From assembly GCA_942159475.1 (NCBI GenBank), contig OW804095.1, forward strand, positions 156,038,788 to 156,102,787: a stretch of DNA of 64,000 nt. Direction: 5' to 3'. Below the pieces are notes generated by a model. That model was not told the DNA's origin, searched no databases, and saw only the letters and a list, made by a program, of their open reading frames with translations. This document shows, piece by piece, positions 1 through 64,000 of the stretch; within the stretch, counting starts at the first letter, position 1; every line of letters starts with the position of its first letter. The position numbers were made by a program, and so were the translations under genes. Source of the stretch: Sthenelais limicola. Lineage: Eukaryota > Annelida > Polychaeta > Phyllodocida > Sigalionidae.

Positions 1-1642
1 TTATTTACTTGGGTTGCCACCCCGCCCTTGAACAGGGGCACCACTTTAGCAATTTTCCAAGTATCTGGAAAGCTTTGGCTGGAGAGAGATAGGTTAATGC
101 ATATATAGTTATTTCAGGAAGAATGGTAGCAAAAGAGTCTCTAAGAATTGAATTGGATAAGTTGTCTAGAGCAGATGACTTAGAGATGTTTATCTTACTT
201 ATGAGCCCCAGGAGTTCAATTTCATTTGTAGATATCTCACATAGTCTTGATAGTTTATCTAGGTTTGGGGTAGACCATGGGTTATCAGGCATGCCTTTTA
301 GTAAGTTGTCAGTAATGTTAGCGAAATAATTGTTAATAAAATTCGGGAGGTTTTTCTTATCAAGAGGTTGATTATTATCATCATTTAAATTAATTTCACT
401 TTGGGGGGCTTTGGAGGGAAGGAGATTGTTGATAGTTTTCCAATATTTTTTAGGGTCTTTAGTATCAGCTAAGTTTTGGTGAATATATGCTCTTTTTGCA
501 TTTCGGATTAGCTTATTGGTATCTTTTTTTAGGCGTTTTGCTTCAATTATATCATTGATTAGACCTGAGCGTTTTGCCCTGCCTCTTGCTATGTTTTTTT
601 CTCTTATTGCGTCAAGGATAATTTTTGATATCCAGGGGTCATTGTTATCTCTTATTAATACATTTTTAATCGGGCACATGGAATCCAGAGTGGTGGTAAT
701 TGCATTTAAAATAAAATCCCAGCAATTTGCAGGGTCAAGGATAGATCTAAAATATTGCCAATCATGGTCATTACGGAGTTTACGTTGGTAGAGGTTGATA
801 TCAAGGTTTCTGTAGCTTCTGCATTTTTTCATGGTATACTGTTTAGTAATTTTGATTTTTTTACGAATCATGTAAATAGCTTCATGGTCGCTGATATTGT
901 GGTTAAGGGTTCCGCTATCAGAGACATGTTGGGAGTTAGTGATAATTAGATCGATTATGCTTGGTATAACAGTGTTATCACGTATGGAATACCTAGTAGG
1001 GGAGTTGATTATCTGTGTTAGTCCATTTTGTTGGCTGAAAATTTTTAATTTATTTCTATCCGGACAGTTAGTATTGAGCATATTAATATTAAAATCTCCA
1101 ATTATTATTATTTCTGTAGTATCACTTTTGGCCTGGCGACAGGCCAACAGAGTGTCAGCAAGAGTATTTATGCAGGTATCTACTGATCCGGAAGGTGGAC
1201 GGTAAACAGAAATTATGTAGAAGGGTTTGATATTCGGAGGTAACAGTTTTATAGTAACGGTTTCAAGAAAAGGTTGAGAGATGCTTAAGTCATTCATAAT
1301 TTCAAAGTTTAAGTTGGAATTTATATAGTAGAGAAGACCTCCACCACGTTTAGTTGTAATTGAATTGGGTGCCATGAAGTTTCTATCTAATCTGATAAGG
1401 TTATAACCTGGTATTGATATTTGTTGATCAGGAACTGAGTCGTTTAGCCAGGTTTCTGATAATGATATAACTTCAGGTTTGAGTAATAATAAATTTTGTT
1501 TAACATCATCAAACTTATTCTTGAGGCTTTGGCAATTTAGGTGATATATCATGATCCCATTTTTCTTGTTTTCCAGGGTCATATTCTGACTAAGTAAGAT
1601 ATATAAAATAATAAAATAAAATAAAAGGGGTATTCGACGATG
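1..1642 (-). mobile_element. LINE-E, 5' part, inserted in gypsy-1 gag
   Basis: The 5' portion of a non-LTR retrotransposon on the minus strand; its 3' part lies beyond the left edge. The 5' boundary is near 1642, where the plus strand changes abruptly into the zinc knuckle of gypsy-1 gag. gypsy-2 at the other end of the window has uninterrupted gag across the same point, so LINE-E inserted into an existing gypsy. A target duplication cannot be checked because the other junction is outside. Confidence 0.85.
5..1582 (-). pseudogene. LINE-E endonuclease-reverse transcriptase, N-terminal part, frameshifted
   Basis: Encodes the apurinic-type endonuclease that nicks target DNA and the start of the reverse transcriptase. 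Visible endonuclease motifs are HLNCQSLKNKF, SLSETWL, RGGGLLYY, VYRPPSGS, GDFNIN and ISDHEAIY, the normal order in CR1/L2/Jockey-group LINEs. I place the start at the Met at 1582 (MTLENKKNG), because the 32 residues before it are antisense to gypsy gag. The frame is lost near position 75: beyond it the expected RT text (FPDTWKIAKVVPLFKGG) is in the next frame while the open frame runs to a stop at 5-7. The RT catalytic motifs are outside the window, so activity cannot be judged directly, but the frameshift makes this copy dead. Confidence 0.85.
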
Positions 1643-1771
1643 ACAGAAACCTGCTACTTCTGTGGTGAATTTGGACATAGGATCTCTGAATGTTCAAAGA
1701 AGAAGGGGCTGTTCAAACTCCTTGCAGCATCCGAAGCAAGGGCAGCCGCAGCAGGGAATCCGGAAAACTAG
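1643..1771 (+). pseudogene. gypsy-1 gag, C-terminal zinc knuckle remnant
   Basis: The last 40 or so codons of Gag, the structural protein that packages element RNA. The CCHC zinc knuckle reads CYFCGEFGHRISEC from 1652, followed by a basic stretch and an Ala-rich end with a stop at 1769-1771. gypsy-2 has the same end on an intact 656-residue Gag, so about 600 residues are missing here because LINE-E inserted just upstream of the knuckle. It overlaps the start of pol, which lies in the -1 frame, as is usual for gypsy elements. Confidence 0.85.
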
Positions 1772-2834
1772 AAGGGGCCCTCACGAGAAGCGTAGTGAGG
1801 GTCGACGGCAAGGCGCTTCATAATACCGCAATCCAAGAGAAGTATGAGAGTAGTGTAGAGATTGGGAGTAAAGCCCAGGCACCGCTTAGTACGCTCGGAC
1901 GAATCCCAGGTGTGGACAACTCCGAGTCGAAAGGTGGAGAATCTAGATCGTTGCCGGACGGTAAACTCTTTCAAAGGTCTGTACTCCTTTGAGAAGTCCG
2001 GAGGATGACCCTAACATACGATGGGGGGAATCCGGATTCCAAGCTGAAGAAGGGCAGATTTTAATGGTCAAGAAGAACCGTAATAAACCTGCCAAGATTC
2101 AGAAGGTTTCTGTGCTACGAAAGGAAACTCTGGAGATCCCGTCTAAGTTATTAGTTCGGGAGAGATGGTATGCCCCAGTACTAGTAGGTGGGATGAATGG
2201 ATTCTTTTTGGTTGATCCTGGTGCTACTACCAGTTTGATCACTAAGAAGTTCTATGATTCCCTTCCACATCCACCACCAATGGTTTCGGTCCGAACGGTG
2301 TGTGCGATGGGAGATGGAACACCTATTAATACTTATGGTAGCGTGCTATGTCCGTGGAATATAGGTGGACGGACCTATATGATTACATGTCTCGTTGTCA
2401 GTGGTCTACAAGGCCCTGAGGATGGGATACTCGGTGCAGATTTTTATTATGTGCATCGATGTAGTCTTGATTGGTCAGGATTACTTTACTTGGATAACTA
2501 CGGTCATTCCGTGAGTTGTAAACTCTGGAAGAGACAAGGTAGTGGTAAAGAAAAATCCTCTGTGAAGGCGGTGCAGGTCGGAAACTCACTTGCAGGTATA
2601 GAGGTGACACTCAAAAGAGGTGTAACCCTTGTACCCGGCAAAGTGACTCTGGCCGAATTAAACATTCACGGTGGCTCAGACACATCGGATGGATTGATGT
2701 TCGAGCCAGACCAAAAATTACTAAGTGACTATGCCTTGGGAAGCTTGAATACGTACGTATCAAGTGACGGGAAACCGGCTGTGGTGGCATTTAGTAATCC
2801 GTCCGGGTGAGCTATTAAGCTCGGAAAGAGGAGA
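1690..2834 (+). pseudogene. gypsy-1 pol, protease segment
   Basis: N-terminal part of Pol with the retropepsin-like aspartic protease that matures Gag-Pol. The active-site loop is FLVDPGATTSLI near 2215; most family members have DTGA or DSGA, so the proline is unusual, but gypsy-2 has the same residue, so it is a lineage trait rather than decay. A second protease hallmark, ILGADFY, follows. The open frame shifts between about 1960 and 1990, whereas gypsy-2 stays in one frame. A TGA at 2808-2810 stands where gypsy-2 has CGA (Arg). The linker after it continues in the same frame. Confidence 0.85.
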
Positions 2835-5558
2835 ATGGTAGGCAGATTGTATAGTGTGACTTTACTTTCACAAGATTCAGTCATGTCTGGGGAGGAGGAT
2901 GACGGTGTGATCGAAGAGGCCATCATCAATTCAATACAGGTTATGGAATCACCTGTGGCAGATGATGATTTGATCTCACCTGAAATACCCGAGAAAATGC
3001 CCCCCACTGTGTGTCCGCTGGCTAAGTTAATAGCAGACTCAGATCTACGAGACCAAAAAGAAATAAAAAGTGCAACAGATCTACTGAAAGAATATCAGGA
3101 CTGTTTCTCCATTCCAGGGTCCGGGAAACTACTGGGATGTACACATAAAGTCCGACACGCTATTAATACGGGTGATGCAGCCCCTATTAAGCAAGCGTAT
3201 TGTCGGATACCAGTGGCAAAGAGAGACAAGGCCGAAGCGGAGATCTGGAAAATGTACAAAGAAGGCCGGATTGAACATAGCAGCAGTCCTTGGGGTGCTC
3301 CTATAGTTATGGTGGCCAAGAAAGATGGGACCCAGAGGTTTTGTGTCGACTATCGTCAGCTAAATGCAGTGACCATAAAAGATAGTTTTCCATTACCCCG
3401 GATAGATGAGTGAGTAGAAGCCCTTGGAGGGAACAAGTGGTTTTGCACCCTAGATCTAGAGAGTGGATATTGGCAGGTAGCCATGGATGAGGAAAGTAAA
3501 CACAAAACTGCTTTTCTGTCCACTGTGGGCTTATTTCAATTCAAAGTCATGGCTTTCGGATTGTGTAATGCCCCGGCTACTTTCCAACGCATGATGGATC
3601 AGATGTTAGACGGACTCAGATGGAAGTCCTGTCTGGTCTATTTGGACGATATTGTGGTTTTCGGAGAGACTTATGATCAGTGTCAAAGTAACCTCAGACT
3701 CGTCCTAGACCGAATCCGAGACTATGGTCTGAAACTAAAACCGAAGAAATGCGATTTCTTTCGGCAAAGAGTGGAATATTTGGGAAGAATTGTATCTCCG
3801 GATGGCATTCAAGCCGATCTGAAGAAGGTACAGAAGGTCAAGGACTGGCCTATTCCCAAGAACGCCAGAGAGGTGAGGCAATTCCTTGGTTTTGCTTCTT
3901 ATTACCGAGAATTCCAAAAGGATTTCGGAATAATAGCAGCCCCTCTGCAAGATGTAGTGACCGCGGCAGGGAAAGAGAAGCGCTATAGCAAGCCTATAGT
4001 GTGGACGCCACGGTGTGACGATGCCTTTAGCAAACTGAAAGAGGCCCTAGTAACTTCTCCAGTGTTAGGTTTTCCCCGAAAGGTGGGAGACTTCATTCTG
4101 GATACGGATGCTAGCGGTTTCGGGATGGCTGGAATCCTGTCTCAGATCCAGGATGGGAGAGAAGTGGTATTGAGCTATGCTAGCAATAGTTTTTCTAAAT
4201 CACAGAAGAATTATTGTGCCACTAAACGCGAGCTCTTAGCCGTTCTGACCTATCTGAAAAAGTTTCGACATTACCTATTGGGAAATCGGAACTTTGTGGT
4301 TCGGACAGATCATGCATCCTTACGTTGGTTGCTGAACTTTAAGGATCCAACTGATATGCTCGCGCGGTGGTTATTGACGCTGCAAGAGTATGGTCTGGAT
4401 CAGAATATGATTGTCCATCGTGCTGGAAAGAAGCATGAAAATGCTGACGCGTTGTCACGACTTCCCACTCGGAAATGTGGAAGACTAGATTGCTTGGATT
4501 GTGGTATTCATGATGCTGTGGCAGCCCCCACTACTGTGGCTATAGGTACACAAGAGCAAGTGTTGCGGGAGGCTCAGCAGGAAGATCCACTCATCAAAAG
4601 ATTACTGGCTATTGTCGCGGGTACAGAGGATATCCCTAGCAGAGAAGATCTAGCTGGAGAATCCAATGAATTCCGTACATTTGTCCAGCATCTGGGTAAT
4701 ATGGAAATGAGAGAGGGTGTGCTATGTCTGGGTTGGACAAGACTAGCCACAGGAAGGAAGTATTGGAGGAAACTCATTCCTGCCTCTTTGAGAAAGGAAA
4801 TATTCCAAGGGATGCATGGTCCGAAGATCTCGGGTCATTTCGGTACATTTAAAAATTCTTGGTCAGCGAAAATGAAATATTACTGGCCAGGGATGAGGTA
4901 CGATTTGAAACGATGGATCCGGGCCTGTCCGGAATGTAGTATGAGGAAATCCAGACAAGGAGGAGGGACTTCTCTCCTTAAAAAAGAAAAACATGGGGAT
5001 AGGTGGAATCGGATAGGATTGGACATCTTGGGACCTCTTCGGACAACTCCCAGGGGAAACAATTATATCATGGTGGTAACGGATCATTTTTCAAAATGGG
5101 CCGAAGCTTATCCCATGGCAGATCACACTGCAGAAAGTTGTGCAGATGTACTCTTCAGAGAATGGATCCTACGATTCGGGTGCCCTGTTGCTTTGCAAAC
5201 TGATGGAGCTCCCGAATTTAGGTCTCAGCTCCTAAGATCTTTGTTAGAAATGTTGGGGATCGAGAAATTAATTACTCTTCCCTACAGACCCATGAGCAAT
5301 GGTCAAAGCGAGAGACTCAATCGTGTCCTTGTGGAGCAATTGTCATGTCTAACAGATGGAACTGAAGATAACTGGGATATACTAGCGCCCTGTATAGCTC
5401 ATGCTTATCGGGCCACGGTACATGCCAGTACACTCTGTACTCCGAATTCCGTAGTCTTCGGAACTGAGCTGGTGGCACCAATGGATTTGGTCTATGGTGT
5501 GACACCAGGTGAGTTGGATTTCCCATGCAAAGTGGGATATGTGGAACACTTGAGATAG
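2835..5558 (+). pseudogene. gypsy-1 pol, reverse transcriptase-RNase H-integrase
   Basis: Copies element RNA into DNA and inserts it. RT begins around 3160; the catalytic box is VYLDDIVVF (3639-3665) and the upstream FCVDYRQLN and LESGYWQV blocks are present. RNase H has DTDASGFGMAG near 4100 and the HENADALSR box near 4435. Integrase has an HHCC zinc domain (HGPKISGH and CPEC, about 4815-4940), then Asp in LDILGPL (5020), Asp in QTDGAPEF (5200) and Glu in NGQSERLNRV (5310), so the D,D,E set is complete. One in-frame TGA at 3411-3413 breaks the RT just before the SVEAL-type block; all blocks before and after share one frame. With that codon read through, the domains would be complete. Confidence 0.93.
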
Positions 5559-5561
5559 TGT

Positions 5562-6440
5562 ATGAGAAAGGGGCACCAGTACGTAAGAAATAATCTCGGA
5601 ATTTCTGCAGTCCACCAGAAAAGGGATTATGACAAACGTTCTCGTCCTCCGAGATTCCAAGTGGGGGAAGTGGTATACCGATTCTGTCCCCCGAAGGCCT
5701 CTAAAAAGATCGGACCCAAATGGGATGGGCCTTATGTCATCAAAAGATTCATAGGAGGTACCACCTGTGAATTAGAAACCTCGGAAGGTCTGATGAGATA
5801 TCATATAGACTACTTGAAGCCGGCCTTTGACGAAAATGGACCCATACAGGCGGCGAACCTGCATCGGGCGTCCGAATTTCAAAAGCAGGCTAGAACAGGT
5901 AGAGATATTCTCCGACTTATCGATGGAAAAGTAGTAGCTGGGAAAGATTGTATAGTTCCTGCGGCGAAAGCTAAAATAACTATAGGGGCCAAGCCGAGAG
6001 GCAGACCCCGAAAAGTTAAACCAGCAGGACAAGAGAAGCCCGTCCGAAAGAGGGGAAGGAAGACAAAGAAAACGGATACTGTAAAAACTACAGCTCCTGT
6101 GTCAACTACTCCTCCTCCTGTGACAGCGAGAGGCCGTGGCAGATTGAAAAAGAATGTATTAGTGCCTCAACCTGCTATACAGGAGAAGAAAAAGACGAGG
6201 GCTGGAAGGAAACCGGGTAGACCTAGGAAAACAGTAGTACCGGATAAACCCGAGGCACCCATAGCTCCGAAGAAAAGAGTTGGGAGGCCTAGGAAGTTAC
6301 CAAGTGCTGCTGTTCCACCAGTCTTACCGGGTATTAGGCGGACAAGAAATAATCCGGGTCCTGATACTAGCAACCCTTCCCCAGCTCTGACAAGGGCTAG
6401 GCGCACGCGTAATGCCCCAGTTCGGTTGCAAATTAAATAG
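5562..6440 (+). pseudogene. gypsy-1 pol, integrase C-terminus with AT-hook tail
   Basis: Continuation of pol in the same frame after a TAG at 5556-5558 that reads CAG (Gln) in gypsy-2. The first 100 residues match an integrase C-terminal SH3-like fold (VGEVVYRF, PKWDGPYVIKRF, YHIDYLKP). The last 150 residues are very basic and Pro-rich with four AT-hook-like cores: GRPRK near residue 146, RGRGRLKK, GRKPGRPRK and RVGRPRK. AT hooks bind the minor groove of A/T-rich DNA; I infer a role in target choice or tethering, in place of the chromodomain found in chromoviruses. gypsy-2 conserves the tail. Confidence 0.85.
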
Positions 6441-7503
6441 AATTTGGTATCAAATGAGTTAAAATTACCGGACTGGTTTTGACTCAAACAAAAAGTACAC
6501 AACAAGAAGTCCGACTAGCAGTAGACCGGAAAATTACTGCTGTGTCCCCTACCGGCGTAATAGATTCATTTCTATTGTGACTGGGAGACGAATCTTTGTC
6601 TTGATAAGTATTTGTTTGAACGATAGGTATTGACATGATCTAGGCTTGCACTGCGGGTCAATGAGACCTGGAACTTGCTGTAAGATCGGAATCTATTTAT
6701 AGCAGGTAGAATGTAGCAATTAGACCTATCCTGATGACAAAGAAAGTGGAGATTAAAAGGGTCCTGTCATGTCTCAGCAGGCAGATCAGAATAGCTATTG
6801 GATTAGCACCCAATCATGCTATGTGAGCGTGCTCGGAGAAGGAGCGCGGGAAGCGTTGGCGCTACCATCGCTGTGTCGGGTTGGAGTACTAGCGTTGCAT
6901 CAGGTGCGGCGAGAGTGTTCTACCCTTCGCCATTCTGCTTCCGGAACTCGTATGAGTAAGCAACTGACAGACTTTCGCCGACCGTACAGTAAGTTTATCA
7001 AGTGATGATTTACATAAAGGACTTGTCATGTTGTTGATCTTGTATGAATGTAAGATGTCTAGAGATTTGAACGTATGGTACCCTGTATTTTGTTGCCGAT
7101 TGGCATTTCTGTACTTTGGCGGGCTGGTGCCTGGTACCGCTACGTCCATTTTGATATATACACTGTTAGAAATACTGGCTACGGGTATGTGTGTTGTATG
7201 TTGTTCTCTAGCATAGAAGTGAACCATCATGCCCTGTTAACTTATTCCATTATGATGTTTGGACGTAATTAACCCTTTCGGATTGGTGGGAGATGTGGCG
7301 ACGGTGTGATGGCTCGCTAGAAACCTAGTTCGGATCGACCCACGCTAAAGGAGTGGGGGACTGACAGCACAGTTCGGATCCGAAGGGCCATCCGAAGCTC
7401 AGTCCGAGAATGGATAAGGCTCAGAAACCGGGCTTTGTTATTCCATGAAGTCTTGTTATTGAAATGCTTTGTTTTTGTTCCTTTTCTAGCAAAGTAATCG
7501 AAG
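6441..7503 (+). other. gypsy-1 region between pol and ORF3, no gene
   Basis: About 1.06 kb with no frame I can support. The matching stretch exists in gypsy-2 (56854-57859) and is clearly similar by eye, so it belongs to the element. Conservation without an ORF suggests a promoter, splice acceptor or packaging region for the downstream ORF; that is inference. Confidence 0.6.
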
Positions 7504-9960
7504 ATGGAGAAGGCTATGGCTGAGCAAGTCGAGAAGGAGTTGGCCGAGGCAGAGAGATTGATGTCCGAGGGCATTGAGACTGAGCTCCCTGCCATGACAG
7601 AGGCAGAGGAGCAACAGCTGCTTGAGGAAGGGGCTGCTAATCTCATGGGGTTAGCAGCCAAGGGCAGTGAAGTGGTGGAGGACGAAGGACACAACCGTTC
7701 TGAGTCCGAAGCCATGGAAACTGAAGTTTCCGAGGAAGTGGTAAAGGAGGAGCTGAAGCTTCGGGAGAAGGCCAAACCCGTAGCTGAGGCAAGTCCGAAG
7801 GACAAGGGGGAGACTGCTGTCGACCCTGATGATCTACGCCGCTCTCCAAGGAAGCAGTCAGCACCCCGGAAAAGCAAGGATGGATCCCAGTCTCCATCGA
7901 GCCCTAAAAAGGCTGACGATGAAGACATGGAATCCCGGGGCAGATCCCGAAGCCGCAGATATCCCGTCGGTGGCAAGTCGGGATCCGCATCCATGACCCG
8001 AGGCGGGTCAAGCAGATCGGAGGAGGAAAAGCGGAGCAAGAGCGCGGTGCCACAACCAAGCACCAGTTCTGTTTCTGCTGGGACCACCTCTTCCAAGAAG
8101 AAACAGAATCCGAAGCTGTCCTTCAAGAAATTGAGGAGAGTCCACAGCGCTCGGATGTCTGTATGGAGAGCTAGGGTTGGAGAGATTGGCGGGAGTCTAG
8201 ATCACTTCAAGGCTGTGATGGACAAGCCCGAGAACACCGCACCAATCAACCCTAGTTTGGATAAGCCAGGATTCCGGTTCCCATCTGATGGTCCGGAATC
8301 AGACTCGGATGACGTTGACTTCCCCGGGACAATGAAACGTTACGAGTCCGAGATCTGGCCCGAGCTGTTGCAGGAGGACAGCTTGGATGAGGGCACCTTG
8401 GGGAAACTCAAGATGTCTCCCATGCTCTGGAAGCCAGGACACCGTTGCCCCTTCCTGGTGTGCCGGTACACTGGCTTCCGAGATGTGGGTGTAAAAATTT
8501 ACACCACCCGGGAGAGGTTCTTCCGCCATTTGTGCGAGTGCCACGCCCCCCTCCGTCAAGCCTGGACTTGTCCGTACACCAGTTGTGCACAGGTCCTGGA
8601 TCGGAAGGGAGAGCTCATTCAGCACCTGATGAATGGCGAGGTGAAGCAACACAACCTCAGTCGGGAGAAGGCCCAGGCCAGAATGGTGAGGGACACGGTG
8701 ACCGCCGGAAAGAAGGAGAATCCTCTCTTCTATAAAATGGTCTACCTGTCCTTCAATCACCTGAAGGTTCTAAGAAGGGCACAGGCTGCAGTCCAGACCT
8801 GGCTAAAGGCTGCAGAGAAGGCCAAAGCAAGGAAAGCCTCCTCTTCCTCCAGTTCTGGGCCTAGCAAACCCGCAACTGGACATCAGGACTCAGTGTCAGT
8901 GAGCTCTGCATCCAGCAGCGTTGGCCCCGAGTCCAGAAGTAGGTCTGCTTCGGACAAAAAGACCTCCAAGAAGACGCACCAACGGCAGTCTTCGAGCCAT
9001 CCGGAGGCACCAAACACTAAGAAGGGCCGCAAAACCCAGCAATGGGTAGAGCAGGCCAAGGAAGACCTGCCTTCCCGACACAACACTCAGGAGCTGGTCC
9101 GGGCAGTGGATGTGAACGTTGAAGCTGCCCTGACAGATCTAGAGAAGGCAGCCATAGCTCTAAGCGAGGGGGTACGTCGGTCAATCGCTTCGTTGACCAC
9201 GCCCCTTCAACGTTTGGAGACTGTGGAAAGTAGGATAGATGAGGTCGCCAATCTCTGAGAGGAGAACAACCAACAGGCGGTCATCATCAAGACCCAGCGC
9301 GCGTCCCTAGCCCAGAAGGACAATCAAATCCGGGATTTGATGGAGGCTAACGCGCGGCTGAGATCGAGGTTGGAGTCCGCGGAGTCCAGTTCTCCGCCGG
9401 AGCAGGACCCAACAGAGAGTGTGGGAGGCATGGATCCATCTGCCCCCACTCTACATGTGGATGGTGGTCAAGCTGGGGCAATCCAGGTCAACGCCCTCCA
9501 ACTGGGTGTATTATCTCAGTTGTTGGGGCAGATCGGGAAACTCCCCCAGATGGCCCAGATGGGTGTTAGCACACCTAGCCATCCCTCAGCATCCCCCATT
9601 CGGATGATGGTGTCCCCCGAGACTTCTCGGACTAATCCCACTGCTGCTGCTGGATCAGCAGCTCAAGCTGCAAGGCAGCAGCAAATGCAGAGGTCCGCGC
9701 CCCGACAACGCTCACAGAGCAGGGCCCGGGCTTGGCATGAGGGAATTGGTCTGGGACAAGGAGGAGTGGGAGATTCGAATGTTAGTATTCACGATTTATT
9801 CGGATCTGAGAAAATGATCTCCCCTCTGAAGTCGTCGCCTGGCTCTGGTATGCAGCCGCCCCCCACTCCTGGTGCCAAGACTGGTCACAGTGATGTGGAG
9901 GACGATGCAGACATGGATACCATGGAGCGGGACGACGAGAAGGACGCTCCCCACCAGTGA
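7504..9960 (+). pseudogene. gypsy-1 ORF3, C2H2 zinc-finger and coiled-coil protein in the env position
   Basis: An extra protein of about 818 residues between pol and the 3' LTR. It has an acidic N-terminus, a Ser/Arg/Lys-rich low-complexity stretch (about 95-215), then two C2H2-like zinc fingers: CPFLVC with HLCECH (about residues 315-345) and CPYTSC with spaced His residues (about 356-385). A second Ser-rich part and a coiled-coil (about 540-625) follow, then a Gln/Ala-rich and acidic tail. A TGA at 9256-9258 sits inside the coiled coil and the same frame continues after it, so I read one broken ORF rather than two genes. No signal peptide or membrane segment is visible, so it is not an envelope protein. 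gypsy-2 has the homologue. Function unknown; a nuclear or nucleic-acid-binding role is likely. Confidence 0.8.
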
Positions 9961-10457
9961 AGGATGGAGGATGACCATAGGACAGACCAGATGACAACTC
10001 GGATCGCCCACGAATGACGTTCGGACCCGGAATTTAATGACCTGTGTGAATAATGATGACTGGAGTGACCTATGGACTCGGAAATGGATATGGACACATT
10101 CGGATGGACACAGAGATGAATCGGCATGACCCACGGACATTGACCACTTGAACTTTTTAAAGTAACGAATTTTTCTCTCTATTTTTTTATACTACAGAAT
10201 GTAGTAGTGAGATTTGCTTTTCTCACAGAGAGCCAGAGGAATTTTTACTTTTATTTCACCATTTACACCAATCATTTTTATTTTTCCACTTGTATTAGTA
10301 GTGAGGACACTGAATGCTCCTGCTTGTACTTGTCTATGATTTTTATTATGTGTTGAGTGACTTTTGTGTTTACTCGTGGTGATTTGTATTATTTTTCCTC
10401 TTTTTGTATGCTTTATTGTTCTATTACCCGATTTTTAAACATGGTTTTAAACTCTTT
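9961..10457 (+). other. gypsy-1 untranslated region before the polypurine tract
   Basis: About 0.5 kb of T-rich sequence after ORF3 with no supported frame. The matching part of gypsy-2 is 54803-55315. Confidence 0.55.
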
Positions 10458-10472
10458 AAAAGAAAGAGGGGG
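10458..10472 (+). promoter_or_regulatory. gypsy-1 polypurine tract
   Basis: AAAAGAAAGAGGGGG ends three bases before the LTR, the normal place and composition for the primer of plus-strand DNA synthesis. gypsy-2 has AAAAGAAGAAATGGGG at the same place. Confidence 0.85.
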
Positions 10473-10475
10473 TAT

Positions 10476-10953
10476 TGTAGTGGTCGTGTATTTTACGGGT
10501 TCCGAAATAGTACAGTTCGGGAGTCCGAGACTGCCCGCTGGTTGATTCCAGTCCTTTCGGACTGACGCCAGGGGGCAGTCAAGGGCTCTCGGATCTATCC
10601 GAAGCACAGACCCTGGAAGAGTGGTCTGTGGCTTATTACTATTATTTGTATTTATCTCTTTATATTGTGTCTTCTCCTTGTATATTGCCATTTTATGCTA
10701 TGCAAATGTTCCTTTATGTGTTCTTACCCAATCTCTGGTTTTACTTATTGTTAACTTTGCTTTTATGAGAATATGTGATATGTGAATATTCTCCACACCC
10801 TGTTTTATACCGTTTTACGATGTATATGTTTCCTTTCTGGCTGGTCCAGAAAGGTTGGTCTATTAGGGTTGTGTGGCAATAAAACCAGAGTACGAGAGTA
10901 ATCCTTGTTCCGTTTTATTCCTAAGCTAAGAGTCCCGAACCGAGTTCACTATA
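10476..10953 (+). repeat. gypsy-1 3' LTR
   Basis: About 478 bp. It starts TGTAGTGG right after the polypurine tract and ends GAGTTCACTATA; gypsy-2 LTRs end in CACTACA, giving the 7-bp inverted terminus TGTAGTG/CACTACA, so the last bases here carry one substitution. A polyadenylation signal AATAAA lies near 10878. Similarity to the 54302-54786 LTR is clear at both ends. Confidence 0.88.
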
Positions 10954-11004
10954 TTTTGTTATATTTTTTAAATTTAACTTGCAATTTTCATCAAAACTTA
11001 AAAG

Positions 11005-11400
11005 TTTTGGATGGAGAACTTTTAATTCTGAGTTATCTGCAGTATTGTGTACTAGGAAATGTATTTTAAATTTCACTAAATGGCTCATATTGAGCTCCAC
11101 ATTTTTTTTCAATTTTTCCACTTTTTTATATATTTAAATCCACTTTACATTAAAACTGTTGGAGATTGGACAGAAAACTTTTTTTCCTGTATTATCTATG
11201 GCATTGTGTACTAGAATATATTTTTAAAAGACCACTAAACCCCTCATATTGAGCTACAGAATTTTTTTTTAATTTTTGATATTTAATTTTTTAAAATCCA
11301 CTTTACTCAAACACTGCAGGATATTGGATGGAGAACTTTTAATCCTGAGCTATTAAGGTTATTGTCTACCAAAATATGTAAAAATTTTGTAGCACCCCCG
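11005..11400. repeat. Satellite, about 159-bp unit, roughly 2.5 copies
   Basis: Blocks resembling GGATGGAGAACTTTTAAT recur near 11010, 11167 (diverged) and 11327, each followed by TTGTGTACTAG and CATATTGAGCT blocks, giving a period of about 159 bp. The sequence is A/T-rich and noncoding and directly abuts the gypsy-1 LTR, which probably inserted into or next to it. Confidence 0.7.
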
Positions 11401-11699
11401 ACATGGGAACGAAAAGTCTATTTTGAGTGCATTGGCTGATGGCCTAAAATACATCATTTAAACATTTGATATATTGATCATACATAGGCGGGTTCTTAAT
11501 ACCCAATACACATAATGGTTAGATTTACATACTACATTGCTATAAGATGACATGTTGGTGATATGTGGCGCCACCTACTGGTTCACTTGACGGGCGATAA
11601 TGATTTAAATAAAGAAAAGAATCTCTTCATACAAAGACAGGGTAATTGACAATGTTAAAATATATGAGAAGAATGGAGACTTCAAATATTTCAAATATT

Positions 11700-11890
11700 T
11701 GAATATAATGTTCTTTTTCGATGGTGGAGTTGATACCTTCGGGATAGGAGTAATCAATTATAATGCACCTTTTATCGATTTCCCTTTTGGGTCTAGTCAT
11801 AATAGGCAAAATATTCACCCATGGCGAGAATGGGGGTTGTTTGAAGGGACCTGGTTGAGCGCGACCTGGTTGAGTCCTATGAGTAAATTT
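11700..11890 (-). pseudogene. DIRS-like reverse transcriptase fragment
   Basis: A minus-strand frame holds GPFKQPPFSPW, LPIMTRPKREIDKRC and IIIDYSYPEGINST. These line up with GLFEQPPFVEW, SPMMSRAKKDTDARR and VIIDLIFPEDNSVN in the DIRS-like RT at 18627-20510. It is a different, more diverged element of the same type, cut to about 60 residues on both sides. No catalytic motif is in the piece. Confidence 0.6.
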
Positions 11891-11915
11891 CATATTACCT
11901 TTCTCCTTAGCCGAC

Positions 11916-12239
11916 CTAGCTAGTAGGTGAAGGGTTTTGGTGTGCAGGCCCCTCGGCGTAAGCCTTCTTCCTTTCAGTGAATTCTTTAGCCAGTTTCTCG
12001 TTCATGGTAGCCTGCTCCTCGAAACGATTGACCAGTAGGTTTACTGTCTCCGTCAATGTTGGCTTCTTGGTGTGGCCACCCGGGGTCTGGTCATCGTCGG
12101 AGCCCATAGTAGGAGTGACCAGCTTGACCCATAGAGGTAGAGTGTGGGAAGTCGCTTTCGGACCGACCTTATATATGGTAATGTTACGTAAGGTACTTGA
12201 GTGTTCCGCCCCGTGCCTAATGTCCCATGACCGGACCAT
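11916..12239 (-). other. Open frame, possibly gag-like end of the DIRS fragment
   Basis: A 107-codon minus-strand frame next to the DIRS RT fragment. Its second half (from Met at MGSDDDQTP) looks like a short helical, charged N-terminus with TETVNLLVNRFEEQ, as seen at the start of some retroelement Gag proteins. There is no diagnostic motif. It could be the 5' end of the same element after an internal deletion, or chance. Confidence 0.25.
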
Positions 12240-12526
12240 TATAGTGTAAAATAATTCAATTTGACTCAGCTCTCCTTCTAATGGGGCTAGTTATACATTC
12301 TAGATGTCTAAATGTATGTTTTGTTAGCCTACAAATGCAACAAGGTCATTAAATAATTCCCAATGAAAATTGCTTTTTTGTGTAAAATAATTCAATTTGA
12401 CCGTAACTCAAATTACATGTCAAATCTGTGAACAGGCATAATAATATATAGATCCCTGCTTCTAATGGGTTTAGGAATGCATTCTAAAATGTCATTTGCC
12501 CACAAATGCATTACATCTGCATAGCA
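12240..12526. repeat. Diverged duplicated segment before the 190-bp satellite
   Basis: GTGTAAAATAATTCAATTTGA occurs twice (about 12244 and 12380), and TTCTAATGGG followed by a CACAAATGCA-type block occurs twice (about 12274 and 12460, 186 bp apart). It is probably degenerate satellite units. No gene. Confidence 0.45.
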
Positions 12527-13732
12527 GGGGGAGCTATCGTTAGCTATTTTACCATCAAGGTTTTGGTTACCAGGAGCATACATTTTTACTCAAATCTTGG
12601 GTTTTAATTAAAAACACATCTATGTGTAGCATGCGATCTGCTGGAGGCAGATTTGCTATCAAAAGGGCTGAAATTTGCTGAATATCATTTCCCATTACTC
12701 TCTGGTTTGGTTAGGGGTGCTATCGTTAGCCATTATGATATTGACTTAGTGGTGGCATGTGAACCTATATACCAGCCTAAATCATTTTAGAGAACTAATT
12801 AACATCAACAATTATCTTATATATCCAATCTGATCCGAAAGATTTCTTTAGCAATTTCAAGTAAACTATGGACAATATGTAGTGACTCAACACTAACTCA
12901 GGTTCTCGATCCTTGTCAGCAATCACCTCTTTATTCTCCGCACACATAAACATGGCTCGGGAGGCCAGTACTACTAGGGTACTGAGCCTAAATCGGACCA
13001 GCCACTCTGGGACTAGTCCATACGTTACACATAAGGCAAATAGGGTGTCACAACACCATATATATGTTACACAGAGAACACACAGTACACATAACATTAG
13101 GCAATACAGTGGTAAATAGCAATATAGGCTGCAGTGCATAAGAAGGACATCTGTTGGTCTATGTAGGAGTATACATAAAGCACAGTACTGCAAACCCCTG
13201 GTGGGACAGACTGTAACTCCATACCCAATGTTGCTGTATAGAGTATTTGTGATACCCAAATACTAAAAATATTTATTTCCTGGATGCCTCTTTTTTGTGA
13301 AGGGGGTGCTATCTTTAGCTATTCCAACATTGACTTTATGGTGCCATGTGCACACATAGATGCTTAAATTATGTTGCAGCATTTATCATTAACACTCATC
13401 CAATACATTACATCTAATTTAAGAGATATTGTGAAGAAAACGAGATGAAATATAAAAAAAAACTATTTGGGTAGAACCTCAATTTGTTTGGGTTGGGGGT
13501 GCTATCGTTAGCCATTACAAAATTGGCTTTGAGGCCAAATGTGAACATACGTTGTGGACGATTTTATTGAGTAGTTTAAAAGAAACATTCATTCAAAACA
13601 TCTAATCAGTTTGAAAAGGATTTGACAGGAAATAAATCTGAAACATCATTTGTTAATTTAATCACTGCCTCAGTTTGATTTTGTTGAGGGGGTGCTAACG
13701 TTAGTCATTCCAAAATCTACTTTCTGGTACCA
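12527..13732. repeat. Satellite, about 190-bp unit, left block
   Basis: The marker GGGGGTGCTATCGTTAGCC or a close variant occurs at 12527, 12713, 13302, 13495 and 13688. Spacing is 186, 589, 193 and 193; the 589 step falls to about 204 when the solo LTR at 12878-13258 is removed. Around each marker are similar GGC/CATGTGAACATA and CATCCAA/ATATCC blocks, so whole units repeat. Noncoding. Confidence 0.75.
12878..13258 (-). repeat. Solo LTR with AATA target duplication
   Basis: 381 bp starting TGTAGTGACT and ending GATACCCA on the plus strand, hence 5'-TG...CA-3' on both strands, flanked on both sides by AATA (12874-12877 and 13259-13262). On the minus strand an AATAAA signal lies near 12930, about 50 bp before the end. 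Size, ends and 4-bp duplication fit a gypsy-group solo LTR left by LTR-LTR recombination. It interrupts one 190-bp satellite unit. The open frame across it is chance. Confidence 0.75.
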
Positions 13733-14745
13733 TTGAATTGAATTGAATTGAAAAACATTTTTATTCAGACACAAGCTGCATTGAGGGGGGTCTCCGGCAA
13801 AATGGGAGGTATCCTTGGCCGTCATGATTATTGTTACAATAGTATCAGGTAGCAGAGAACAATACTGCCCCCTTCGATGAAGGGAGTCAGCTCTCGGCTA
13901 TTATTGTCATATTTAAAATCTACAGTGTTTTCTTTTGAATATGGCGTGAATATCAATCAATGGTATCAAAATAGTATCACTGGTATCAAAATAGTATCAC
14001 TCGAGAGGGTGTTTCAGTTATTACAGTAACATGAGCATTTATAAAAATAGGTTATATTACAATCTGGTAAGTATGTATATCAAGGTTGAACAAAGTAATC
14101 ATCATTCCAGATCAGGTTTGCCCTGGCGAGGGTTTTAAATCTGTCTTTATCGATGGTTAAGTGGGCCATAGTCGGCAGGTTGTTCCATGCATGGGGGATC
14201 GTGTTGGCTATTGACTTCCTAAATTGTTCTGTTCTTGGGTGTATTTGTTTTAGGATTTTACGACCTTCTCTGAAGTTTCTAGTATTTAGTACCCATAGAT
14301 CGATATTTGCAGGAACTTGTGCCAATCTATGACCCATTTGCAGGAGGTGCAGTCGCCTGCGATATTTGAGGAGGAGGAGCCTTTTTTGCAAGTGTAAATC
14401 TCTAACACTCTCTCTTGTGGGGATTTGATAAATAATTCTCAAAATTCTGTTTTGGAGTATTTGTAGGCGGTGGAGGTCCGTTGCTGAATGTGATTCCAAA
14501 AGGAAATCTGCCTGGTCAATGGTCGGCAGTACCATAACTTTGTAAATCATTAATAGTGTTGATTTGGGCAATTTCTTACTAAGTTTTGCGAACTGCCAGC
14601 ATTTATAATTCATAGAATTTATTAATTTGTTAGTTTGTTCTTTAAATTTTAGTGTCGCATCAACAACGGTCCCCAAGTATTTATAGGTGTCTACATCCTC
14701 TAGTGTCTCACCTCGAAATGTGAAATAGTGTGAAATAGTAATGAC
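13733..14745 (-). mobile_element. 5'-truncated LINE inserted in the 190-bp satellite
   Basis: Minus-strand LINE 3' end: the C-terminal part of RT, a 3' UTR of about 330 bp, AATAAA, then four TTCAA pentamers (13733-13752 on the plus strand as TTGAA). It splits a satellite unit that resumes after 14745. CR1/L2-like LINEs typically end in short tandem repeats rather than poly(A). The coding part resembles LINE-A. Confidence 0.8.
14080..14735 (-). pseudogene. LINE reverse transcriptase C-terminal (thumb) region
   Basis: About 215 residues starting in DVDTYKYLGTVVD, the conserved block after the RT palm, and ending IWNDDYFVQP with a stop. LINE-A has the same landmarks (DVDDYKYLGTVVD; NAIWADDNFLY), so this is a truncated relative. 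The upstream endonuclease, fingers and YADD palm are absent, so it encodes no active enzyme. The remaining frame is open. Confidence 0.8.
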
Positions 14746-15100
14746 TTCTTTGTGTAGTCATATGAACTAAATGCTCATCTATAATATCTAATATAGTTAA
14801 GAGATTTTATAAAATGATTGGGTCGAAATATGTTAATTTTCATGTTGATTACTGCCTCATTTCTGGGGGTGCTAACATTAGCCCTCTAACCATTGACTTT
14901 GAGGTCCTGTGTGACCATATAATGGCTCAAAGTATGTTAGGTTGTCAATAATAAACACTTATCCATGATATCCGATCAAATTGAACATATTTCAATAACA
15001 AATCTAGTTAGAATATGTATCTATCATCTATTTGATTACCGCTACATCTGTTTGGCAAGGGGTGCTATCGTTAGTTATCACAGTGGTGGGTCACGGAATG
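14746..15100. repeat. Satellite, about 190-bp unit, right block
   Basis: Continuation of the same satellite after the LINE insertion, with markers at 14865 (GGGGGTGCTAACATTAGCC) and 15058 (GGGGTGCTATCGTTAGT), 193 bp apart. Confidence 0.7.
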
Positions 15101-15227
15101 ATGAGAGGCAGGATGTATTCATTTTCTTCAGTTGTAATTATGAAATTGATATGACTGCTATACTATCAGTCAGGTAGAGTAGAGGTATGTTCAGGCGAAG
15201 CCAGACTAGAGGATAGCCTATATGAAT

Positions 15228-15252
15228 ATTAATAATAATAATAATAATAATA
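15228..15252. repeat. (AAT)n microsatellite
   Basis: An uninterrupted AAT run of about 25 bp. The surrounding 15101-15461 shows no gene. Confidence 0.9.
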
Positions 15253-15461
15253 CGTAACAACGTAGTCCCGTTTCTAGACTAATGAATCTCATTTATTCAG
15301 CTTAATTTATACAGCTGGTCAGTTGACCATGAAGCCCATTGCGCATGCGCATTAATTACATATTCCTCCAATCGGAAGGAATCATGTGGTACATATTTAC
15401 ATCTCTTGAGTAATTAACCAATGACAGGCCTTAACCAATCACCTTGCAGGTGCCTCATTAA

Positions 15462-16334
15462 AGCCGAAACTTCATAGGATATCATCTATACATTTTCTAG
15501 GCGGGGAAATCGTATCCAACGATCTCACATATGTATTTTATGTAATTCTCATCGATTAAAGAAGTGGAGAGCTATTTTACATGGAATTAATTGTAGCAGA
15601 CAACCTGTATGAATGCCGCCATTGCTGTAAGTCATGTGACTTTTGATGACGTATGATACCCACAACTCACAACGAGGTGCAGGCCTTGTGCCACTGGCAC
15701 GGCCTTGCCTGAGCCATAGTTTTGTATGAACTAATGATAAACATTGTACCACTGGTTGCCTTTGAGCCTTAATAAGCCACAAACAAATACCGGGGAAGGT
15801 GTTAAAGCTATGGAGGGTTAGGGTGAGGTGGGGGAGAGAAGTGAAAGTGTCAAAACATTGCTGCCACCGCCATTTACGGCGTTCACTTTTGGCGCAGCAG
15901 GGGGAGAGTTGCACAATAAAATCGGGAGTCTCTTGGGTGAATTAAGGCATATTTATAATTTGTATATATACTAATATTAATATCCAAACGATCTCACTGT
16001 ATATACATCATATAATTATGTATATATCAATGCTTGACATTAATCTGTTGTAAGGTTGATGTTTGTTTACATATACATGTCTGTCCAGAGTAGGGTGACC
16101 AATCAGATAATGAGGGCCAGTGACGTCACCAATACATGTAAATCGCCACCAGTGGCACTGTTGTTCACCAATATGTCTGCCTCCTTGTAAGAGAGGAGGT
16201 GACTTCTTTTCTTCTGGTTCTGCTTGTAAATAATGATACGATTACTATAATATGCTACACATTTACTCCTTAGACTATAATGTTTCTGCTATTTAAAAAA
16301 AAATATATGTGGATTCGTATATTGTGTTTGGGCT
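15462..16334 (+). mobile_element. TTAA-flanked MITE-like element, copy 1
   Basis: 873 bp flanked by TTAA on both sides (15458-15461 and 16335-16338). Ends are AGCCGAAAC and GTTTGGGCT, a short imperfect inverted terminal repeat. It has no coding capacity. A second copy lies inverted at 29304-30191 and is similar over its length, apart from a diverged segment near 15690-15760. TTAA duplication plus AG start suits Kolobok or a piggyBac relative; an autonomous Kolobok-like element with the same TTAA-AG junction is present at 40507-44397. Confidence 0.75.
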
Positions 16335-16469
16335 TTAAGGCAACCAATCAGGTGGTGTTAGTTGGTTCACTGTCCGTGACCTGAGGGGGTGGGTCAGTGG
16401 TGACGTCACACCAGTCTGACCCCTGGCTCCCCCTTGTGTGTAGGTGCGATATTACCATACATATATTAC

Positions 16470-17020
16470 TAGTCCGGAGGCAGAACCCCATTTTTGGGCT
16501 GAACCTTGCGTTTTGGTCCATACGATGTTTTTTGATTGATTCTAGATCTCCAGAATCTCCTGATTCCAAATCTGCCGGGTGCCACTCTGTAAACCTTGAG
16601 GAAAATTATTTATCGACATTTGAAAAAAAAAAGTTAAAAATATTAATTTTAATAATTAAAAAAATAATTTTGTCCTAAATATCCACTGTAATTGCATAAT
16701 TTTGATGGAAAATAAACTTTGAACGAGGAATTGCATATTTCAAGGTCAAGAGAATTCATCATGACCGCTAAAGGTCATATTCAAAGGTCAAAGGTCAAGG
16801 TCAAAGGTATTTTTGAGGTTTTTTGCAAATAACTCTTGGGAAAAATGGTCTGACATCTTAGATCAAATTAAATTAATTTTAGGGTACATTATTTCCTATT
16901 GATTGATCCCAGTTACTTAATTCTACATTCAGAAGTCCTATTACAATTGCTTTTCAAAAGATGAGACTATTTTGTGTTTTTGCCGGAAAATGAAGTAGGC
17001 CCTTGTTTCTTGGAAGCATA
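16470..17020 (+). repeat. DIRS-like element, left inverted terminal repeat
   Basis: About 550 bp matching, in reverse complement, 20705-21258. Shared blocks include GAACCTTGCGTTTTGG, GCCGGGTGCCACTCTGTAA, GAATTCATCATGACC and a cluster of AGGTCA half-sites at 16770-16808. Confidence 0.85.
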
Positions 17021-17362
17021 GTTGAGTATCTGTTATAGATAGAGCTAAATGCTGGTCAGTTGCATTAGGTAATGACTGGGCATTGCGTCTCCCACCAGGG
17101 TCGCCACCAGAAGTGCTCACTGCTACCACCTACCTCTATACTCCTCCTCCCTACTTCCCCCATCTCGTCCTCTTCCTCTCCCTCACTCTCCTCCAGACGC
17201 CATACATTCAACACCCCTCATCTTTTCTTCAAGGTCTATATTCAAAATTTGTTGGCCTATAACAGCAAATGCTTCACATTCGCTAAAGAAGCAGTTGGGC
17301 AGGACATCATACCACCAACACGGGTCAGTTTCAAGTACTGAGATACTCCAGATTATCTCAAA
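17021..17362 (+). other. DIRS-like element, leader before gag, no gene
   Basis: About 340 bp between the left repeat and gag, C/T-rich near 17130-17210. No frame is supported. It probably holds the 5' untranslated region. Confidence 0.5.
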
Positions 17363-18621
17363 ATGCCTATAAGAACCAGAGCGAAAACGGCCGAAGGCCA
17401 GCAACACGACCAAGAGAGCGTGGAGCAGGACATCACGTTCAAACAACCAAAGCCACTAAAGCCTTCGTGTAAGTCACTACAAGAAGGACTTACTGGGGTG
17501 TCAGGAGAGGTAGCAGAAGTAAAAGAGCAGATTCCTGGACTATCAATGCAATTCGCTCAAATTCTAGAGGCTCAAGGAATCAACTCCCAGCCGTTTGATG
17601 GAGACAGGTCAGACGCGGGATCTCAGTTATCTAGACACTCAAGGTCCACCACGAGGTCCAGCCAGAGCACAAAGAGGGGACGCGACCACTCATCGGAGAT
17701 GCGGAGCAGCCCAAGCGGCGAGGTCACAGAGCGCGAGCCACCGTCCAAGCATTCAAACACACATGTCACTAAGTTGGTCACCGACTCGCAGCGGAGGGCA
17801 AGCTCAGCACCAAAGGTTATACGCTGCCAGGTCAAGGCTAACGACTACCTGGAACGCGAGATGGATAGAGAACGCTTCGCACACAAATTACACGGTAGGG
17901 TCGATATTGTTTCCAACATTCACAACGCAAAAATTATGGCAAAACCATATATGTATGTCTACAAGGAGGATGTACAGACAATTAAGCAGAAGCTCGATGC
18001 CCGGGCATCACTATCATATAACGAATACCTTGATGGATACCTAGCCCTTATTGATGACCCGTGGGATACGTATCCGATGACTATCCACATCTCATGCACC
18101 ACCTCAGGCAGGTGACAAAGGATAGCCTGGAATGGCCCTGGAGTGCTGTGCGTCAATGGACCCAGTACATCTGGGATATGGTAGAGAGTGGAAAGATCAC
18201 ATGGAGCGATAAATCCACTATCCAGGATGAATGCGTGAAAATATGTCTGACCGGTGGGGGCCAAGGTTACGCTGCGCCCTATTCTAATGATCGCACAGGT
18301 AAGAGTGCGACTAGCTCAAAGTCAGACAGGTCACTGGAGACCATATGTAGCCAATTCAACTCGAGAGATGGGTGTAGCTTTGCCCATGACCACAAGGAAG
18401 GAAGTGTAAGCTTCATACATGCATGCACCTACTGTGATTCCATAGTCAGGCGCAATAAGCACTCCATCAAAGAGTGTCAAAAGCGTCTCAAGCACCAGCA
18501 GAGTCAAGTGGATGGCTCATACGCCCCGAGGAATAACACACAAGTCCAAAACGGAAACAACAGGCAGAAAACCCACAACAGCTATGAAGCTAAGTCCTCT
18601 GCAAGTTCAAAAAACGAGTAG
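17363..18621 (+). pseudogene. DIRS-like gag, frameshifted
   Basis: Structural protein. The first frame (17363-18115, Met at MPIRTRAKTAEG) has a helical start, an Arg/Ser-rich middle and a conserved segment ending near LIDDPWDTYP. The next frame (from about 18075 to 18621) carries on with PHLMHHLRQV, WSAVRQWTQYIW and a Cys/His cluster: ICSQFNSRDGC, then HACTYCDSI, ending HSIKEC. That cluster is the usual end of DIRS/Ngaro Gag. The two frames join around 18070-18110, so one indel has split the gene. Start choice is the first Met of the open frame. Confidence 0.65.
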
Positions 18622-18626
18622 AGGGC

Positions 18627-20510
18627 GTGGCACGTGGTACAGACCTGCCACGCCCACTGGATGTAAACACCGGCGACCTAGTTCGCTGTCCAGGGGCCGT
18701 CCCAGGGGCCGGGGCCACAAGTCTCGCCCATCCTCACGCGCACCGCGAGAGTGTGGCCGAGATCCATCATGGCGGACAACAACATGACTCGCATGGTAAA
18801 ATGGAGACTGTGAATGACAAAAGATTGAATCCTGAGGCCAAGGAAGTCCTTTCAGCCAAAGTAGTAGAGCGGGATGAGAGAGACAATTCAGTACATGATT
18901 ACCAGGACTATTTCAATGCTATCATAGAGATATGCTCCGGCAAAAGAAGCCCGGGCGATGTCAACACAAGCCCAGCGTACCTCGCCTCACACCGGCAGCT
19001 CAACTGGCCGAGGGCATCTCATGACAACAAGTGGCAAGAGTTCAGCCACATATACGAACAGGTGCGTAAGCATGGTCTCCCTAATGCCATAGGAGCGCAA
19101 TTGACTATTCCCTCTAAACTAAACATACCGGAATGGGACACATTACTATCACAGTCGACAGAGGACAGAGAAATACTAAGCTTCGTAAAGTACGGCTTCC
19201 CGATGGGTTACATGGGACCTACTTCGCAGAACAGGGGAGTTAACAACCACCCCAGTGCCAACAAGTTCCAGGACAAAATTCACGACTTCATAAACAAGGA
19301 GCTCAACCTTACCGGCCTACTAGGCCTGTTCGAGCAACCACCGTTTGTGGAGTGGTCACACACGTCACCGATGATGTCCAGAGCTAAGAAGGACACCGAT
19401 GCACGGCGTGTGATCATTGATCTGATATTCCCCGAGGATAACTCTGTCAACAAATACATCATCAAAAATTCTGTGTGGGGGGAGCAAAGGAACCACTCAC
19501 TACCTACAGTGGACAACCTAGTGTCGCACCTGAGGCAGGTAGGCACTAATGCACACATGGCAGTCATCGACATATCCAGGGCCTACAAAAACTTTTACAG
19601 CGACCCCCTTGACTGGCCCCTACTATGCCTGGAGTGGCAAGGTGAGTGGTTCTGTGATATTACGATGCCATTCGGCAGTAGGGGGTCGAGCGCCCTTATG
19701 CAAAGGGTAGCTAATGCCATTGTAAGGATGTTGGCAAGACAAGGCCACACAGCATTTATGTATCTCAACGACCTGGCCTTGATCTCTAATAATATCGAGG
19801 AGGCAGAGAGGGCATATGATTGCGCAAGGGACATCTTAAGTAGGTTGGGACTAGTCGAGGCCACAGCTAAGTTGCACCCACCGTCACAACATGTAACATG
19901 GCTAGGGATTAAAATAGACACCACCAACATGACACTAGCAAAGCTCGAAGCCAAGGTAAAACAAGCCATCGCCATGACTACCAAGTACAACAAAAGACAC
20001 TCTATCAGCAGGAGGGAACTGCAATCGCTAATTGGTACACTGATCCATGTTGGCAAGTGTGTCCCGCCAGCTAGGCTATTCGTGTCACGCCTCCTGCAGG
20101 CACTCAGAGAATTCCAAGGAGTACATGCCAACATCAACTCGGAAATGAAAGAAGACCTCAGATGGTTCATAGCATTCTTCTCGGAGTGGAACGGCAGGTC
20201 CATAATCCCGGAGATACATGCGACGAAGGTCATTCTAGTCGATGCATGCCTATCAGGCGTAGGCGGTACAGATGGTCAATTCGCGTACAAACACCAAATA
20301 TGTCAGCTGAACACACAAGCTGAAAACATCTCCGACGTGGAGGCAGTGAACGTTGCCATCGCACTGCATACACTAATAAGTGACACTGACCGAGGCACAC
20401 ACATACATATAATCTGCGATAACATCTCAAGTGTATATGTACTGCAGAGTGGAAAAGGGAAGAATAGGGCCATGCTAACAATAGGGTTAAGTTTACATGA
20501 GAAGAAATAG
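18627..20510 (+). pseudogene. DIRS-like reverse transcriptase-RNase H, truncated, YLND active site
   Basis: Reverse transcriptase of the DIRS type. RT blocks: SPMMSRAKKDTDARRVIIDL (from about 19370), VIDISRAYKNF (catalytic Asp, 19563-19595), ITMPFGSRGSSALMQR (19659-19706), then MYLNDLALIS where YLDD or YIDD is expected, so the second catalytic Asp position is Asn. A DIRS hallmark follows: VTWLGIKIDT and RELQSLIGTLIHVGKCVPPAR. RNase H starts at VILVDACLSGVGG (20231) but ends after IICDNISSVYVLQSG without its last block. The tyrosine recombinase is missing. The first 60 residues are low-complexity and the true start may be further in. Confidence 0.8.
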
Positions 20511-20704
20511 ATTGGTGGCCTCACACCTGAAATCCAAGCTGCACCCATTTGTAAGTGGGATGTTTTTTAATTTAACCAATAATGGGAATAACCTTATAAT
20601 TGCAATAAATTCATAAAAAGTTCAGTTTCATTCAAAGAAACATGTACAATATATTGATTGAAAGACTATATCATACTCTAACAATCATTTATTTCTATTT
20701 CCAA

Positions 20705-21258
20705 CAGAGACATCTCTGTGGTTCAAGAAATTGGGGCCTACCTAATGTTCTGGCTGAAACACAAAATATTCCCTTTGTTTTGAAAAGCTATTGTAATAAG
20801 ACTACTGAACGTAGAATCAAGTATTTGGTCTCAATCAATAGGAAATAATGTGCTCTAAAATTGATTTTATTTGATCTAAGATGTCAGACGATTTTTCTCA
20901 TAGTTATTTGCAAAAAACCTTAAATAAAACCTTTGACCTTGACCTTTGACCTTTGAATATGACCTTTAGAGGTCATGATGAATTCTCTAACTTGGTATAT
21001 ATTTAATTCCACTTACAAAGTTCATGTTCCATCATAATTATGCAATTATAGTGGATACTGACATTGAAATATTTTTTTTATTGATTAAATTTAATATTTT
21101 TAACTTTTTTTTTTAAAACATCGATAATTAATTTTCCTCAAGGGTTACAGAGTGGCACCCGGCAGATTTGGAATCAGGAGATTTTGGAGATTTAGAATCA
21201 ATCAAAAAACATCGTATGGCCCCAAAACGCAAGGTTCACCCCTCCTACCTCCGGACTA
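20705..21258 (-). repeat. DIRS-like element, right inverted terminal repeat
   Basis: Reverse complement of 16470-17020, with an intact AGGTCA half-site cluster at 20930-20970. The arms differ by scattered substitutions and small indels. Confidence 0.85.
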
Positions 21259-23370
21259 TTATGAGTAATGATGCATAATAGAGAGATGGGTAATTAATGC
21301 CATTGATTAATGTTGCACAATGTTAGGCAATAAATGTATATAAGATCAAATGAGACTTGAGTAATGTTATACAATATTATGTAATCATATCCCGACGGGC
21401 ACTGAGTGCAATTGAGTGTGATAGCACTGCGATCATTTTGTGATTGACTGCAAACTAGTGAAGTGTGATACTTATGGCTATGAATCACAGTGAAATGGAC
21501 ATGCCATTAGCAACCATTATGTGAAATCCATTGCGTTTATTTCCTCCTATGTTGTTGGTTGCCTCACACTTGTGTTGGATCAAGTTCTCATTTATATTCA
21601 TTTATATTCATTTATTGTGTCTAGTATTGGGACATACACAGAGTATAATATGCGTAACAGTTACGCGCGGCGCTAATGCACGCCTGCTACTAGTGAGACC
21701 AAAATGATGCATATGGTTAAATTCCTTATTTCCTCAGCTTTCTTTACATATAAAGTTTGTGCATGTTAAATGATATTTAATATGATAGAGCAGTTACCAA
21801 AGATAATAATTTATTTCTGACACCAAGTCAAAGAAATTTGTATATTGAAAATTATTCTATTATATATGTTCGAAATATTGGGAATAGCCCATTACCCTTA
21901 CCCTTTACCATTATGCCACTTGTCCTCACCAGGTGATGGTACAGTTTTCACCAGGTGGCGCTTCTGGCTAACTGGGGTGCATTTACAATTTCTTTTACAA
22001 TAAAAGTGACGTTAACACATTTATGTGGCATTTATTTATTTATAGCACTTTAGATATTCCACATAATGTACATAGGAATCGTATAAGTGATATACTTCTA
22101 TAGTTTATGTGAGTTATATGCCTGTTTGATATTGAAAAATGCTGTGATCAAAGCACCCTAATGACTGTACATATAGATTGCCCCTAGTGGTTGGGTAGGG
22201 GCAGAGCCATTTGACTACTGGAATACATCAGATGGGAGGCTACTATGCTTCAGGCTCCCAAAGATCATGGTATAATTGATGAAAATGATGCATATAGAGA
22301 GGACAATACATGGACTATACCCTAAACTCTCTTCGAAATTTAGGGACTAATGAAACCCTTCCAACTTTTCTGTAAGAAAATAATATACTGTCTCTGCCAG
22401 GGCAGGAAAATGAAACTGCCATGAATCGTCACATTTATTTCAGATGTTATTAATCTAAGGAATTGGAATGATAGTATATAAATATCCCGCTCAAAATGCC
22501 ATAAGAATTTGCTATTTTTTGCAATAATATAGCGTTATATCCTTAGCGTGACCATCTCGTGATCATTGCGCAATAATTATTGCGTGAAAAGCGTCCACGC
22601 TCATCACAGAACTCTGGCGAGATGATTGCGCATTAAAAATCGCGCAGAATTGCGTTCGTTTGCCCGTCGGGATGTAATCAAAAAGGTGTGATTTGTGGTC
22701 GTGACAAAATGTATGAAAAACAAAATCATGATATATGCCCCTTTTAGTGATAATAAATAATTGATGGGATTTGAAGTATGTTGGAATTTGTTACAATTGC
22801 ACTAACGATAGCACCCCCTGATGATGCCATGCATAGGGCCTCTGGGAACGGGAAAAAAGGGAAGAAAGTAGAAAAAAATATTTTTTTTGATAAGTGATCC
22901 AATGAATTTTTAATACCAAAACTTTGAAAGACATCTAAGCTTTGATGTTTACATGAAGAGAAAGTAAAGGATGTGAATAATTGAATGGCCAAAATTATGG
23001 TAAAATGCAGATATTGGTGTTGGAAGAAGTTATATAAAGAATTATATTCTTTTGAAGACAACTAGACGCTATGGTGACTCCAGTAGTGGCACCAGGTGCC
23101 GCTAGGTAAATCTAATCCCAAGGCGTCACCGCCAGTCTGTCTGAGAAAGGATAGTTGCTCAAAATGGCACACAATCACCTTTTTACAGTGATCTGATACA
23201 TCTACTTATTTCTGTTGCCCCAGAACGCCCCCTAAACCCCTCTACTTCAATGTTTTAAAAATAACACAGTCATCATAGCATGAATAAAGGAGATATGGAC
23301 GTTTTCCTTCCTCTGCCATGCAAGCTAGGCTGTGTTTGTAAGCGCTCTTTATGCTATGCATTCACCACAA
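21259..23370. other. Gene-free stretch
   Basis: No supportable gene. A/T-rich, with one inverted copy of the satellite marker at 22801-22819 and a segment at 22490-22660 rich in GCGCAATAATTATTGCG-like short palindromes. Confidence 0.6.
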
Positions 23371-23535
23371 GGGGAGATAGCTCAGTGGTAGGGCACTCAC
23401 TTCAAAGGTTGGACCCAAAGGTTGGGGGTTCTAGCCTCGCCTGGGTCACATTGTTTTTATTTCTGAGTCGCATAGATGCTATGTCATTCTATGCGACAGG
23501 ATGGGAGGTGGGTTGGCGTGGTTGTTGGTGATGGG
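23371..23535 (+). mobile_element. tRNA-derived SINE, copy 1
   Basis: The head looks like a tRNA: GGGGAGATAGCTCAGTGGTA (A box 23378-23390) and GGTTCTAGCCTC (B box 23427-23438), the internal RNA polymerase III promoter. The anticodon arm does not pair, so it is not a tRNA gene. A T-rich link leads to a hairpin with a 10-bp perfect stem, GTCGCATAGA/TCTATGCGAC (23467-23476 with 23488-23497). The minus-strand copy at 46597-46750 shares head, T-rich link and hairpin core. Confidence 0.8.
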
Positions 23536-26500
23536 AAAGGCAGGAGGAACAACATGTACATATAATGTTTTCAGATAATTAGCCTGCCCATCAATCTTAG
23601 GGCTATCGATACAACTAAAGGAAAATCAGGCCTCTATGGCTGCGCTAGCAATGGCCACTCTTCCTGGATGATAAATGATAAGAATAATGATATAGAATAT
23701 GGAGATAAAAAAAAATGAAGTGATAATATGTAGGAAAATAAAATTCCAACATGGTAGGGGGTGCTAACGTTAGCCTCTCAGGTAGGATATTTTCCACAAG
23801 TCCTATTTTAGCCTCTGATGGGTCGATCTTGTTGGAATAAACATTTTCCAGATGCTCGTGGTCTATAGTTTATTAGTCACGAATTGTTGGGATTTTGGGT
23901 GTAGTTGTCCTAGCGTAGATTACTAGTTTTACCTGCCCCGTTGGTCATGGACGCGCTTCCTGAACCAGTTTGTCACGTGCCAGTGCACATTCGCGGCCAA
24001 TCAGGTGGCCTTTGTTTTGTGCGGGTGGGCATGGCGTGTGCTGGTCTTGTTGTGTTTGTGTTGCATAGCAGTGCGAGGGACAGTTGTGGGAGAAACAGAC
24101 GACTATTGTATAATTTGAATCGGTAGAACTTGATTAAATATCCTTTTGTTTGGTGGTTTTTCGCTGACACATTTCTTTGACGTGCCAATTTGAAGTAACA
24201 AGTGCCCTGGAATGGCTACGCCGTATGACTGTGTTGAACTACTATATTAAATCTTTGCTTTTGACCTGTGGGTTTGAGGTCAAGCTGCAAGATCTAGGTC
24301 AAGCCAGTGCGAATGAGAGGCTGCCAGTCCACTCACCACTCCCGGAGCAATGAAGGACGGGGACCGGTTTAAGAGAGGCTGGGCGCCGACTGGTCCCTCC
24401 CTGTTTTTTTTCCTAAGTTGTGAAAACCACCATATTTATATGTGCAAACCAATTTTTTCCTACTAACACTTCTTTCTACAACTGGTCCGGTTTTAAACAT
24501 GTTTTAAATGGAGAATCCGAAAGCCTGTCCACTTCCGAGAGTGCGAGAGTGGCGAGAGTGTTTGTAAACAACCTATGACGTCACACCGTTTAGAGGATTA
24601 CGTAACTCACTACCCAGACCTTTAGTGGTTGCATTCGGCAGGGTGGAAAAATGGGAAAGAGGGCAGTACTCAAATTTACGGACCAGTGGACTGGGGAGGT
24701 ACAGGTCCATACCACTTGGCACTGGTCCGGTCCTCAATAAACAAAATTTTGTATACAATAACGTTTTAATAAGCATGCAAAAAAGGTTGTTCATCTCATA
24801 TGAATATTATTATAATTATCATGCTGTTTCATAATAATCAATTATTACACATATATTTAAATCAGGGTGTTCTTGACCAGTCGCCAGACTATCATCTACC
24901 GCAAAGTGTCATCTATCCCAAATAGTCTGTAGGCCAGACCCAACGCTAGCATAGGCTAGTCTGTAGGCCAGACCCAACGCTAGCATGTGATAGTGGGGCT
25001 GGCCTACAGACTACTATCCCAAAGTGGGCCAAACATCGCCACAACCTATGTAGCAGACCAGCGGTCACCCATTACATCATGTCATGCCTCGCTGGTCAAT
25101 GGATGGACCCATAGCGTTAATTACCGCGGTGCGTTCGGGCATTGTTTTTGAGACCCCCACATTTAAGGTTGAAACCTCCTGAGCAATTGGGTGAATTACA
25201 GTGGTACTCGCCAGAAAGTCAGTTAGAATTACAGAGGTACTAAAACTGAATTACAGGGGTACTACCGATTTTCTTCGAGCACAGATCATGAAGCAAAAAT
25301 AAGGTTTTGGCCCTAATGATACATACCAAACTATTGCTAAACAACATTGCAAGAGATTTGCCGATTCAGATTTCATACTAAACCATTCATTTAACTATAA
25401 TTGGAAGAAAACACAAGAGGAGTTGAGCACACCTTCCGCCATTTGTATCCATGTAATTAGTGATTGTTCTTCCATGACACACGCATTTTGGCGTGACACT
25501 CATACACATTATTATTTTTATATGGTCCATTCTCATGAAACGGTTCCAAATGGGTATTTTTTTGAAAGGTTATTAAAAACTGATACATGTATAGGTGTGT
25601 GTGTGGTGGTGGGGGGGGGGGGGTCCCTCCCTCCCCTTCCCCACTATCTCTATCCCTCCTTCCCTCTCCCTCTCTCTGTACGTCCTTCTCCACCTCTTCC
25701 TCTGCCACTCCCTCCCTTTAGTCGGGGAGGGGGAGGAAAGGGGGGAGGAGAAGGAAAATTGATAGATGTATAGGAGTGTTTTTATTCTTTTGTTGGAAAA
25801 CCTATTATAATCTTTGGAGGGATATAGACTCTCTCTCTCTTTCTGAAATTCTCTCAGAGAAACAATGTCACTGGATGGGGTGAACCTGCCTGCACATACA
25901 TGTATACAATATGAACTCAAGTACCCCCAGCTCCCCCCCCCCCCGCTCCAAAAAACCACCCACCCAAGAGAGGGGGAGGACGGAAGTTGTAGCATACTTA
26001 TTTAACTTAATATTTCTTTACCTCTATAAATCGCCACTGTCACTGGATGTGGGGAAGGAAAGGGGGAGGAGTAGGATGATTGATAAACAAAATGTTATTT
26101 GCTTGATGTTCTGATTAAATACAATCTGCCAAGTTCCTCTTAGTAACATTTGAGGAATTTTAATGATTACATTAAATAATTTACTGCATATAGATAAGAT
26201 TAAATTATTTACTGTATTTTATAATCTATCTTTCCTCTCCCTCTCCTTACTCTTTCCCTCTGCCCTGCCCTCAATCCTGCTTTTTCTCACCTCTGCTTCT
26301 TTCCCTGTCTTTTGCTCTCTCTCTACCCCTCCCTCTCTCCTTTATTTGCTAACATTGAATTATTTTTAAAATCAATATTAAATCCTCATTATTTCTGTTT
26401 TCAAATAGATTTCCAGTGTTAAATTTTGCAATTCTAACATCCAAAATAACGAAGATATCGGTCAATATTTTTCTCAGGATATACCCAGAGAAAGAGGGGG

Positions 26501-27640
26501 AGGGGAGAAGGAGAATTAAAACCTGCTCTATTCTAAGTGCCGAAGACACTTGTATGTTATGAATCTGGTGCGTCAAGTGCAGGTGTCTACACCTGGCGGA
26601 TTCGTGTGAGCATTACATGCCTTGGCTCGGTGAGAGTGTTTGTCACCAGACCGTGGCGACATCTGGTGGATTTGGATAGTACCACGTCTTTCTAGCAGTG
26701 CTCTAAGTCATTCAGGCCTTATTTCTTAGTATCTGAATGGGTTTATTTCCCCGCGCATTGACGTGGCCCCTTCTTTTGATTGCTGTGTTTAGTCCCTTAC
26801 CGTTTATAACTTATCTGTATATTGTACTTAATAATGTTCGGCTGGTTGGTAATGTGTTTTTAACTTCTACCAATTGATGTTTAAATTTCTTATCTTTCTA
26901 TTGTTGAGTAAATAAAAAATATTATTGTGGGTATATGTTCTCCCCGGTCTCATTTTCATTACTTCTGGTCATAGGGTACTGTATGGTATAAGGCAATATT
27001 GTTACTATCGGCATTGTGACGAGCAGTGAATGAGAGACTTGCTGAGATCGACGTTAGGACTTAAATTTTCTGCAGCGTTGACATGAGGGTGAAATGAACA
27101 CTTATTTGTTAGGCACCTTGATGTGACTGGTAAAGGGGTCATTCTGTGCAAGATTAAAAGAACCATGAGATTGGTTGTGCAAACTAGCTAACTTTGTTAA
27201 ACAAAGGTGTGACTGTGCGGTTGCATGGACGACGCACTGTTCAACCAGGTGTACGATTAAAATAACCTTTTTGTAGGTGGTGCAAGCTATTGCTACCTAA
27301 CTATGCAATGTCCATCTTCCTGGTAGTTGTACACATTTCCCCTTGCCTTGGGAGTGTCCACTTGAAAACTGGACGTAAGTGTAAAGCCATGCAACTATTT
27401 TTACTGAGTGTCTTTCTTGTAGGGAAGTAGTGTCTGATGGGGTCTGGCATTGATGTTATGTTGGGGGGGGGGGGGGGGCTGTATTGCGATGGATCTGTTC
27501 ACTTGAAGATGAATGTCACATTACAGTTAGTGAATGAGTGACCACCGTATACCTCTTTTAACTCAGCTTCAGTGAGTGCTGGACGTCCACGTTCGTCTAC
27601 CAGGCCAGCCCTTGATCTAAGCGATTGTGGTCTGAAGAAT
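23536..27640. other. Gene-free stretch with simple repeats
   Basis: No supportable gene. It holds a satellite marker at 23757-23774 (GGGGGTGCTAACGTTAGCC), the repeat cluster at 24923-25013, a G-run at 25604-25623 followed by C/T-rich then G/A-rich tracts to about 25760, further pyrimidine-rich stretches around 26225-26340, and a G-run at 27463-27478. A short AATAAA near 26930 has no gene attached that I can see. Confidence 0.55.
24923..25013. repeat. Direct plus inverted repeat cluster
   Basis: A 30-bp unit starting TAGTCTGTAGGCC occurs at 24923-24952 and 24957-24986; its first part returns inverted as GGCCTACAGACTA ending at 25013. The third copy can pair with either of the first two. Confidence 0.8.
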
Positions 27641-27645
27641 GAATT

Positions 27646-27800
27646 CAGGGGCGGATCCAGGATTTCTTGAAGGGGGGGGGGGTCAGGTCTTAGAAAAGGG
27701 CACATGTTGGGGAGTCTGTGAGCGCCGAAGGCGCGAAGCCCTCAGAGGAAGGTCCAGGAGGGTTCTCCCGGAAAAATATACACCTCCTGGTGCATTTTGA
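27646..27800 (+). mobile_element. Possible hAT-like transposon end
   Basis: CAGGGGCGGATCCAGGATTT followed by a G-run and a GAGCGCCGAAGGCGCGAAGCC block. The motif CAGNGGCGGATCCAGG is common at the termini of hAT (Tip100-like) elements in animals. No transposase and no matching far end were found, so this may be a fragment. Confidence 0.35.
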
Positions 27801-28340
27801 GTGGATAAATATGATTTGTATTTTAATTTTATAATTTGTATTTCAACAATATTTGCTGCTCATTATATTACAGATGATGTAGAAAAAAATGATAGAGTAG
27901 TAGTCTCAATACCTGATGATCAATACTTACAATGGTTTGGGGGTTATTTTCTGATATTAAAAGTAATTCTCTTTCCAATTCATCCCCCTCTTTCAGTAAA
28001 CGGCTAATTATTTTAGTCTTTCTCCTCATAGTTTTTTGACATAATTTTTTACAAAATCGATATTTACAATTTAGGCCAGAAACAGGTGGAATTTGCCTGA
28101 GGGCTTTGTAAAATAGCTTCAAATGGGATATACTAATGTCACCATAATGACAAAAACTATAACACATTAGTTGGACAAAATTCATGGGATTGAAATGACT
28201 AATGATATTTTTGTAAATTCCCAACAAGGAAAGCAACATATCAAGATAAAAGGCCAGTTGAAAAATCAATTTGGGTCACAATGAGGCCCTATTCAACCTG
28301 ACAATTCATCAAAATTCGGGCAAAATTCAAACTATTAAAT
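27801..28340. other. Gene-free stretch
   Basis: A/T-rich. The 133-codon minus-strand frame here has no recognisable motif and is probably chance. A 35-bp block ending AATGAGGCCC at about 28258-28292 recurs as a direct repeat at 29264-29298. Confidence 0.45.
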
Positions 28341-28815
28341 ACAAATCACACAAATAATTGAGATGTGTTTCAGGAAAATGAGTCATAAGTTGAAAAATAT
28401 AGATTTTGAGATATCATCATATTTGAGAAAGGAGAACAAGGTGATTCCAATGATACTAAACACTGGGACACATAATAAGTATTTCTTAATATATTAAGTA
28501 TTTCTATATTTTAATTTTTATATTTTTATTTTTGAAAAAAAAAAGAAGTTTTGCAATGTTTCTGGATGGGCAATTACCAGTAAAGTAACTAAATATACTC
28601 TATACAAAGGCCTTCAAAATTCAGGGATCTATTTAATACAATGTCCTGAAATTTGTGACACAAATTTATATGGCTACAAGTGCTAGACCCTCTAAAAATC
28701 AGAATATTTCAATAAAGGGATCTTGTGAAAAAAAACACTTTGAAAAATATTAATTTTGCGACCTATGACTCATTTTCCTGAAACACATCACAATTGATCT
28801 ATTTCGAAATAAAAA
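28341..28815. repeat. Foldback repeat
   Basis: GATGTGTTTCAGGAAAATGA near 28365 returns in reverse complement near 28765, with similarity extending about 45 bp per arm and a spacer of about 340 bp. No coding. It may be a MITE-like or other palindromic repeat; target duplications were not found. Confidence 0.6.
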
Positions 28816-29178
28816 CAATATGGGCCACACTCTAATCACCATTAGAATTCAATATCTTGTATCCACTTGAAAACATTATCTCAACTATTTATGTATGTCA
28901 AAATGGCCAGATTTCATGACCAGTAAGGGCATCACATCACAAACGAAAGGGGTTATTTCACATGAGGTGAAAATAATAATCTTAAGAATTGAATAGCCTT
29001 TTTAGACTTTATATGCCCCTATGTACAACATTCACTATCCCATATAGAGTTGAAAGGATTATTTCAATAATTTACACATGACAAAAGGGTCAGATCCTAT
29101 AGCCTGCACAAAGGGCTATACTTACATCACATGAAAGAAAGCAATAATTGTAAGATAAATTATAGCCTCATTTCCCCT

Positions 29179-29264
29179 TTTACTTTTTCAAACAATTAAT
29201 AGATTCCAGTCAGAAAACCAGTTTACTTTTTCAAACAATTAATAGATTCCAGTCAGAAAACCAG
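29179..29264. repeat. 43-bp perfect tandem duplication
   Basis: The 43-bp unit starting TTTACTTTTTCAAAC occurs twice head to tail (29179-29221 and 29222-29264) without a mismatch, so it is recent. Confidence 0.9.
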
Positions 29265-29303
29265 TTGAAAAATTATCATTTGTCATAATGAGGCCCTTTT
29301 TAA

Positions 29304-30191
29304 AGCCCCATACACTATTTAGGAAACTATATTTTTTTTTTGCAAATAGCAGAAACATTATAGTCTTCAGAGTATTTGTGAAGCATTATAATGATCGACA
29401 CCATTATTTACCACCAGAAACATAAGAAAAGAAAGTCAGTTTCTCTCTTACAAGGAGGCAGCCATATTGGTGACCAACAGCGTCACTGGTGGTAATTTAC
29501 GTTTATTGGTGACGTCACTGAACCACTAGGTGTGACTGGTCACTCTACTCGGCATATACATGTAAACAAACATTGAACTTACAAGTGCTTAGTTTAAATC
29601 ATTGGTATATACATAATTATATGATGTATATACAGTGAGAATGTTTGGATATTCATAGTATATATGCAAATTATAAATATGCCTTAATTCAGCCAAGATA
29701 CTCCTAATTTGTGCGTGCAAATATCTCAGAAACTGGACGCCATAAGCGTTATAATGGCGGCGACGGCGGCAATGTTTTGACACTTTCACTCCTCTCCCCT
29801 GCCTCACCCTAACCCCCAGTAGCTTTAACACCTTCCCCAGCATTTTTTTATGGGTTATTCAGACTCAAGGCAACCTGTTGTGCAATGCTTGTCATTGGTT
29901 TATACAAAAAACTGACTTAAATCAATTGAAAAAGTATATGTCCACTAAGGTGCAAGACAGGGGCAAAGGCCTGCACCTCGTTTTGAGTTGTGGGTATCAT
30001 ACATCATCAGAGGTCACATGACTTACAGTAATGGCGGCATCCATACAAGTTGTCTGCTACAATTAATTCCATGTAAAATAGCTCCCCATTTCTTTAATAG
30101 ATGAGAATTGCATAAAATACATATGTGAGATTGTTGGATACGATTCTCCCGCCTAGAAAATGTATACATGATATCCTATGAAGTTTCGGCT
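29304..30191 (-). mobile_element. TTAA-flanked MITE-like element, copy 2
   Basis: 888 bp flanked by TTAA (29300-29303 and 30192-30195), the reverse complement of the element at 15462-16334. On the plus strand it begins AGCCCCATAC and ends GTTTCGGCT. No coding. Each copy has its own pair of TTAA sites, so they are two separate insertions rather than the arms of one large element. Confidence 0.75.
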
Positions 30192-30379
30192 TTAACCAAT
30201 TTAAACCGAAGGTTGCAAAAATTGTTTAATCATCTTAAAAGTGAAATTTCCTTAAATAAGTTCTAAGATATAGGGTGGGTCGAAAACTACCCCTTTAGGT
30301 AAATATGGGGGCAAATAGGTAAGTTACACAGTGAATGGTCACATTGTCACATTGCTGTAGGCCTCAAAAGGCTAATTTT

Positions 30380-30565
30380 GAGACAAATTCATCGTTTTGG
30401 GACAGGAAAAAGGCCATTTGTGGCAGAAAAAAGACAATTTGGGGTGGGAAAAAAGGGCACTTTGGGGGGGGGGGGGGAAATGACAATTTCGGGTGGGAGA
30501 AAAGGCAATTTGGGGTGGGAAAAAAGGGTACTTTAGGGCTGGAAAAAGGGGGGGGGGGAAAGCTG
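30380..30565. repeat. Degenerate GGGAAAAAGG minisatellite
   Basis: About six units of roughly 27 bp of the form GGAAAAAAGGGCACTTTGGG, with expanded G-runs at 30464-30477 and 30548-30558. The open frames here are artefacts of the repeat. From 30566 to 31459 I see no gene. Confidence 0.7.
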
Positions 30566-31459
30566 CATGGGTAATCAGGGAGGAACGAACCTCTTCCATT
30601 GGAAAGAACATAGGCAAGAATCCAACACTTGTACAACAGGCCCCTGCTGCAATACCTTATTGCCTATGTGGTAATGATGTAATTTACAATGAAAATAACA
30701 AACATCTGTTTTACATGTGGAACGGAATTCCACAAAACGTCACACTATGCTAATGAGGTCAACTGAGATCATTAGCATATAGTGCACCCTCATTTCCAAT
30801 ATATATGACGTATGCTAACAAGGGAGAAATCCCTGTGAAATATCTGGTTGAGGGACGATCCAATGGACGTCCATTCGGTGCGCACGGATTGGAAAATGCA
30901 CCACTTCTTTTGTTATTTACATGCTTTTAATAGGTTCGGAATTCTTAGATATTCAGGGACATGTTTGGGTTGATCATATACATGGTGTATATGGCAAAAG
31001 GAAAAATTGCGCAGATTTGCGCATGGATAGCTGGTAGTGCATTTTTAAATGTTTTAGGCGATGTGGATGGCAGATGTAAACGGCGCCATGTTTGACTAGA
31101 AATCACGTGATAGGAAGTTGGAATCGGGGAGCATTTAGTGAGCTTCCCTGAGCTCTCCTCACAGACATTCAAGATGGCAACTAAATTTGAGCGGGAACAA
31201 AGAGAGGTTGTACTTTAATGACTGCTCCCTTTGGAACAGGAAGTGCCAAGAGTATGCCAATGATTTTAAAATGGAGGTCTGGTTTTCGATTCAACTAGAT
31301 TATTACTGAACATCCTATGTATTTGTGGATTACAATGCAATATAAAGTATCCTAGGGGTGAGTTTTTACATCAGTGATTAAGTTGAATCTACTTTTAGTG
31401 TGCGTTTATTTGTGTATGTCAAGAATTGGACTTTCATTACCAGCGAACACTGGAATAGA

Positions 31460-31508
31460 TACATGAGCTCTCCACCTCTGTCCACTACAGAGGTGGACAG
31501 CTCATGTA
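31460..31508. repeat. Near-perfect 22-bp stem-loop
   Basis: TACATGAGCTCTCCACCTCT pairs with AGAGGTGGACAGCTCATGTA over 21 of 22 positions around a 5-nt loop (31482-31486). Confidence 0.85.
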
Positions 31509-31628
31509 TATTCAACCTACAGAGGAGATGATAAAAGAATATGACAATAATAGTAGTAGTGCGAGGAATCACAGGTGAGGAGGAAGAAGGAAAGAAAGAA
31601 AATGGGGGGGGGAAGGTTCATGTCATCG

Positions 31629-32727
31629 TTAATATAAGAAATTGTCATCAGCCCAGATAGCATTTGATTTTGCGAGTTTGGCAAATTTGGGTGCTGTATC
31701 CGAGGTATGAAGATTTGTATCTAGTGAGTTCCAGTAAAATGGGATTTTATAATAAATTGATTTCCTAATTTGCTCAAGTCTAGGAGTAGGGCACTTAAAG
31801 ACAATTCTACCTGGTAGGTGTTGTCGCATTTGTCTTCGCTTCTCTGCGATTAAGTTAACATTTCTTTTCAACCGGAAAGCCTGCTGGAGGATATGTAAAC
31901 TTCTTCGTTCTCTCAATGGGAGCAGACTGAACTGCTGGTGAAATTCGTCCACATTCTGGAATCTATTTGTACGCATAATAATTTGGAGGGCTCCATTTTG
32001 TAGTTTGTGGAGTATTGAGTTTAGATTTGTTGGCTGAGTCGTAGAAAATGTCGGATTGGTCGAAAAGGGGGAGAACGGCTGTCTTGTAAATTTGAGCACT
32101 AAGGTTAACGTTCAGTCTGCTCCTAAGGTGTCTGAAAAGTCACAATTTATGCGAGACCTTCTTCTTAACACTCTTTAGATGTTTCTTGGACTGAAGGGGA
32201 CCGTCAACGACCGTCCCCAAATACTTATAGTCATCTACATCCTCAAAATCCCTAGGTCCTAGCATCAGTTTGTGATGGGCTGAGTCGGTGTTCCATTTGG
32301 ACCTCATGGAAGGCTTGCTGAAGAATGCCATTGTTTTGGACTTGTTTTCATTTAGCGAAATTTTATTATGATTGAAAACAGGATTGGGCCGAGGGTAGTT
32401 CCCTGTGGTATGCCACAGGAGATGAGTTGGCTATTGGACGTAAGATTATTGATAGTCACATGCTGACGCTGTCCATGGAGGTAATCCCTAAACCAAGCAA
32501 GCTCATCACCCAAGACGCCAACATGTTCCAATTTTTTAAGCAAAATTTGGTGGTCTACAGTGTCAAAAGCCTTCCTGAAGTCCAGAAACACCGCTCTACA
32601 TGATAACTTATCATTGATGGCTCCATAGACCTCATTGAGGAATGAGACAATCGCATCACTGGTGGAGAAACCTGATCTGAAACCAAACTGTTTATTGTAT
32701 AAGATGTTATTGTTCTCAAGATGTGCC
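31629..32727 (-). pseudogene. LINE-A, 3' half: RT remnant with internal deletion
   Basis: Minus-strand LINE RT. From 32727 downward: NKQFGFRSG, FLDFRKAFDTVDHQ (catalytic motif A), CGIPQGTTLGPILF (motif B), then a jump to NENKSKTMAFFSKP and DVDDYKYLGTVVD. The YADD motif and its surroundings are deleted at about 32360-32390, so it cannot be active. The C-terminus ends NAIWADDNFLY at 31629 after at least one frameshift near 32100. The first base belongs to the same codon series that ends at 47580 in the 5' half; the two are one LINE split by element X. Confidence 0.88.
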
Positions 32728-33025
32728 CAACGATCCTATAGCTACACAAAGATATACAACTCCCTGACCAACTGTGTGACGTCCCACACATAGCGCCCCC
32801 TAGAGGAATCGGTGGCACGGTGCCGTGGCACGCCCGTAGGCCTGGCCTACAGTAGGCAAGTTTCTGCAGCATCCTATGCTTATTCTTCCTGGATTACATT
32901 CAGCATTAAGATATTCCAAGAATAGGACCTTCCCATTATGAGTAAGCTTCATTGGGGTTTGGATGACACCTAGAAATAAAGCTAAGAGGGCGGGAGTCAC
33001 ATGCAGCATCGCCAGTGAGTGGCAG

Positions 33026-33073
33026 TAACGATCCTATAGATAGCTGAAGCTATAGGAAGCTATAGGATCGTTG
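33026..33073. mobile_element. 48-bp micro-element made only of X-type ends
   Basis: Starts TAACGATCCTATAG and ends CTATAGGATCGTTG, with only about 20 bp between, flanked by a 7-bp repeat GTGGCAG (33019-33025 and 33074-33080). It sits inside the left end of X. The independent duplication of the same length supports a shared transposition mechanism. Confidence 0.75.
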
Positions 33074-33140
33074 GTGGCAGCTGCTAGTGGGCGCCTTGCG
33101 AATGTTATTTAGACATGTTTAGGCCGTTTTTGTATTATTG

Positions 33141-33165
33141 TTCAATTCAATTCAATTCAATTCAA
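33141..33165 (-). repeat. LINE-B pentamer tail
   Basis: Five TTCAA units on the plus strand (TTGAA in the LINE sense). The polyadenylation-like AATAAAG is directly before it in the sense direction. Such tails prime reverse transcription in CR1/L2-type LINEs. Confidence 0.85.
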
Positions 33166-33695
33166 TAATTCTTTATTGCTGATGTTTTTACAATAAGGTG
33201 GACCAACAATCTAAGTAAACATGTGTTTAGTTAGTTCTTCCATTGGGTGCCTGAATTTTGTTTTGAGTTTTCTTTTGTTACTCTATTTGCACTACAGTGT
33301 TCTATGGTTACTACAAGGTTATACAATGAAATGACAATATGGATGAAATGGGGTATGGGTTTATGGGTATTATACATATGGTGTCATCCCTGGGGATGGT
33401 TCCAGTGAGTATTGCCTTGTTGGCAGAATCTCTGATAATCAATTAATTCAGGTGAAGTATATTTAAGTATTGTGCAGCTCAGGTGGTATGGTATCTGGGA
33501 CGGGGTGTGGCACTAAAACAAGTTACCTCACTCGGCCCAGGGTAAAGTAAAGAGAGAGAGATAGTTGGGGCATGGATAAGGTACTAGAACAAGTTGCCTT
33601 TCCATGCACCCGACACCCCCAAGGGGGGTGGGTGGGGGGGGGGGGGGGGTACAGTCACCAGGGATGTGATTCAGGGTGTGTGTTTGTGTTTTGGT

Positions 33696-36656
33696 TTATG
33701 CAGGTCTAAAGGGCGATAGGGTTTTTTCTGTGTATTTTTTGAAAGCATGCTTGTCCTCAATTTTGTGCGCCTCGGTGTGGAGTTCATTCCATCGTTTTTG
33801 GCATTTGTAGATCATTGAATTATTGATTTTGGTTAATTTTGACGTTAGGACTAAAAGGTTTTTCCTACCAGGGGCATGGCTCCTGGTGGCTAGTTTTTTG
33901 TTGTCTAAATTGTCTGGATTTTGTGCAAGGTAGAAAGACATATCCAAGATGTGTTTATCCCTACGTGCCTGTAGGGGCCAAACATTTAGTATTTTGTGTT
34001 CATTGTCAACGTTCTCATATTTTGTTTCATTGAAAATTATTCTGAGGGCTCTATTCTGTTGTGATTGCAGTTTCTGTAATATTGATTTGGGGGCAGAGTC
34101 ATATATAAAGTCGCAGAAGTCTAAATTTGGAAGAATGGCCATTTTATATAGATCATGTTTGGCTTTAGTTGTTAATGATTCCCTCGCCCTGTAGAGTAGC
34201 CTGATTTTTGCGTTTACTAGGTTAAGGGTATTTTTTGTGTGTGTTTTGAAGGTTAGTTGGTTGTCGAGTGTAAAGCCAAGGTATTTGTATTCGTGTATGT
34301 GTTCCAGGGTCGTTTGTCCTAGAGTCAAGTCCTTGGCAAGAGACATTTGGTTTTTCAGGGCCGTGTGAGATAGGGCAAAGGATATGATTTTACATTTTGT
34401 TGTGTTGAGTGATAATTTGTTTACTGTGCACCAGGAGTGTACATTATTCAGGTCTTGTTGTAAATTGTGATGTAGGTTATTGTTGTCTTTGTTGTTGTAA
34501 AATAGAACGGTATCATCCGCATAATGCTGGATGTGGGCGTGTTTGACCACTGAGTGTAGGTCATTGATGTATATTGTGAATAGTATCGGGCCCAGTATTG
34601 TCCCCTGGGGTACTCCATAGGTGACTGTACCTTCTTTAGAGTTTAGACCATTTAGCTGCACAATTTGTTTTCTTTCCGACAGGTAGTTTTTGAACCAGAG
34701 TTGCTCCATACCCTGTATTCCGTAGACTGCCAGTTTGTCTAGAAGAGTCTGGTGGTGAACTGTATCAAAGGCTTTACTAAAGTCCAGAAATACTGTTTTG
34801 TTCATGAGTTTGGAATTTAAATCTGTGTAAATTTTCTTTAAGAAATCAGTTTGGGCTTGTTGTATTGAGTGGTCAGATCTAAATCCATATTGTGATTTGT
34901 TGAATAGTTGATTAGATTCGAAGTGGTTATTGATTTGTCCCTGTACTGTTTTCTCTAATATTTTTGCTGGCAGTGAGATACAGGATATGGGCCTGTAGTT
35001 ATTACATGACATTTTCTCTCCTGTTTTGTATATGGGGGAGACTCTGGCTACCTTGAAAGAAGGAGGAACATTTCCAAGAAGTAATGACAGATTGATAATA
35101 TGAGTGAATTGATTACATAGTGATAATAAACATGATTTCAAGATCTTTGAGGGAAGGTACTCAATCCCAGAGTTCTTAGATGCATCCATCTTTGTTATTG
35201 TTTTGCGAACTTCCTGGGTGGAAACTTCGCTGAACCTAAAGATTTTTGGGGAGTTTTGGCTCTCCATGTAGGATAACGGATCTGTAGGACTATGCGGGAT
35301 TTTACTGGCTAGGTTGGGGCCAACATTTAGGAAAAAGTTATTGAAGGCATCTGGGACTTCAGATGGGTCTAGCATTCGATTGTCTTTTTCAATGTTTATT
35401 AGCGTTGATTTTTTAGTTTTTTCCGGGCTTATAATTGGGCGTAGAAATTCCCAGTATTTTCTCGGGTCTTTGTCGAAAAATTGCAGGTTTGATTTAATGA
35501 AAGCAGCCTTCGCCGATTTGCAACCTCGGTTGGCTCTGTTTTTTAGAATTTTGGCTTGTTTTAATAGATCTGGGTCCCGTCCCTTCCTAGCCAGTCTGAA
35601 TAACCTATCTCTTTCATTCATTACTGAGATCAGGTCATCCGTCATCCATTTAGGCTTTGTACGGACATTCCTGAACTCCTTAAGGGGGCACATTCTATCG
35701 AGATACATATTAATGTTATTAAGTAAGAATTTCCAACAATCTTCTGGGTTGGGGTTGTTATAAAACTCGCCCCAGTCCAGGTTTGTCAGAATCTCATTGA
35801 GAACTCTCTGATCGAATAGTCGTGTGTTTCTGGCCCAGAAGGTTCTAGTTTCATATCTATTTCTTGGTTTTTTGCGTACCAGAAATATGGGGAAGTGGTC
35901 AGACAGGTTGACATTTATAGTACCAGCTTCGGTGACATGTGGGGAGTTCGAGTAGAGGTGGTCTATTATCGTGTTTGATTTCAGAGTTGATCTAGTTGTT
36001 TGCTTAATGAATTGTGTCAAAGAGAAAGAGTTTGCCAGGTTTTTGACCTCCATTGAGAGGGTAGAGTTAGAAGATTCTATTGTTTGGTAGTCTAAGTTAA
36101 AATCCCCCATTAGGTAGAGTTCCTGGGATATGTCAATTTTGGATAAAATGCTTTTGAGTGTCTCAATAAACGCTTTTGTACCTCCGCTTGGGGGCCTGTA
36201 AAGATTGAGGAGGGTGCATTTCTTAGTGAATCCCTTTTTAATTTGGATAACCTGAGCTTCAATATCCTTATTTGAGATATTTAGCTCTTTGTATAATTCG
36301 GAGTCAATGGTCAGGTGGTTATTCAGATACATACATAAGCCACCTCCTCTCCTTTTTGTCAACCTGTCTAGCCTATACAAATTGTAGCCCTGGAGTTGTA
36401 TCGTGTTATCATGTACAGAATGACTTAACCAGGTTTCGCAGAAGCCTATTACATCAATATTAGTGTCATCAATCAAGTATTCTATTTGGTCGAAATGTTT
36501 GTAGAGGCTCCTGATATTCCAGGAGATTATTTTGATGCCTTTAAGTTTTTTGATTTCTTTAAATGATTGCAGGAGAGTGCTGCCTATTTGTGTCTTAATT
36601 TTGGTGGTGTGTGGGGTGAATGCAAGGGCTAAAACAGTGCAACATGCGGGCTCCAA
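33696..36656 (-). CDS. LINE-B ORF2, endonuclease-reverse transcriptase (intact)
   Basis: A 986-residue protein for target-primed reverse transcription. Endonuclease motifs in order: SWNIRSLYKHF, GFCETWL, RGGGLCMYL, LYRPPSGG, GDFNLDY, and LSDHFPIFLV. RT motifs: NYRPISCISLPAKILEK, YGFRSDHS, FLDFSKAFDTVHHQ (motif A), GVPQGTILGPILF (motif B) and HYADDTVLFYNN (catalytic YADD), then EYKYLGFTLD of the thumb. All expected catalytic residues are present and the length is normal for CR1/L2 LINEs. No RNase H domain is seen. The first 35 residues are not conserved-looking, so the start may be the Met at the frame opening or slightly further in. 414 nt separate it from the esterase ORF, so translation may depend on reinitiation or its own transcript. 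Confidence 0.93.
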   Translation of the reverse strand: MEPACCTVLALAFTPHTTKIKTQIGSTLLQSFKEIKKLKGIKIISWNIRSLYKHFDQIEYLIDDTNIDVIGFCETWLSHSVHDNTIQLQGYNLYRLDRLTKRRGGGLCMYLNNHLTIDSELYKELNISNKDIEAQVIQIKKGFTKKCTLLNLYRPPSGGTKAFIETLKSILSKIDISQELYLMGDFNLDYQTIESSNSTLSMEVKNLANSFSLTQFIKQTTRSTLKSNTIIDHLYSNSPHVTEAGTINVNLSDHFPIFLVRKKPRNRYETRTFWARNTRLFDQRVLNEILTNLDWGEFYNNPNPEDCWKFLLNNINMYLDRMCPLKEFRNVRTKPKWMTDDLISVMNERDRLFRLARKGRDPDLLKQAKILKNRANRGCKSAKAAFIKSNLQFFDKDPRKYWEFLRPIISPEKTKKSTLINIEKDNRMLDPSEVPDAFNNFFLNVGPNLASKIPHSPTDPLSYMESQNSPKIFRFSEVSTQEVRKTITKMDASKNSGIEYLPSKILKSCLLSLCNQFTHIINLSLLLGNVPPSFKVARVSPIYKTGEKMSCNNYRPISCISLPAKILEKTVQGQINNHFESNQLFNKSQYGFRSDHSIQQAQTDFLKKIYTDLNSKLMNKTVFLDFSKAFDTVHHQTLLDKLAVYGIQGMEQLWFKNYLSERKQIVQLNGLNSKEGTVTYGVPQGTILGPILFTIYINDLHSVVKHAHIQHYADDTVLFYNNKDNNNLHHNLQQDLNNVHSWCTVNKLSLNTTKCKIISFALSHTALKNQMSLAKDLTLGQTTLEHIHEYKYLGFTLDNQLTFKTHTKNTLNLVNAKIRLLYRARESLTTKAKHDLYKMAILPNLDFCDFIYDSAPKSILQKLQSQQNRALRIIFNETKYENVDNEHKILNVWPLQARRDKHILDMSFYLAQNPDNLDNKKLATRSHAPGRKNLLVLTSKLTKINNSMIYKCQKRWNELHTEAHKIEDKHAFKKYTEKTLSPFRPA

Positions 36657-37069
36657 CTCGAGTTCAACAATTTAGGAGCATAGATTAATAGTGTATTTAG
36701 GTACAGAACATTACACTCAGTTACGCTTTACAGGACATGTATATACAGAGGTTATCAAGTCATTCTTAGGTATATATATCATAACAGCTATATGTGGCAG
36801 CCTTTGCTTTAGACATTAAACATTAATTTCCTCAGGGATATTACAGGTACAGATATATATGTAAAAAATGTAACTATTGTACTAGAGGTATAAAACGTTA
36901 AGGTAGTTTGTATACTAGAGGTATAAAACGTTAAGATAGTTTGCATAGTTAGTGCGGAGTGTGAGGTCAGTGGTTATTCGGCCACCCTCTAGGCATAACT
37001 AGTGTGTGGGGTACTAAAACAAGTTACCCTTTTTCTAGAGAGTGAGGGGTAACCAAGCTCCAACCAACC
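36657..37069 (-). other. LINE-B spacer between esterase ORF and ORF2
   Basis: No frame. It has a 33-bp direct repeat starting TACTAGAGGTATAAAACG at 36880-36912 and 36913-36945, differing at two positions. The TATAAAA core is on the plus strand, antisense to the LINE. Confidence 0.6.
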
Positions 37070-37732
37070 TCATTGTTCCAGTGAATTGTTGTATGCCTTG
37101 GCAATAGCTTTTGCCCAATAGTCTTTAAGCTTGTTGGATATGTGGGCATAATTGTGGGTGAAGGTGCTGTTATTGGGGTGATAGCGGTGTATCAGTCTTT
37201 GTGTCCAAGGTGTGGGTTGATTATTACTTTTATTGAAGTCTTTGATTATTGTGATGGCTGATTCCACTTGGTTGTTTAGTTGAGGTTGTGCTGGATCCAG
37301 GGGGATGTCGTCTGTGGTTATTATGCCCCTCTGCAGGTCTCGTCTCATGTTATAATGGCCAATGCTCATACCTGTGATTGGTGCATATACGATGTTGGGG
37401 GGCCGGAGTGGGTGAGAATGTCCCATGATATATTCGTGTGAGTCCTGTAGATCTCTCTGCAGCGCTTCAGATGTGGTCTCAATGGATGCGCTTCGTAGAC
37501 TGACCACGCCTGTGGTCCTGTCCTTTATTGTTAGGTTGCAGAGACCTGCTGTTATGTATACGTGACTTGGAGTATAGCGTTGTAGCTTCCCGGTTGCGTG
37601 TTTTACTGACTGTAATATCGGTGCACCTGGTTTAGATGAGACTACTATTTGTACCCTGTCATTTATCAGTTTCCTAAGGGGTGAGGCTAGGGAGTCAGCC
37701 CTCGAGTCCCCGATCAGCATGATTGTGTCCAT
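37070..37732 (-). CDS. LINE-B SGNH/GDSL-esterase-like ORF
   Basis: A 220-residue protein. LIGDSRADSL (residues 6-15) carries the nucleophile Ser10 of a GDSL/SGNH hydrolase; ITAGLCNLT (60-68) is the block-III-like segment; the C-terminal stretch HNYAHISNKLKDYW offers His197, where the catalytic His normally sits in a DxxH, here NxxH. Many CR1/L2 LINEs fuse an esterase domain to ORF1; here it is an independent ORF between ORF1 and ORF2, in a different frame from ORF1 and 98 nt after its stop. The Asp-to-Asn position leaves activity open. I am confident of the fold family, less so of catalysis. Confidence 0.75.
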   Translation of the reverse strand: MDTIMLIGDSRADSLASPLRKLINDRVQIVVSSKPGAPILQSVKHATGKLQRYTPSHVYITAGLCNLTIKDRTTGVVSLRSASIETTSEALQRDLQDSHEYIMGHSHPLRPPNIVYAPITGMSIGHYNMRRDLQRGIITTDDIPLDPAQPQLNNQVESAITIIKDFNKSNNQPTPWTQRLIHRYHPNNSTFTHNYAHISNKLKDYWAKAIAKAYNNSLEQ

Positions 37733-37830
37733 TCCTCGTTCTCAGTGAGCGAAAATATAGTGAACCAGCCGATTCAGGCTTGATTAACAGGGAAATCTTA
37801 TAGGTAGCCTGTATATTGCCACGTTAGAGG

Positions 37831-39897
37831 TTAACCAGCAGATAATTCTGCTTTAATCTTACTCAGAATCTTTCCGCATAGGTTTTTTCCGGTGAAACCG
37901 GATGATTTTAGTTCAGACCTTTCTCCCTTCTTGTTTACAATGCGTGGGAGATTCAAGTCGGAAGCCCACTTCCAGTCGGAGGTCATTTCGTATAGTTCCG
38001 TGGCTTGAATATCAGCGAGTTTTTTCTGCAGCGTTTCATTCTGAATGAACTTCTTCCTTATTATTTCCTCGAGTATATTTTCCTCCATTTTGGCCCATTC
38101 GTCATTTGTTTTTAGCTCCTTCCTCGCTTTTGCTTTGACGCGATATGGGTTCGGCATTTTCCGGATTTCCTCGGCTATCTCCGGTCGACCTAGTTGTGTG
38201 GCCTTGTTTGCCTGGAAGGCATGCTCAACCGAGGTGTATGTATGATCATTGTGGAGTATCGGTGTTGGGTAGAAGTTCGACATAAATGAGTGCTCACTCT
38301 TGAAGCCAAGCCCTTTTCCACCATCTATTCGTACCAATCTGGCATCTTCAGGTCTACATCCCTTTGGAAGTTTGGATAAGTCCGCCTTCACATATGATTT
38401 TGGCTCCTCGTCAGCTGTGAATACAACGATGTGGCTGCCACGGTGCTCGGCTTTAACCTTTGCCAGGCGTAGGAGGCGGTGACAGTCCCTGAGAAGATTA
38501 TAATCGTGTGGGGGAATCAGTAGGCCTTGTTGGTTTACCTCAATATTATCGAATCGATGGTCCAGACGACGGATATCCGGGATTTTGTTGGCTATAGCCA
38601 TGAGTATGTCATTTGTAGCCGCGCGGATCAGAACTGGCCTCGTTACTAGGAGACTTTTGTGACCAATTCTATAAACTGCTCGGAGGTCGTTGACATTATA
38701 TTGTGGATCCACATGAGTGTATATACCTTTGACTGTGTCGATAATGTCATCATCCCCAAGCTCTGCAATGTTATCAAGGATGAGTATGTTTATGTGCTTC
38801 GTAAGTCGACGGGCTTGGTGATGTGTTGACGGCGCCTGGGCCTCTCTACCCGGCGGGCCGTTTGCCCAAGCACCCCTAGGACGTTGGAGTGGCCTAGGGT
38901 GGAGGTGTGGCCTAGTGTTGTACTTGCCTCCATTCATATGCACATGTGGATTACCATTATTAGCTGCTGCCCTCTGAATGTTAGTGAGCCTATTTTCAGT
39001 GAACTCTTTTAGATCATTGACTGATGAGATGATTTTCTCAGCCTCCTTATCGCTATCAATACTAAGAGATTTGAGTTCTGTTCGTAGCGCCTCTGGTGTA
39101 ACTATCGATTCAATGGCTTTCTCCATCCTGGATAATCTGCCATTGAACTCCTTCGAGAGCTTCTCAACCTCAGTTTTAATATCAAGGAGGCCTGAATTAA
39201 CTTCTGCCATTGATAACTTCATAGCTTTGTTTGATTCTGCAATACAGGCGGTGACAGTGGATGATATTATTGGTGCTAGCTTTTGGCTTATAGCCTCCAG
39301 CAAGGTGTCATGGCCTACGACGGGTGGAGGGGTATTGCTGTTGGAATTATCCAGTATATCATTGTTGCAATTATGTGAGTTATCCGTTTCACCCCCTCCA
39401 AGTCCTTCACTGTCATCAGGTTGGACTTGCATTGGAGATATGGAGTGAGTTGTATCTGGACGGCGAAAAAGTGGACTTGCATCAGGACTGTGTGTCAATG
39501 GACTTGAAGGTGGACTAGACGGAGGTGGACTAGACAGCATCTCTCGTACCAGTGTGCGATGTACAACAGGACTTTCGTAGGCTGTTTCAGAGGCTGGTAT
39601 AAATAGATCTGGTTCCTCGACGGTTTTGTCATTATCAGGTAAGGGATTCTTATCTTCATTGTCTTCGTTATTTGTATTTTTGAATGCTATCTCCGTCTTG
39701 TCAGCTGTGCTGGAGGGTTGTTGGCTTATGCTAGTGTTATGTCTACCGGTATTTGTCTTTAGTTCATGTCCCACAACAGGGGTGGATGTAAGGATTTTAT
39801 CATCCATATCATCCAAGTAATCTAAATCATCCTCTTTGCTTACACCCGATCCAAACAGTCCATTGATCACTGTTGACATAATATTAGACTGTGACAT
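37831..39897 (-). CDS. LINE-B ORF1: coiled coil, RRM-like domain and C-terminal NADAR/YbiA-type domain
   Basis: A 688-residue ORF1 protein, expected to bind element RNA. Residues 1-190 are acidic, Ser/Pro-rich and disordered. Residues about 195-320 are helical and heptad-like, probably an oligomerising coiled coil. Residues about 370-500 look like the RRM-like part of LINE ORF1 proteins (NILILDNIAELGDDD, VYRIGHKS, RPVLIR). From residue 532 to the end is a domain I recognise as NADAR (YbiA-like): FMSNFYP (538-544), SVEHAFQANKA (556-566), KKFIQNETLQ, DWKWASDL (641-648) and GFTGKNLCGKILSKI (667-681) match the family in order and spacing, including the Glu of SVEH. NADAR proteins act on N-glycosidic bonds of ADP-ribose-type or riboflavin-pathway substrates. 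Its role in a LINE is not known to me. The whole frame is intact. Confidence 0.85.
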   Translation of the reverse strand: MSQSNIMSTVINGLFGSGVSKEDDLDYLDDMDDKILTSTPVVGHELKTNTGRHNTSISQQPSSTADKTEIAFKNTNNEDNEDKNPLPDNDKTVEEPDLFIPASETAYESPVVHRTLVREMLSSPPPSSPPSSPLTHSPDASPLFRRPDTTHSISPMQVQPDDSEGLGGGETDNSHNCNNDILDNSNSNTPPPVVGHDTLLEAISQKLAPIISSTVTACIAESNKAMKLSMAEVNSGLLDIKTEVEKLSKEFNGRLSRMEKAIESIVTPEALRTELKSLSIDSDKEAEKIISSVNDLKEFTENRLTNIQRAAANNGNPHVHMNGGKYNTRPHLHPRPLQRPRGAWANGPPGREAQAPSTHHQARRLTKHINILILDNIAELGDDDIIDTVKGIYTHVDPQYNVNDLRAVYRIGHKSLLVTRPVLIRAATNDILMAIANKIPDIRRLDHRFDNIEVNQQGLLIPPHDYNLLRDCHRLLRLAKVKAEHRGSHIVVFTADEEPKSYVKADLSKLPKGCRPEDARLVRIDGGKGLGFKSEHSFMSNFYPTPILHNDHTYTSVEHAFQANKATQLGRPEIAEEIRKMPNPYRVKAKARKELKTNDEWAKMEENILEEIIRKKFIQNETLQKKLADIQATELYEMTSDWKWASDLNLPRIVNKKGERSELKSSGFTGKNLCGKILSKIKAELSAG

Positions 39898-40090
39898 GAT
39901 GTGTTGGTCAGTATACTGGTCAATTTAGGTACAGTCCTTTCAGCGTTTAGAATTCCGACTCCCACGGTCACTGGAGGTGTGGGCGATAATGTGTGCCGAC
40001 CTGGAGTGGTCAGCCATTAAACTCCAGCGTTGACCACGCTTGGTATATATATCAGTCTTATTGAATGTTCACTTAGGCGATTGTGTTGTG

Positions 40091-40296
40091 GTGTATCATT
40101 CAACGATCCATGTATATTAACAATGAAGTCAATAGTATCCAATCATTGTTGCAGTTGTTTTAGCCCTTGCAAAATGCTATTTTACTGCCGAGTGCACTGA
40201 TACACGTGCATACTCGGCCGTCGAGTGTTGGCACAGGTTAAAGCATTATATGGATATTTTGTTTCTCCTGCCTTTCCCATCACCACAAATCATCAA
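40091..40296. other. Segment between LINE-B and LINE-C
   Basis: About 200 bp that I cannot assign to either LINE; it may be LINE-B 5' UTR or element X core. No gene. Confidence 0.4.
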
Positions 40297-40502
40297 ACGC
40301 ATTCACACTTGCCAAGTCCTCCAACTTAAGAGTTGACTGGTTAGCAGCCAAAACGAAACATGTCGAATTAAAACGTTTGATTATTGAAAAGAAAAGGCAC
40401 TTCTTGCTAAACAAAATTAATGCCTTAAGCAATTCCCCAAAGAAATTCTGGTGTGCTTTGAAAGAAATTTATGACCCTAAGCGTGTGGATACAAATGTCC
40501 TA
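40297..40502 (+). pseudogene. LINE-C coding piece left of the Kolobok-like element
   Basis: About 65 codons with LKRLIIEKKRHFLLNKIN and SPKKFWCALKEIYDPKR, matching LKILIERKKKNFLVNKVN and NPRKFWNSLKNIYEPVG in LINE-D. This is the linker before the RT. It has no in-frame stop and runs directly into the TTAA site; the frame is kept in the right-hand piece. Confidence 0.8.
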
Positions 40503-40506
40503 TTAA

Positions 40507-40522
40507 AGGCCGGGCACAACAT
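40507..40522 (+). repeat. Kolobok-like element, left terminal inverted repeat
   Basis: AGGCCGGGCACAACAT; the right end (44382-44397) reads AGGCCGGGCACATCAT in reverse complement, so 15 of 16 bases match. Confidence 0.9.
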
Positions 40523-40752
40523 GGGCCTGTAGACCGACCGGTCGGGGATTAGGCTCTAACTCCTCCCTATACCGCATATATGGCAAGGGATGAACTTTGA
40601 CCCTACTCCAACACCCGAGAGCTAATGTTTTTGTTTTGAATGAAGCAGCTGCATGCAGGCGGCCCTGACATACACACAACACTAAGGCTCAGTAAATAGT
40701 TGTTACACATAAAAAAAGAGACTACAATTGTCATGCAACTTACGTTCAGTGT

Positions 40753-42360
40753 TCAGTTGTTAAATTCACAATCCAAAAATCGTTCCCAAAGAGCCTGCCG
40801 GTAGTGAAAAGTTTTTTTTTTATAGTTTTTTTTAACTTTTCCTGAACGATTTTTCCAGATAGATGTGAATGATCTGTCCCTATTTTCATTCCAATGGAGT
40901 ACAGCTAATTGGGACCTGGTTTTGTATTGATCATCTCCAAAAACAATTCGTTTGTCCTGAAACATATTCATTGTGTTATTAAATGATTCAACATAGAAAG
41001 TGTCTTTCCCCCAGATGAAATCTACAGCACCTTTGTAAAGGGTACTGCTTGAGATAGCTTTCTCCAGGAGTCGGGCAGCCACTGGATCTGTGATTACAAT
41101 TCTGGAGGGCTCATAGTTAGGATCCGTTTTGCACCTTGACATGGGGCTGCATTCGTCATGATTGTTCTGGTAATGGCTGACAGAATTTAGCAGTAATTTT
41201 CGAAGTACATCTTGGTTTTTGTCACAGTTATTGATCGCATAATAAGCATGATTTGCTACAGGTGTAACCTTATCTTCTAGCTGTCTGTGCCAGGAGCGGC
41301 CTTCATTTTTCTTGGCACCTTTAGAAATATCTGTGAGCCTCTTCTTTAGACTTTTTATGGCATGCCATGGGTCATTCTGGTTGATGACATTTTGTTTATC
41401 CTTTACATATTTGTTTACTGACATGTTCCTATCATGGGTATGAATCCTTACAGGTGTTTGCTTTTCAGTAAGGTAATCATAGGCCCACTCAGTGCCAAGC
41501 CTCTCATGTCGTTGAGTCACTGGATCATCTGTTTTTGTGACATGCACATGCTGAAGTACCTTGTGCGTTTTGCCTCCAATTACTACAACACTGGTATCCT
41601 TTGCATTCTTCCTCCATCCATGTCGAGCATCAGTCACAATGTTAATTCCTGGTTCTTGGTCATTTCCCTCTTCCATAACACAGTCCAATGCTATTTCTTC
41701 CTGGAGTGCGGCTTCAATATCCTTCTTATACAGTTGATTTACTGCAGGGATGAAGGTGTTCTTTTGGTAATTCCTCCTCACAGATTCATGCAGCGTTTTC
41801 ATTCCAGATCCCTCTGTAAATCGCTCATAGATACTGGGAAGCATACCACTACAAGCTAAACCATGTTGTATCCTTTCATTCACAAGGTACTTTCCAGATG
41901 GAAATTTGGGGGAAGATACCCAAAATCGGCTGTGCTTGAATTTCGCTAGTCTCCTACAAGTGAGTTTTGCAGTCATCACATGTCCTAAGAATGTTGATTT
42001 CTGAATGGATATAGGTGATGTACAGCATCCTCGATGGTCCTCAACCAGTTCGATCAGTTTCTTGATGGACGTTTTTGTAGTCACAAAAAGCTCCTCTCCC
42101 GCATCCTCTTGTTTGATAATCTGACTCTCAGAACTTGTCATGCTAGAGGAATGGTGCTTTTGCTGAAGCCAGTAATCAAAGACTGCATTGAGGATATCCC
42201 CATGAGTCACAGTTGCTGATCCTAGATTTGTGATCAATGCTTGTCTCACAATATCCATCTTCCCACGCAGGGTATCTTTGACACTAATGTCACCTGGTAT
42301 TTCAAGTTTAAAACTCGGAGCTCTCTCTCTAGAAGGCATTTTTAGTTTGAGGGTTGTCAC
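40753..42360 (-). CDS. Kolobok-like DDE transposase (intact)
   Basis: A 535-residue transposase that would cut and paste its own element. Residues 110-190 have the family-type segment before the catalytic core (CTSPISIQKS, KYLVNERIQHGLACSGMLP). The core shows VTDARHGW with Asp244, HTHDRNMSV with Asp310, NQNDPWHAIKSLKK (328-341), an HAYYAINN block (371-378), VSHYQNNHDEC (394-404) and YVESFNNTMN with Glu458, giving a D-D-E triad. Order and spacing match Kolobok transposases as I know them. There are no frame breaks. The C-terminal 50 residues are strongly basic. The start is the first Met, 20 bp or so from nothing better upstream. Its divergent partner is at 43488. Confidence 0.85.
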   Translation of the reverse strand: MTTLKLKMPSRERAPSFKLEIPGDISVKDTLRGKMDIVRQALITNLGSATVTHGDILNAVFDYWLQQKHHSSSMTSSESQIIKQEDAGEELFVTTKTSIKKLIELVEDHRGCCTSPISIQKSTFLGHVMTAKLTCRRLAKFKHSRFWVSSPKFPSGKYLVNERIQHGLACSGMLPSIYERFTEGSGMKTLHESVRRNYQKNTFIPAVNQLYKKDIEAALQEEIALDCVMEEGNDQEPGINIVTDARHGWRKNAKDTSVVVIGGKTHKVLQHVHVTKTDDPVTQRHERLGTEWAYDYLTEKQTPVRIHTHDRNMSVNKYVKDKQNVINQNDPWHAIKSLKKRLTDISKGAKKNEGRSWHRQLEDKVTPVANHAYYAINNCDKNQDVLRKLLLNSVSHYQNNHDECSPMSRCKTDPNYEPSRIVITDPVAARLLEKAISSSTLYKGAVDFIWGKDTFYVESFNNTMNMFQDKRIVFGDDQYKTRSQLAVLHWNENRDRSFTSIWKNRSGKVKKNYKKKTFHYRQALWERFLDCEFNN

Positions 42361-43487
42361 ATGTAAGAAATTATAGATGTAACTGAAACAGAACTCCTAG
42401 AAGCCTATCTATGTTCCATCCCAGTGGACGATTTTATCATTGGAGGGGGGAAGGTGGAGAGGGAGGGAGGGAGAGAGGGAGGGAGTACTTCATATATACA
42501 GAATTACCATATATAAAAATTTGAATCGTAGTACATGTATGTTTTATTATGTATAGTTGTATAGGGATACCTCAAAACATTCATAAATCAAAGCGATTTT
42601 TTTAATCATTTGTGAAATTGCATTACCCATGTATTATATAAAATGGACTGACCTGCATGGTTACCCCTGTCCATCTGTCAGAATTTCCCAGGAGTTGGGG
42701 GCATGGGACCAATTTTTGTTTTGTTTATTATCATTTTTCTTTTTTCTTTATTATCATTTGATATCTGACGAATATAGTGCTTTAATCATGAAAATAAAGT
42801 GGTCGGATTTTTTAATAAATTGGAAAAATGTTTCATATTAGGCAAACAAAAAATAGGTGTGTTTACAATTTATCTAGCTGAAAACTAAATAGGGGGAAAT
42901 GGTAATTTTCTGTTTTGATTTTCTTTAGAGAACCACCATCCAGCAACTGAAAAAAATCTATTTTTTTCTATTTCATGAGAGTAGTTGTTTTAAATATAAG
43001 AAATGTAAATCGGAAACACACCTACTTTTGTTTTGGCCTTAAACTGAATTAATGGTAAAATAGCAGTAGCCTATGTGTCTTAGATCCCATCACTCCTGGT
43101 TGTAGAGACTACAACCGTTGGTAATGTTTGTTCATCAGTTACAAGTGTCACAGCCTAATCTGCCCCCTCACATTTAGGCACACGACCATGTTTATCTAAG
43201 TATCTATGCCAGTTACAACGTCAAAGTAAATCATTGAATACACTGTCTGACATGGCTTTAGACTCTTGTCTAAGACTAGGTTTAGTGTTTCAATTTCGTA
43301 TATATGCTTCCTGTCCAATCCCATCTGTTCTGCCTTGTGTGTAAGGTCAGTTCACTTCGGACCTAGGGCTTGGTAGAAGTCCTTTTCTGGGCATACATAG
43401 GACTAATGAGAGATACATTCCTCAGCTGTGTGGATTTTGAATGTAAATCTAGCCGCTGCAATAGTTTGGCATTGAGTCATTTGGAAT
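42361..43487. promoter_or_regulatory. Intergenic region between the divergent Kolobok genes
   Basis: 1.1 kb without a frame, probably containing both promoters. A G/A-rich run of about 45 bp lies at 42444-42486. No TATA box can be assigned with confidence. Confidence 0.45.
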
Positions 43488-44021
43488 ATGTCTGATGAAA
43501 ATGAAATACTAGCATTGAAGGTTACTGCAGAGCAAAAGGATCTAATATTTTCTTTGTTTGCTGAAAATGGATGGGATCTCAATGAGGTGAATAGCTTGGA
43601 TCTAGACCGGACATTATGTTTGGATGTCAATGAGGAACCAACGCCATTTCATATTCCACAACAGGACAATTGGGATGAATGTGAGCACTGTCTTTGTAGA
43701 CCTTGTATTACGGATGAAAGCAGGAGACAAATGTGGTGGATGAATGAACCTAATGGACCAAGTAGACATAATTCAAAAGCAAGGAAAAAAATATACAAAC
43801 GTTTTTGGGTCATGCTTTTACATAGGGGAGTTTGGCAAGACCCAAGATATATTGAAAGGAAAAGATTTTCCTTAGACATTGGAAGAGAAAACTTTGCTTG
43901 GTCAGGGCCTGAGGGTTGTCGTCATCCCAGAGATTTAATGCCTAAATGTGTGCTGGAGTTGGTACGAGGGTGGTTGCCTAACCCACCTTCTCTTCCATAC
44001 ATGGGCCATCAGTGGCAGTAA
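43488..44021 (+). CDS. P2X7 cytoplasmic-domain-like protein in the Kolobok-like element
   Basis: A 177-residue protein. Residues 65-73 (CEHCLCRPC) form a compact Cys cluster; then H94-N95 in SRHNSKARKKIYKRFW, the aromatic VMLLHRGVW, and near the end RDLMPKCVLELVRGWLPNP (149-167) and PYMGH (170-174). This set, in this order, resembles the zinc-binding cytoplasmic (ballast) domain of P2X7 receptors and its many invertebrate relatives. There is no transmembrane segment, so it is a stand-alone version, not a channel. The frame is intact and lies within both terminal repeats. It may help transposition or bind DNA or zinc; its function is not known to me. I am confident of the resemblance, less of homology by descent. 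Confidence 0.7.
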   Translation: MSDENEILALKVTAEQKDLIFSLFAENGWDLNEVNSLDLDRTLCLDVNEEPTPFHIPQQDNWDECEHCLCRPCITDESRRQMWWMNEPNGPSRHNSKARKKIYKRFWVMLLHRGVWQDPRYIERKRFSLDIGRENFAWSGPEGCRHPRDLMPKCVLELVRGWLPNPPSLPYMGHQWQ

Positions 44022-44381
44022 AGAGATGTGGGTGAGAGGGGTGGGGCTGCACATGGAGTGGCCATGTGCTTGGTATGTATGTATACACACGCTGCATGGT
44101 TACCATGGATACAGACCTGTCAATCATTCCCTGACTAACGGTTCCCATATTTATGAATATTTCATGAAAAAACGGAATTTACACTTCTCTATGGATATGA
44201 CTAAATAAACTGTTTATCAGGATATGACCTGCATACATTCATGTATATGTTCAGGAACTTTGTAGGTAAGTGGTTCATTATAATTCATCTTATCTGGAAG
44301 AATATTACCCCATGTTGGTTATGAGTCTATGGTTTGAATGTATAGGGAGGACTGCTGGGCAGAGCCATTGGCCGTTTATAT

Positions 44382-44397
44382 ATGATGTGCCCGGCCT
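44382..44397 (-). repeat. Kolobok-like element, right terminal inverted repeat
   Basis: ATGATGTGCCCGGCCT on the plus strand, followed by TTAA. Reverse complement of the left end apart from one base. Confidence 0.9.
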
Positions 44398-44401
44398 TTA
44401 A

Positions 44402-46032
44402 ACACTTTTAATTCCACTGAGGGTCTGAAGACAGGTATGGATGCAATAAATTATGCAAATAATTTCTTCGCACAAATTGGATCGAATAACCTTGCTATTG
44501 CACCGAACCCTGTGGTTGTAAACAATGGTGTTGTCTTTGATATCCAACCGAATGTGACTGATTTGGAGGTTGAAAAGGTGGTAAAGAACTTTGATGTCAA
44601 CAAGAGCTCTGGTTTTGTAGATCTAGACTCTAGGTTGTTGAAGACGGCTCTTAGTGTATGTATTCCTTTTTTTACCGCTTTTCTGAATATCATCATTGCC
44701 AAGGGTATTATTCCTTTAACATGGAAAAATGCTCCGGTCATGTTGATCCCTAAGAAAGGGGATACCATGGACATTAACAATGTGAGAGCTATTACTCTGG
44801 TGCCCATGACTAGTAAGGTCCTGGAGAAACTCATCTAAGACAAATTGTATAATTTTCTGGAAGATTCCAATTTTTTCTACCAGAATCAGTACGGTTTCCG
44901 TAAGGGTATGTCCACTTCTGACGCTTTGTTTGATGTTCAGGAAACTATTATAGAAAATTTGGAAGAAAGAAAGAACGTGGTTGCCATCTATTTCGACATA
45001 TGCAAAGCTTTCAATTCGGTAAACCATGTTTTGCTTCTAGACAAACTACAAAATATGGGTCTAGGACCAACTCTAATTGCTTTGATTGAAAATTTCTTGG
45101 AAAACTGAAAACAATTTGTCAAGAGTGGGAACCTGAGATCCAACATGCTGGGGGTCAGCAGTGGGGTCCCCCAGGGCTCCCTGTTGGGCCCTCTTTTATT
45201 TAACATCTTCATAAACGATCTGGTTGCCGTTGATTTCCCTGGGAAAATTCTATTGTTTGCCAACGATGCTGTAGTTCTGGTGCAAGGGGACAACATTGTG
45301 TCTTTGCACAGGGATGCACAGAATTCTATAACAAAGTATTTGGACTGGTGTCAAACAAACAAACTACAAGTAAATGCAAACAAGACTTTTTACCAGATTT
45401 TTGGAAACAAAAAAATGGCAAAAAGTTTTGGTGATTTAAACTGTCTAGGGAAAACCTTGTCAAGAGTGCAAAATTTCAAATATCTTGGCACAATTATCAG
45501 AGACGATCTATCGATGAAATCCCATTTAGAGAGTCAAATGAATTCGGCCAACTGGAAAATCGCCGATCTAAGGAGGAGATGCAAATACATGACCCCTGAC
45601 ATTTGTGCCAGGCTCATCAAGACATACGTCCTCCCAATCTTAGAATTCTCCAATTTCCAACTTCTAAGTGCAGGTAAATGCTCAAAGAAGCGAATCCAAC
45701 GTGTTTGGCAAAAAGCCCTCCGGCTTGCCTACGGTAGCGAAAAAACAAATATAGAATTGCTTGAAGCCTCTGAGATTTTGCCTATGGAAAAGAGATCCGT
45801 AATTTCTGTGATGAAACTTCTCTTTGACAGAAAACAAAACTATGAAACCCTCGAAAACAATCAGTTTCCCCTTAGAAACAGGGAACCGGGTATGATTAAA
45901 AGAGCAAAGAAAAATTCTATGCGGGGCAGTGTCTTTTACAAGGGTAAGAAATTGTGGAACAATTTGCCTATGTTTTTAAGGGTGCAAGTGGACAAGAATA
46001 TCTTTGTAAAGGATCTGAAAAGTGAGATGTAG
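44402..46032 (+). pseudogene. LINE-C reverse transcriptase, right-hand piece, two in-frame stops
   Basis: RT of the LINE-D type in one frame. Blocks: NVRAITLVPMTSKVLEKLI, NQYGFRKGMSTSDA, AIYFDICKAFNSVNH (motif A), SSGVPQGSLLGPLLF (motif B), then LLFANDAVVLV where YADD should be, so the catalytic second motif is FAND. The thumb has NFKYLGTIIRDDL. A TAA at 44836-44838 and a TGA at 45106-45108 interrupt the frame. The element is dead and older than the Kolobok-like element within it. Confidence 0.88.
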
Positions 46033-46596
46033 CGGAGATATAACGATGAGCGGTAGTGACTATAAATAAACACTGCATAGATAAACATCTCTTCTGAATT
46101 GTAAAGCTTAATTTCTGTCTAGGAAAGTATGTACTGTCAGAAAGATTATAACGTATGTATCTAAGTAGAGGAGGTTAGATGGATAATTCCTAAACATGAG
46201 GTAGCTATGAATATGTATCAAGCTTCTCTGGAAAGGTGGTTGGATAATTATCCCATGTTGTACCTTTTTCGTTGGGCAACCAACTTAAATAGTCTTCTAG
46301 ATATGAACTTATTATTATGTTCCAGGATGTGTAAGTGGGGAGTATTACTAGTTAACCACTATCCCATACTGTCTGTATTACTATGCACTCAAAGGGGCAT
46401 GTGCTCCTGGTAAATGTATTTCTGCACAATGTATACTTTTATGTTAGAGTTGAGATGGATTATTATACTGTAGCGATTAATTACTCTCTTATCAGGCACC
46501 GTGTGAAAACATCCCTGAGGGATACTACGTTCTTTTCTATCTAATTTAAATATTGTATTGGCCTTAAATTGAATAAAAAAAAAACAAAATAAAAAA

Positions 46597-46750
46597 CCCA
46601 CCCGCCCTCCCTGTCGTGTAGAATGACATAGCATCTACGCAACCCAAAGATGAAAAAAATAATCCTGTGAGATCCAGGCAAGCCTCGAACCTGCTATCCT
46701 TCACTCTCTAGTCTAACGTCCTACCAACTGAGCTATCAGCCGAGATCGGG
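46597..46750 (-). mobile_element. tRNA-derived SINE, copy 2
   Basis: On the minus strand: TAGCTCAGTTGGTAGGACG (A box, 46718-46736) and GGTTCGAGGCTTG (B box, 46679-46691), then a T-rich link and the core TAGATGCTATGTCATTCTA shared with copy 1. The hairpin stem here has two changes, one forming a G-T pair and one a mismatch. It sits at the LINE-C tail within element X. Confidence 0.8.
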
Positions 46751-46872
46751 AGTGGATGCCTTCATTCTAGTAATTATAACAGGATGACTCATGCTGTGTG
46801 GTGGAAAGTGGCCGAAATCATTTATTCTACAGCTCTGTGGACAACGGCCTTATATGAGCAGTAGGGTTAGAG

Positions 46873-47579
46873 CAACAATCCTATAGCTTCAATACAATAT
46901 AAGTACAAAAATTCATGATAATTAATAAATAGTCAGAGAGATGGGTGATAAATAATTAGTAATAAAAAGTAATACAAGTATTTTGAATACATGAACCCTA
47001 GAATAAATCTACATCCTCTACACACTAACGTAAGCATAGTGTGGACTTTGCAGCCTCAAAGCAGGAGTTTAGGAAGACGTTTAATTCAGAAACTACTTTA
47101 TGTCACTGCTCCAACCTCACAAAGTATTCGCTAATAAAAGGATTTACATTTTGATAACCAATCTCTTGATACACAGACCAACGCAATACAAGAAAAAAAC
47201 CCACAACTAATCTCTGACCTGATAGGCCTGCTGCATGTGGTGACATCGCCGCCATTTGTTTTGCAAAAAGATCCGCATAAATATGGTCACAGTTTAATAA
47301 TAACAATGCGACTGGCTTTCTAAATTCGGGAAATAGATTGGAATGATGTCAGGCAAGTAATCATGGGTGAGAGTCCTGAATTTAATTGTTGATATTCCAT
47401 GAATATCAACAACCACTGCTTAGTGTCCACCGAGTCCCCATTGACGGCAATGCTAGCGCAAACACCCTACCACGGACTCTCCTAGGAGGCGCTAGTGTTG
47501 GCGCCTGTTGGCGCCGTCACGCTCCCGCCTATGGCGCACGGCAGGAGTTGTATATATTTGTGTAGCTATAGGATCGTTG
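46873..47579. repeat. Right-hand part of element X with an internal X-type end
   Basis: CAACAATCCTATAGCT at 46873 faces the true right end at 47579, so the 707-bp interval has X-type ends on both sides. Flanks GTTAGAG (left) and ATGTGCC (right) do not match, so it is not a simple separate insertion. It holds a perfect 10-bp stem hairpin GTTGATATTC/GAATATCAAC near 47390-47412 and no gene. Confidence 0.6.
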
Positions 47580-48850
47580 ATGTGCCATAAGTTTCTTGTG
47601 GATGACCTTTTCTAGTATCTTGGCTGGAAGGCATATGCTAGTTATAGGTCTATAATTGCCAGGACTTATAGGGTTGCCTGATTTGAATAGGGGGGTAACA
47701 CGACCAAGCTTCCACCTCTCTGGAATAAGACCACTTTCCATTGATAGTTCAATTAAATACTTAAATTGGTCTATTAAGGTGAGTAGAATTTTCTTTAATA
47801 GTGGGGTTTTTAGGTGATCAAGGCCTGAGGATTTATACTGGGGCAAGGAGTGGATTACTTGGCGTAGGTCGTTGATTGGAACTCCATCAAATTGGAAGGG
47901 AGGATAATTAGGGGCTAGCCCACTATTATCTGTAAATGTAATCAATTCTGGGGGGGTGAGTGGAGTTATATTATTGGCCAATTTGGAGCCAATGGTTGCG
48001 AAATAGGTATTGAATACATCAGGAATATCTCCTGAGGCAATGCTTACGCCATCATCCTGCTCCAGCTGTATGAGGTCTGAGTCACAGGTTTTTTCTGGGC
48101 TAATCATAGGTTTGACCTTGTCCCAAAATTTATGGGGATTTTCAGAGCATTCAAGTAGTGAGTTTTTGATATGCTCATTCTTTAGTGTTTTGGCCATTTT
48201 ATTGACCTGCTTTCGGAGAAGTTTAGCTCGGTTGAGCAGTTCAGCAGATTTAAACCTTTTGGCAAGTTTGAAATATTTATCCCTTTGTTTCATGAGGTCA
48301 AAAATCTCTCCATTAATCCAGTCACAGCGGGTACGTACATTCTTGAACTCTCTGACAGGACACATATGATCAAGAATGCGGTATATAAAGGACTCCATGT
48401 AGTCCCAACAGGTAGTGGGATCTCGGGAGCTATAAAAGTTGGTCCAGTCATGGTCTTTCATGATCTGCAAGAATATATTTTCGTCAAAGTTGGTAAAGCT
48501 TCTTGCTTTAAAGGAGGGTTTGGTATAAACACTTTTAAGTTTTTTTTCGGACGAGATAGATTGGGTTGTGGTCTGAAATATTAATATTCAATACTCCTGA
48601 TATGAGAATATGTTTGGAATTTGAATAGGCATGGTCAAGAATAGTAGCAGTTGAGGAGGTGGATCTTGTTGGCGTCGTAATATACTGTGTCAGTTGGTGG
48701 AGTTGAGCTAGTCTCGCTAATTCTTTAGAAGGAAGAGAACCATTGGCAAGTCACCAAGTAGAAATATTTCATGGTTAGTCGGTAACTTACTCAAAATAGC
48801 CTGCAATTGGTCAATTGCTTCAACATGGCGGCTTTTGCTTGGCTTTTGTG
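47580..48850 (-). pseudogene. LINE-A, 5' half: endonuclease end and start of RT, frameshifted
   Basis: Minus-strand LINE coding sequence. The open part (48470 downward) has DHDWTNFYSSRDPTTCWDY, the SARAKLLRK-like linker, PHKFWDKVKPMISPEK, and the RT start NYRPITSICLPAKILEK, stopping at 47580 where element X begins. Upstream, remains of the endonuclease are in other frames: SNFHYQAQKPSKSRH with EIFLLGD near 48770-48870 and NINISDHNPIYLVRK near 48560. So the LINE is 5'-truncated and frameshifted. It resumes after X at 32727. It resembles LINE-B but is clearly a different family member. Confidence 0.85.
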
Positions 48851-49589
48851 CCTGATAGTGAAAGTTAGAAGCCTTTATCTTGACTGTAACAAGTGAATTT
48901 GTCAGGCGGGAAAGTGTGTGTGTTCCGTTCCGTTTGGGTTGGTTGGCGTGCCTGCACCATACTTTTGTGGGTTGTAGGTGAAAGGCGGAATGTGTGCGGG
49001 TTGAGGGAAAGGGACTGGCTATCACGTTCGGGTTTAATGTGTGGACATTTATTGAGTAGGTAGTTAGATGCAGTTAGCATTATTTAGTCATCGTTCGGGG
49101 CAGTGATCCCCAACCTGTTCCTTGGTGTGGCATGTGTGTGATTGAACATTTCTGTTCCTTTGGATAGTTGTGTTGGCCGTTCCGTTTCGAATTGGTTAGT
49201 AAAACGCAGCCTGATGTTTAGGTGTGTGTCGCCGGAAGTGTTGCACCGCAGTATGGTTCTCGTCTGTCTACCATGATGGGGGGTAAGTGAGTAGTTATTG
49301 TTTTCTATAAATTGGTAATTGATGGTGAATCCTTACAATTCGTGACTAAAGCAATTAGATCCTGAAGTTGTAGCTGGGGTTCGTTGTCTGTTTGCCCGGG
49401 ACCCCACCTCGGCTATCGTCTCGATGGGTTCCTAAGCCTAATCGCCCAGTATCAACAGTTAATTTAATCTATTTAAAGAAAATGAAAATCACCCCAATGA
49501 GATGCAGCTCAAAGGTAAAACAGCACAATTGGAAAATCTGACCGAGGTGGGTTGCCATATTTTCAAAACCATACCATCCTGGAGTCTTG
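48851..49589. other. Gene-free stretch
   Basis: About 0.74 kb. Frames on the minus strand here have no motif and I do not support them. It may contain LINE-A 5' UTR. Confidence 0.5.
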
Positions 49590-49985
49590 ACTCTTTGTTA
49601 GTTTTTCTTTTTTCTTCTAAGGTCTCCCTTTTCACAGACATTATTCTTAATATGGAGATTTTGCTTTTTTTCCAGTTTGTCTAACCTACATAATTGACTC
49701 AATTCATCAATGCTACGATTGTCATGAAGATGAACAGCTGCAATTTGAGCCTAATATTTCCGTGCGATAGACCCATAAAGCATAGACCGTATTGTCATGG
49801 AATCCAGTATATCACTCTTCAGCCAACTTTCAGAAAAAACAATAACGTTGATATTATTACACATTAGTCCATTTCTAACAATATCGATCTTTGGTAGTAA
49901 CAAGATACAAATGTTATAATGTACCACCTTCATTCCTTTTACTCTCTTAAAATCCGACCATTTGGTTACCATATTAGACATCAAA
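49590..49985 (-). pseudogene. LINE endonuclease N-terminal fragment
   Basis: A minus-strand frame reads KVVHYNICILLLPKID and VIVFSESWLKSDILDSM, the Asn and Glu blocks of a LINE endonuclease, and a degenerate continuation to RLDKLEKKQN near 49660. The rest of the LINE is missing in the expected downstream direction. About 130 codons, no function. Confidence 0.6.
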
Positions 49986-50337
49986 ATAGGGATTTTATAC
50001 CTTTTTCTGCCAGTGCATTTCCCCCGCACCTTTCTGCTTCACATGCCTTTCTCCACTAAAGTGTATTGAGAACAGCTATCAGCTATCAAACAGTACAGTG
50101 ATGAAGGTTACCACTAGGTGACTAGTGGCTGCCCTGACACCTATTGGGGGTTTACCAAACTGGGGTGTATACCCAAACACCAGTACAGGGCCTAGTCCCT
50201 TTCAAGCACCTGCCTCTCAATGGGTTGATTGGAATGTACCTATTTCTTCCACACTCAGAAGTGTTTGTACAACGCAGGGCTTGGTTGTATTCAGAAGTTT
50301 GACTAAATTCTTGTTAAAATATATTAAAATATCTTAT

Positions 50338-50829
50338 TGTAGTGATTTCCATCTCACTACCCAAGTTTGATATCTCTTATCCTAGCGAAGGGAAAGAAGA
50401 CCAGACACACAGTTCTTTAGGTATCACAGGCTTTATTCTCCACACAAACCATGTCCGATAGTGTATATCGGACCCAACAGAGGTGACCAAGGATTGGCCT
50501 CACAAGACAGGTGGCAATCATGGTACACAGTCAATGTAGGTCTTTAGGGTAAAACAGTTAACATGGTTCAACATGAGAATAGCTGAATAAAACAATACGG
50601 AGTCTTGCCGGAACGTCCGGTTCAACACACATTATGGTAAACAAGTTGACTAGATAATGAATACCTTTGATACCATATTAATGGAACACTGTCCAAGTAA
50701 GAAAAAGTGGGAATCCGAAAGGCCGTTTCTGAACCAGGAGTGCGTTCAGTTGAGGCGTGTGCACCCAATTATATCAGCACCCGGCCGAGCCAATTATTCC
50801 GGAACTATTTAAAACCCATATTCACTACA
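50338..50829 (-). repeat. Solo gypsy-group LTR with TTAT target duplication
   Basis: 492 bp starting TGTAGTGATT and ending TTCACTACA, so its 8-bp inverted ends match the gypsy-1/2 LTRs. It is flanked by TTAT (50334-50337 and 50830-50833). On the minus strand TTTAAATA near 50810 and AATAAAGCC near 50430 suit promoter and polyadenylation signals. No internal element is attached. Confidence 0.85.
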
Positions 50830-51184
50830 TTATTTCTTTGCAATTACTGAGGCAAAATATGAGCATACTTTTACTTTTAATAATTGTGGTGTAACAGTGT
50901 CAGAAGTTGGCAGTCAAATAATTAGTGACCAATATGGACAGAATTGACGTTTACGGAGCATTTTGAAAGCGGTGTAAGATTTATATAGTTGCTTTACGGC
51001 GGATAGGGCTACACAAAATGGTCAGTAATAGGAATATCTTTATAATATGAAATTGTATAATGCTACATACAGAGTATGAATACTTGTCAGAATGTGAGAT
51101 TTATGTTATGTTATGTTCTCGATGTGTTCCCCGGTATGACAGGGGATGGGTTCTCGTAGGTGACACTATAGTGTCAACTAAGGT

Positions 51185-54116
51185 GTGTGTACATACATGA
51201 TGAGACAGATACCTACTATTGCAAGTCTTAATTGTAGGAGTCTGCGTAGATGTAAGGATGAGATAGCTATTCAATTTCTGGACAAAGGGGTACCAGTTTT
51301 AGCGCTAAGTGAGACTTGGTTGGACAGGAATGATAACACTAATCATCTTAGCCATATTGACTATGACTTAGTGAGACAGGATAGGGATGCAGTCACAGCA
51401 AAAAGAGGAGGCGGTTTGGCACTCTATATACGGAAAGATATAAGTAAGGTACTGATACTGTAAGGTACAATGGACTGAATATAGTGAATGATGCTGTCGA
51501 ATGTCTCTGTACGGATATCAAAATTGGGAAGTATGGAAAATTTACTTTGGTAAATGTGTATAGAAACCCAAACAGTCGAATTGCTGATTTTTTCAATCAT
51601 ATTGGACAAGTTATGACAAGATTAAATGAAGACAAAAAGAAAATTTTTCTGTGCGGAGACATCAATATCGATCTAATGAAAAACTGTAGAAACTCTGACA
51701 GGTTTAAGAGTTTGAGGAAAAAACATGATATGGATTGTAAAATAATACAGCCCACTAGAATAACAAGAACAACTGCCAGCTGCATAGACACAGTGTATAC
51801 TAACATGACCAAGTTTGTTAGTAAGGTACTACCACTACACATCTCGGACCACTATCCTATAGTCTCTGAGTTAACTGGTCAACATATTCCATTACGAGAA
51901 AGGTCTTATAAGTGGGTTAGAACTGGACGAAAGAACAAAATGAATGAGTTTTGTAACAAAGTAACGGATGAATTCGGGAACCAAATGCAAACGGTAGATG
52001 TTTTAGATCCAAATGAAAGTTGGGCCTCGATGTTTAATACAATTCTAAATACGAGTAATGAGGTATTTAAACCTCTGCGTGTTAGAGAAAAACATGAACA
52101 GTCGTATCTCGACGCCGAGGTGAAAGCAAAAATTAAAGAAAAAAATGTAGCATTTGAAACAGCAAGAAGATTGGGTACAGAAGGTGAATGGAGAAATGCC
52201 AAAAGTGTTAGGAGGGACTTGAAAATCTTAATTGAGAGAAAAAAGAAGAATTTCCTGGTTAATAAAGTTAACACCTCCCGACCAAATCCAAGAAAGTTCT
52301 GGAACTCTTTAAAAAACATTTATGAGCCAGTAGGGAAAAACAATGATCAGAAAATTGAAGAATTCAATACTACTGATGGTGTAAAAAAGGGTCTTGAAGC
52401 CTTGGAATATGCTAACAAATTTTTTGCAGAAATTGGCAATGAAAATAGACTTGGGGCTCCTCATCCAGAGTTTGCTAATGTTCCTGTGACTCTAGAGATT
52501 GTAGGAGATACTACAGAAGGTGAGGTACGACAAGTTATTGAAAGCATGGATGTAGCAAAAAGTTCTGGTTTTTCAGAGATTGACTCTCTGATTTTAAAGA
52601 AATCACTATTGGCTGGAATAAATCTGTTCACAAGGTTGATCAATAAAATTATCATCTCGGGAATAATACCTGTAACATGGAAAACTGCCCCGGTAGTGTT
52701 AATACCCAAGCAAGGAGATATTAAGAACATAGAGAATATCAGAGCAATTACATTAGTACCATTTACTAGCAAGATACTTGAGAGACTGATGTATAACCGA
52801 CTGTATGAGTTTTTGGAAGAACAAAACTATTTTTTTCAAGGACAATATGGTTTTCGAAAGGGTTTCTCGACAGCAGATGCTATTTTTTACTTCCAAGAAG
52901 AGATTTTTCAGTTGATTGAAAAAAATAAGGGAATGTGGCTGTATATTTTGATGTCCGAAAGGCATTCAATTCTGTGCCTCATTTATTACTTCTCGATAAG
53001 TTGCAGAAAATTGGTCTAGGTAATTGTTTTATGAGACTTTTGGAGAATTTTCTTACTGATAGATCACAGTATATTAGACATGAAAATTCCACCACTAGCA
53101 AAATTGATGTTAAGCATGGCGTACCCCAGGGTTCCTTGTTAGGGCCGCTGCTGTTTAATATTTTTATCAATGGTTTGAGTGCTGTAAACTTTCCAGGAAG
53201 GTTATTTTTGTACGCAGACGATGCAGTGGTAACAGTCAAAGGTGATACAGGTCAGAGCTTAAACAAAAAATGTCAAGATGTGATTGATTTGTACACTGAA
53301 TGGTGCAGGAGAAATGGTTTAACTCCTAATGAAAAAAAAACAAAATTCAATGCTTTGGATCTCGAGGCATAATAGCAAACTTTGGAAATGGCCAAACGGA
53401 AGACCTAAAGTTAGCACGACTAATTTTAGACTTGTATGTCCTTTTCATGTAAATGACGATATTGAATAAAAATTCTATATATATATAATGTTTCTTGCCT
53501 TGGAGCTATAGTTTGTAGAGAGAGAAATTTTAAATATCTTGGTACAACTATAAGTGAATCACTGTCTTTCAAAGACCACTTTTGTAAACAGGTACGGTCT
53601 GCTCAATGGAAGATTGGAGAAATTCGTAGGAGACGTAGGTACATGACTTCAGAAATCTGCCTGGGGCTGGTCAAGACCTATGTCCTCCCTCTCCTGGAAT
53701 TCTCCAATATCTTACTCCTAAATATGGGAGTGGGAATGAGGAGGAAGGTTCAGAAGACGTGGAATAGGGCACTTCGCCTAGCCTTAGACAGAGAGCTAAG
53801 TAACATCGAGTTGACTGAAAGCTCAGGACTGCTTCCTATTCTGGAGAGAGCGGAAATAGCATGTTTAAAGATAATACATATAAGACGAAGAAATTTTGAC
53901 CATGTAGAGCAAGCTTTAAATCTCAGGAATAGAGTAGGTCCTGTTCTACACGTTATTAGACCAAGAACAGAAAGAATGAGAAGAAGTGTTTTTTATACAG
54001 GGAAGGTTAAATGGAATGAATTGCCGTTAGACCTAAGACTGGAAGATGATCTGGATATGTTTATGCTAAAACTTAAGACTTGGCGAAACGATATTTACAG
54101 AGCAGAAATTGTTTGA
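51185..54116 (+). pseudogene. LINE-D endonuclease-reverse transcriptase, two frameshifts and an insertion
   Basis: Endonuclease blocks SLNCRSLRRC, LALSETWL and RGGGLALYI lie in the first frame (51185-51463). A shift near 51455 leads to LVNVYRNP, CGDINIDL, HISDHYPIV and the RT start NIRAITLVPFTSKILERLM in 51484-53019. Another shift near 52930 leads to VYFDVRKAFNSVPH (motif A), HGVPQGSLLGPLLF (motif B) and LYADDAVVTV (catalytic YADD) ending at 53372. About 100 bp of unrelated A/T-rich sequence at about 53370-53490 interrupts the next part, then FKYLGTTISESL and the C-terminus run to 54116. All catalytic residues survive across frames, so inactivation is recent compared with LINE-C. Confidence 0.88.
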
Positions 54117-54301
54117 ACTGTATAACGGATGTATGACCTTATTGTAGTTGTATAGTTGAGATATCAACTGGTTCTAGAAGAGCCTTATAGTTTAGTATTT
54201 GTTTATATGATATAAGTGGATTTCATGTGATTGGTAATTGGTAATTTTAGTTTTGTTTGTACGGTATTAGTTGGATGAAGCCAGTTAAATAAAGAAAGTT
54301 A
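51185..54301 (+). mobile_element. LINE-D, nearly full-length but broken LINE
   Basis: Plus strand, from the endonuclease N-terminus through RT to a 3' UTR that ends TTAAATAAAGAAAG just before the gypsy-2 LTR (54302). The 5' UTR may begin around 51030. LINE-C belongs to the same family. Confidence 0.85.
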
Positions 54302-54786
54302 TGTAGTGAACTCGGTTCGGGACTCTTAGCATAGAGTAAAGACGGAACAATGATTGACTATTGCACTCTGGTTTATTCTCGCACAACCACACATAGACCA
54401 ACAACATGGACCAGCCATAGCTACAATAAGAGTATTGACAAACAATAAGGTAAAAGGTGTGGAGAATGAGAAAATGCCATTGCCATTGACATTTAGTAAA
54501 AGGCAAGAACAACGTAACAAATACCAGAGGCATGTAAGAACAGTATAAAAGGACAATACAAAGGCATAAAAGAGCAATATATGGGAACAAGGTACAGATC
54601 ACAGACATAAATAAAGGCAAAAGCATAAAGGAACAGCACCACTTCATCCAGGGTGTCTGTCCGGACCAATCCGAGAGCCCTCCACTGCCCCCTGGTGTCA
54701 GTCCGAAAGGACTATAACAACCAGCGGACAGCTTCGGACTCCCGAACTACGGAGTATCCGAACCCGTAAAACGGTTGACCACTACA
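54302..54786 (-). repeat. gypsy-2 3' LTR
   Basis: 485 bp with inverted ends TGTAGT...ACTACA. The polyadenylation signal AATAAACC is at about 54370. It is clearly similar to the 10476-10953 LTR at both ends. The adjacent polypurine tract (54787-54808) reads AAAAGAAGAAATGGGG in the element sense. Confidence 0.9.
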
Positions 54787-55315
54787 ATACCCCATTTCTT
54801 CTTTTAAGGGTTTAAAACATTGTTTAAAAATCGGGGAATAGAACATAGAATAAGTATAAGTAAAGAGGAATAACAATACATATCCCCACGAGTAATCACA
54901 AAAGTCACTCAACACATATAAAACAATCATAATACAAGTACAAGCAGGAGCATAGGGTGTCCTCGCTACTCTATACAAGTAATATAAGAAAGATTTGTGT
55001 AAATGGTGAATAAAAAGTATAAACAATCCTCAGTCTCTCTGTGAGAAAAGTGTATCTCACTACTACATTCTGTAGTAAAAAGTGTAAAAGAGAGAAAATA
55101 CTCAAATGTTCGTCTCCGAGAGAAAAAATTTTCTCTGTGGTCATAATCCGAGGGTCGTGCCTTTTCGTTTCCATGTCCGTCTGAGGTGATCCAAGTTCCA
55201 TTTCGTGTCCTTTGGGCGTTCCAGTCATCATCATCACAAGTCAGGCATTTCCGCATCCGATTGTCAGGTCCAAGGTTATTCCAGGTCATCATCTGGTCAG
55301 GTAGAGTTTCATCCT

Positions 55316-56853
55316 TCACTGGGAAGAGTCCCCGTCGTCATCTTCACCCTGCCTCTTTTCTGTTTCGGACTCTATGTCCTCGACACTCCCGGCATCCGAG
55401 CTACAAGCTGCGGAATCCTTACTAGCAGAGGGTTTGCTAGGCCCTGAGCTAGAGGAGGTACTGGACTTCCTGGCTTCTTGCTTCTTCTTGTCTTTTTCTG
55501 CAGCCTTCAGCAGGGTCTGGACTGCAGCTTGGGCCTTTCTCAAGACTTTCAGATGGTTGAAGGAAAGATACACCATCAGATAGAATAGTGGATTCTCCTT
55601 CGTACCAGCAGCCACTTGGTCTTTTACCATCCAAGCCTGGGCCTTTTCTCTACTGAGGTTGTGCTGTTTCACCTCCCCATTCATCAAGTGCTGGATCAGC
55701 TCGCCTTTCCTGTCCAGGACCTGTGCACAGCTAGCGTACGGACAAGTCCAGGTCTGGTGAAGGGGAGCATGGCACTCGCACAAATGGCGGAAGAACCTCT
55801 CTCGGGAGGGGTAGGTTTTGATTCCTACATCTCGGAAGCCGGTGTATCTGCACACAAAAAAGGGGCAGCGATGGCCAGGTTTTCACAGCATGGGAGACAT
55901 CTGGAGTTTTCCGAGAGTGCCATCATCCAAGCTGTCCTCCCGCAACAACTCAGGCCAAATCTCGGACTCGTACTTCCTCATAGTCCCGGGGAAGTCGTTG
56001 TCATCCGAGTCAGAATCCGGGCCAGATGTTAGAGCCCGAAATCCTGGCCTGTCCTGACTAGGGTTGATAGGGACAGTATTCTCGGGCTTGTCCAGGACCT
56101 CCTTGAAGTGGTCCAGGCTCCCCCGATCTCTCCTACCCTAGCCTTCCAAACAGCCATCCGCGAGCTATGCACCCTCTTTAGTTTTTTGAAGGTCAGCTTT
56201 GGTGGATGCTGTTTCTTAGAAGAAGAGGATCCAGTAGAAGCAGAACTGGTGCTTGGTAGTGACGCCATGCTCTTGCTTCTCTTCTCTTTGTCTACTGGCT
56301 GTTTTGACCCACCTCGGGTCACGGACACAGATCCTTTGCCAGCGGCAGCTGGGTGTCGGCGGCGTCTGGATCTGCCTCGGGTTTCCTTCTCCTCATCGTC
56401 AGCCTTGCTAGGGCTTGATGGGGACTCGGATCTGTCCTTGCTTGCTCTCCGAGGTTCCTTTTGTTTCCTTGGAGAACGGCGTAGGACATCCGGAGTGACT
56501 TTCGTCGCTCCTTCGTCCTTCGGACTCCCCTCAACCACAGGGTTGGCCTTCCCCTGAGACTTTGGGTCCTCCTGCACCGTTTCCTCGGAAACCTCTGCAG
56601 TGTCCATGGGTTCGGACTCGGGATTTTCTGATCCCTTGTCACCTCCTAGGCCACTGTCCGAAGCTGCTAGGCTCGCAAGGGTAGCAGCCCCGTCCTCCAG
56701 AAGTTGCCTTTCCTCCTCCTCTGACATTGGAGGGAGTACTAGGCTGCCTTCTGCTATCAGCCTTTCCGCCTCGGCCATCTCTCGGTCCACCTCAGCAGCT
56801 AGGGAAACATCCATCGTTCTCTTTAGGGTTGCTAGAAGAGGTGAAACAAACAA
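55316..56853 (-). pseudogene. gypsy-2 ORF3, zinc-finger protein, frameshifted and short
   Basis: Homologue of gypsy-1 ORF3. The N-terminal part is open from 56853 (first clear family Met at MDVSLAAEVDREM, about 56814) to about 56100, where an indel shifts the frame within the GEIGG...HFK segment. A TGA near 55888 stands where gypsy-1 has TGG (Trp). From 55855 the frame carries CRYTGFRDVG, HLCECH and CPYASC, the same two zinc fingers, then a Ser-rich end with a stop at 55316. The coiled coil and tail of gypsy-1 ORF3 are absent here, so either this copy is deleted or the subfamily differs. Confidence 0.75.
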
Positions 56854-57859
56854 AAGAACATGAATGACAAACCTTCAAATGGTCCTGTCCATTCTCGGAC
56901 CGAGCTTCGGATGGTCCTTTCGGATCCGAACTGTGCTGTCAGTTCCCCACTCGTTTAGCTAGGTTGATCCGAACCAAGTTTTAGCAAGTCATTTTACTCT
57001 GATCACGTCTCCCACCATTCTGAAGGGGTTAATTACGTCCATACATCGCAATGGAATAAGTAAACAGGGTATGATGGCTCACTTCTATGCCAGAGAAACA
57101 CATACAACACGCATACCCCTAACCAGTATTTCTAACAGTGTGTATATCAAAATGGACGTAGCGGTAGCAGGCACCAGCCTGCCAAAGTAAGATATGCCAA
57201 TCGGCAACAAAATACGGGGCACACTACACTCAAATCTCGGGACATCTTAAGTTTGTACAAGATCAACAACAGGACAAGTCATTTATGTAAATCATCGTTT
57301 CATAAACTTACTGTAAACGTGGCAAAATTTGTCTGTTGCTTACTCGTACGAGTTCCGGAAGCAGATTGACAAAGGGTAGAACAGTCACGCCGCACCTGAT
57401 GCAACGCTAGTACTCAAACCCGCCACCGCGATGGCAGCGCCAATGCTTCCCACGCTCCTTCTCCGAGCGTGCTCACTATAGCATGATTGGGTGCTAATCC
57501 AATAGCTATCCTGATCTGCCTGCTGAGACTACACAGGGCCAGTTAATCTCCACTTTCATTGTCATCCGGACAGGTTTAATTGCTACACTCTATCCTCTAT
57601 AAATAGATTCCGATCTTACAGCAAGTTCCAGGTCTCTTTGACCCGCAGGGCAAGCCTAGATCATGTCAATACCTGTCGTTCAAAACACCTACTTACTGAG
57701 ACAAAGATTCGTCTTCCAGTCACAATAGAAATGAATCCATTATGCCGGTAGGGGACACAGCAGTAATTTTTCAGTCTACTGCTAGTCAGACTTCTCGTTG
57801 TGTACTTTTTTTGTAAGCTGAAATCAGTCAGGAAATTTCAACTCATTTGATACCAAATT
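56854..57859 (-). other. gypsy-2 region between pol and ORF3, no gene
   Basis: Counterpart of 6441-7503 and similar throughout by eye. No frame. Confidence 0.6.
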
Positions 57860-58556
57860 CTATTTAATTTGTAACCGAACTGGAGCTTTGCGCGTTCGCT
57901 TGGCCCTTATCTGGACTGGAGAGGGGTTGCTAGTATCAGGCCCCGGATTCCTTCTCGTCCGCCTAATACCTGGCAAGACTGGTGGAATAACAGCAACAAT
58001 AGGTATTTTCCTAGGTCTCCCAGCTCTTTTCTTCGGAACTGTAGGGACCACAGGAATATCTGGTGCTACTGTCTTCTTATGTCTGCCCTTTTTCTTTATA
58101 GCCTTGGTCTTTTCCGGCTCCTGAACAACTGGTTGTGGTGCCAATACAACCTTTCTCGGCCTGCCAGGGCCTCTAGTTATTACAGGAGGAGGGTCAGTTG
58201 ACACAGGAGCTACAGTTTCTACTGTATCGCCCTATGCAGGTTCGCCGCCTGTATGGGCCCGTCTTCGTCAAAGGCTGGCTTCAAGTAATCTACATGATAT
58301 CTCATCAGACCTTCAGAGGTTTCTAGTTCACAGGTGGTACCTCCTATAAACCTTTTGATGATATAAGGCCCATCCCATTTGGGACCAATCTTTTTGGCGG
58401 CCTTTGGGGGACAGAATTGGTATACCACCTCCCCCACTTGGAATCTCGGAGGACAAGAACGTTTGTCATAATCTCTTTTCTGGTGGACTGCAGAAATTCT
58501 GAGATTATTCCTTACGCACTGGTGCCCCTTCCTCATACTCTGCCTCAGGTGTTCTA

Positions 58557-58557
<1 letters not shown>
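57860..58557 (-). pseudogene. gypsy-2 integrase C-terminus and AT-hook tail
   Basis: The SH3-like part (PPRFQVGEVVYQF, KWDGPYIIKRF, YHVDYLKP) ends at 58219; a deletion then joins, in a shifted frame, to the basic tail at 57860-58204 with GPGRPRK, KKGRHKK and RAGRPRK. Compared with gypsy-1 about 60 residues between are missing. The CAG at the position of the gypsy-1 TAG shows the original residue was Gln. Confidence 0.8.
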
Positions 58558-58589
<32 letters not shown>

Positions 58590-58890
58590 TTTATTTATAC
58601 TGGGTGTGCAAAATCCCAGACTAGGGTTTTTCACAAGCCCCAGGTGTACAGACGTTTAAACAGGCAGCTTACAAGTTAAGTTAAATGGTGTGATATCATA
58701 ATGTATAGCAATACAGATCAGTTCATCAATGGAGATGGTTCAATTTCAAATTATATACAGTTATTAGAGGAGTCACTTTGCCACTGTCTCGGAGTGTTAG
58801 TGTCCTTCATATAAAATAATCACAGTATGTGAAAGTAGTCGAGATGTCACTTTGCCACTGTCTCGGAGTGTTAGTGCTCTCTGTATGTCA
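58558..58890 (-). mobile_element. Poly(A)-tailed insert in gypsy-2 pol
   Basis: 333 bp not present in gypsy-1, starting with about 26 T residues on the plus strand, hence a poly(A) tail in the minus sense. It has a 31-bp repeat starting GTCACTTTGCCACTG at 58772-58802 and 58846-58876. No frame. It is probably a 5'-truncated LINE 3' UTR or a SINE; I do not recognise the family. Confidence 0.65.
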
Positions 58891-59104
58891 ATATCCCACT
58901 TTGCATGGGAAATCCAATTCTCCTGGTGTCACACCATAGACTATATCCATGGGCGCCACCAGTTCTGTGCCAAAAACTACGGAATTCAGAGTGCAGAGTG
59001 TACTGGCATGTACCGTGGCCCGATAAGCATGTGCTATACAGGGCGCTAGTATATCCCAGTTATCTTCGGTCCCATCCGTTAGACATGATAATTGCTCTAC
59101 GAGG
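58891..59104 (-). pseudogene. gypsy-2 integrase fragment fused to pre-RT by deletion
   Basis: Encodes LVEQLSCLTDGTEDN and SVVFGTELVAPMD, the integrase part just after the catalytic Glu. It is fused at about 59104 to AKRDKAEAD, which in gypsy-1 lies before RT (near 3235). About 2.09 kb (gypsy-1 3241-5325), i.e. all RT, RNase H and integrase catalytic residues, is missing. Confidence 0.85.
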
Positions 59105-60660
59105 ATATCTGCTTCGGCTTTGTCTCTCTTTGCCACAGGTATCCGGCGATACGCTTGCTTAATAGGGATCGCATCACCCGTATTAATAGCGTGTCAGACT
59201 TTGTGTGTACATCCCAGTAGTTTTCCTGAACCCAGGATGGAGAAACAATCCTCATATTCTGATAGTAGATCTGTTGCACTTTTTATTTCTTCCTCGCCTC
59301 TAAGGTCTGAGTCCGTTATTAGTTTAGCCAGCAGACACACAATGGGGGGTATTACTTCGGGCGTTTCAGGTGAGATCAAATCATCATCCGCAACAGGTGA
59401 TTCCATAACCTGTATTGAATTGATGATGGCCTCTTTGATCACACCGTCATCCTCCTCCCCAGACATGACTGAATCTTGTGAAAGTAAAGTCACACTATAC
59501 AATCTGCCTACCATTCTTTTCTTTCCGAGCTTTATAGCTCGTCCGGACAGATTACTAAATGCTACCACAGCCGGTTTCCCGTCGCCTGATACATACGTAT
59601 TCAAGCTTCCCAGGGCATAGTCACTTAGTAATTGTTGGTCTGGCTCGAACATCAATCCATCCGATGCGACTGAGCCACTGTGAATGTTTAATTCAGCCAG
59701 AGTTACTCTGCCGGGTTCGAGGGTTACACCCTTTTTTAGTGTCACCTCTACACCTGCAAGCAAATTTCCGACCTGCACTGCCTTCACAGAGGATTTTTCT
59801 TTACCACCACCTTGTCTCTTCCAGAGTTCACAACTCACGGAATGACTGTAGTCGTCCAAGTAAAGTAATCCTGACCAATCTAGACTACATTGATGCACAT
59901 AATAGAAATCTGCACCGAGAATCCTGTCTTCAGGGCCTTGTAGACCGCTGACATCAAGACATGTAATCATATAGGTCCGTCCACCTATATTCCACGGACA
60001 CAGCACGCTACCATAAGTACCAATAGGGGTTCCATCTCCCATCGCACACACCGTTCGGACCGAAACCATTGGTGGTGGATGTGGAAGGGAGTCATAGAAC
60101 CTCTTAGTGATCAAACTGGTAGTAGCACCAGGATCAACCAAAAAGAATCCATTACTCCCGCCTACTGCTACGGGGGCATACCATCTCTCCCGAACTAATA
60201 ACTTAGATGGGATCTCCAGAGTTTCCTTTCGCAATACGGAGACTTTCTGTATCTTGGCAGGTTTATTACGGTTCTTTTTGACCATTAAAATCTGCCCTTC
60301 AACAGCTTGGAATCCGGATTCCCCCCATCTGATGTCAGGGTCATCCTCCGGATTTTTCAAAGGAGTACAGACCTTCGAAAGAGTATTACCGTCCGGCAGC
60401 GATCTAGATTCTCCACTTTTCGGCTCGGACTTATGTTTCTTTTGAGTTAGTCCGAGAGTACTAAGCGGTGCCTGGACCTTACTCCCAATCTCTGCACTAC
60501 TCTCATACTTCTCTTGGATTGAGGTATTATGAAGCGCCTTGTCGCCGACCCCCACTACGCTTCTCGTGAGGGTCCCCATTAGTTTTCTGATTTCTCCGCT
60601 GCAGCTGCCCTTGCGTCGGATATAGCAAGGAGTTTGAAGAGCCCCTTCTTCTTTGAACAC
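59105..60660 (-). pseudogene. gypsy-2 pol, protease segment
   Basis: Open from 60660 to a TGA at 59192-59194, which is CGA (Arg) in gypsy-1. It includes the overlap with gag, the aspartic protease loop FLVDPGATTSLI near residue 175 and GADFY further on, then the linker to RT. Unlike gypsy-1 it has no frameshift at the protease start, so it shows the true frame. The protease domain itself looks complete. It lies in the -1 frame relative to gag over an 82-nt overlap; no strong slippery heptamer stands out. Confidence 0.88.
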
Positions 60661-62549
60661 TCAGAGACCTTGTGTCCAAACTCACCACAGAAGTAGCACG
60701 GTTTAGTTTTCGGAAACTTCTTTCCCCTATACCCAGATTTCTCATATTGAGAAGGTTTCGGGGCATCCGGGGTTGGCTTCCTATGAAACTGCCATGACTG
60801 AATGGCTTGTACTATTGCAGTACCAATGTCAGAATCATCTTCTTCTGGCTCTTCTTCACTGGCATGCAATGCCTCAGTAATCTGGGCAATGACAGACTTC
60901 TTAGGGGTCTTATCTCTTTTTCCTTCACTAGCTTCTGCGGGTCCGAAGAAATCCGGAACCGTATTAGCGGTTGTGTTCTGGATTGATGCAGTATTCCGAG
61001 CATCCAAATCGGAACCTTCGAATACCTCGGACCAGTGGACGGCTTGTTCAAGGTCATAAGGCTCCTGTAGTCTCACCCACCAGGACTCCTTAGCGTTGAA
61101 CAGGCCATCTAGATACACCTTCAGGCACAGTGTCCGTCCAGTGTAATCGATTACACCACCAGAAGCAATTCGGGCCTTTTTCACAACCTCATTCGCAAAG
61201 TTGCGACTGGTCTGGTTGTAGGTTTGTCTTGAGGCATGGAAAATGGCTTGCTTCTTTCGGGAGTTGTGCTCTCCGAAATTGGCTTCCATGTGCTGGACAA
61301 ACCCTGGGAGTTTAAGTCCAGGCGGTAATTCGCCCAACTCTTGTACTTGGCGACGGCAGGTACACTTCAGGAGCATCAGAAAAATGTCATCAGTCCAGTT
61401 TTGTGCTTCTGCCATAACCCTCATCTCCCCTAAATGGACGCTCAAACTGTCCTTGGAAGAATCCCATTGCTTTAGGAAGGACATTTTCGGAACGTAGCTT
61501 ACCACGTCCGGCCTATACTCATAGTGAAATGAGCTTACCGCCGGTTCGGGCCCTTCATACCTTAACCCTTGGGTCAAGGACTTATCTTTGAAAGATGGAA
61601 TATCTCTCCTCATAGATGTTGTGTGGCCTGCTGGAGCCATACTCCGAGAGGAGTTTGATCCAGCAGTCACTACAGCATCATGTCGGATATAAGTGCCATT
61701 AGTGACATGCCCACCCGGATAACCAATGGTGTGATCCAGAGGTTTCTTTATGGTGGAAATGCCAGCACCTATTCCTAGTCTACCTGCGGTACCAGTGGGT
61801 GGAATGACAATCCCCTGATTTGGTGAGGAAGTCTGGGGTATCTCCGGGGTCTTAATCTGGACTTTCTTTTCGCCCTGACTCCGTCCGAAAGAAGCAGGGG
61901 TCCAAAGTACATAGGATTCTCCTTGCTCCTCGTTCCTCACACTGCCAGCCTTTTCGGGTGTTGGAGATGCAGCTTTCATCCCCAATCCGAAAATAGCAGC
62001 TATTTGCTCTACGGTTGGCATAGGTGGATTTGCAGGTTCCGCTGTCTCCGTTGTCTGATCCTGTTGTAATCTGGACAGATCATCAACCCTAGAGGCCTCA
62101 GCTCGGAGTTTATCATTCTCAACCATCAATCTGGCTGTGGAACGCTCGCTCCTTTCTGCTAATTCCTGTAAAGTTCTCTGGAGTTCTGCCTTTTGGTCCT
62201 CCAACATAATCACTTGGTTCCTCTGTCCCAAGTTGAACTTGTGCACCCGCTCATAGGCATTGCGCCAAGCATCAACCTCTGACTGGAGGGGTGAGGTAGT
62301 CTTTGGCACCTGTGTCTTTGACACATGTGCTCTTGGGATACTCTCATCCGCTTCATCGTCCGAAAAGAACCTGTCGATAGGCTCACGGTATGTCCAGGGG
62401 TTTTGCATGATTTTCTTCGTGATCGGGCTTGGTTTAGGTACAGTGGTTCGGACTTTCGGTCTTGCACCTGTGCCCATGCCTCTACCTACGCCTACACCTC
62501 CGACTGCCCCTTCAGACTCCTTTTGACATCCGACATTTGGGTCTGCCAT
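60579..62549 (-). CDS. gypsy-2 gag (intact)
   Basis: A 656-residue Gag, the structural protein that assembles particles and binds element RNA. A Gly-rich, basic N-terminus is followed by a coiled coil (about 110-165, LEDQKAELQRTLQELAERSE), a Pro/Ser-rich linker, a capsid-like helical region (about 350-520, SFLKQWDSSKDSLSVHLGEM, KKQAIFHASRQTYNQTSRNF) and one CCHC zinc knuckle CYFCGEFGHKVSEC (618-631). The frame is complete. Since pol is deleted, an open gag might still supply particles or simply be young. The start is the first Met (MADPNVGCQKE), about 107 nt after the primer site. Confidence 0.9.
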   Translation of the reverse strand: MADPNVGCQKESEGAVGGVGVGRGMGTGARPKVRTTVPKPSPITKKIMQNPWTYREPIDRFFSDDEADESIPRAHVSKTQVPKTTSPLQSEVDAWRNAYERVHKFNLGQRNQVIMLEDQKAELQRTLQELAERSERSTARLMVENDKLRAEASRVDDLSRLQQDQTTETAEPANPPMPTVEQIAAIFGLGMKAASPTPEKAGSVRNEEQGESYVLWTPASFGRSQGEKKVQIKTPEIPQTSSPNQGIVIPPTGTAGRLGIGAGISTIKKPLDHTIGYPGGHVTNGTYIRHDAVVTAGSNSSRSMAPAGHTTSMRRDIPSFKDKSLTQGLRYEGPEPAVSSFHYEYRPDVVSYVPKMSFLKQWDSSKDSLSVHLGEMRVMAEAQNWTDDIFLMLLKCTCRRQVQELGELPPGLKLPGFVQHMEANFGEHNSRKKQAIFHASRQTYNQTSRNFANEVVKKARIASGGVIDYTGRTLCLKVYLDGLFNAKESWWVRLQEPYDLEQAVHWSEVFEGSDLDARNTASIQNTTANTVPDFFGPAEASEGKRDKTPKKSVIAQITEALHASEEEPEEDDSDIGTAIVQAIQSWQFHRKPTPDAPKPSQYEKSGYRGKKFPKTKPCYFCGEFGHKVSECSKKKGLFKLLAISDARAAAAEKSEN

Positions 62550-62655
62550 TTCTTCTGACCCCTTTTCCTTTCTTTTATTTTGATCTAGAATTCTACCTGG
62601 ATGGATCCGAACACTTTTCAGGCTTTTTGAAAAGCTAACTGCGGGTTGCGGCTAA

Positions 62656-62673
62656 GAACTGGTCACGGCACCA
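62656..62673 (-). promoter_or_regulatory. gypsy-2 primer binding site, tRNA-His type
   Basis: The plus strand reads CTGGTCACGGCACCA, the 3' end of animal tRNA-His including CCA, two bases from the LTR. In the element sense this is TGGTGCCGTGACCAG. Confidence 0.75.
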
Positions 62674-62675
62674 AT

Positions 62676-62896
62676 TGTAGTGAACTCGGTTCGGGACTCT
62701 TAGCATAGAGAATAAAGACAGAACAATGATTGACTATTGCACTCTGGTTTATTCTCGCACAACCACACATAGACCAACAACATGGACCAGCCATAGCTGC
62801 AATAAGAGTATTGACAATTAATAAGGTAGAAGTTGTGGAGAATGATAAAATGCATAACATTTAGTAAAAGGCAAGAACAACGTAACAAATACCAGA
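62676..62896 (-). repeat. gypsy-2 5' LTR, truncated
   Basis: About 221 bp matching the 3' end (R/U5 side) of the 54302-54786 LTR, beginning TGTAGTGAACTC. Similarity stops at ACCAG (62892-62896), followed by an A-rich run. The U3 side with the promoter is missing from the window. Confidence 0.85.
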
Positions 62897-63918
62897 AAAA
62901 AAATAAAAAAAATAGCATAACTTCTCTCCATGTTGGGAGTTTACTTCTATAAAATATCAAATGCGTTTTGTATGAACAATATTGTGACTTCTCACATTAG
63001 GTTACTCTGTAAAAAAGGTGTATGTGTAAGAACAACTGCATTGTGTCTCCTCACTTAGAATAGTCCAATCTGGATAAATCTTGATTTGAATGAAAAACAG
63101 AACCTCCTTGCCATGTCTATGCATAGAGATGATGCTGGCACATCCCTCCCCCCAAAGGATGCTTAGGAGGGGCAACGCATGCATGGGTGATACATTTTAG
63201 ACCAATACACCATTCGCAATTGCTAAAATATATTTTTTTTGGGAACATGTTTTATTGCAGGAATAGACATTCAGTGTCGTCACAGTGACGATGTTCTCAC
63301 TGCCTGCCTACTATCATTTACAAATACATATATATGTTGGAACAATACAGAATATAATATTCAATGATTAATAAAATACATTGTCTTGGTCGAGGAGAAA
63401 GACAAGGTGGGCTACCACCTAGGATACATATAGATGAATTTTATTCAATAAGGCATGGTACTAAATCTCTTTTTAAGATTAATTTAATAGCAGGAGCATC
63501 CTTATTTCTAATATTTTGGTCTAAAGTATTCCAAGTTTGAGTGAGTTGATAACTGACTGATTACCAGTTCTTTTCAGCTTATTCAGCAGTAGTTGTAAGA
63601 GAATAATGGCCTCATTTTGTTTGGGGGAAAGCATGCAATTAAACAAGGGAAATAGAGAATTGATACTATCAAAGCAAGGGAACAGTAAGTATCATAATCA
63701 AAAGCAAGTAGTCTTAGGAAAAATAATTAATAAGTAAATAAGAAATAACAACAGATGGGATTATGGCAGTTGTTCTGCACAGATCCATCTAGGTCGAATG
63801 GTGAAAAGGAGTTGAACAGACAATATCAAGCATACAAGCAGAAAATTAACATGACCAGATAGAGATCAGACACCAAGCAGACAAATTAAATAAGTAAATT
63901 TATATAAGTAAATATACT
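62897..63918 (-). pseudogene. Unassigned sequence with weak LINE C-terminal remnant
   Basis: Mostly no gene. On the minus strand near 63455-63560, QLTQTWNTLDQNIRNKDAPA and LKRDLVPCLIE followed by a stop look like the end of a LINE RT; the stretch upstream (LFPCFDSINSLFPLFNCML, about 63570-63680) looks related but is in another frame. This is a weak call from general appearance only. Confidence 0.35.
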
Positions 63919-64000
63919 CAGGTCAGAAAAGTCTATCGTCAGGTCACGAAAGTCTATCGTCAGGTCAGGAAAGTCTATCATCAGGTCAGGAAAGTCTATT
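63919..64000. repeat. 21-bp minisatellite at the right edge
   Basis: Four units of about 21 bp of the form CAGGTCAGGAAAGTCTATCG, running off the window. Confidence 0.9.

Follow-up and report, generated by a model that had tools for sequence, protein, structure and literature searches.

Does a LINE of the polychaete Sthenelais limicola encode an ORF1 protein with an enzyme domain of the NADAR/YbiA type, and if so, what could the element gain from it? The question arises from a 64,000-nucleotide stretch of contig OW804095.1 (the window), for which an earlier note, made from the letters alone, placed such a domain at 37831..38304. This location is correct, but the frame has to be read from the minus strand, as stops occur on the plus strand; the segments FMSNFYP, SVEHAFQANKA, KKFIQNETLQ, DWKWASDL and GKNLCGKIL are present in that order in the ORF1 translation.

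The NADAR-bearing LINE in the window

The window element (Table 1) possesses the features of a LINE: an ORF2 with endonuclease and reverse transcriptase located 3' of ORF1, a simple-repeat tail (of the (TTGAA)n type, ~33141-33166) and many copies. Its 5' boundary is common to the copies L003 and L006 (within one base) and to L004 and L005 (within a few bases), with differing flanks beyond it; as to a target-site duplication, the flanks give only two 6-bp matches and no clear duplication. ORF2 is open here and in nine more near full-length copies with 99% identity (46 scored), which implies recent activity. The window LINE is a member of a recently active multi-copy family with a C-terminal NADAR on ORF1. 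Its reverse transcriptase contains the motifs GVPQG...LGPILF and YADD, which we take, as motifs, to be Jockey/CR1/L2-like rather than Tx1.

Table 1. Features of the NADAR-bearing LINE (window positions)
Feature	Size or residues	Position	Strand	Remarks
Whole LINE copy	~7.1 kb	33141..40216	minus	5' end 40216, 3' end ~33141
ORF1	688 aa	37831..39897	minus	variable N-part with coiled-coil-like stretch, RRM-CTD-like part, NADAR
Coiled-coil-like stretch	ORF1 residues 219-300	38998..39243	minus	weak sub-cut-off Pfam matches (Mod_r E=0.0018)
RRM-CTD-like region	ORF1 residues 381-519	38341..38757	minus	
NADAR domain	ORF1 residues 534-685	37843..38298	minus	PF08719 E=9.2e-22, 8bau mapping, model and Foldseek
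Middle ORF	220 aa	37070..37732	minus	SGNH-like (GDSR, GLCNLT)
ORF2	986 aa	33696..36656	minus	apurinic-type endonuclease (PF03372 E=1.2e-9), reverse transcriptase (PF00078 E=3.3e-38)

Among Pfam families at E<=1, PF02994 (Transposase_22) did not match the window ORF1, and L1 ORF1p was absent among the 60 of 64 PDB profile matches listed for it. The protein differs from human L1 ORF1p (2yko, Type II) in having no Transposase_22 sequence match and an added NADAR.

The window contains other elements as well. A Mutator-like transposase ORF (40753-42360, minus strand; PF20700 E=2.5e-15) is located directly upstream of where the LINE begins, pieces of an LTR-type element (aspartyl protease, RT/RNase H and integrase, each in its own frame) are found at 1989-5558 (plus), and other LINE-type RT pieces, several of them frame-broken, occupy 44386-46029 (plus), 51448-54113 (plus), 32143-32735 (minus), 47532-48587 (minus) and 14083-14757 (minus).

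Fold and active site of the domain

The profile PF08719 matches the window ORF1 with 78.5 bits (cut-off 35.1; E=9.2e-22), far beyond chance, and sequence-only comparison with solved NADARs retrieved YbiA (2b3w, E=3.1e-6) and 8bau (E=2.1e-5). The AlphaFold model of the domain (pLDDT 90.9) has the alpha+beta fold of NADARs, its structural match in Foldseek being the NADAR/ADP-ribose structure 8bau (E=5.8e-9). Two of the checks proposed in the earlier note, the Pfam search and the structure prediction, have thus come out in favour of its assignment, and we regard it as practically certain that the domain is a NADAR.

ADP-ribose is contacted in the Phytophthora nicotianae NADAR by E43, K50, R79, W89, R93, D130 and W133 (PMC11543638), and six of these seven residues are retained in the window copy. 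Residues E558, K565, K588, R592, W601, E637, D641 and W644 of the window NADAR correspond to the published 8bau residues, with E605 in place of R93; E637 is the Glu125 of the YbiA subfamily. Among 58 aligned full-length NADARs of this genome, K75, W89 and W133 are present in all 58, E43, K/R50 and E125 in 57 each (E43, K50 and E125 each being lost in one row) and D130 in 55 (Asn in the other three). Less constant are R79 and R93, retained in 12 and 2 rows, respectively. Published mutants gave a mixed result for the equivalent of E43, and the equivalent of K75 was dispensable for catalysis (PMC11543638). The NADARs of intact copies are probably catalytically active, and we hold this with good confidence.

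NADARs elsewhere in the genome and beyond

The genome searched comprises 1.13 Gb. ORF1 found 71 matching stretches (65 scored candidates of 5112 first-look ones) with identities from 98% (self excluded) down to 37%, many of them in open frames of >600 aa. With PF08719, all 150 scored candidates (of 5561 first-look ones) were over the cut-off. Absence of the domain from the other copies, which the earlier note had named as grounds for giving up its proposal, was not seen. That one copy alone captured the domain, or resembles it by chance, is refuted by these 150 candidates together with the 58 NADARs aligned from fetched loci (five LINE groups and one standalone ORF); no support was found for such an explanation, and its probability is next to nil.

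By best match, 29 of the 58 NADARs belong to group A, that of the window LINE (many of these rows are near copies and hence not independent), 11 to group B, 9 to D, 6 to C and 2 to E, and one is the standalone ORF. The elements read all include ORF1 and some or all of ORF2. For group A they were the window copy, L027/L031, L032, L033 and L034; for the other groups they were L035 and L036 (B), L037/L039 (C), L065 (D) and L042/L066 (E). Reverse transcriptase identity between the five NADAR-bearing groups is ~29-38% (11-row tree of RTs from one genome), and in all five the NADAR is placed after an RNA-binding-type ORF1 region, as seen in the alignment and by eye. In group A NADARs, an insertion of eight residues precedes the last helix; it is absent from groups B-E. 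The window NADAR has its fold and E125-type active site in common with YbiA of E. coli (2b3w) and with 8bau of Phytophthora. These two, however, were solved as separate NADAR proteins, are ~25% identical to it and differ from the window domain at the R93 position and by this insertion.

The standalone NADAR is a 160-aa ORF (L038:946-1428, G000:C1:94855245-94855727; PF08719 E=3e-31) next to a 222-aa ORF that matched no Pfam family at E<=0.1; two more NADAR matches on C1 are located in 162-aa frames. In L043:309-917 (minus strand), the C-terminus of a group B NADAR continues into a second NADAR-like tail, and this copy is probably chimeric.

Within ORF1 the NADAR is the most conserved part, with a mean identity of 64.7% among ten group A families (45 pairs), compared to 54.7% for the RRM-CTD-like region and 35.6% for the N-part. 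Between-family omega values (Nei-Gojobori; rough, as dS is >1 in most pairs) were 0.088-0.129 for the NADAR in the five pairs with estimable NADAR dS and, where estimable, 0.13-0.16 for the RRM-CTD-like region and 0.21-0.43 for the N-part. What is established is the identity and fold of the domain, the retention of its active-site residues, its purifying selection between families and its recurrence. The fusion of a NADAR/YbiA-type domain to a LINE ORF1, as first proposed, is backed by the profile match, the fold, the active site and the recurrence.

The claim of an intact frame in an intact element holds for ORF1 and ORF2, which are open; it fails for the middle ORF, where a 21-bp in-frame deletion at 37144/37145 has removed seven codons, including the one for the Asp of DxxH, and for the NADAR itself, which carries two private substitutions. 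The deleted codons are kept in all nine other close copies with that stretch (L002-L005, L007, L008, L010, L012, L024). The two substitutions, R642W and G647D, are next to the active-site residues D641 and W644, and Arg and Gly stand at the two substituted positions in all 28 further rows of group A. As omega against the closest relative L002, albeit from very few changes, is 0.81 for the NADAR and 1.22 for the RRM-CTD-like region (0.14 for the N-part), and as the private changes lie beside the active site, the window copy may be decaying.

An SGNH-like ORF is located between ORF1 and ORF2, or overlaps them, in groups A, C, D and E (motifs assigned by eye); the motif was not found in the two group B elements read. 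We take the SGNH motifs of the middle ORF to be GDS, a G-x-N-D-like one and DxxH. At family level the last (DGCH/DGLH) is present in 11 of 12 aligned rows, the window copy alone being without it, and DGCH occurs in all nine other close copies and in 28 of the 29 further group A loci that cover that stretch. In six out of six LINE ORFs, Pfam SGNH/GDSL stayed below the curated cut-off (E=0.015-0.017 for the window and L002, the window being at 0.017, and 0.018 for L037), with no match whatever for the L032, L042 and L065 ORFs; we therefore use the label 'SGNH-like'. SGNH esterases are known in CR1, RTEX and Penelope-like elements (PMC3905857), with which the present elements have SGNH-type motifs in a retroelement in common. 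In contrast to the elements described there, the SGNH-like ORF of the LINEs studied here is separate or overlapping and stands beside a NADAR-bearing ORF1.

A Penelope-like element adjoins the group D element read (L067:76-3998, G000:C5:128186975-128190897) and, again in contrast to those described in PMC3905857, has a NADAR and an SGNH-like part in one protein. Its 553-aa ORF matches NADAR (E=4.2e-23) and, below the cut-off of 32.9 bits, GDSL/SGNH (E=1.7e-5, 25.8 bits), and is followed downstream by a 717-aa ORF with reverse transcriptase and GIY-YIG. Nineteen near full-length copies of the NADAR-SGNH-like ORF were found (97-99% identity, query copy excluded), several in head-to-tail arrays with a spacing of ~5.8-6.0 kb. 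The RT and GIY-YIG ORF lies downstream in all six further copies examined (five full length, L071 partial), that is, in seven of seven including the query. This NADAR has, like those reported from phages, a His at position 125, a hint that the domain may have been captured separately.

Similar proteins are known from other sources. One of them, the database protein P0001 (555 aa, on a contig of <=5443 bases), has an ORF1-like layout and 45% identity to a group B NADAR, and seven more database NADARs (P0002, P0003, P0005, P0006, P0016, P0027, P0035) are preceded by CTD-like stretches, as identified by eye. The NADAR tree unites groups A and B (95/87), with P0001 as the next branch (93/88); the deeper branches are weak, so that they do not choose between one capture and several. 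Two zinc-knuckle-like stretches (by eye) precede the NADAR of P0033, possibly a further retroelement type.

Possible roles of the NADAR

The earlier note knew of no described LINE with this domain, which is overstated. The NADAR-LINE fusion is already in print: in several Tx1 LINE families of Crassostrea gigas (Repbase), ORF1 likewise contains a YbiA-family NADAR, for which RNA processing was suggested (PMC12477816). The passages concerned mention these domains only as divergent Repbase matches; for the LINEs studied here, the arrangement of the ORFs, the conservation of the active site, the SGNH-like partner and the abundance are described in addition. The same source reports a YbiA-type NADAR for a Gypsy lineage of Ectocarpus, also a retroelement, but of the LTR type, with the domain in the N-terminal part of Pol rather than in ORF1 and with blastp matches outside Ectocarpus that are almost exclusively bacterial (PMC12477816). 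A limited literature search found neither a further paper joining NADAR with a retroelement nor a prior account of NADAR in five groups of LINEs as well as in a Penelope-like element, of the active-site conservation or of the SGNH-like pairing; this breadth, conservation and pairing thus appear to be undescribed. In the CR1 and L2 lineages, retroelement ORF1s are known to be modular and reticulate (PMC4120745). Molluscs and cnidarians are among the organisms reported to have NADARs, whose roles in eukaryotes, animals included, are called unclear (PMC11125620).

NADARs reverse ADP-ribosylation of the guanosine base on DNA (PMC11543638) and on RNA, whereas marks at RNA phosphate ends are not removed (PMC11833690); the 'PARP-type defence' invoked in the earlier note is weakened by the latter result. 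The reading that we favour, with about even confidence, is that ORF1p tethers a NADAR glycosidase to the LINE RNP, where it would cleave ADP-ribosyl-guanine. ORF1p would oligomerise via its coiled-coil-like part and bind LINE RNA via the RRM-CTD-like part, and the NADAR would thereby be held on the element's own RNP. There it would hydrolyse the N-glycosidic bond between guanine and ADP-ribose (or a close ribosyl derivative) in RNA or nascent cDNA, before or during reverse transcription, so that the template stays copyable and the element is protected against guanine modification by the host. A second, separate accessory activity would come from the SGNH-like protein of four LINE groups (out of five) and of the Penelope-like element. 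That guanine-ADP-ribose in nucleic acid is the main substrate we consider plausible at a little short of even confidence. The variable R79, the rarity of R93 (2 of 58) and the literature results on mutants of the E43 (mixed) and K75 (dispensable) equivalents count against the favoured reading, as do the private changes of the window copy and the lack of DarT matches given below. If it is true, a conserved de-modifying enzyme on the LINE RNP gives ORF1p a function not described for it before, and guanine ADP-ribosylation is a possible anti-transposon mark in invertebrates.

The substrate may also be another one: YbiA of E. coli has riboflavin intermediates as its substrates, and the pocket is called flexible (PMC11543638). 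The domain might act on small NAD/ADP-ribose derivatives or signals and blunt an NAD-based host response, a role proposed on context for phage NADARs and considered possible for viral NADARs at large (PMC9503650). The same review, however, prefers macromolecular ADP-ribose for the NADARs of eukaryotic RNA viruses, and the position after an RNA-binding-type ORF1 region in five LINE groups also favours a nucleic-acid-bound substrate, so that we find a small-molecule role rather unlikely. The nematode protein SNA-3 points in another direction: it has three NADARs, contacts CBC-ARS2 and works in trans-splicing, and is impaired by mutation of residues homologous to the critical ones of YbiA (PMC9303266). 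By analogy, the NADAR could link element RNA to the cap-binding/trans-splicing machinery and aid export or expression of the multi-ORF transcript, in which three tandem ORFs have to be translated from one RNA; SNA-3 is reported to be nematode-specific, however, and such a role seems improbable. We think it quite improbable, too, that only the fold has been retained, as a non-catalytic RNA-binding or RNP-assembly module. The variation at R79 and R93 and the single or few losses at E43, K50, E125 and D130 would fit such a module, but E43, K/R50, W89, E125, D130 and W133 are near invariant across five groups with NADARs that have otherwise diverged strongly.

A wider extension of the favoured ADP-ribosyl-guanine reading is a speculation that we hold unlikely without being far-fetched. 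NADAR, often together with an SGNH-like esterase, would serve the retroelements of invertebrates in general for anti-restriction, having passed by capture or exchange among several groups of LINEs, Penelope-like elements and brown-algal Gypsy, and would erase guanine ADP-ribose from element RNA or cDNA; its spread would betray a defence of the host, so far undiscovered, in which nucleic acids of retroelements are marked with ADP-ribose on guanine. Should many NADARs of animals prove to be part of retroelements, the question shifts from host metabolism to element-host conflict.

As for a writer of the mark, the clam enzyme CARP-1 attaches ADP-ribose to guanine N2, although erasure of that mark by NADAR is an assumption (PMC11543638). 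A search of the S. limicola genome with Scabin-like sequences gave no matches, its control being likewise silent. DarT homologues gave none either, while their control matched, hence no writer of guanine ADP-ribose was identified in this genome. With at least 150 scored NADARs and no DarT, the writer would have to be something else if these NADARs do erase guanine ADP-ribose.
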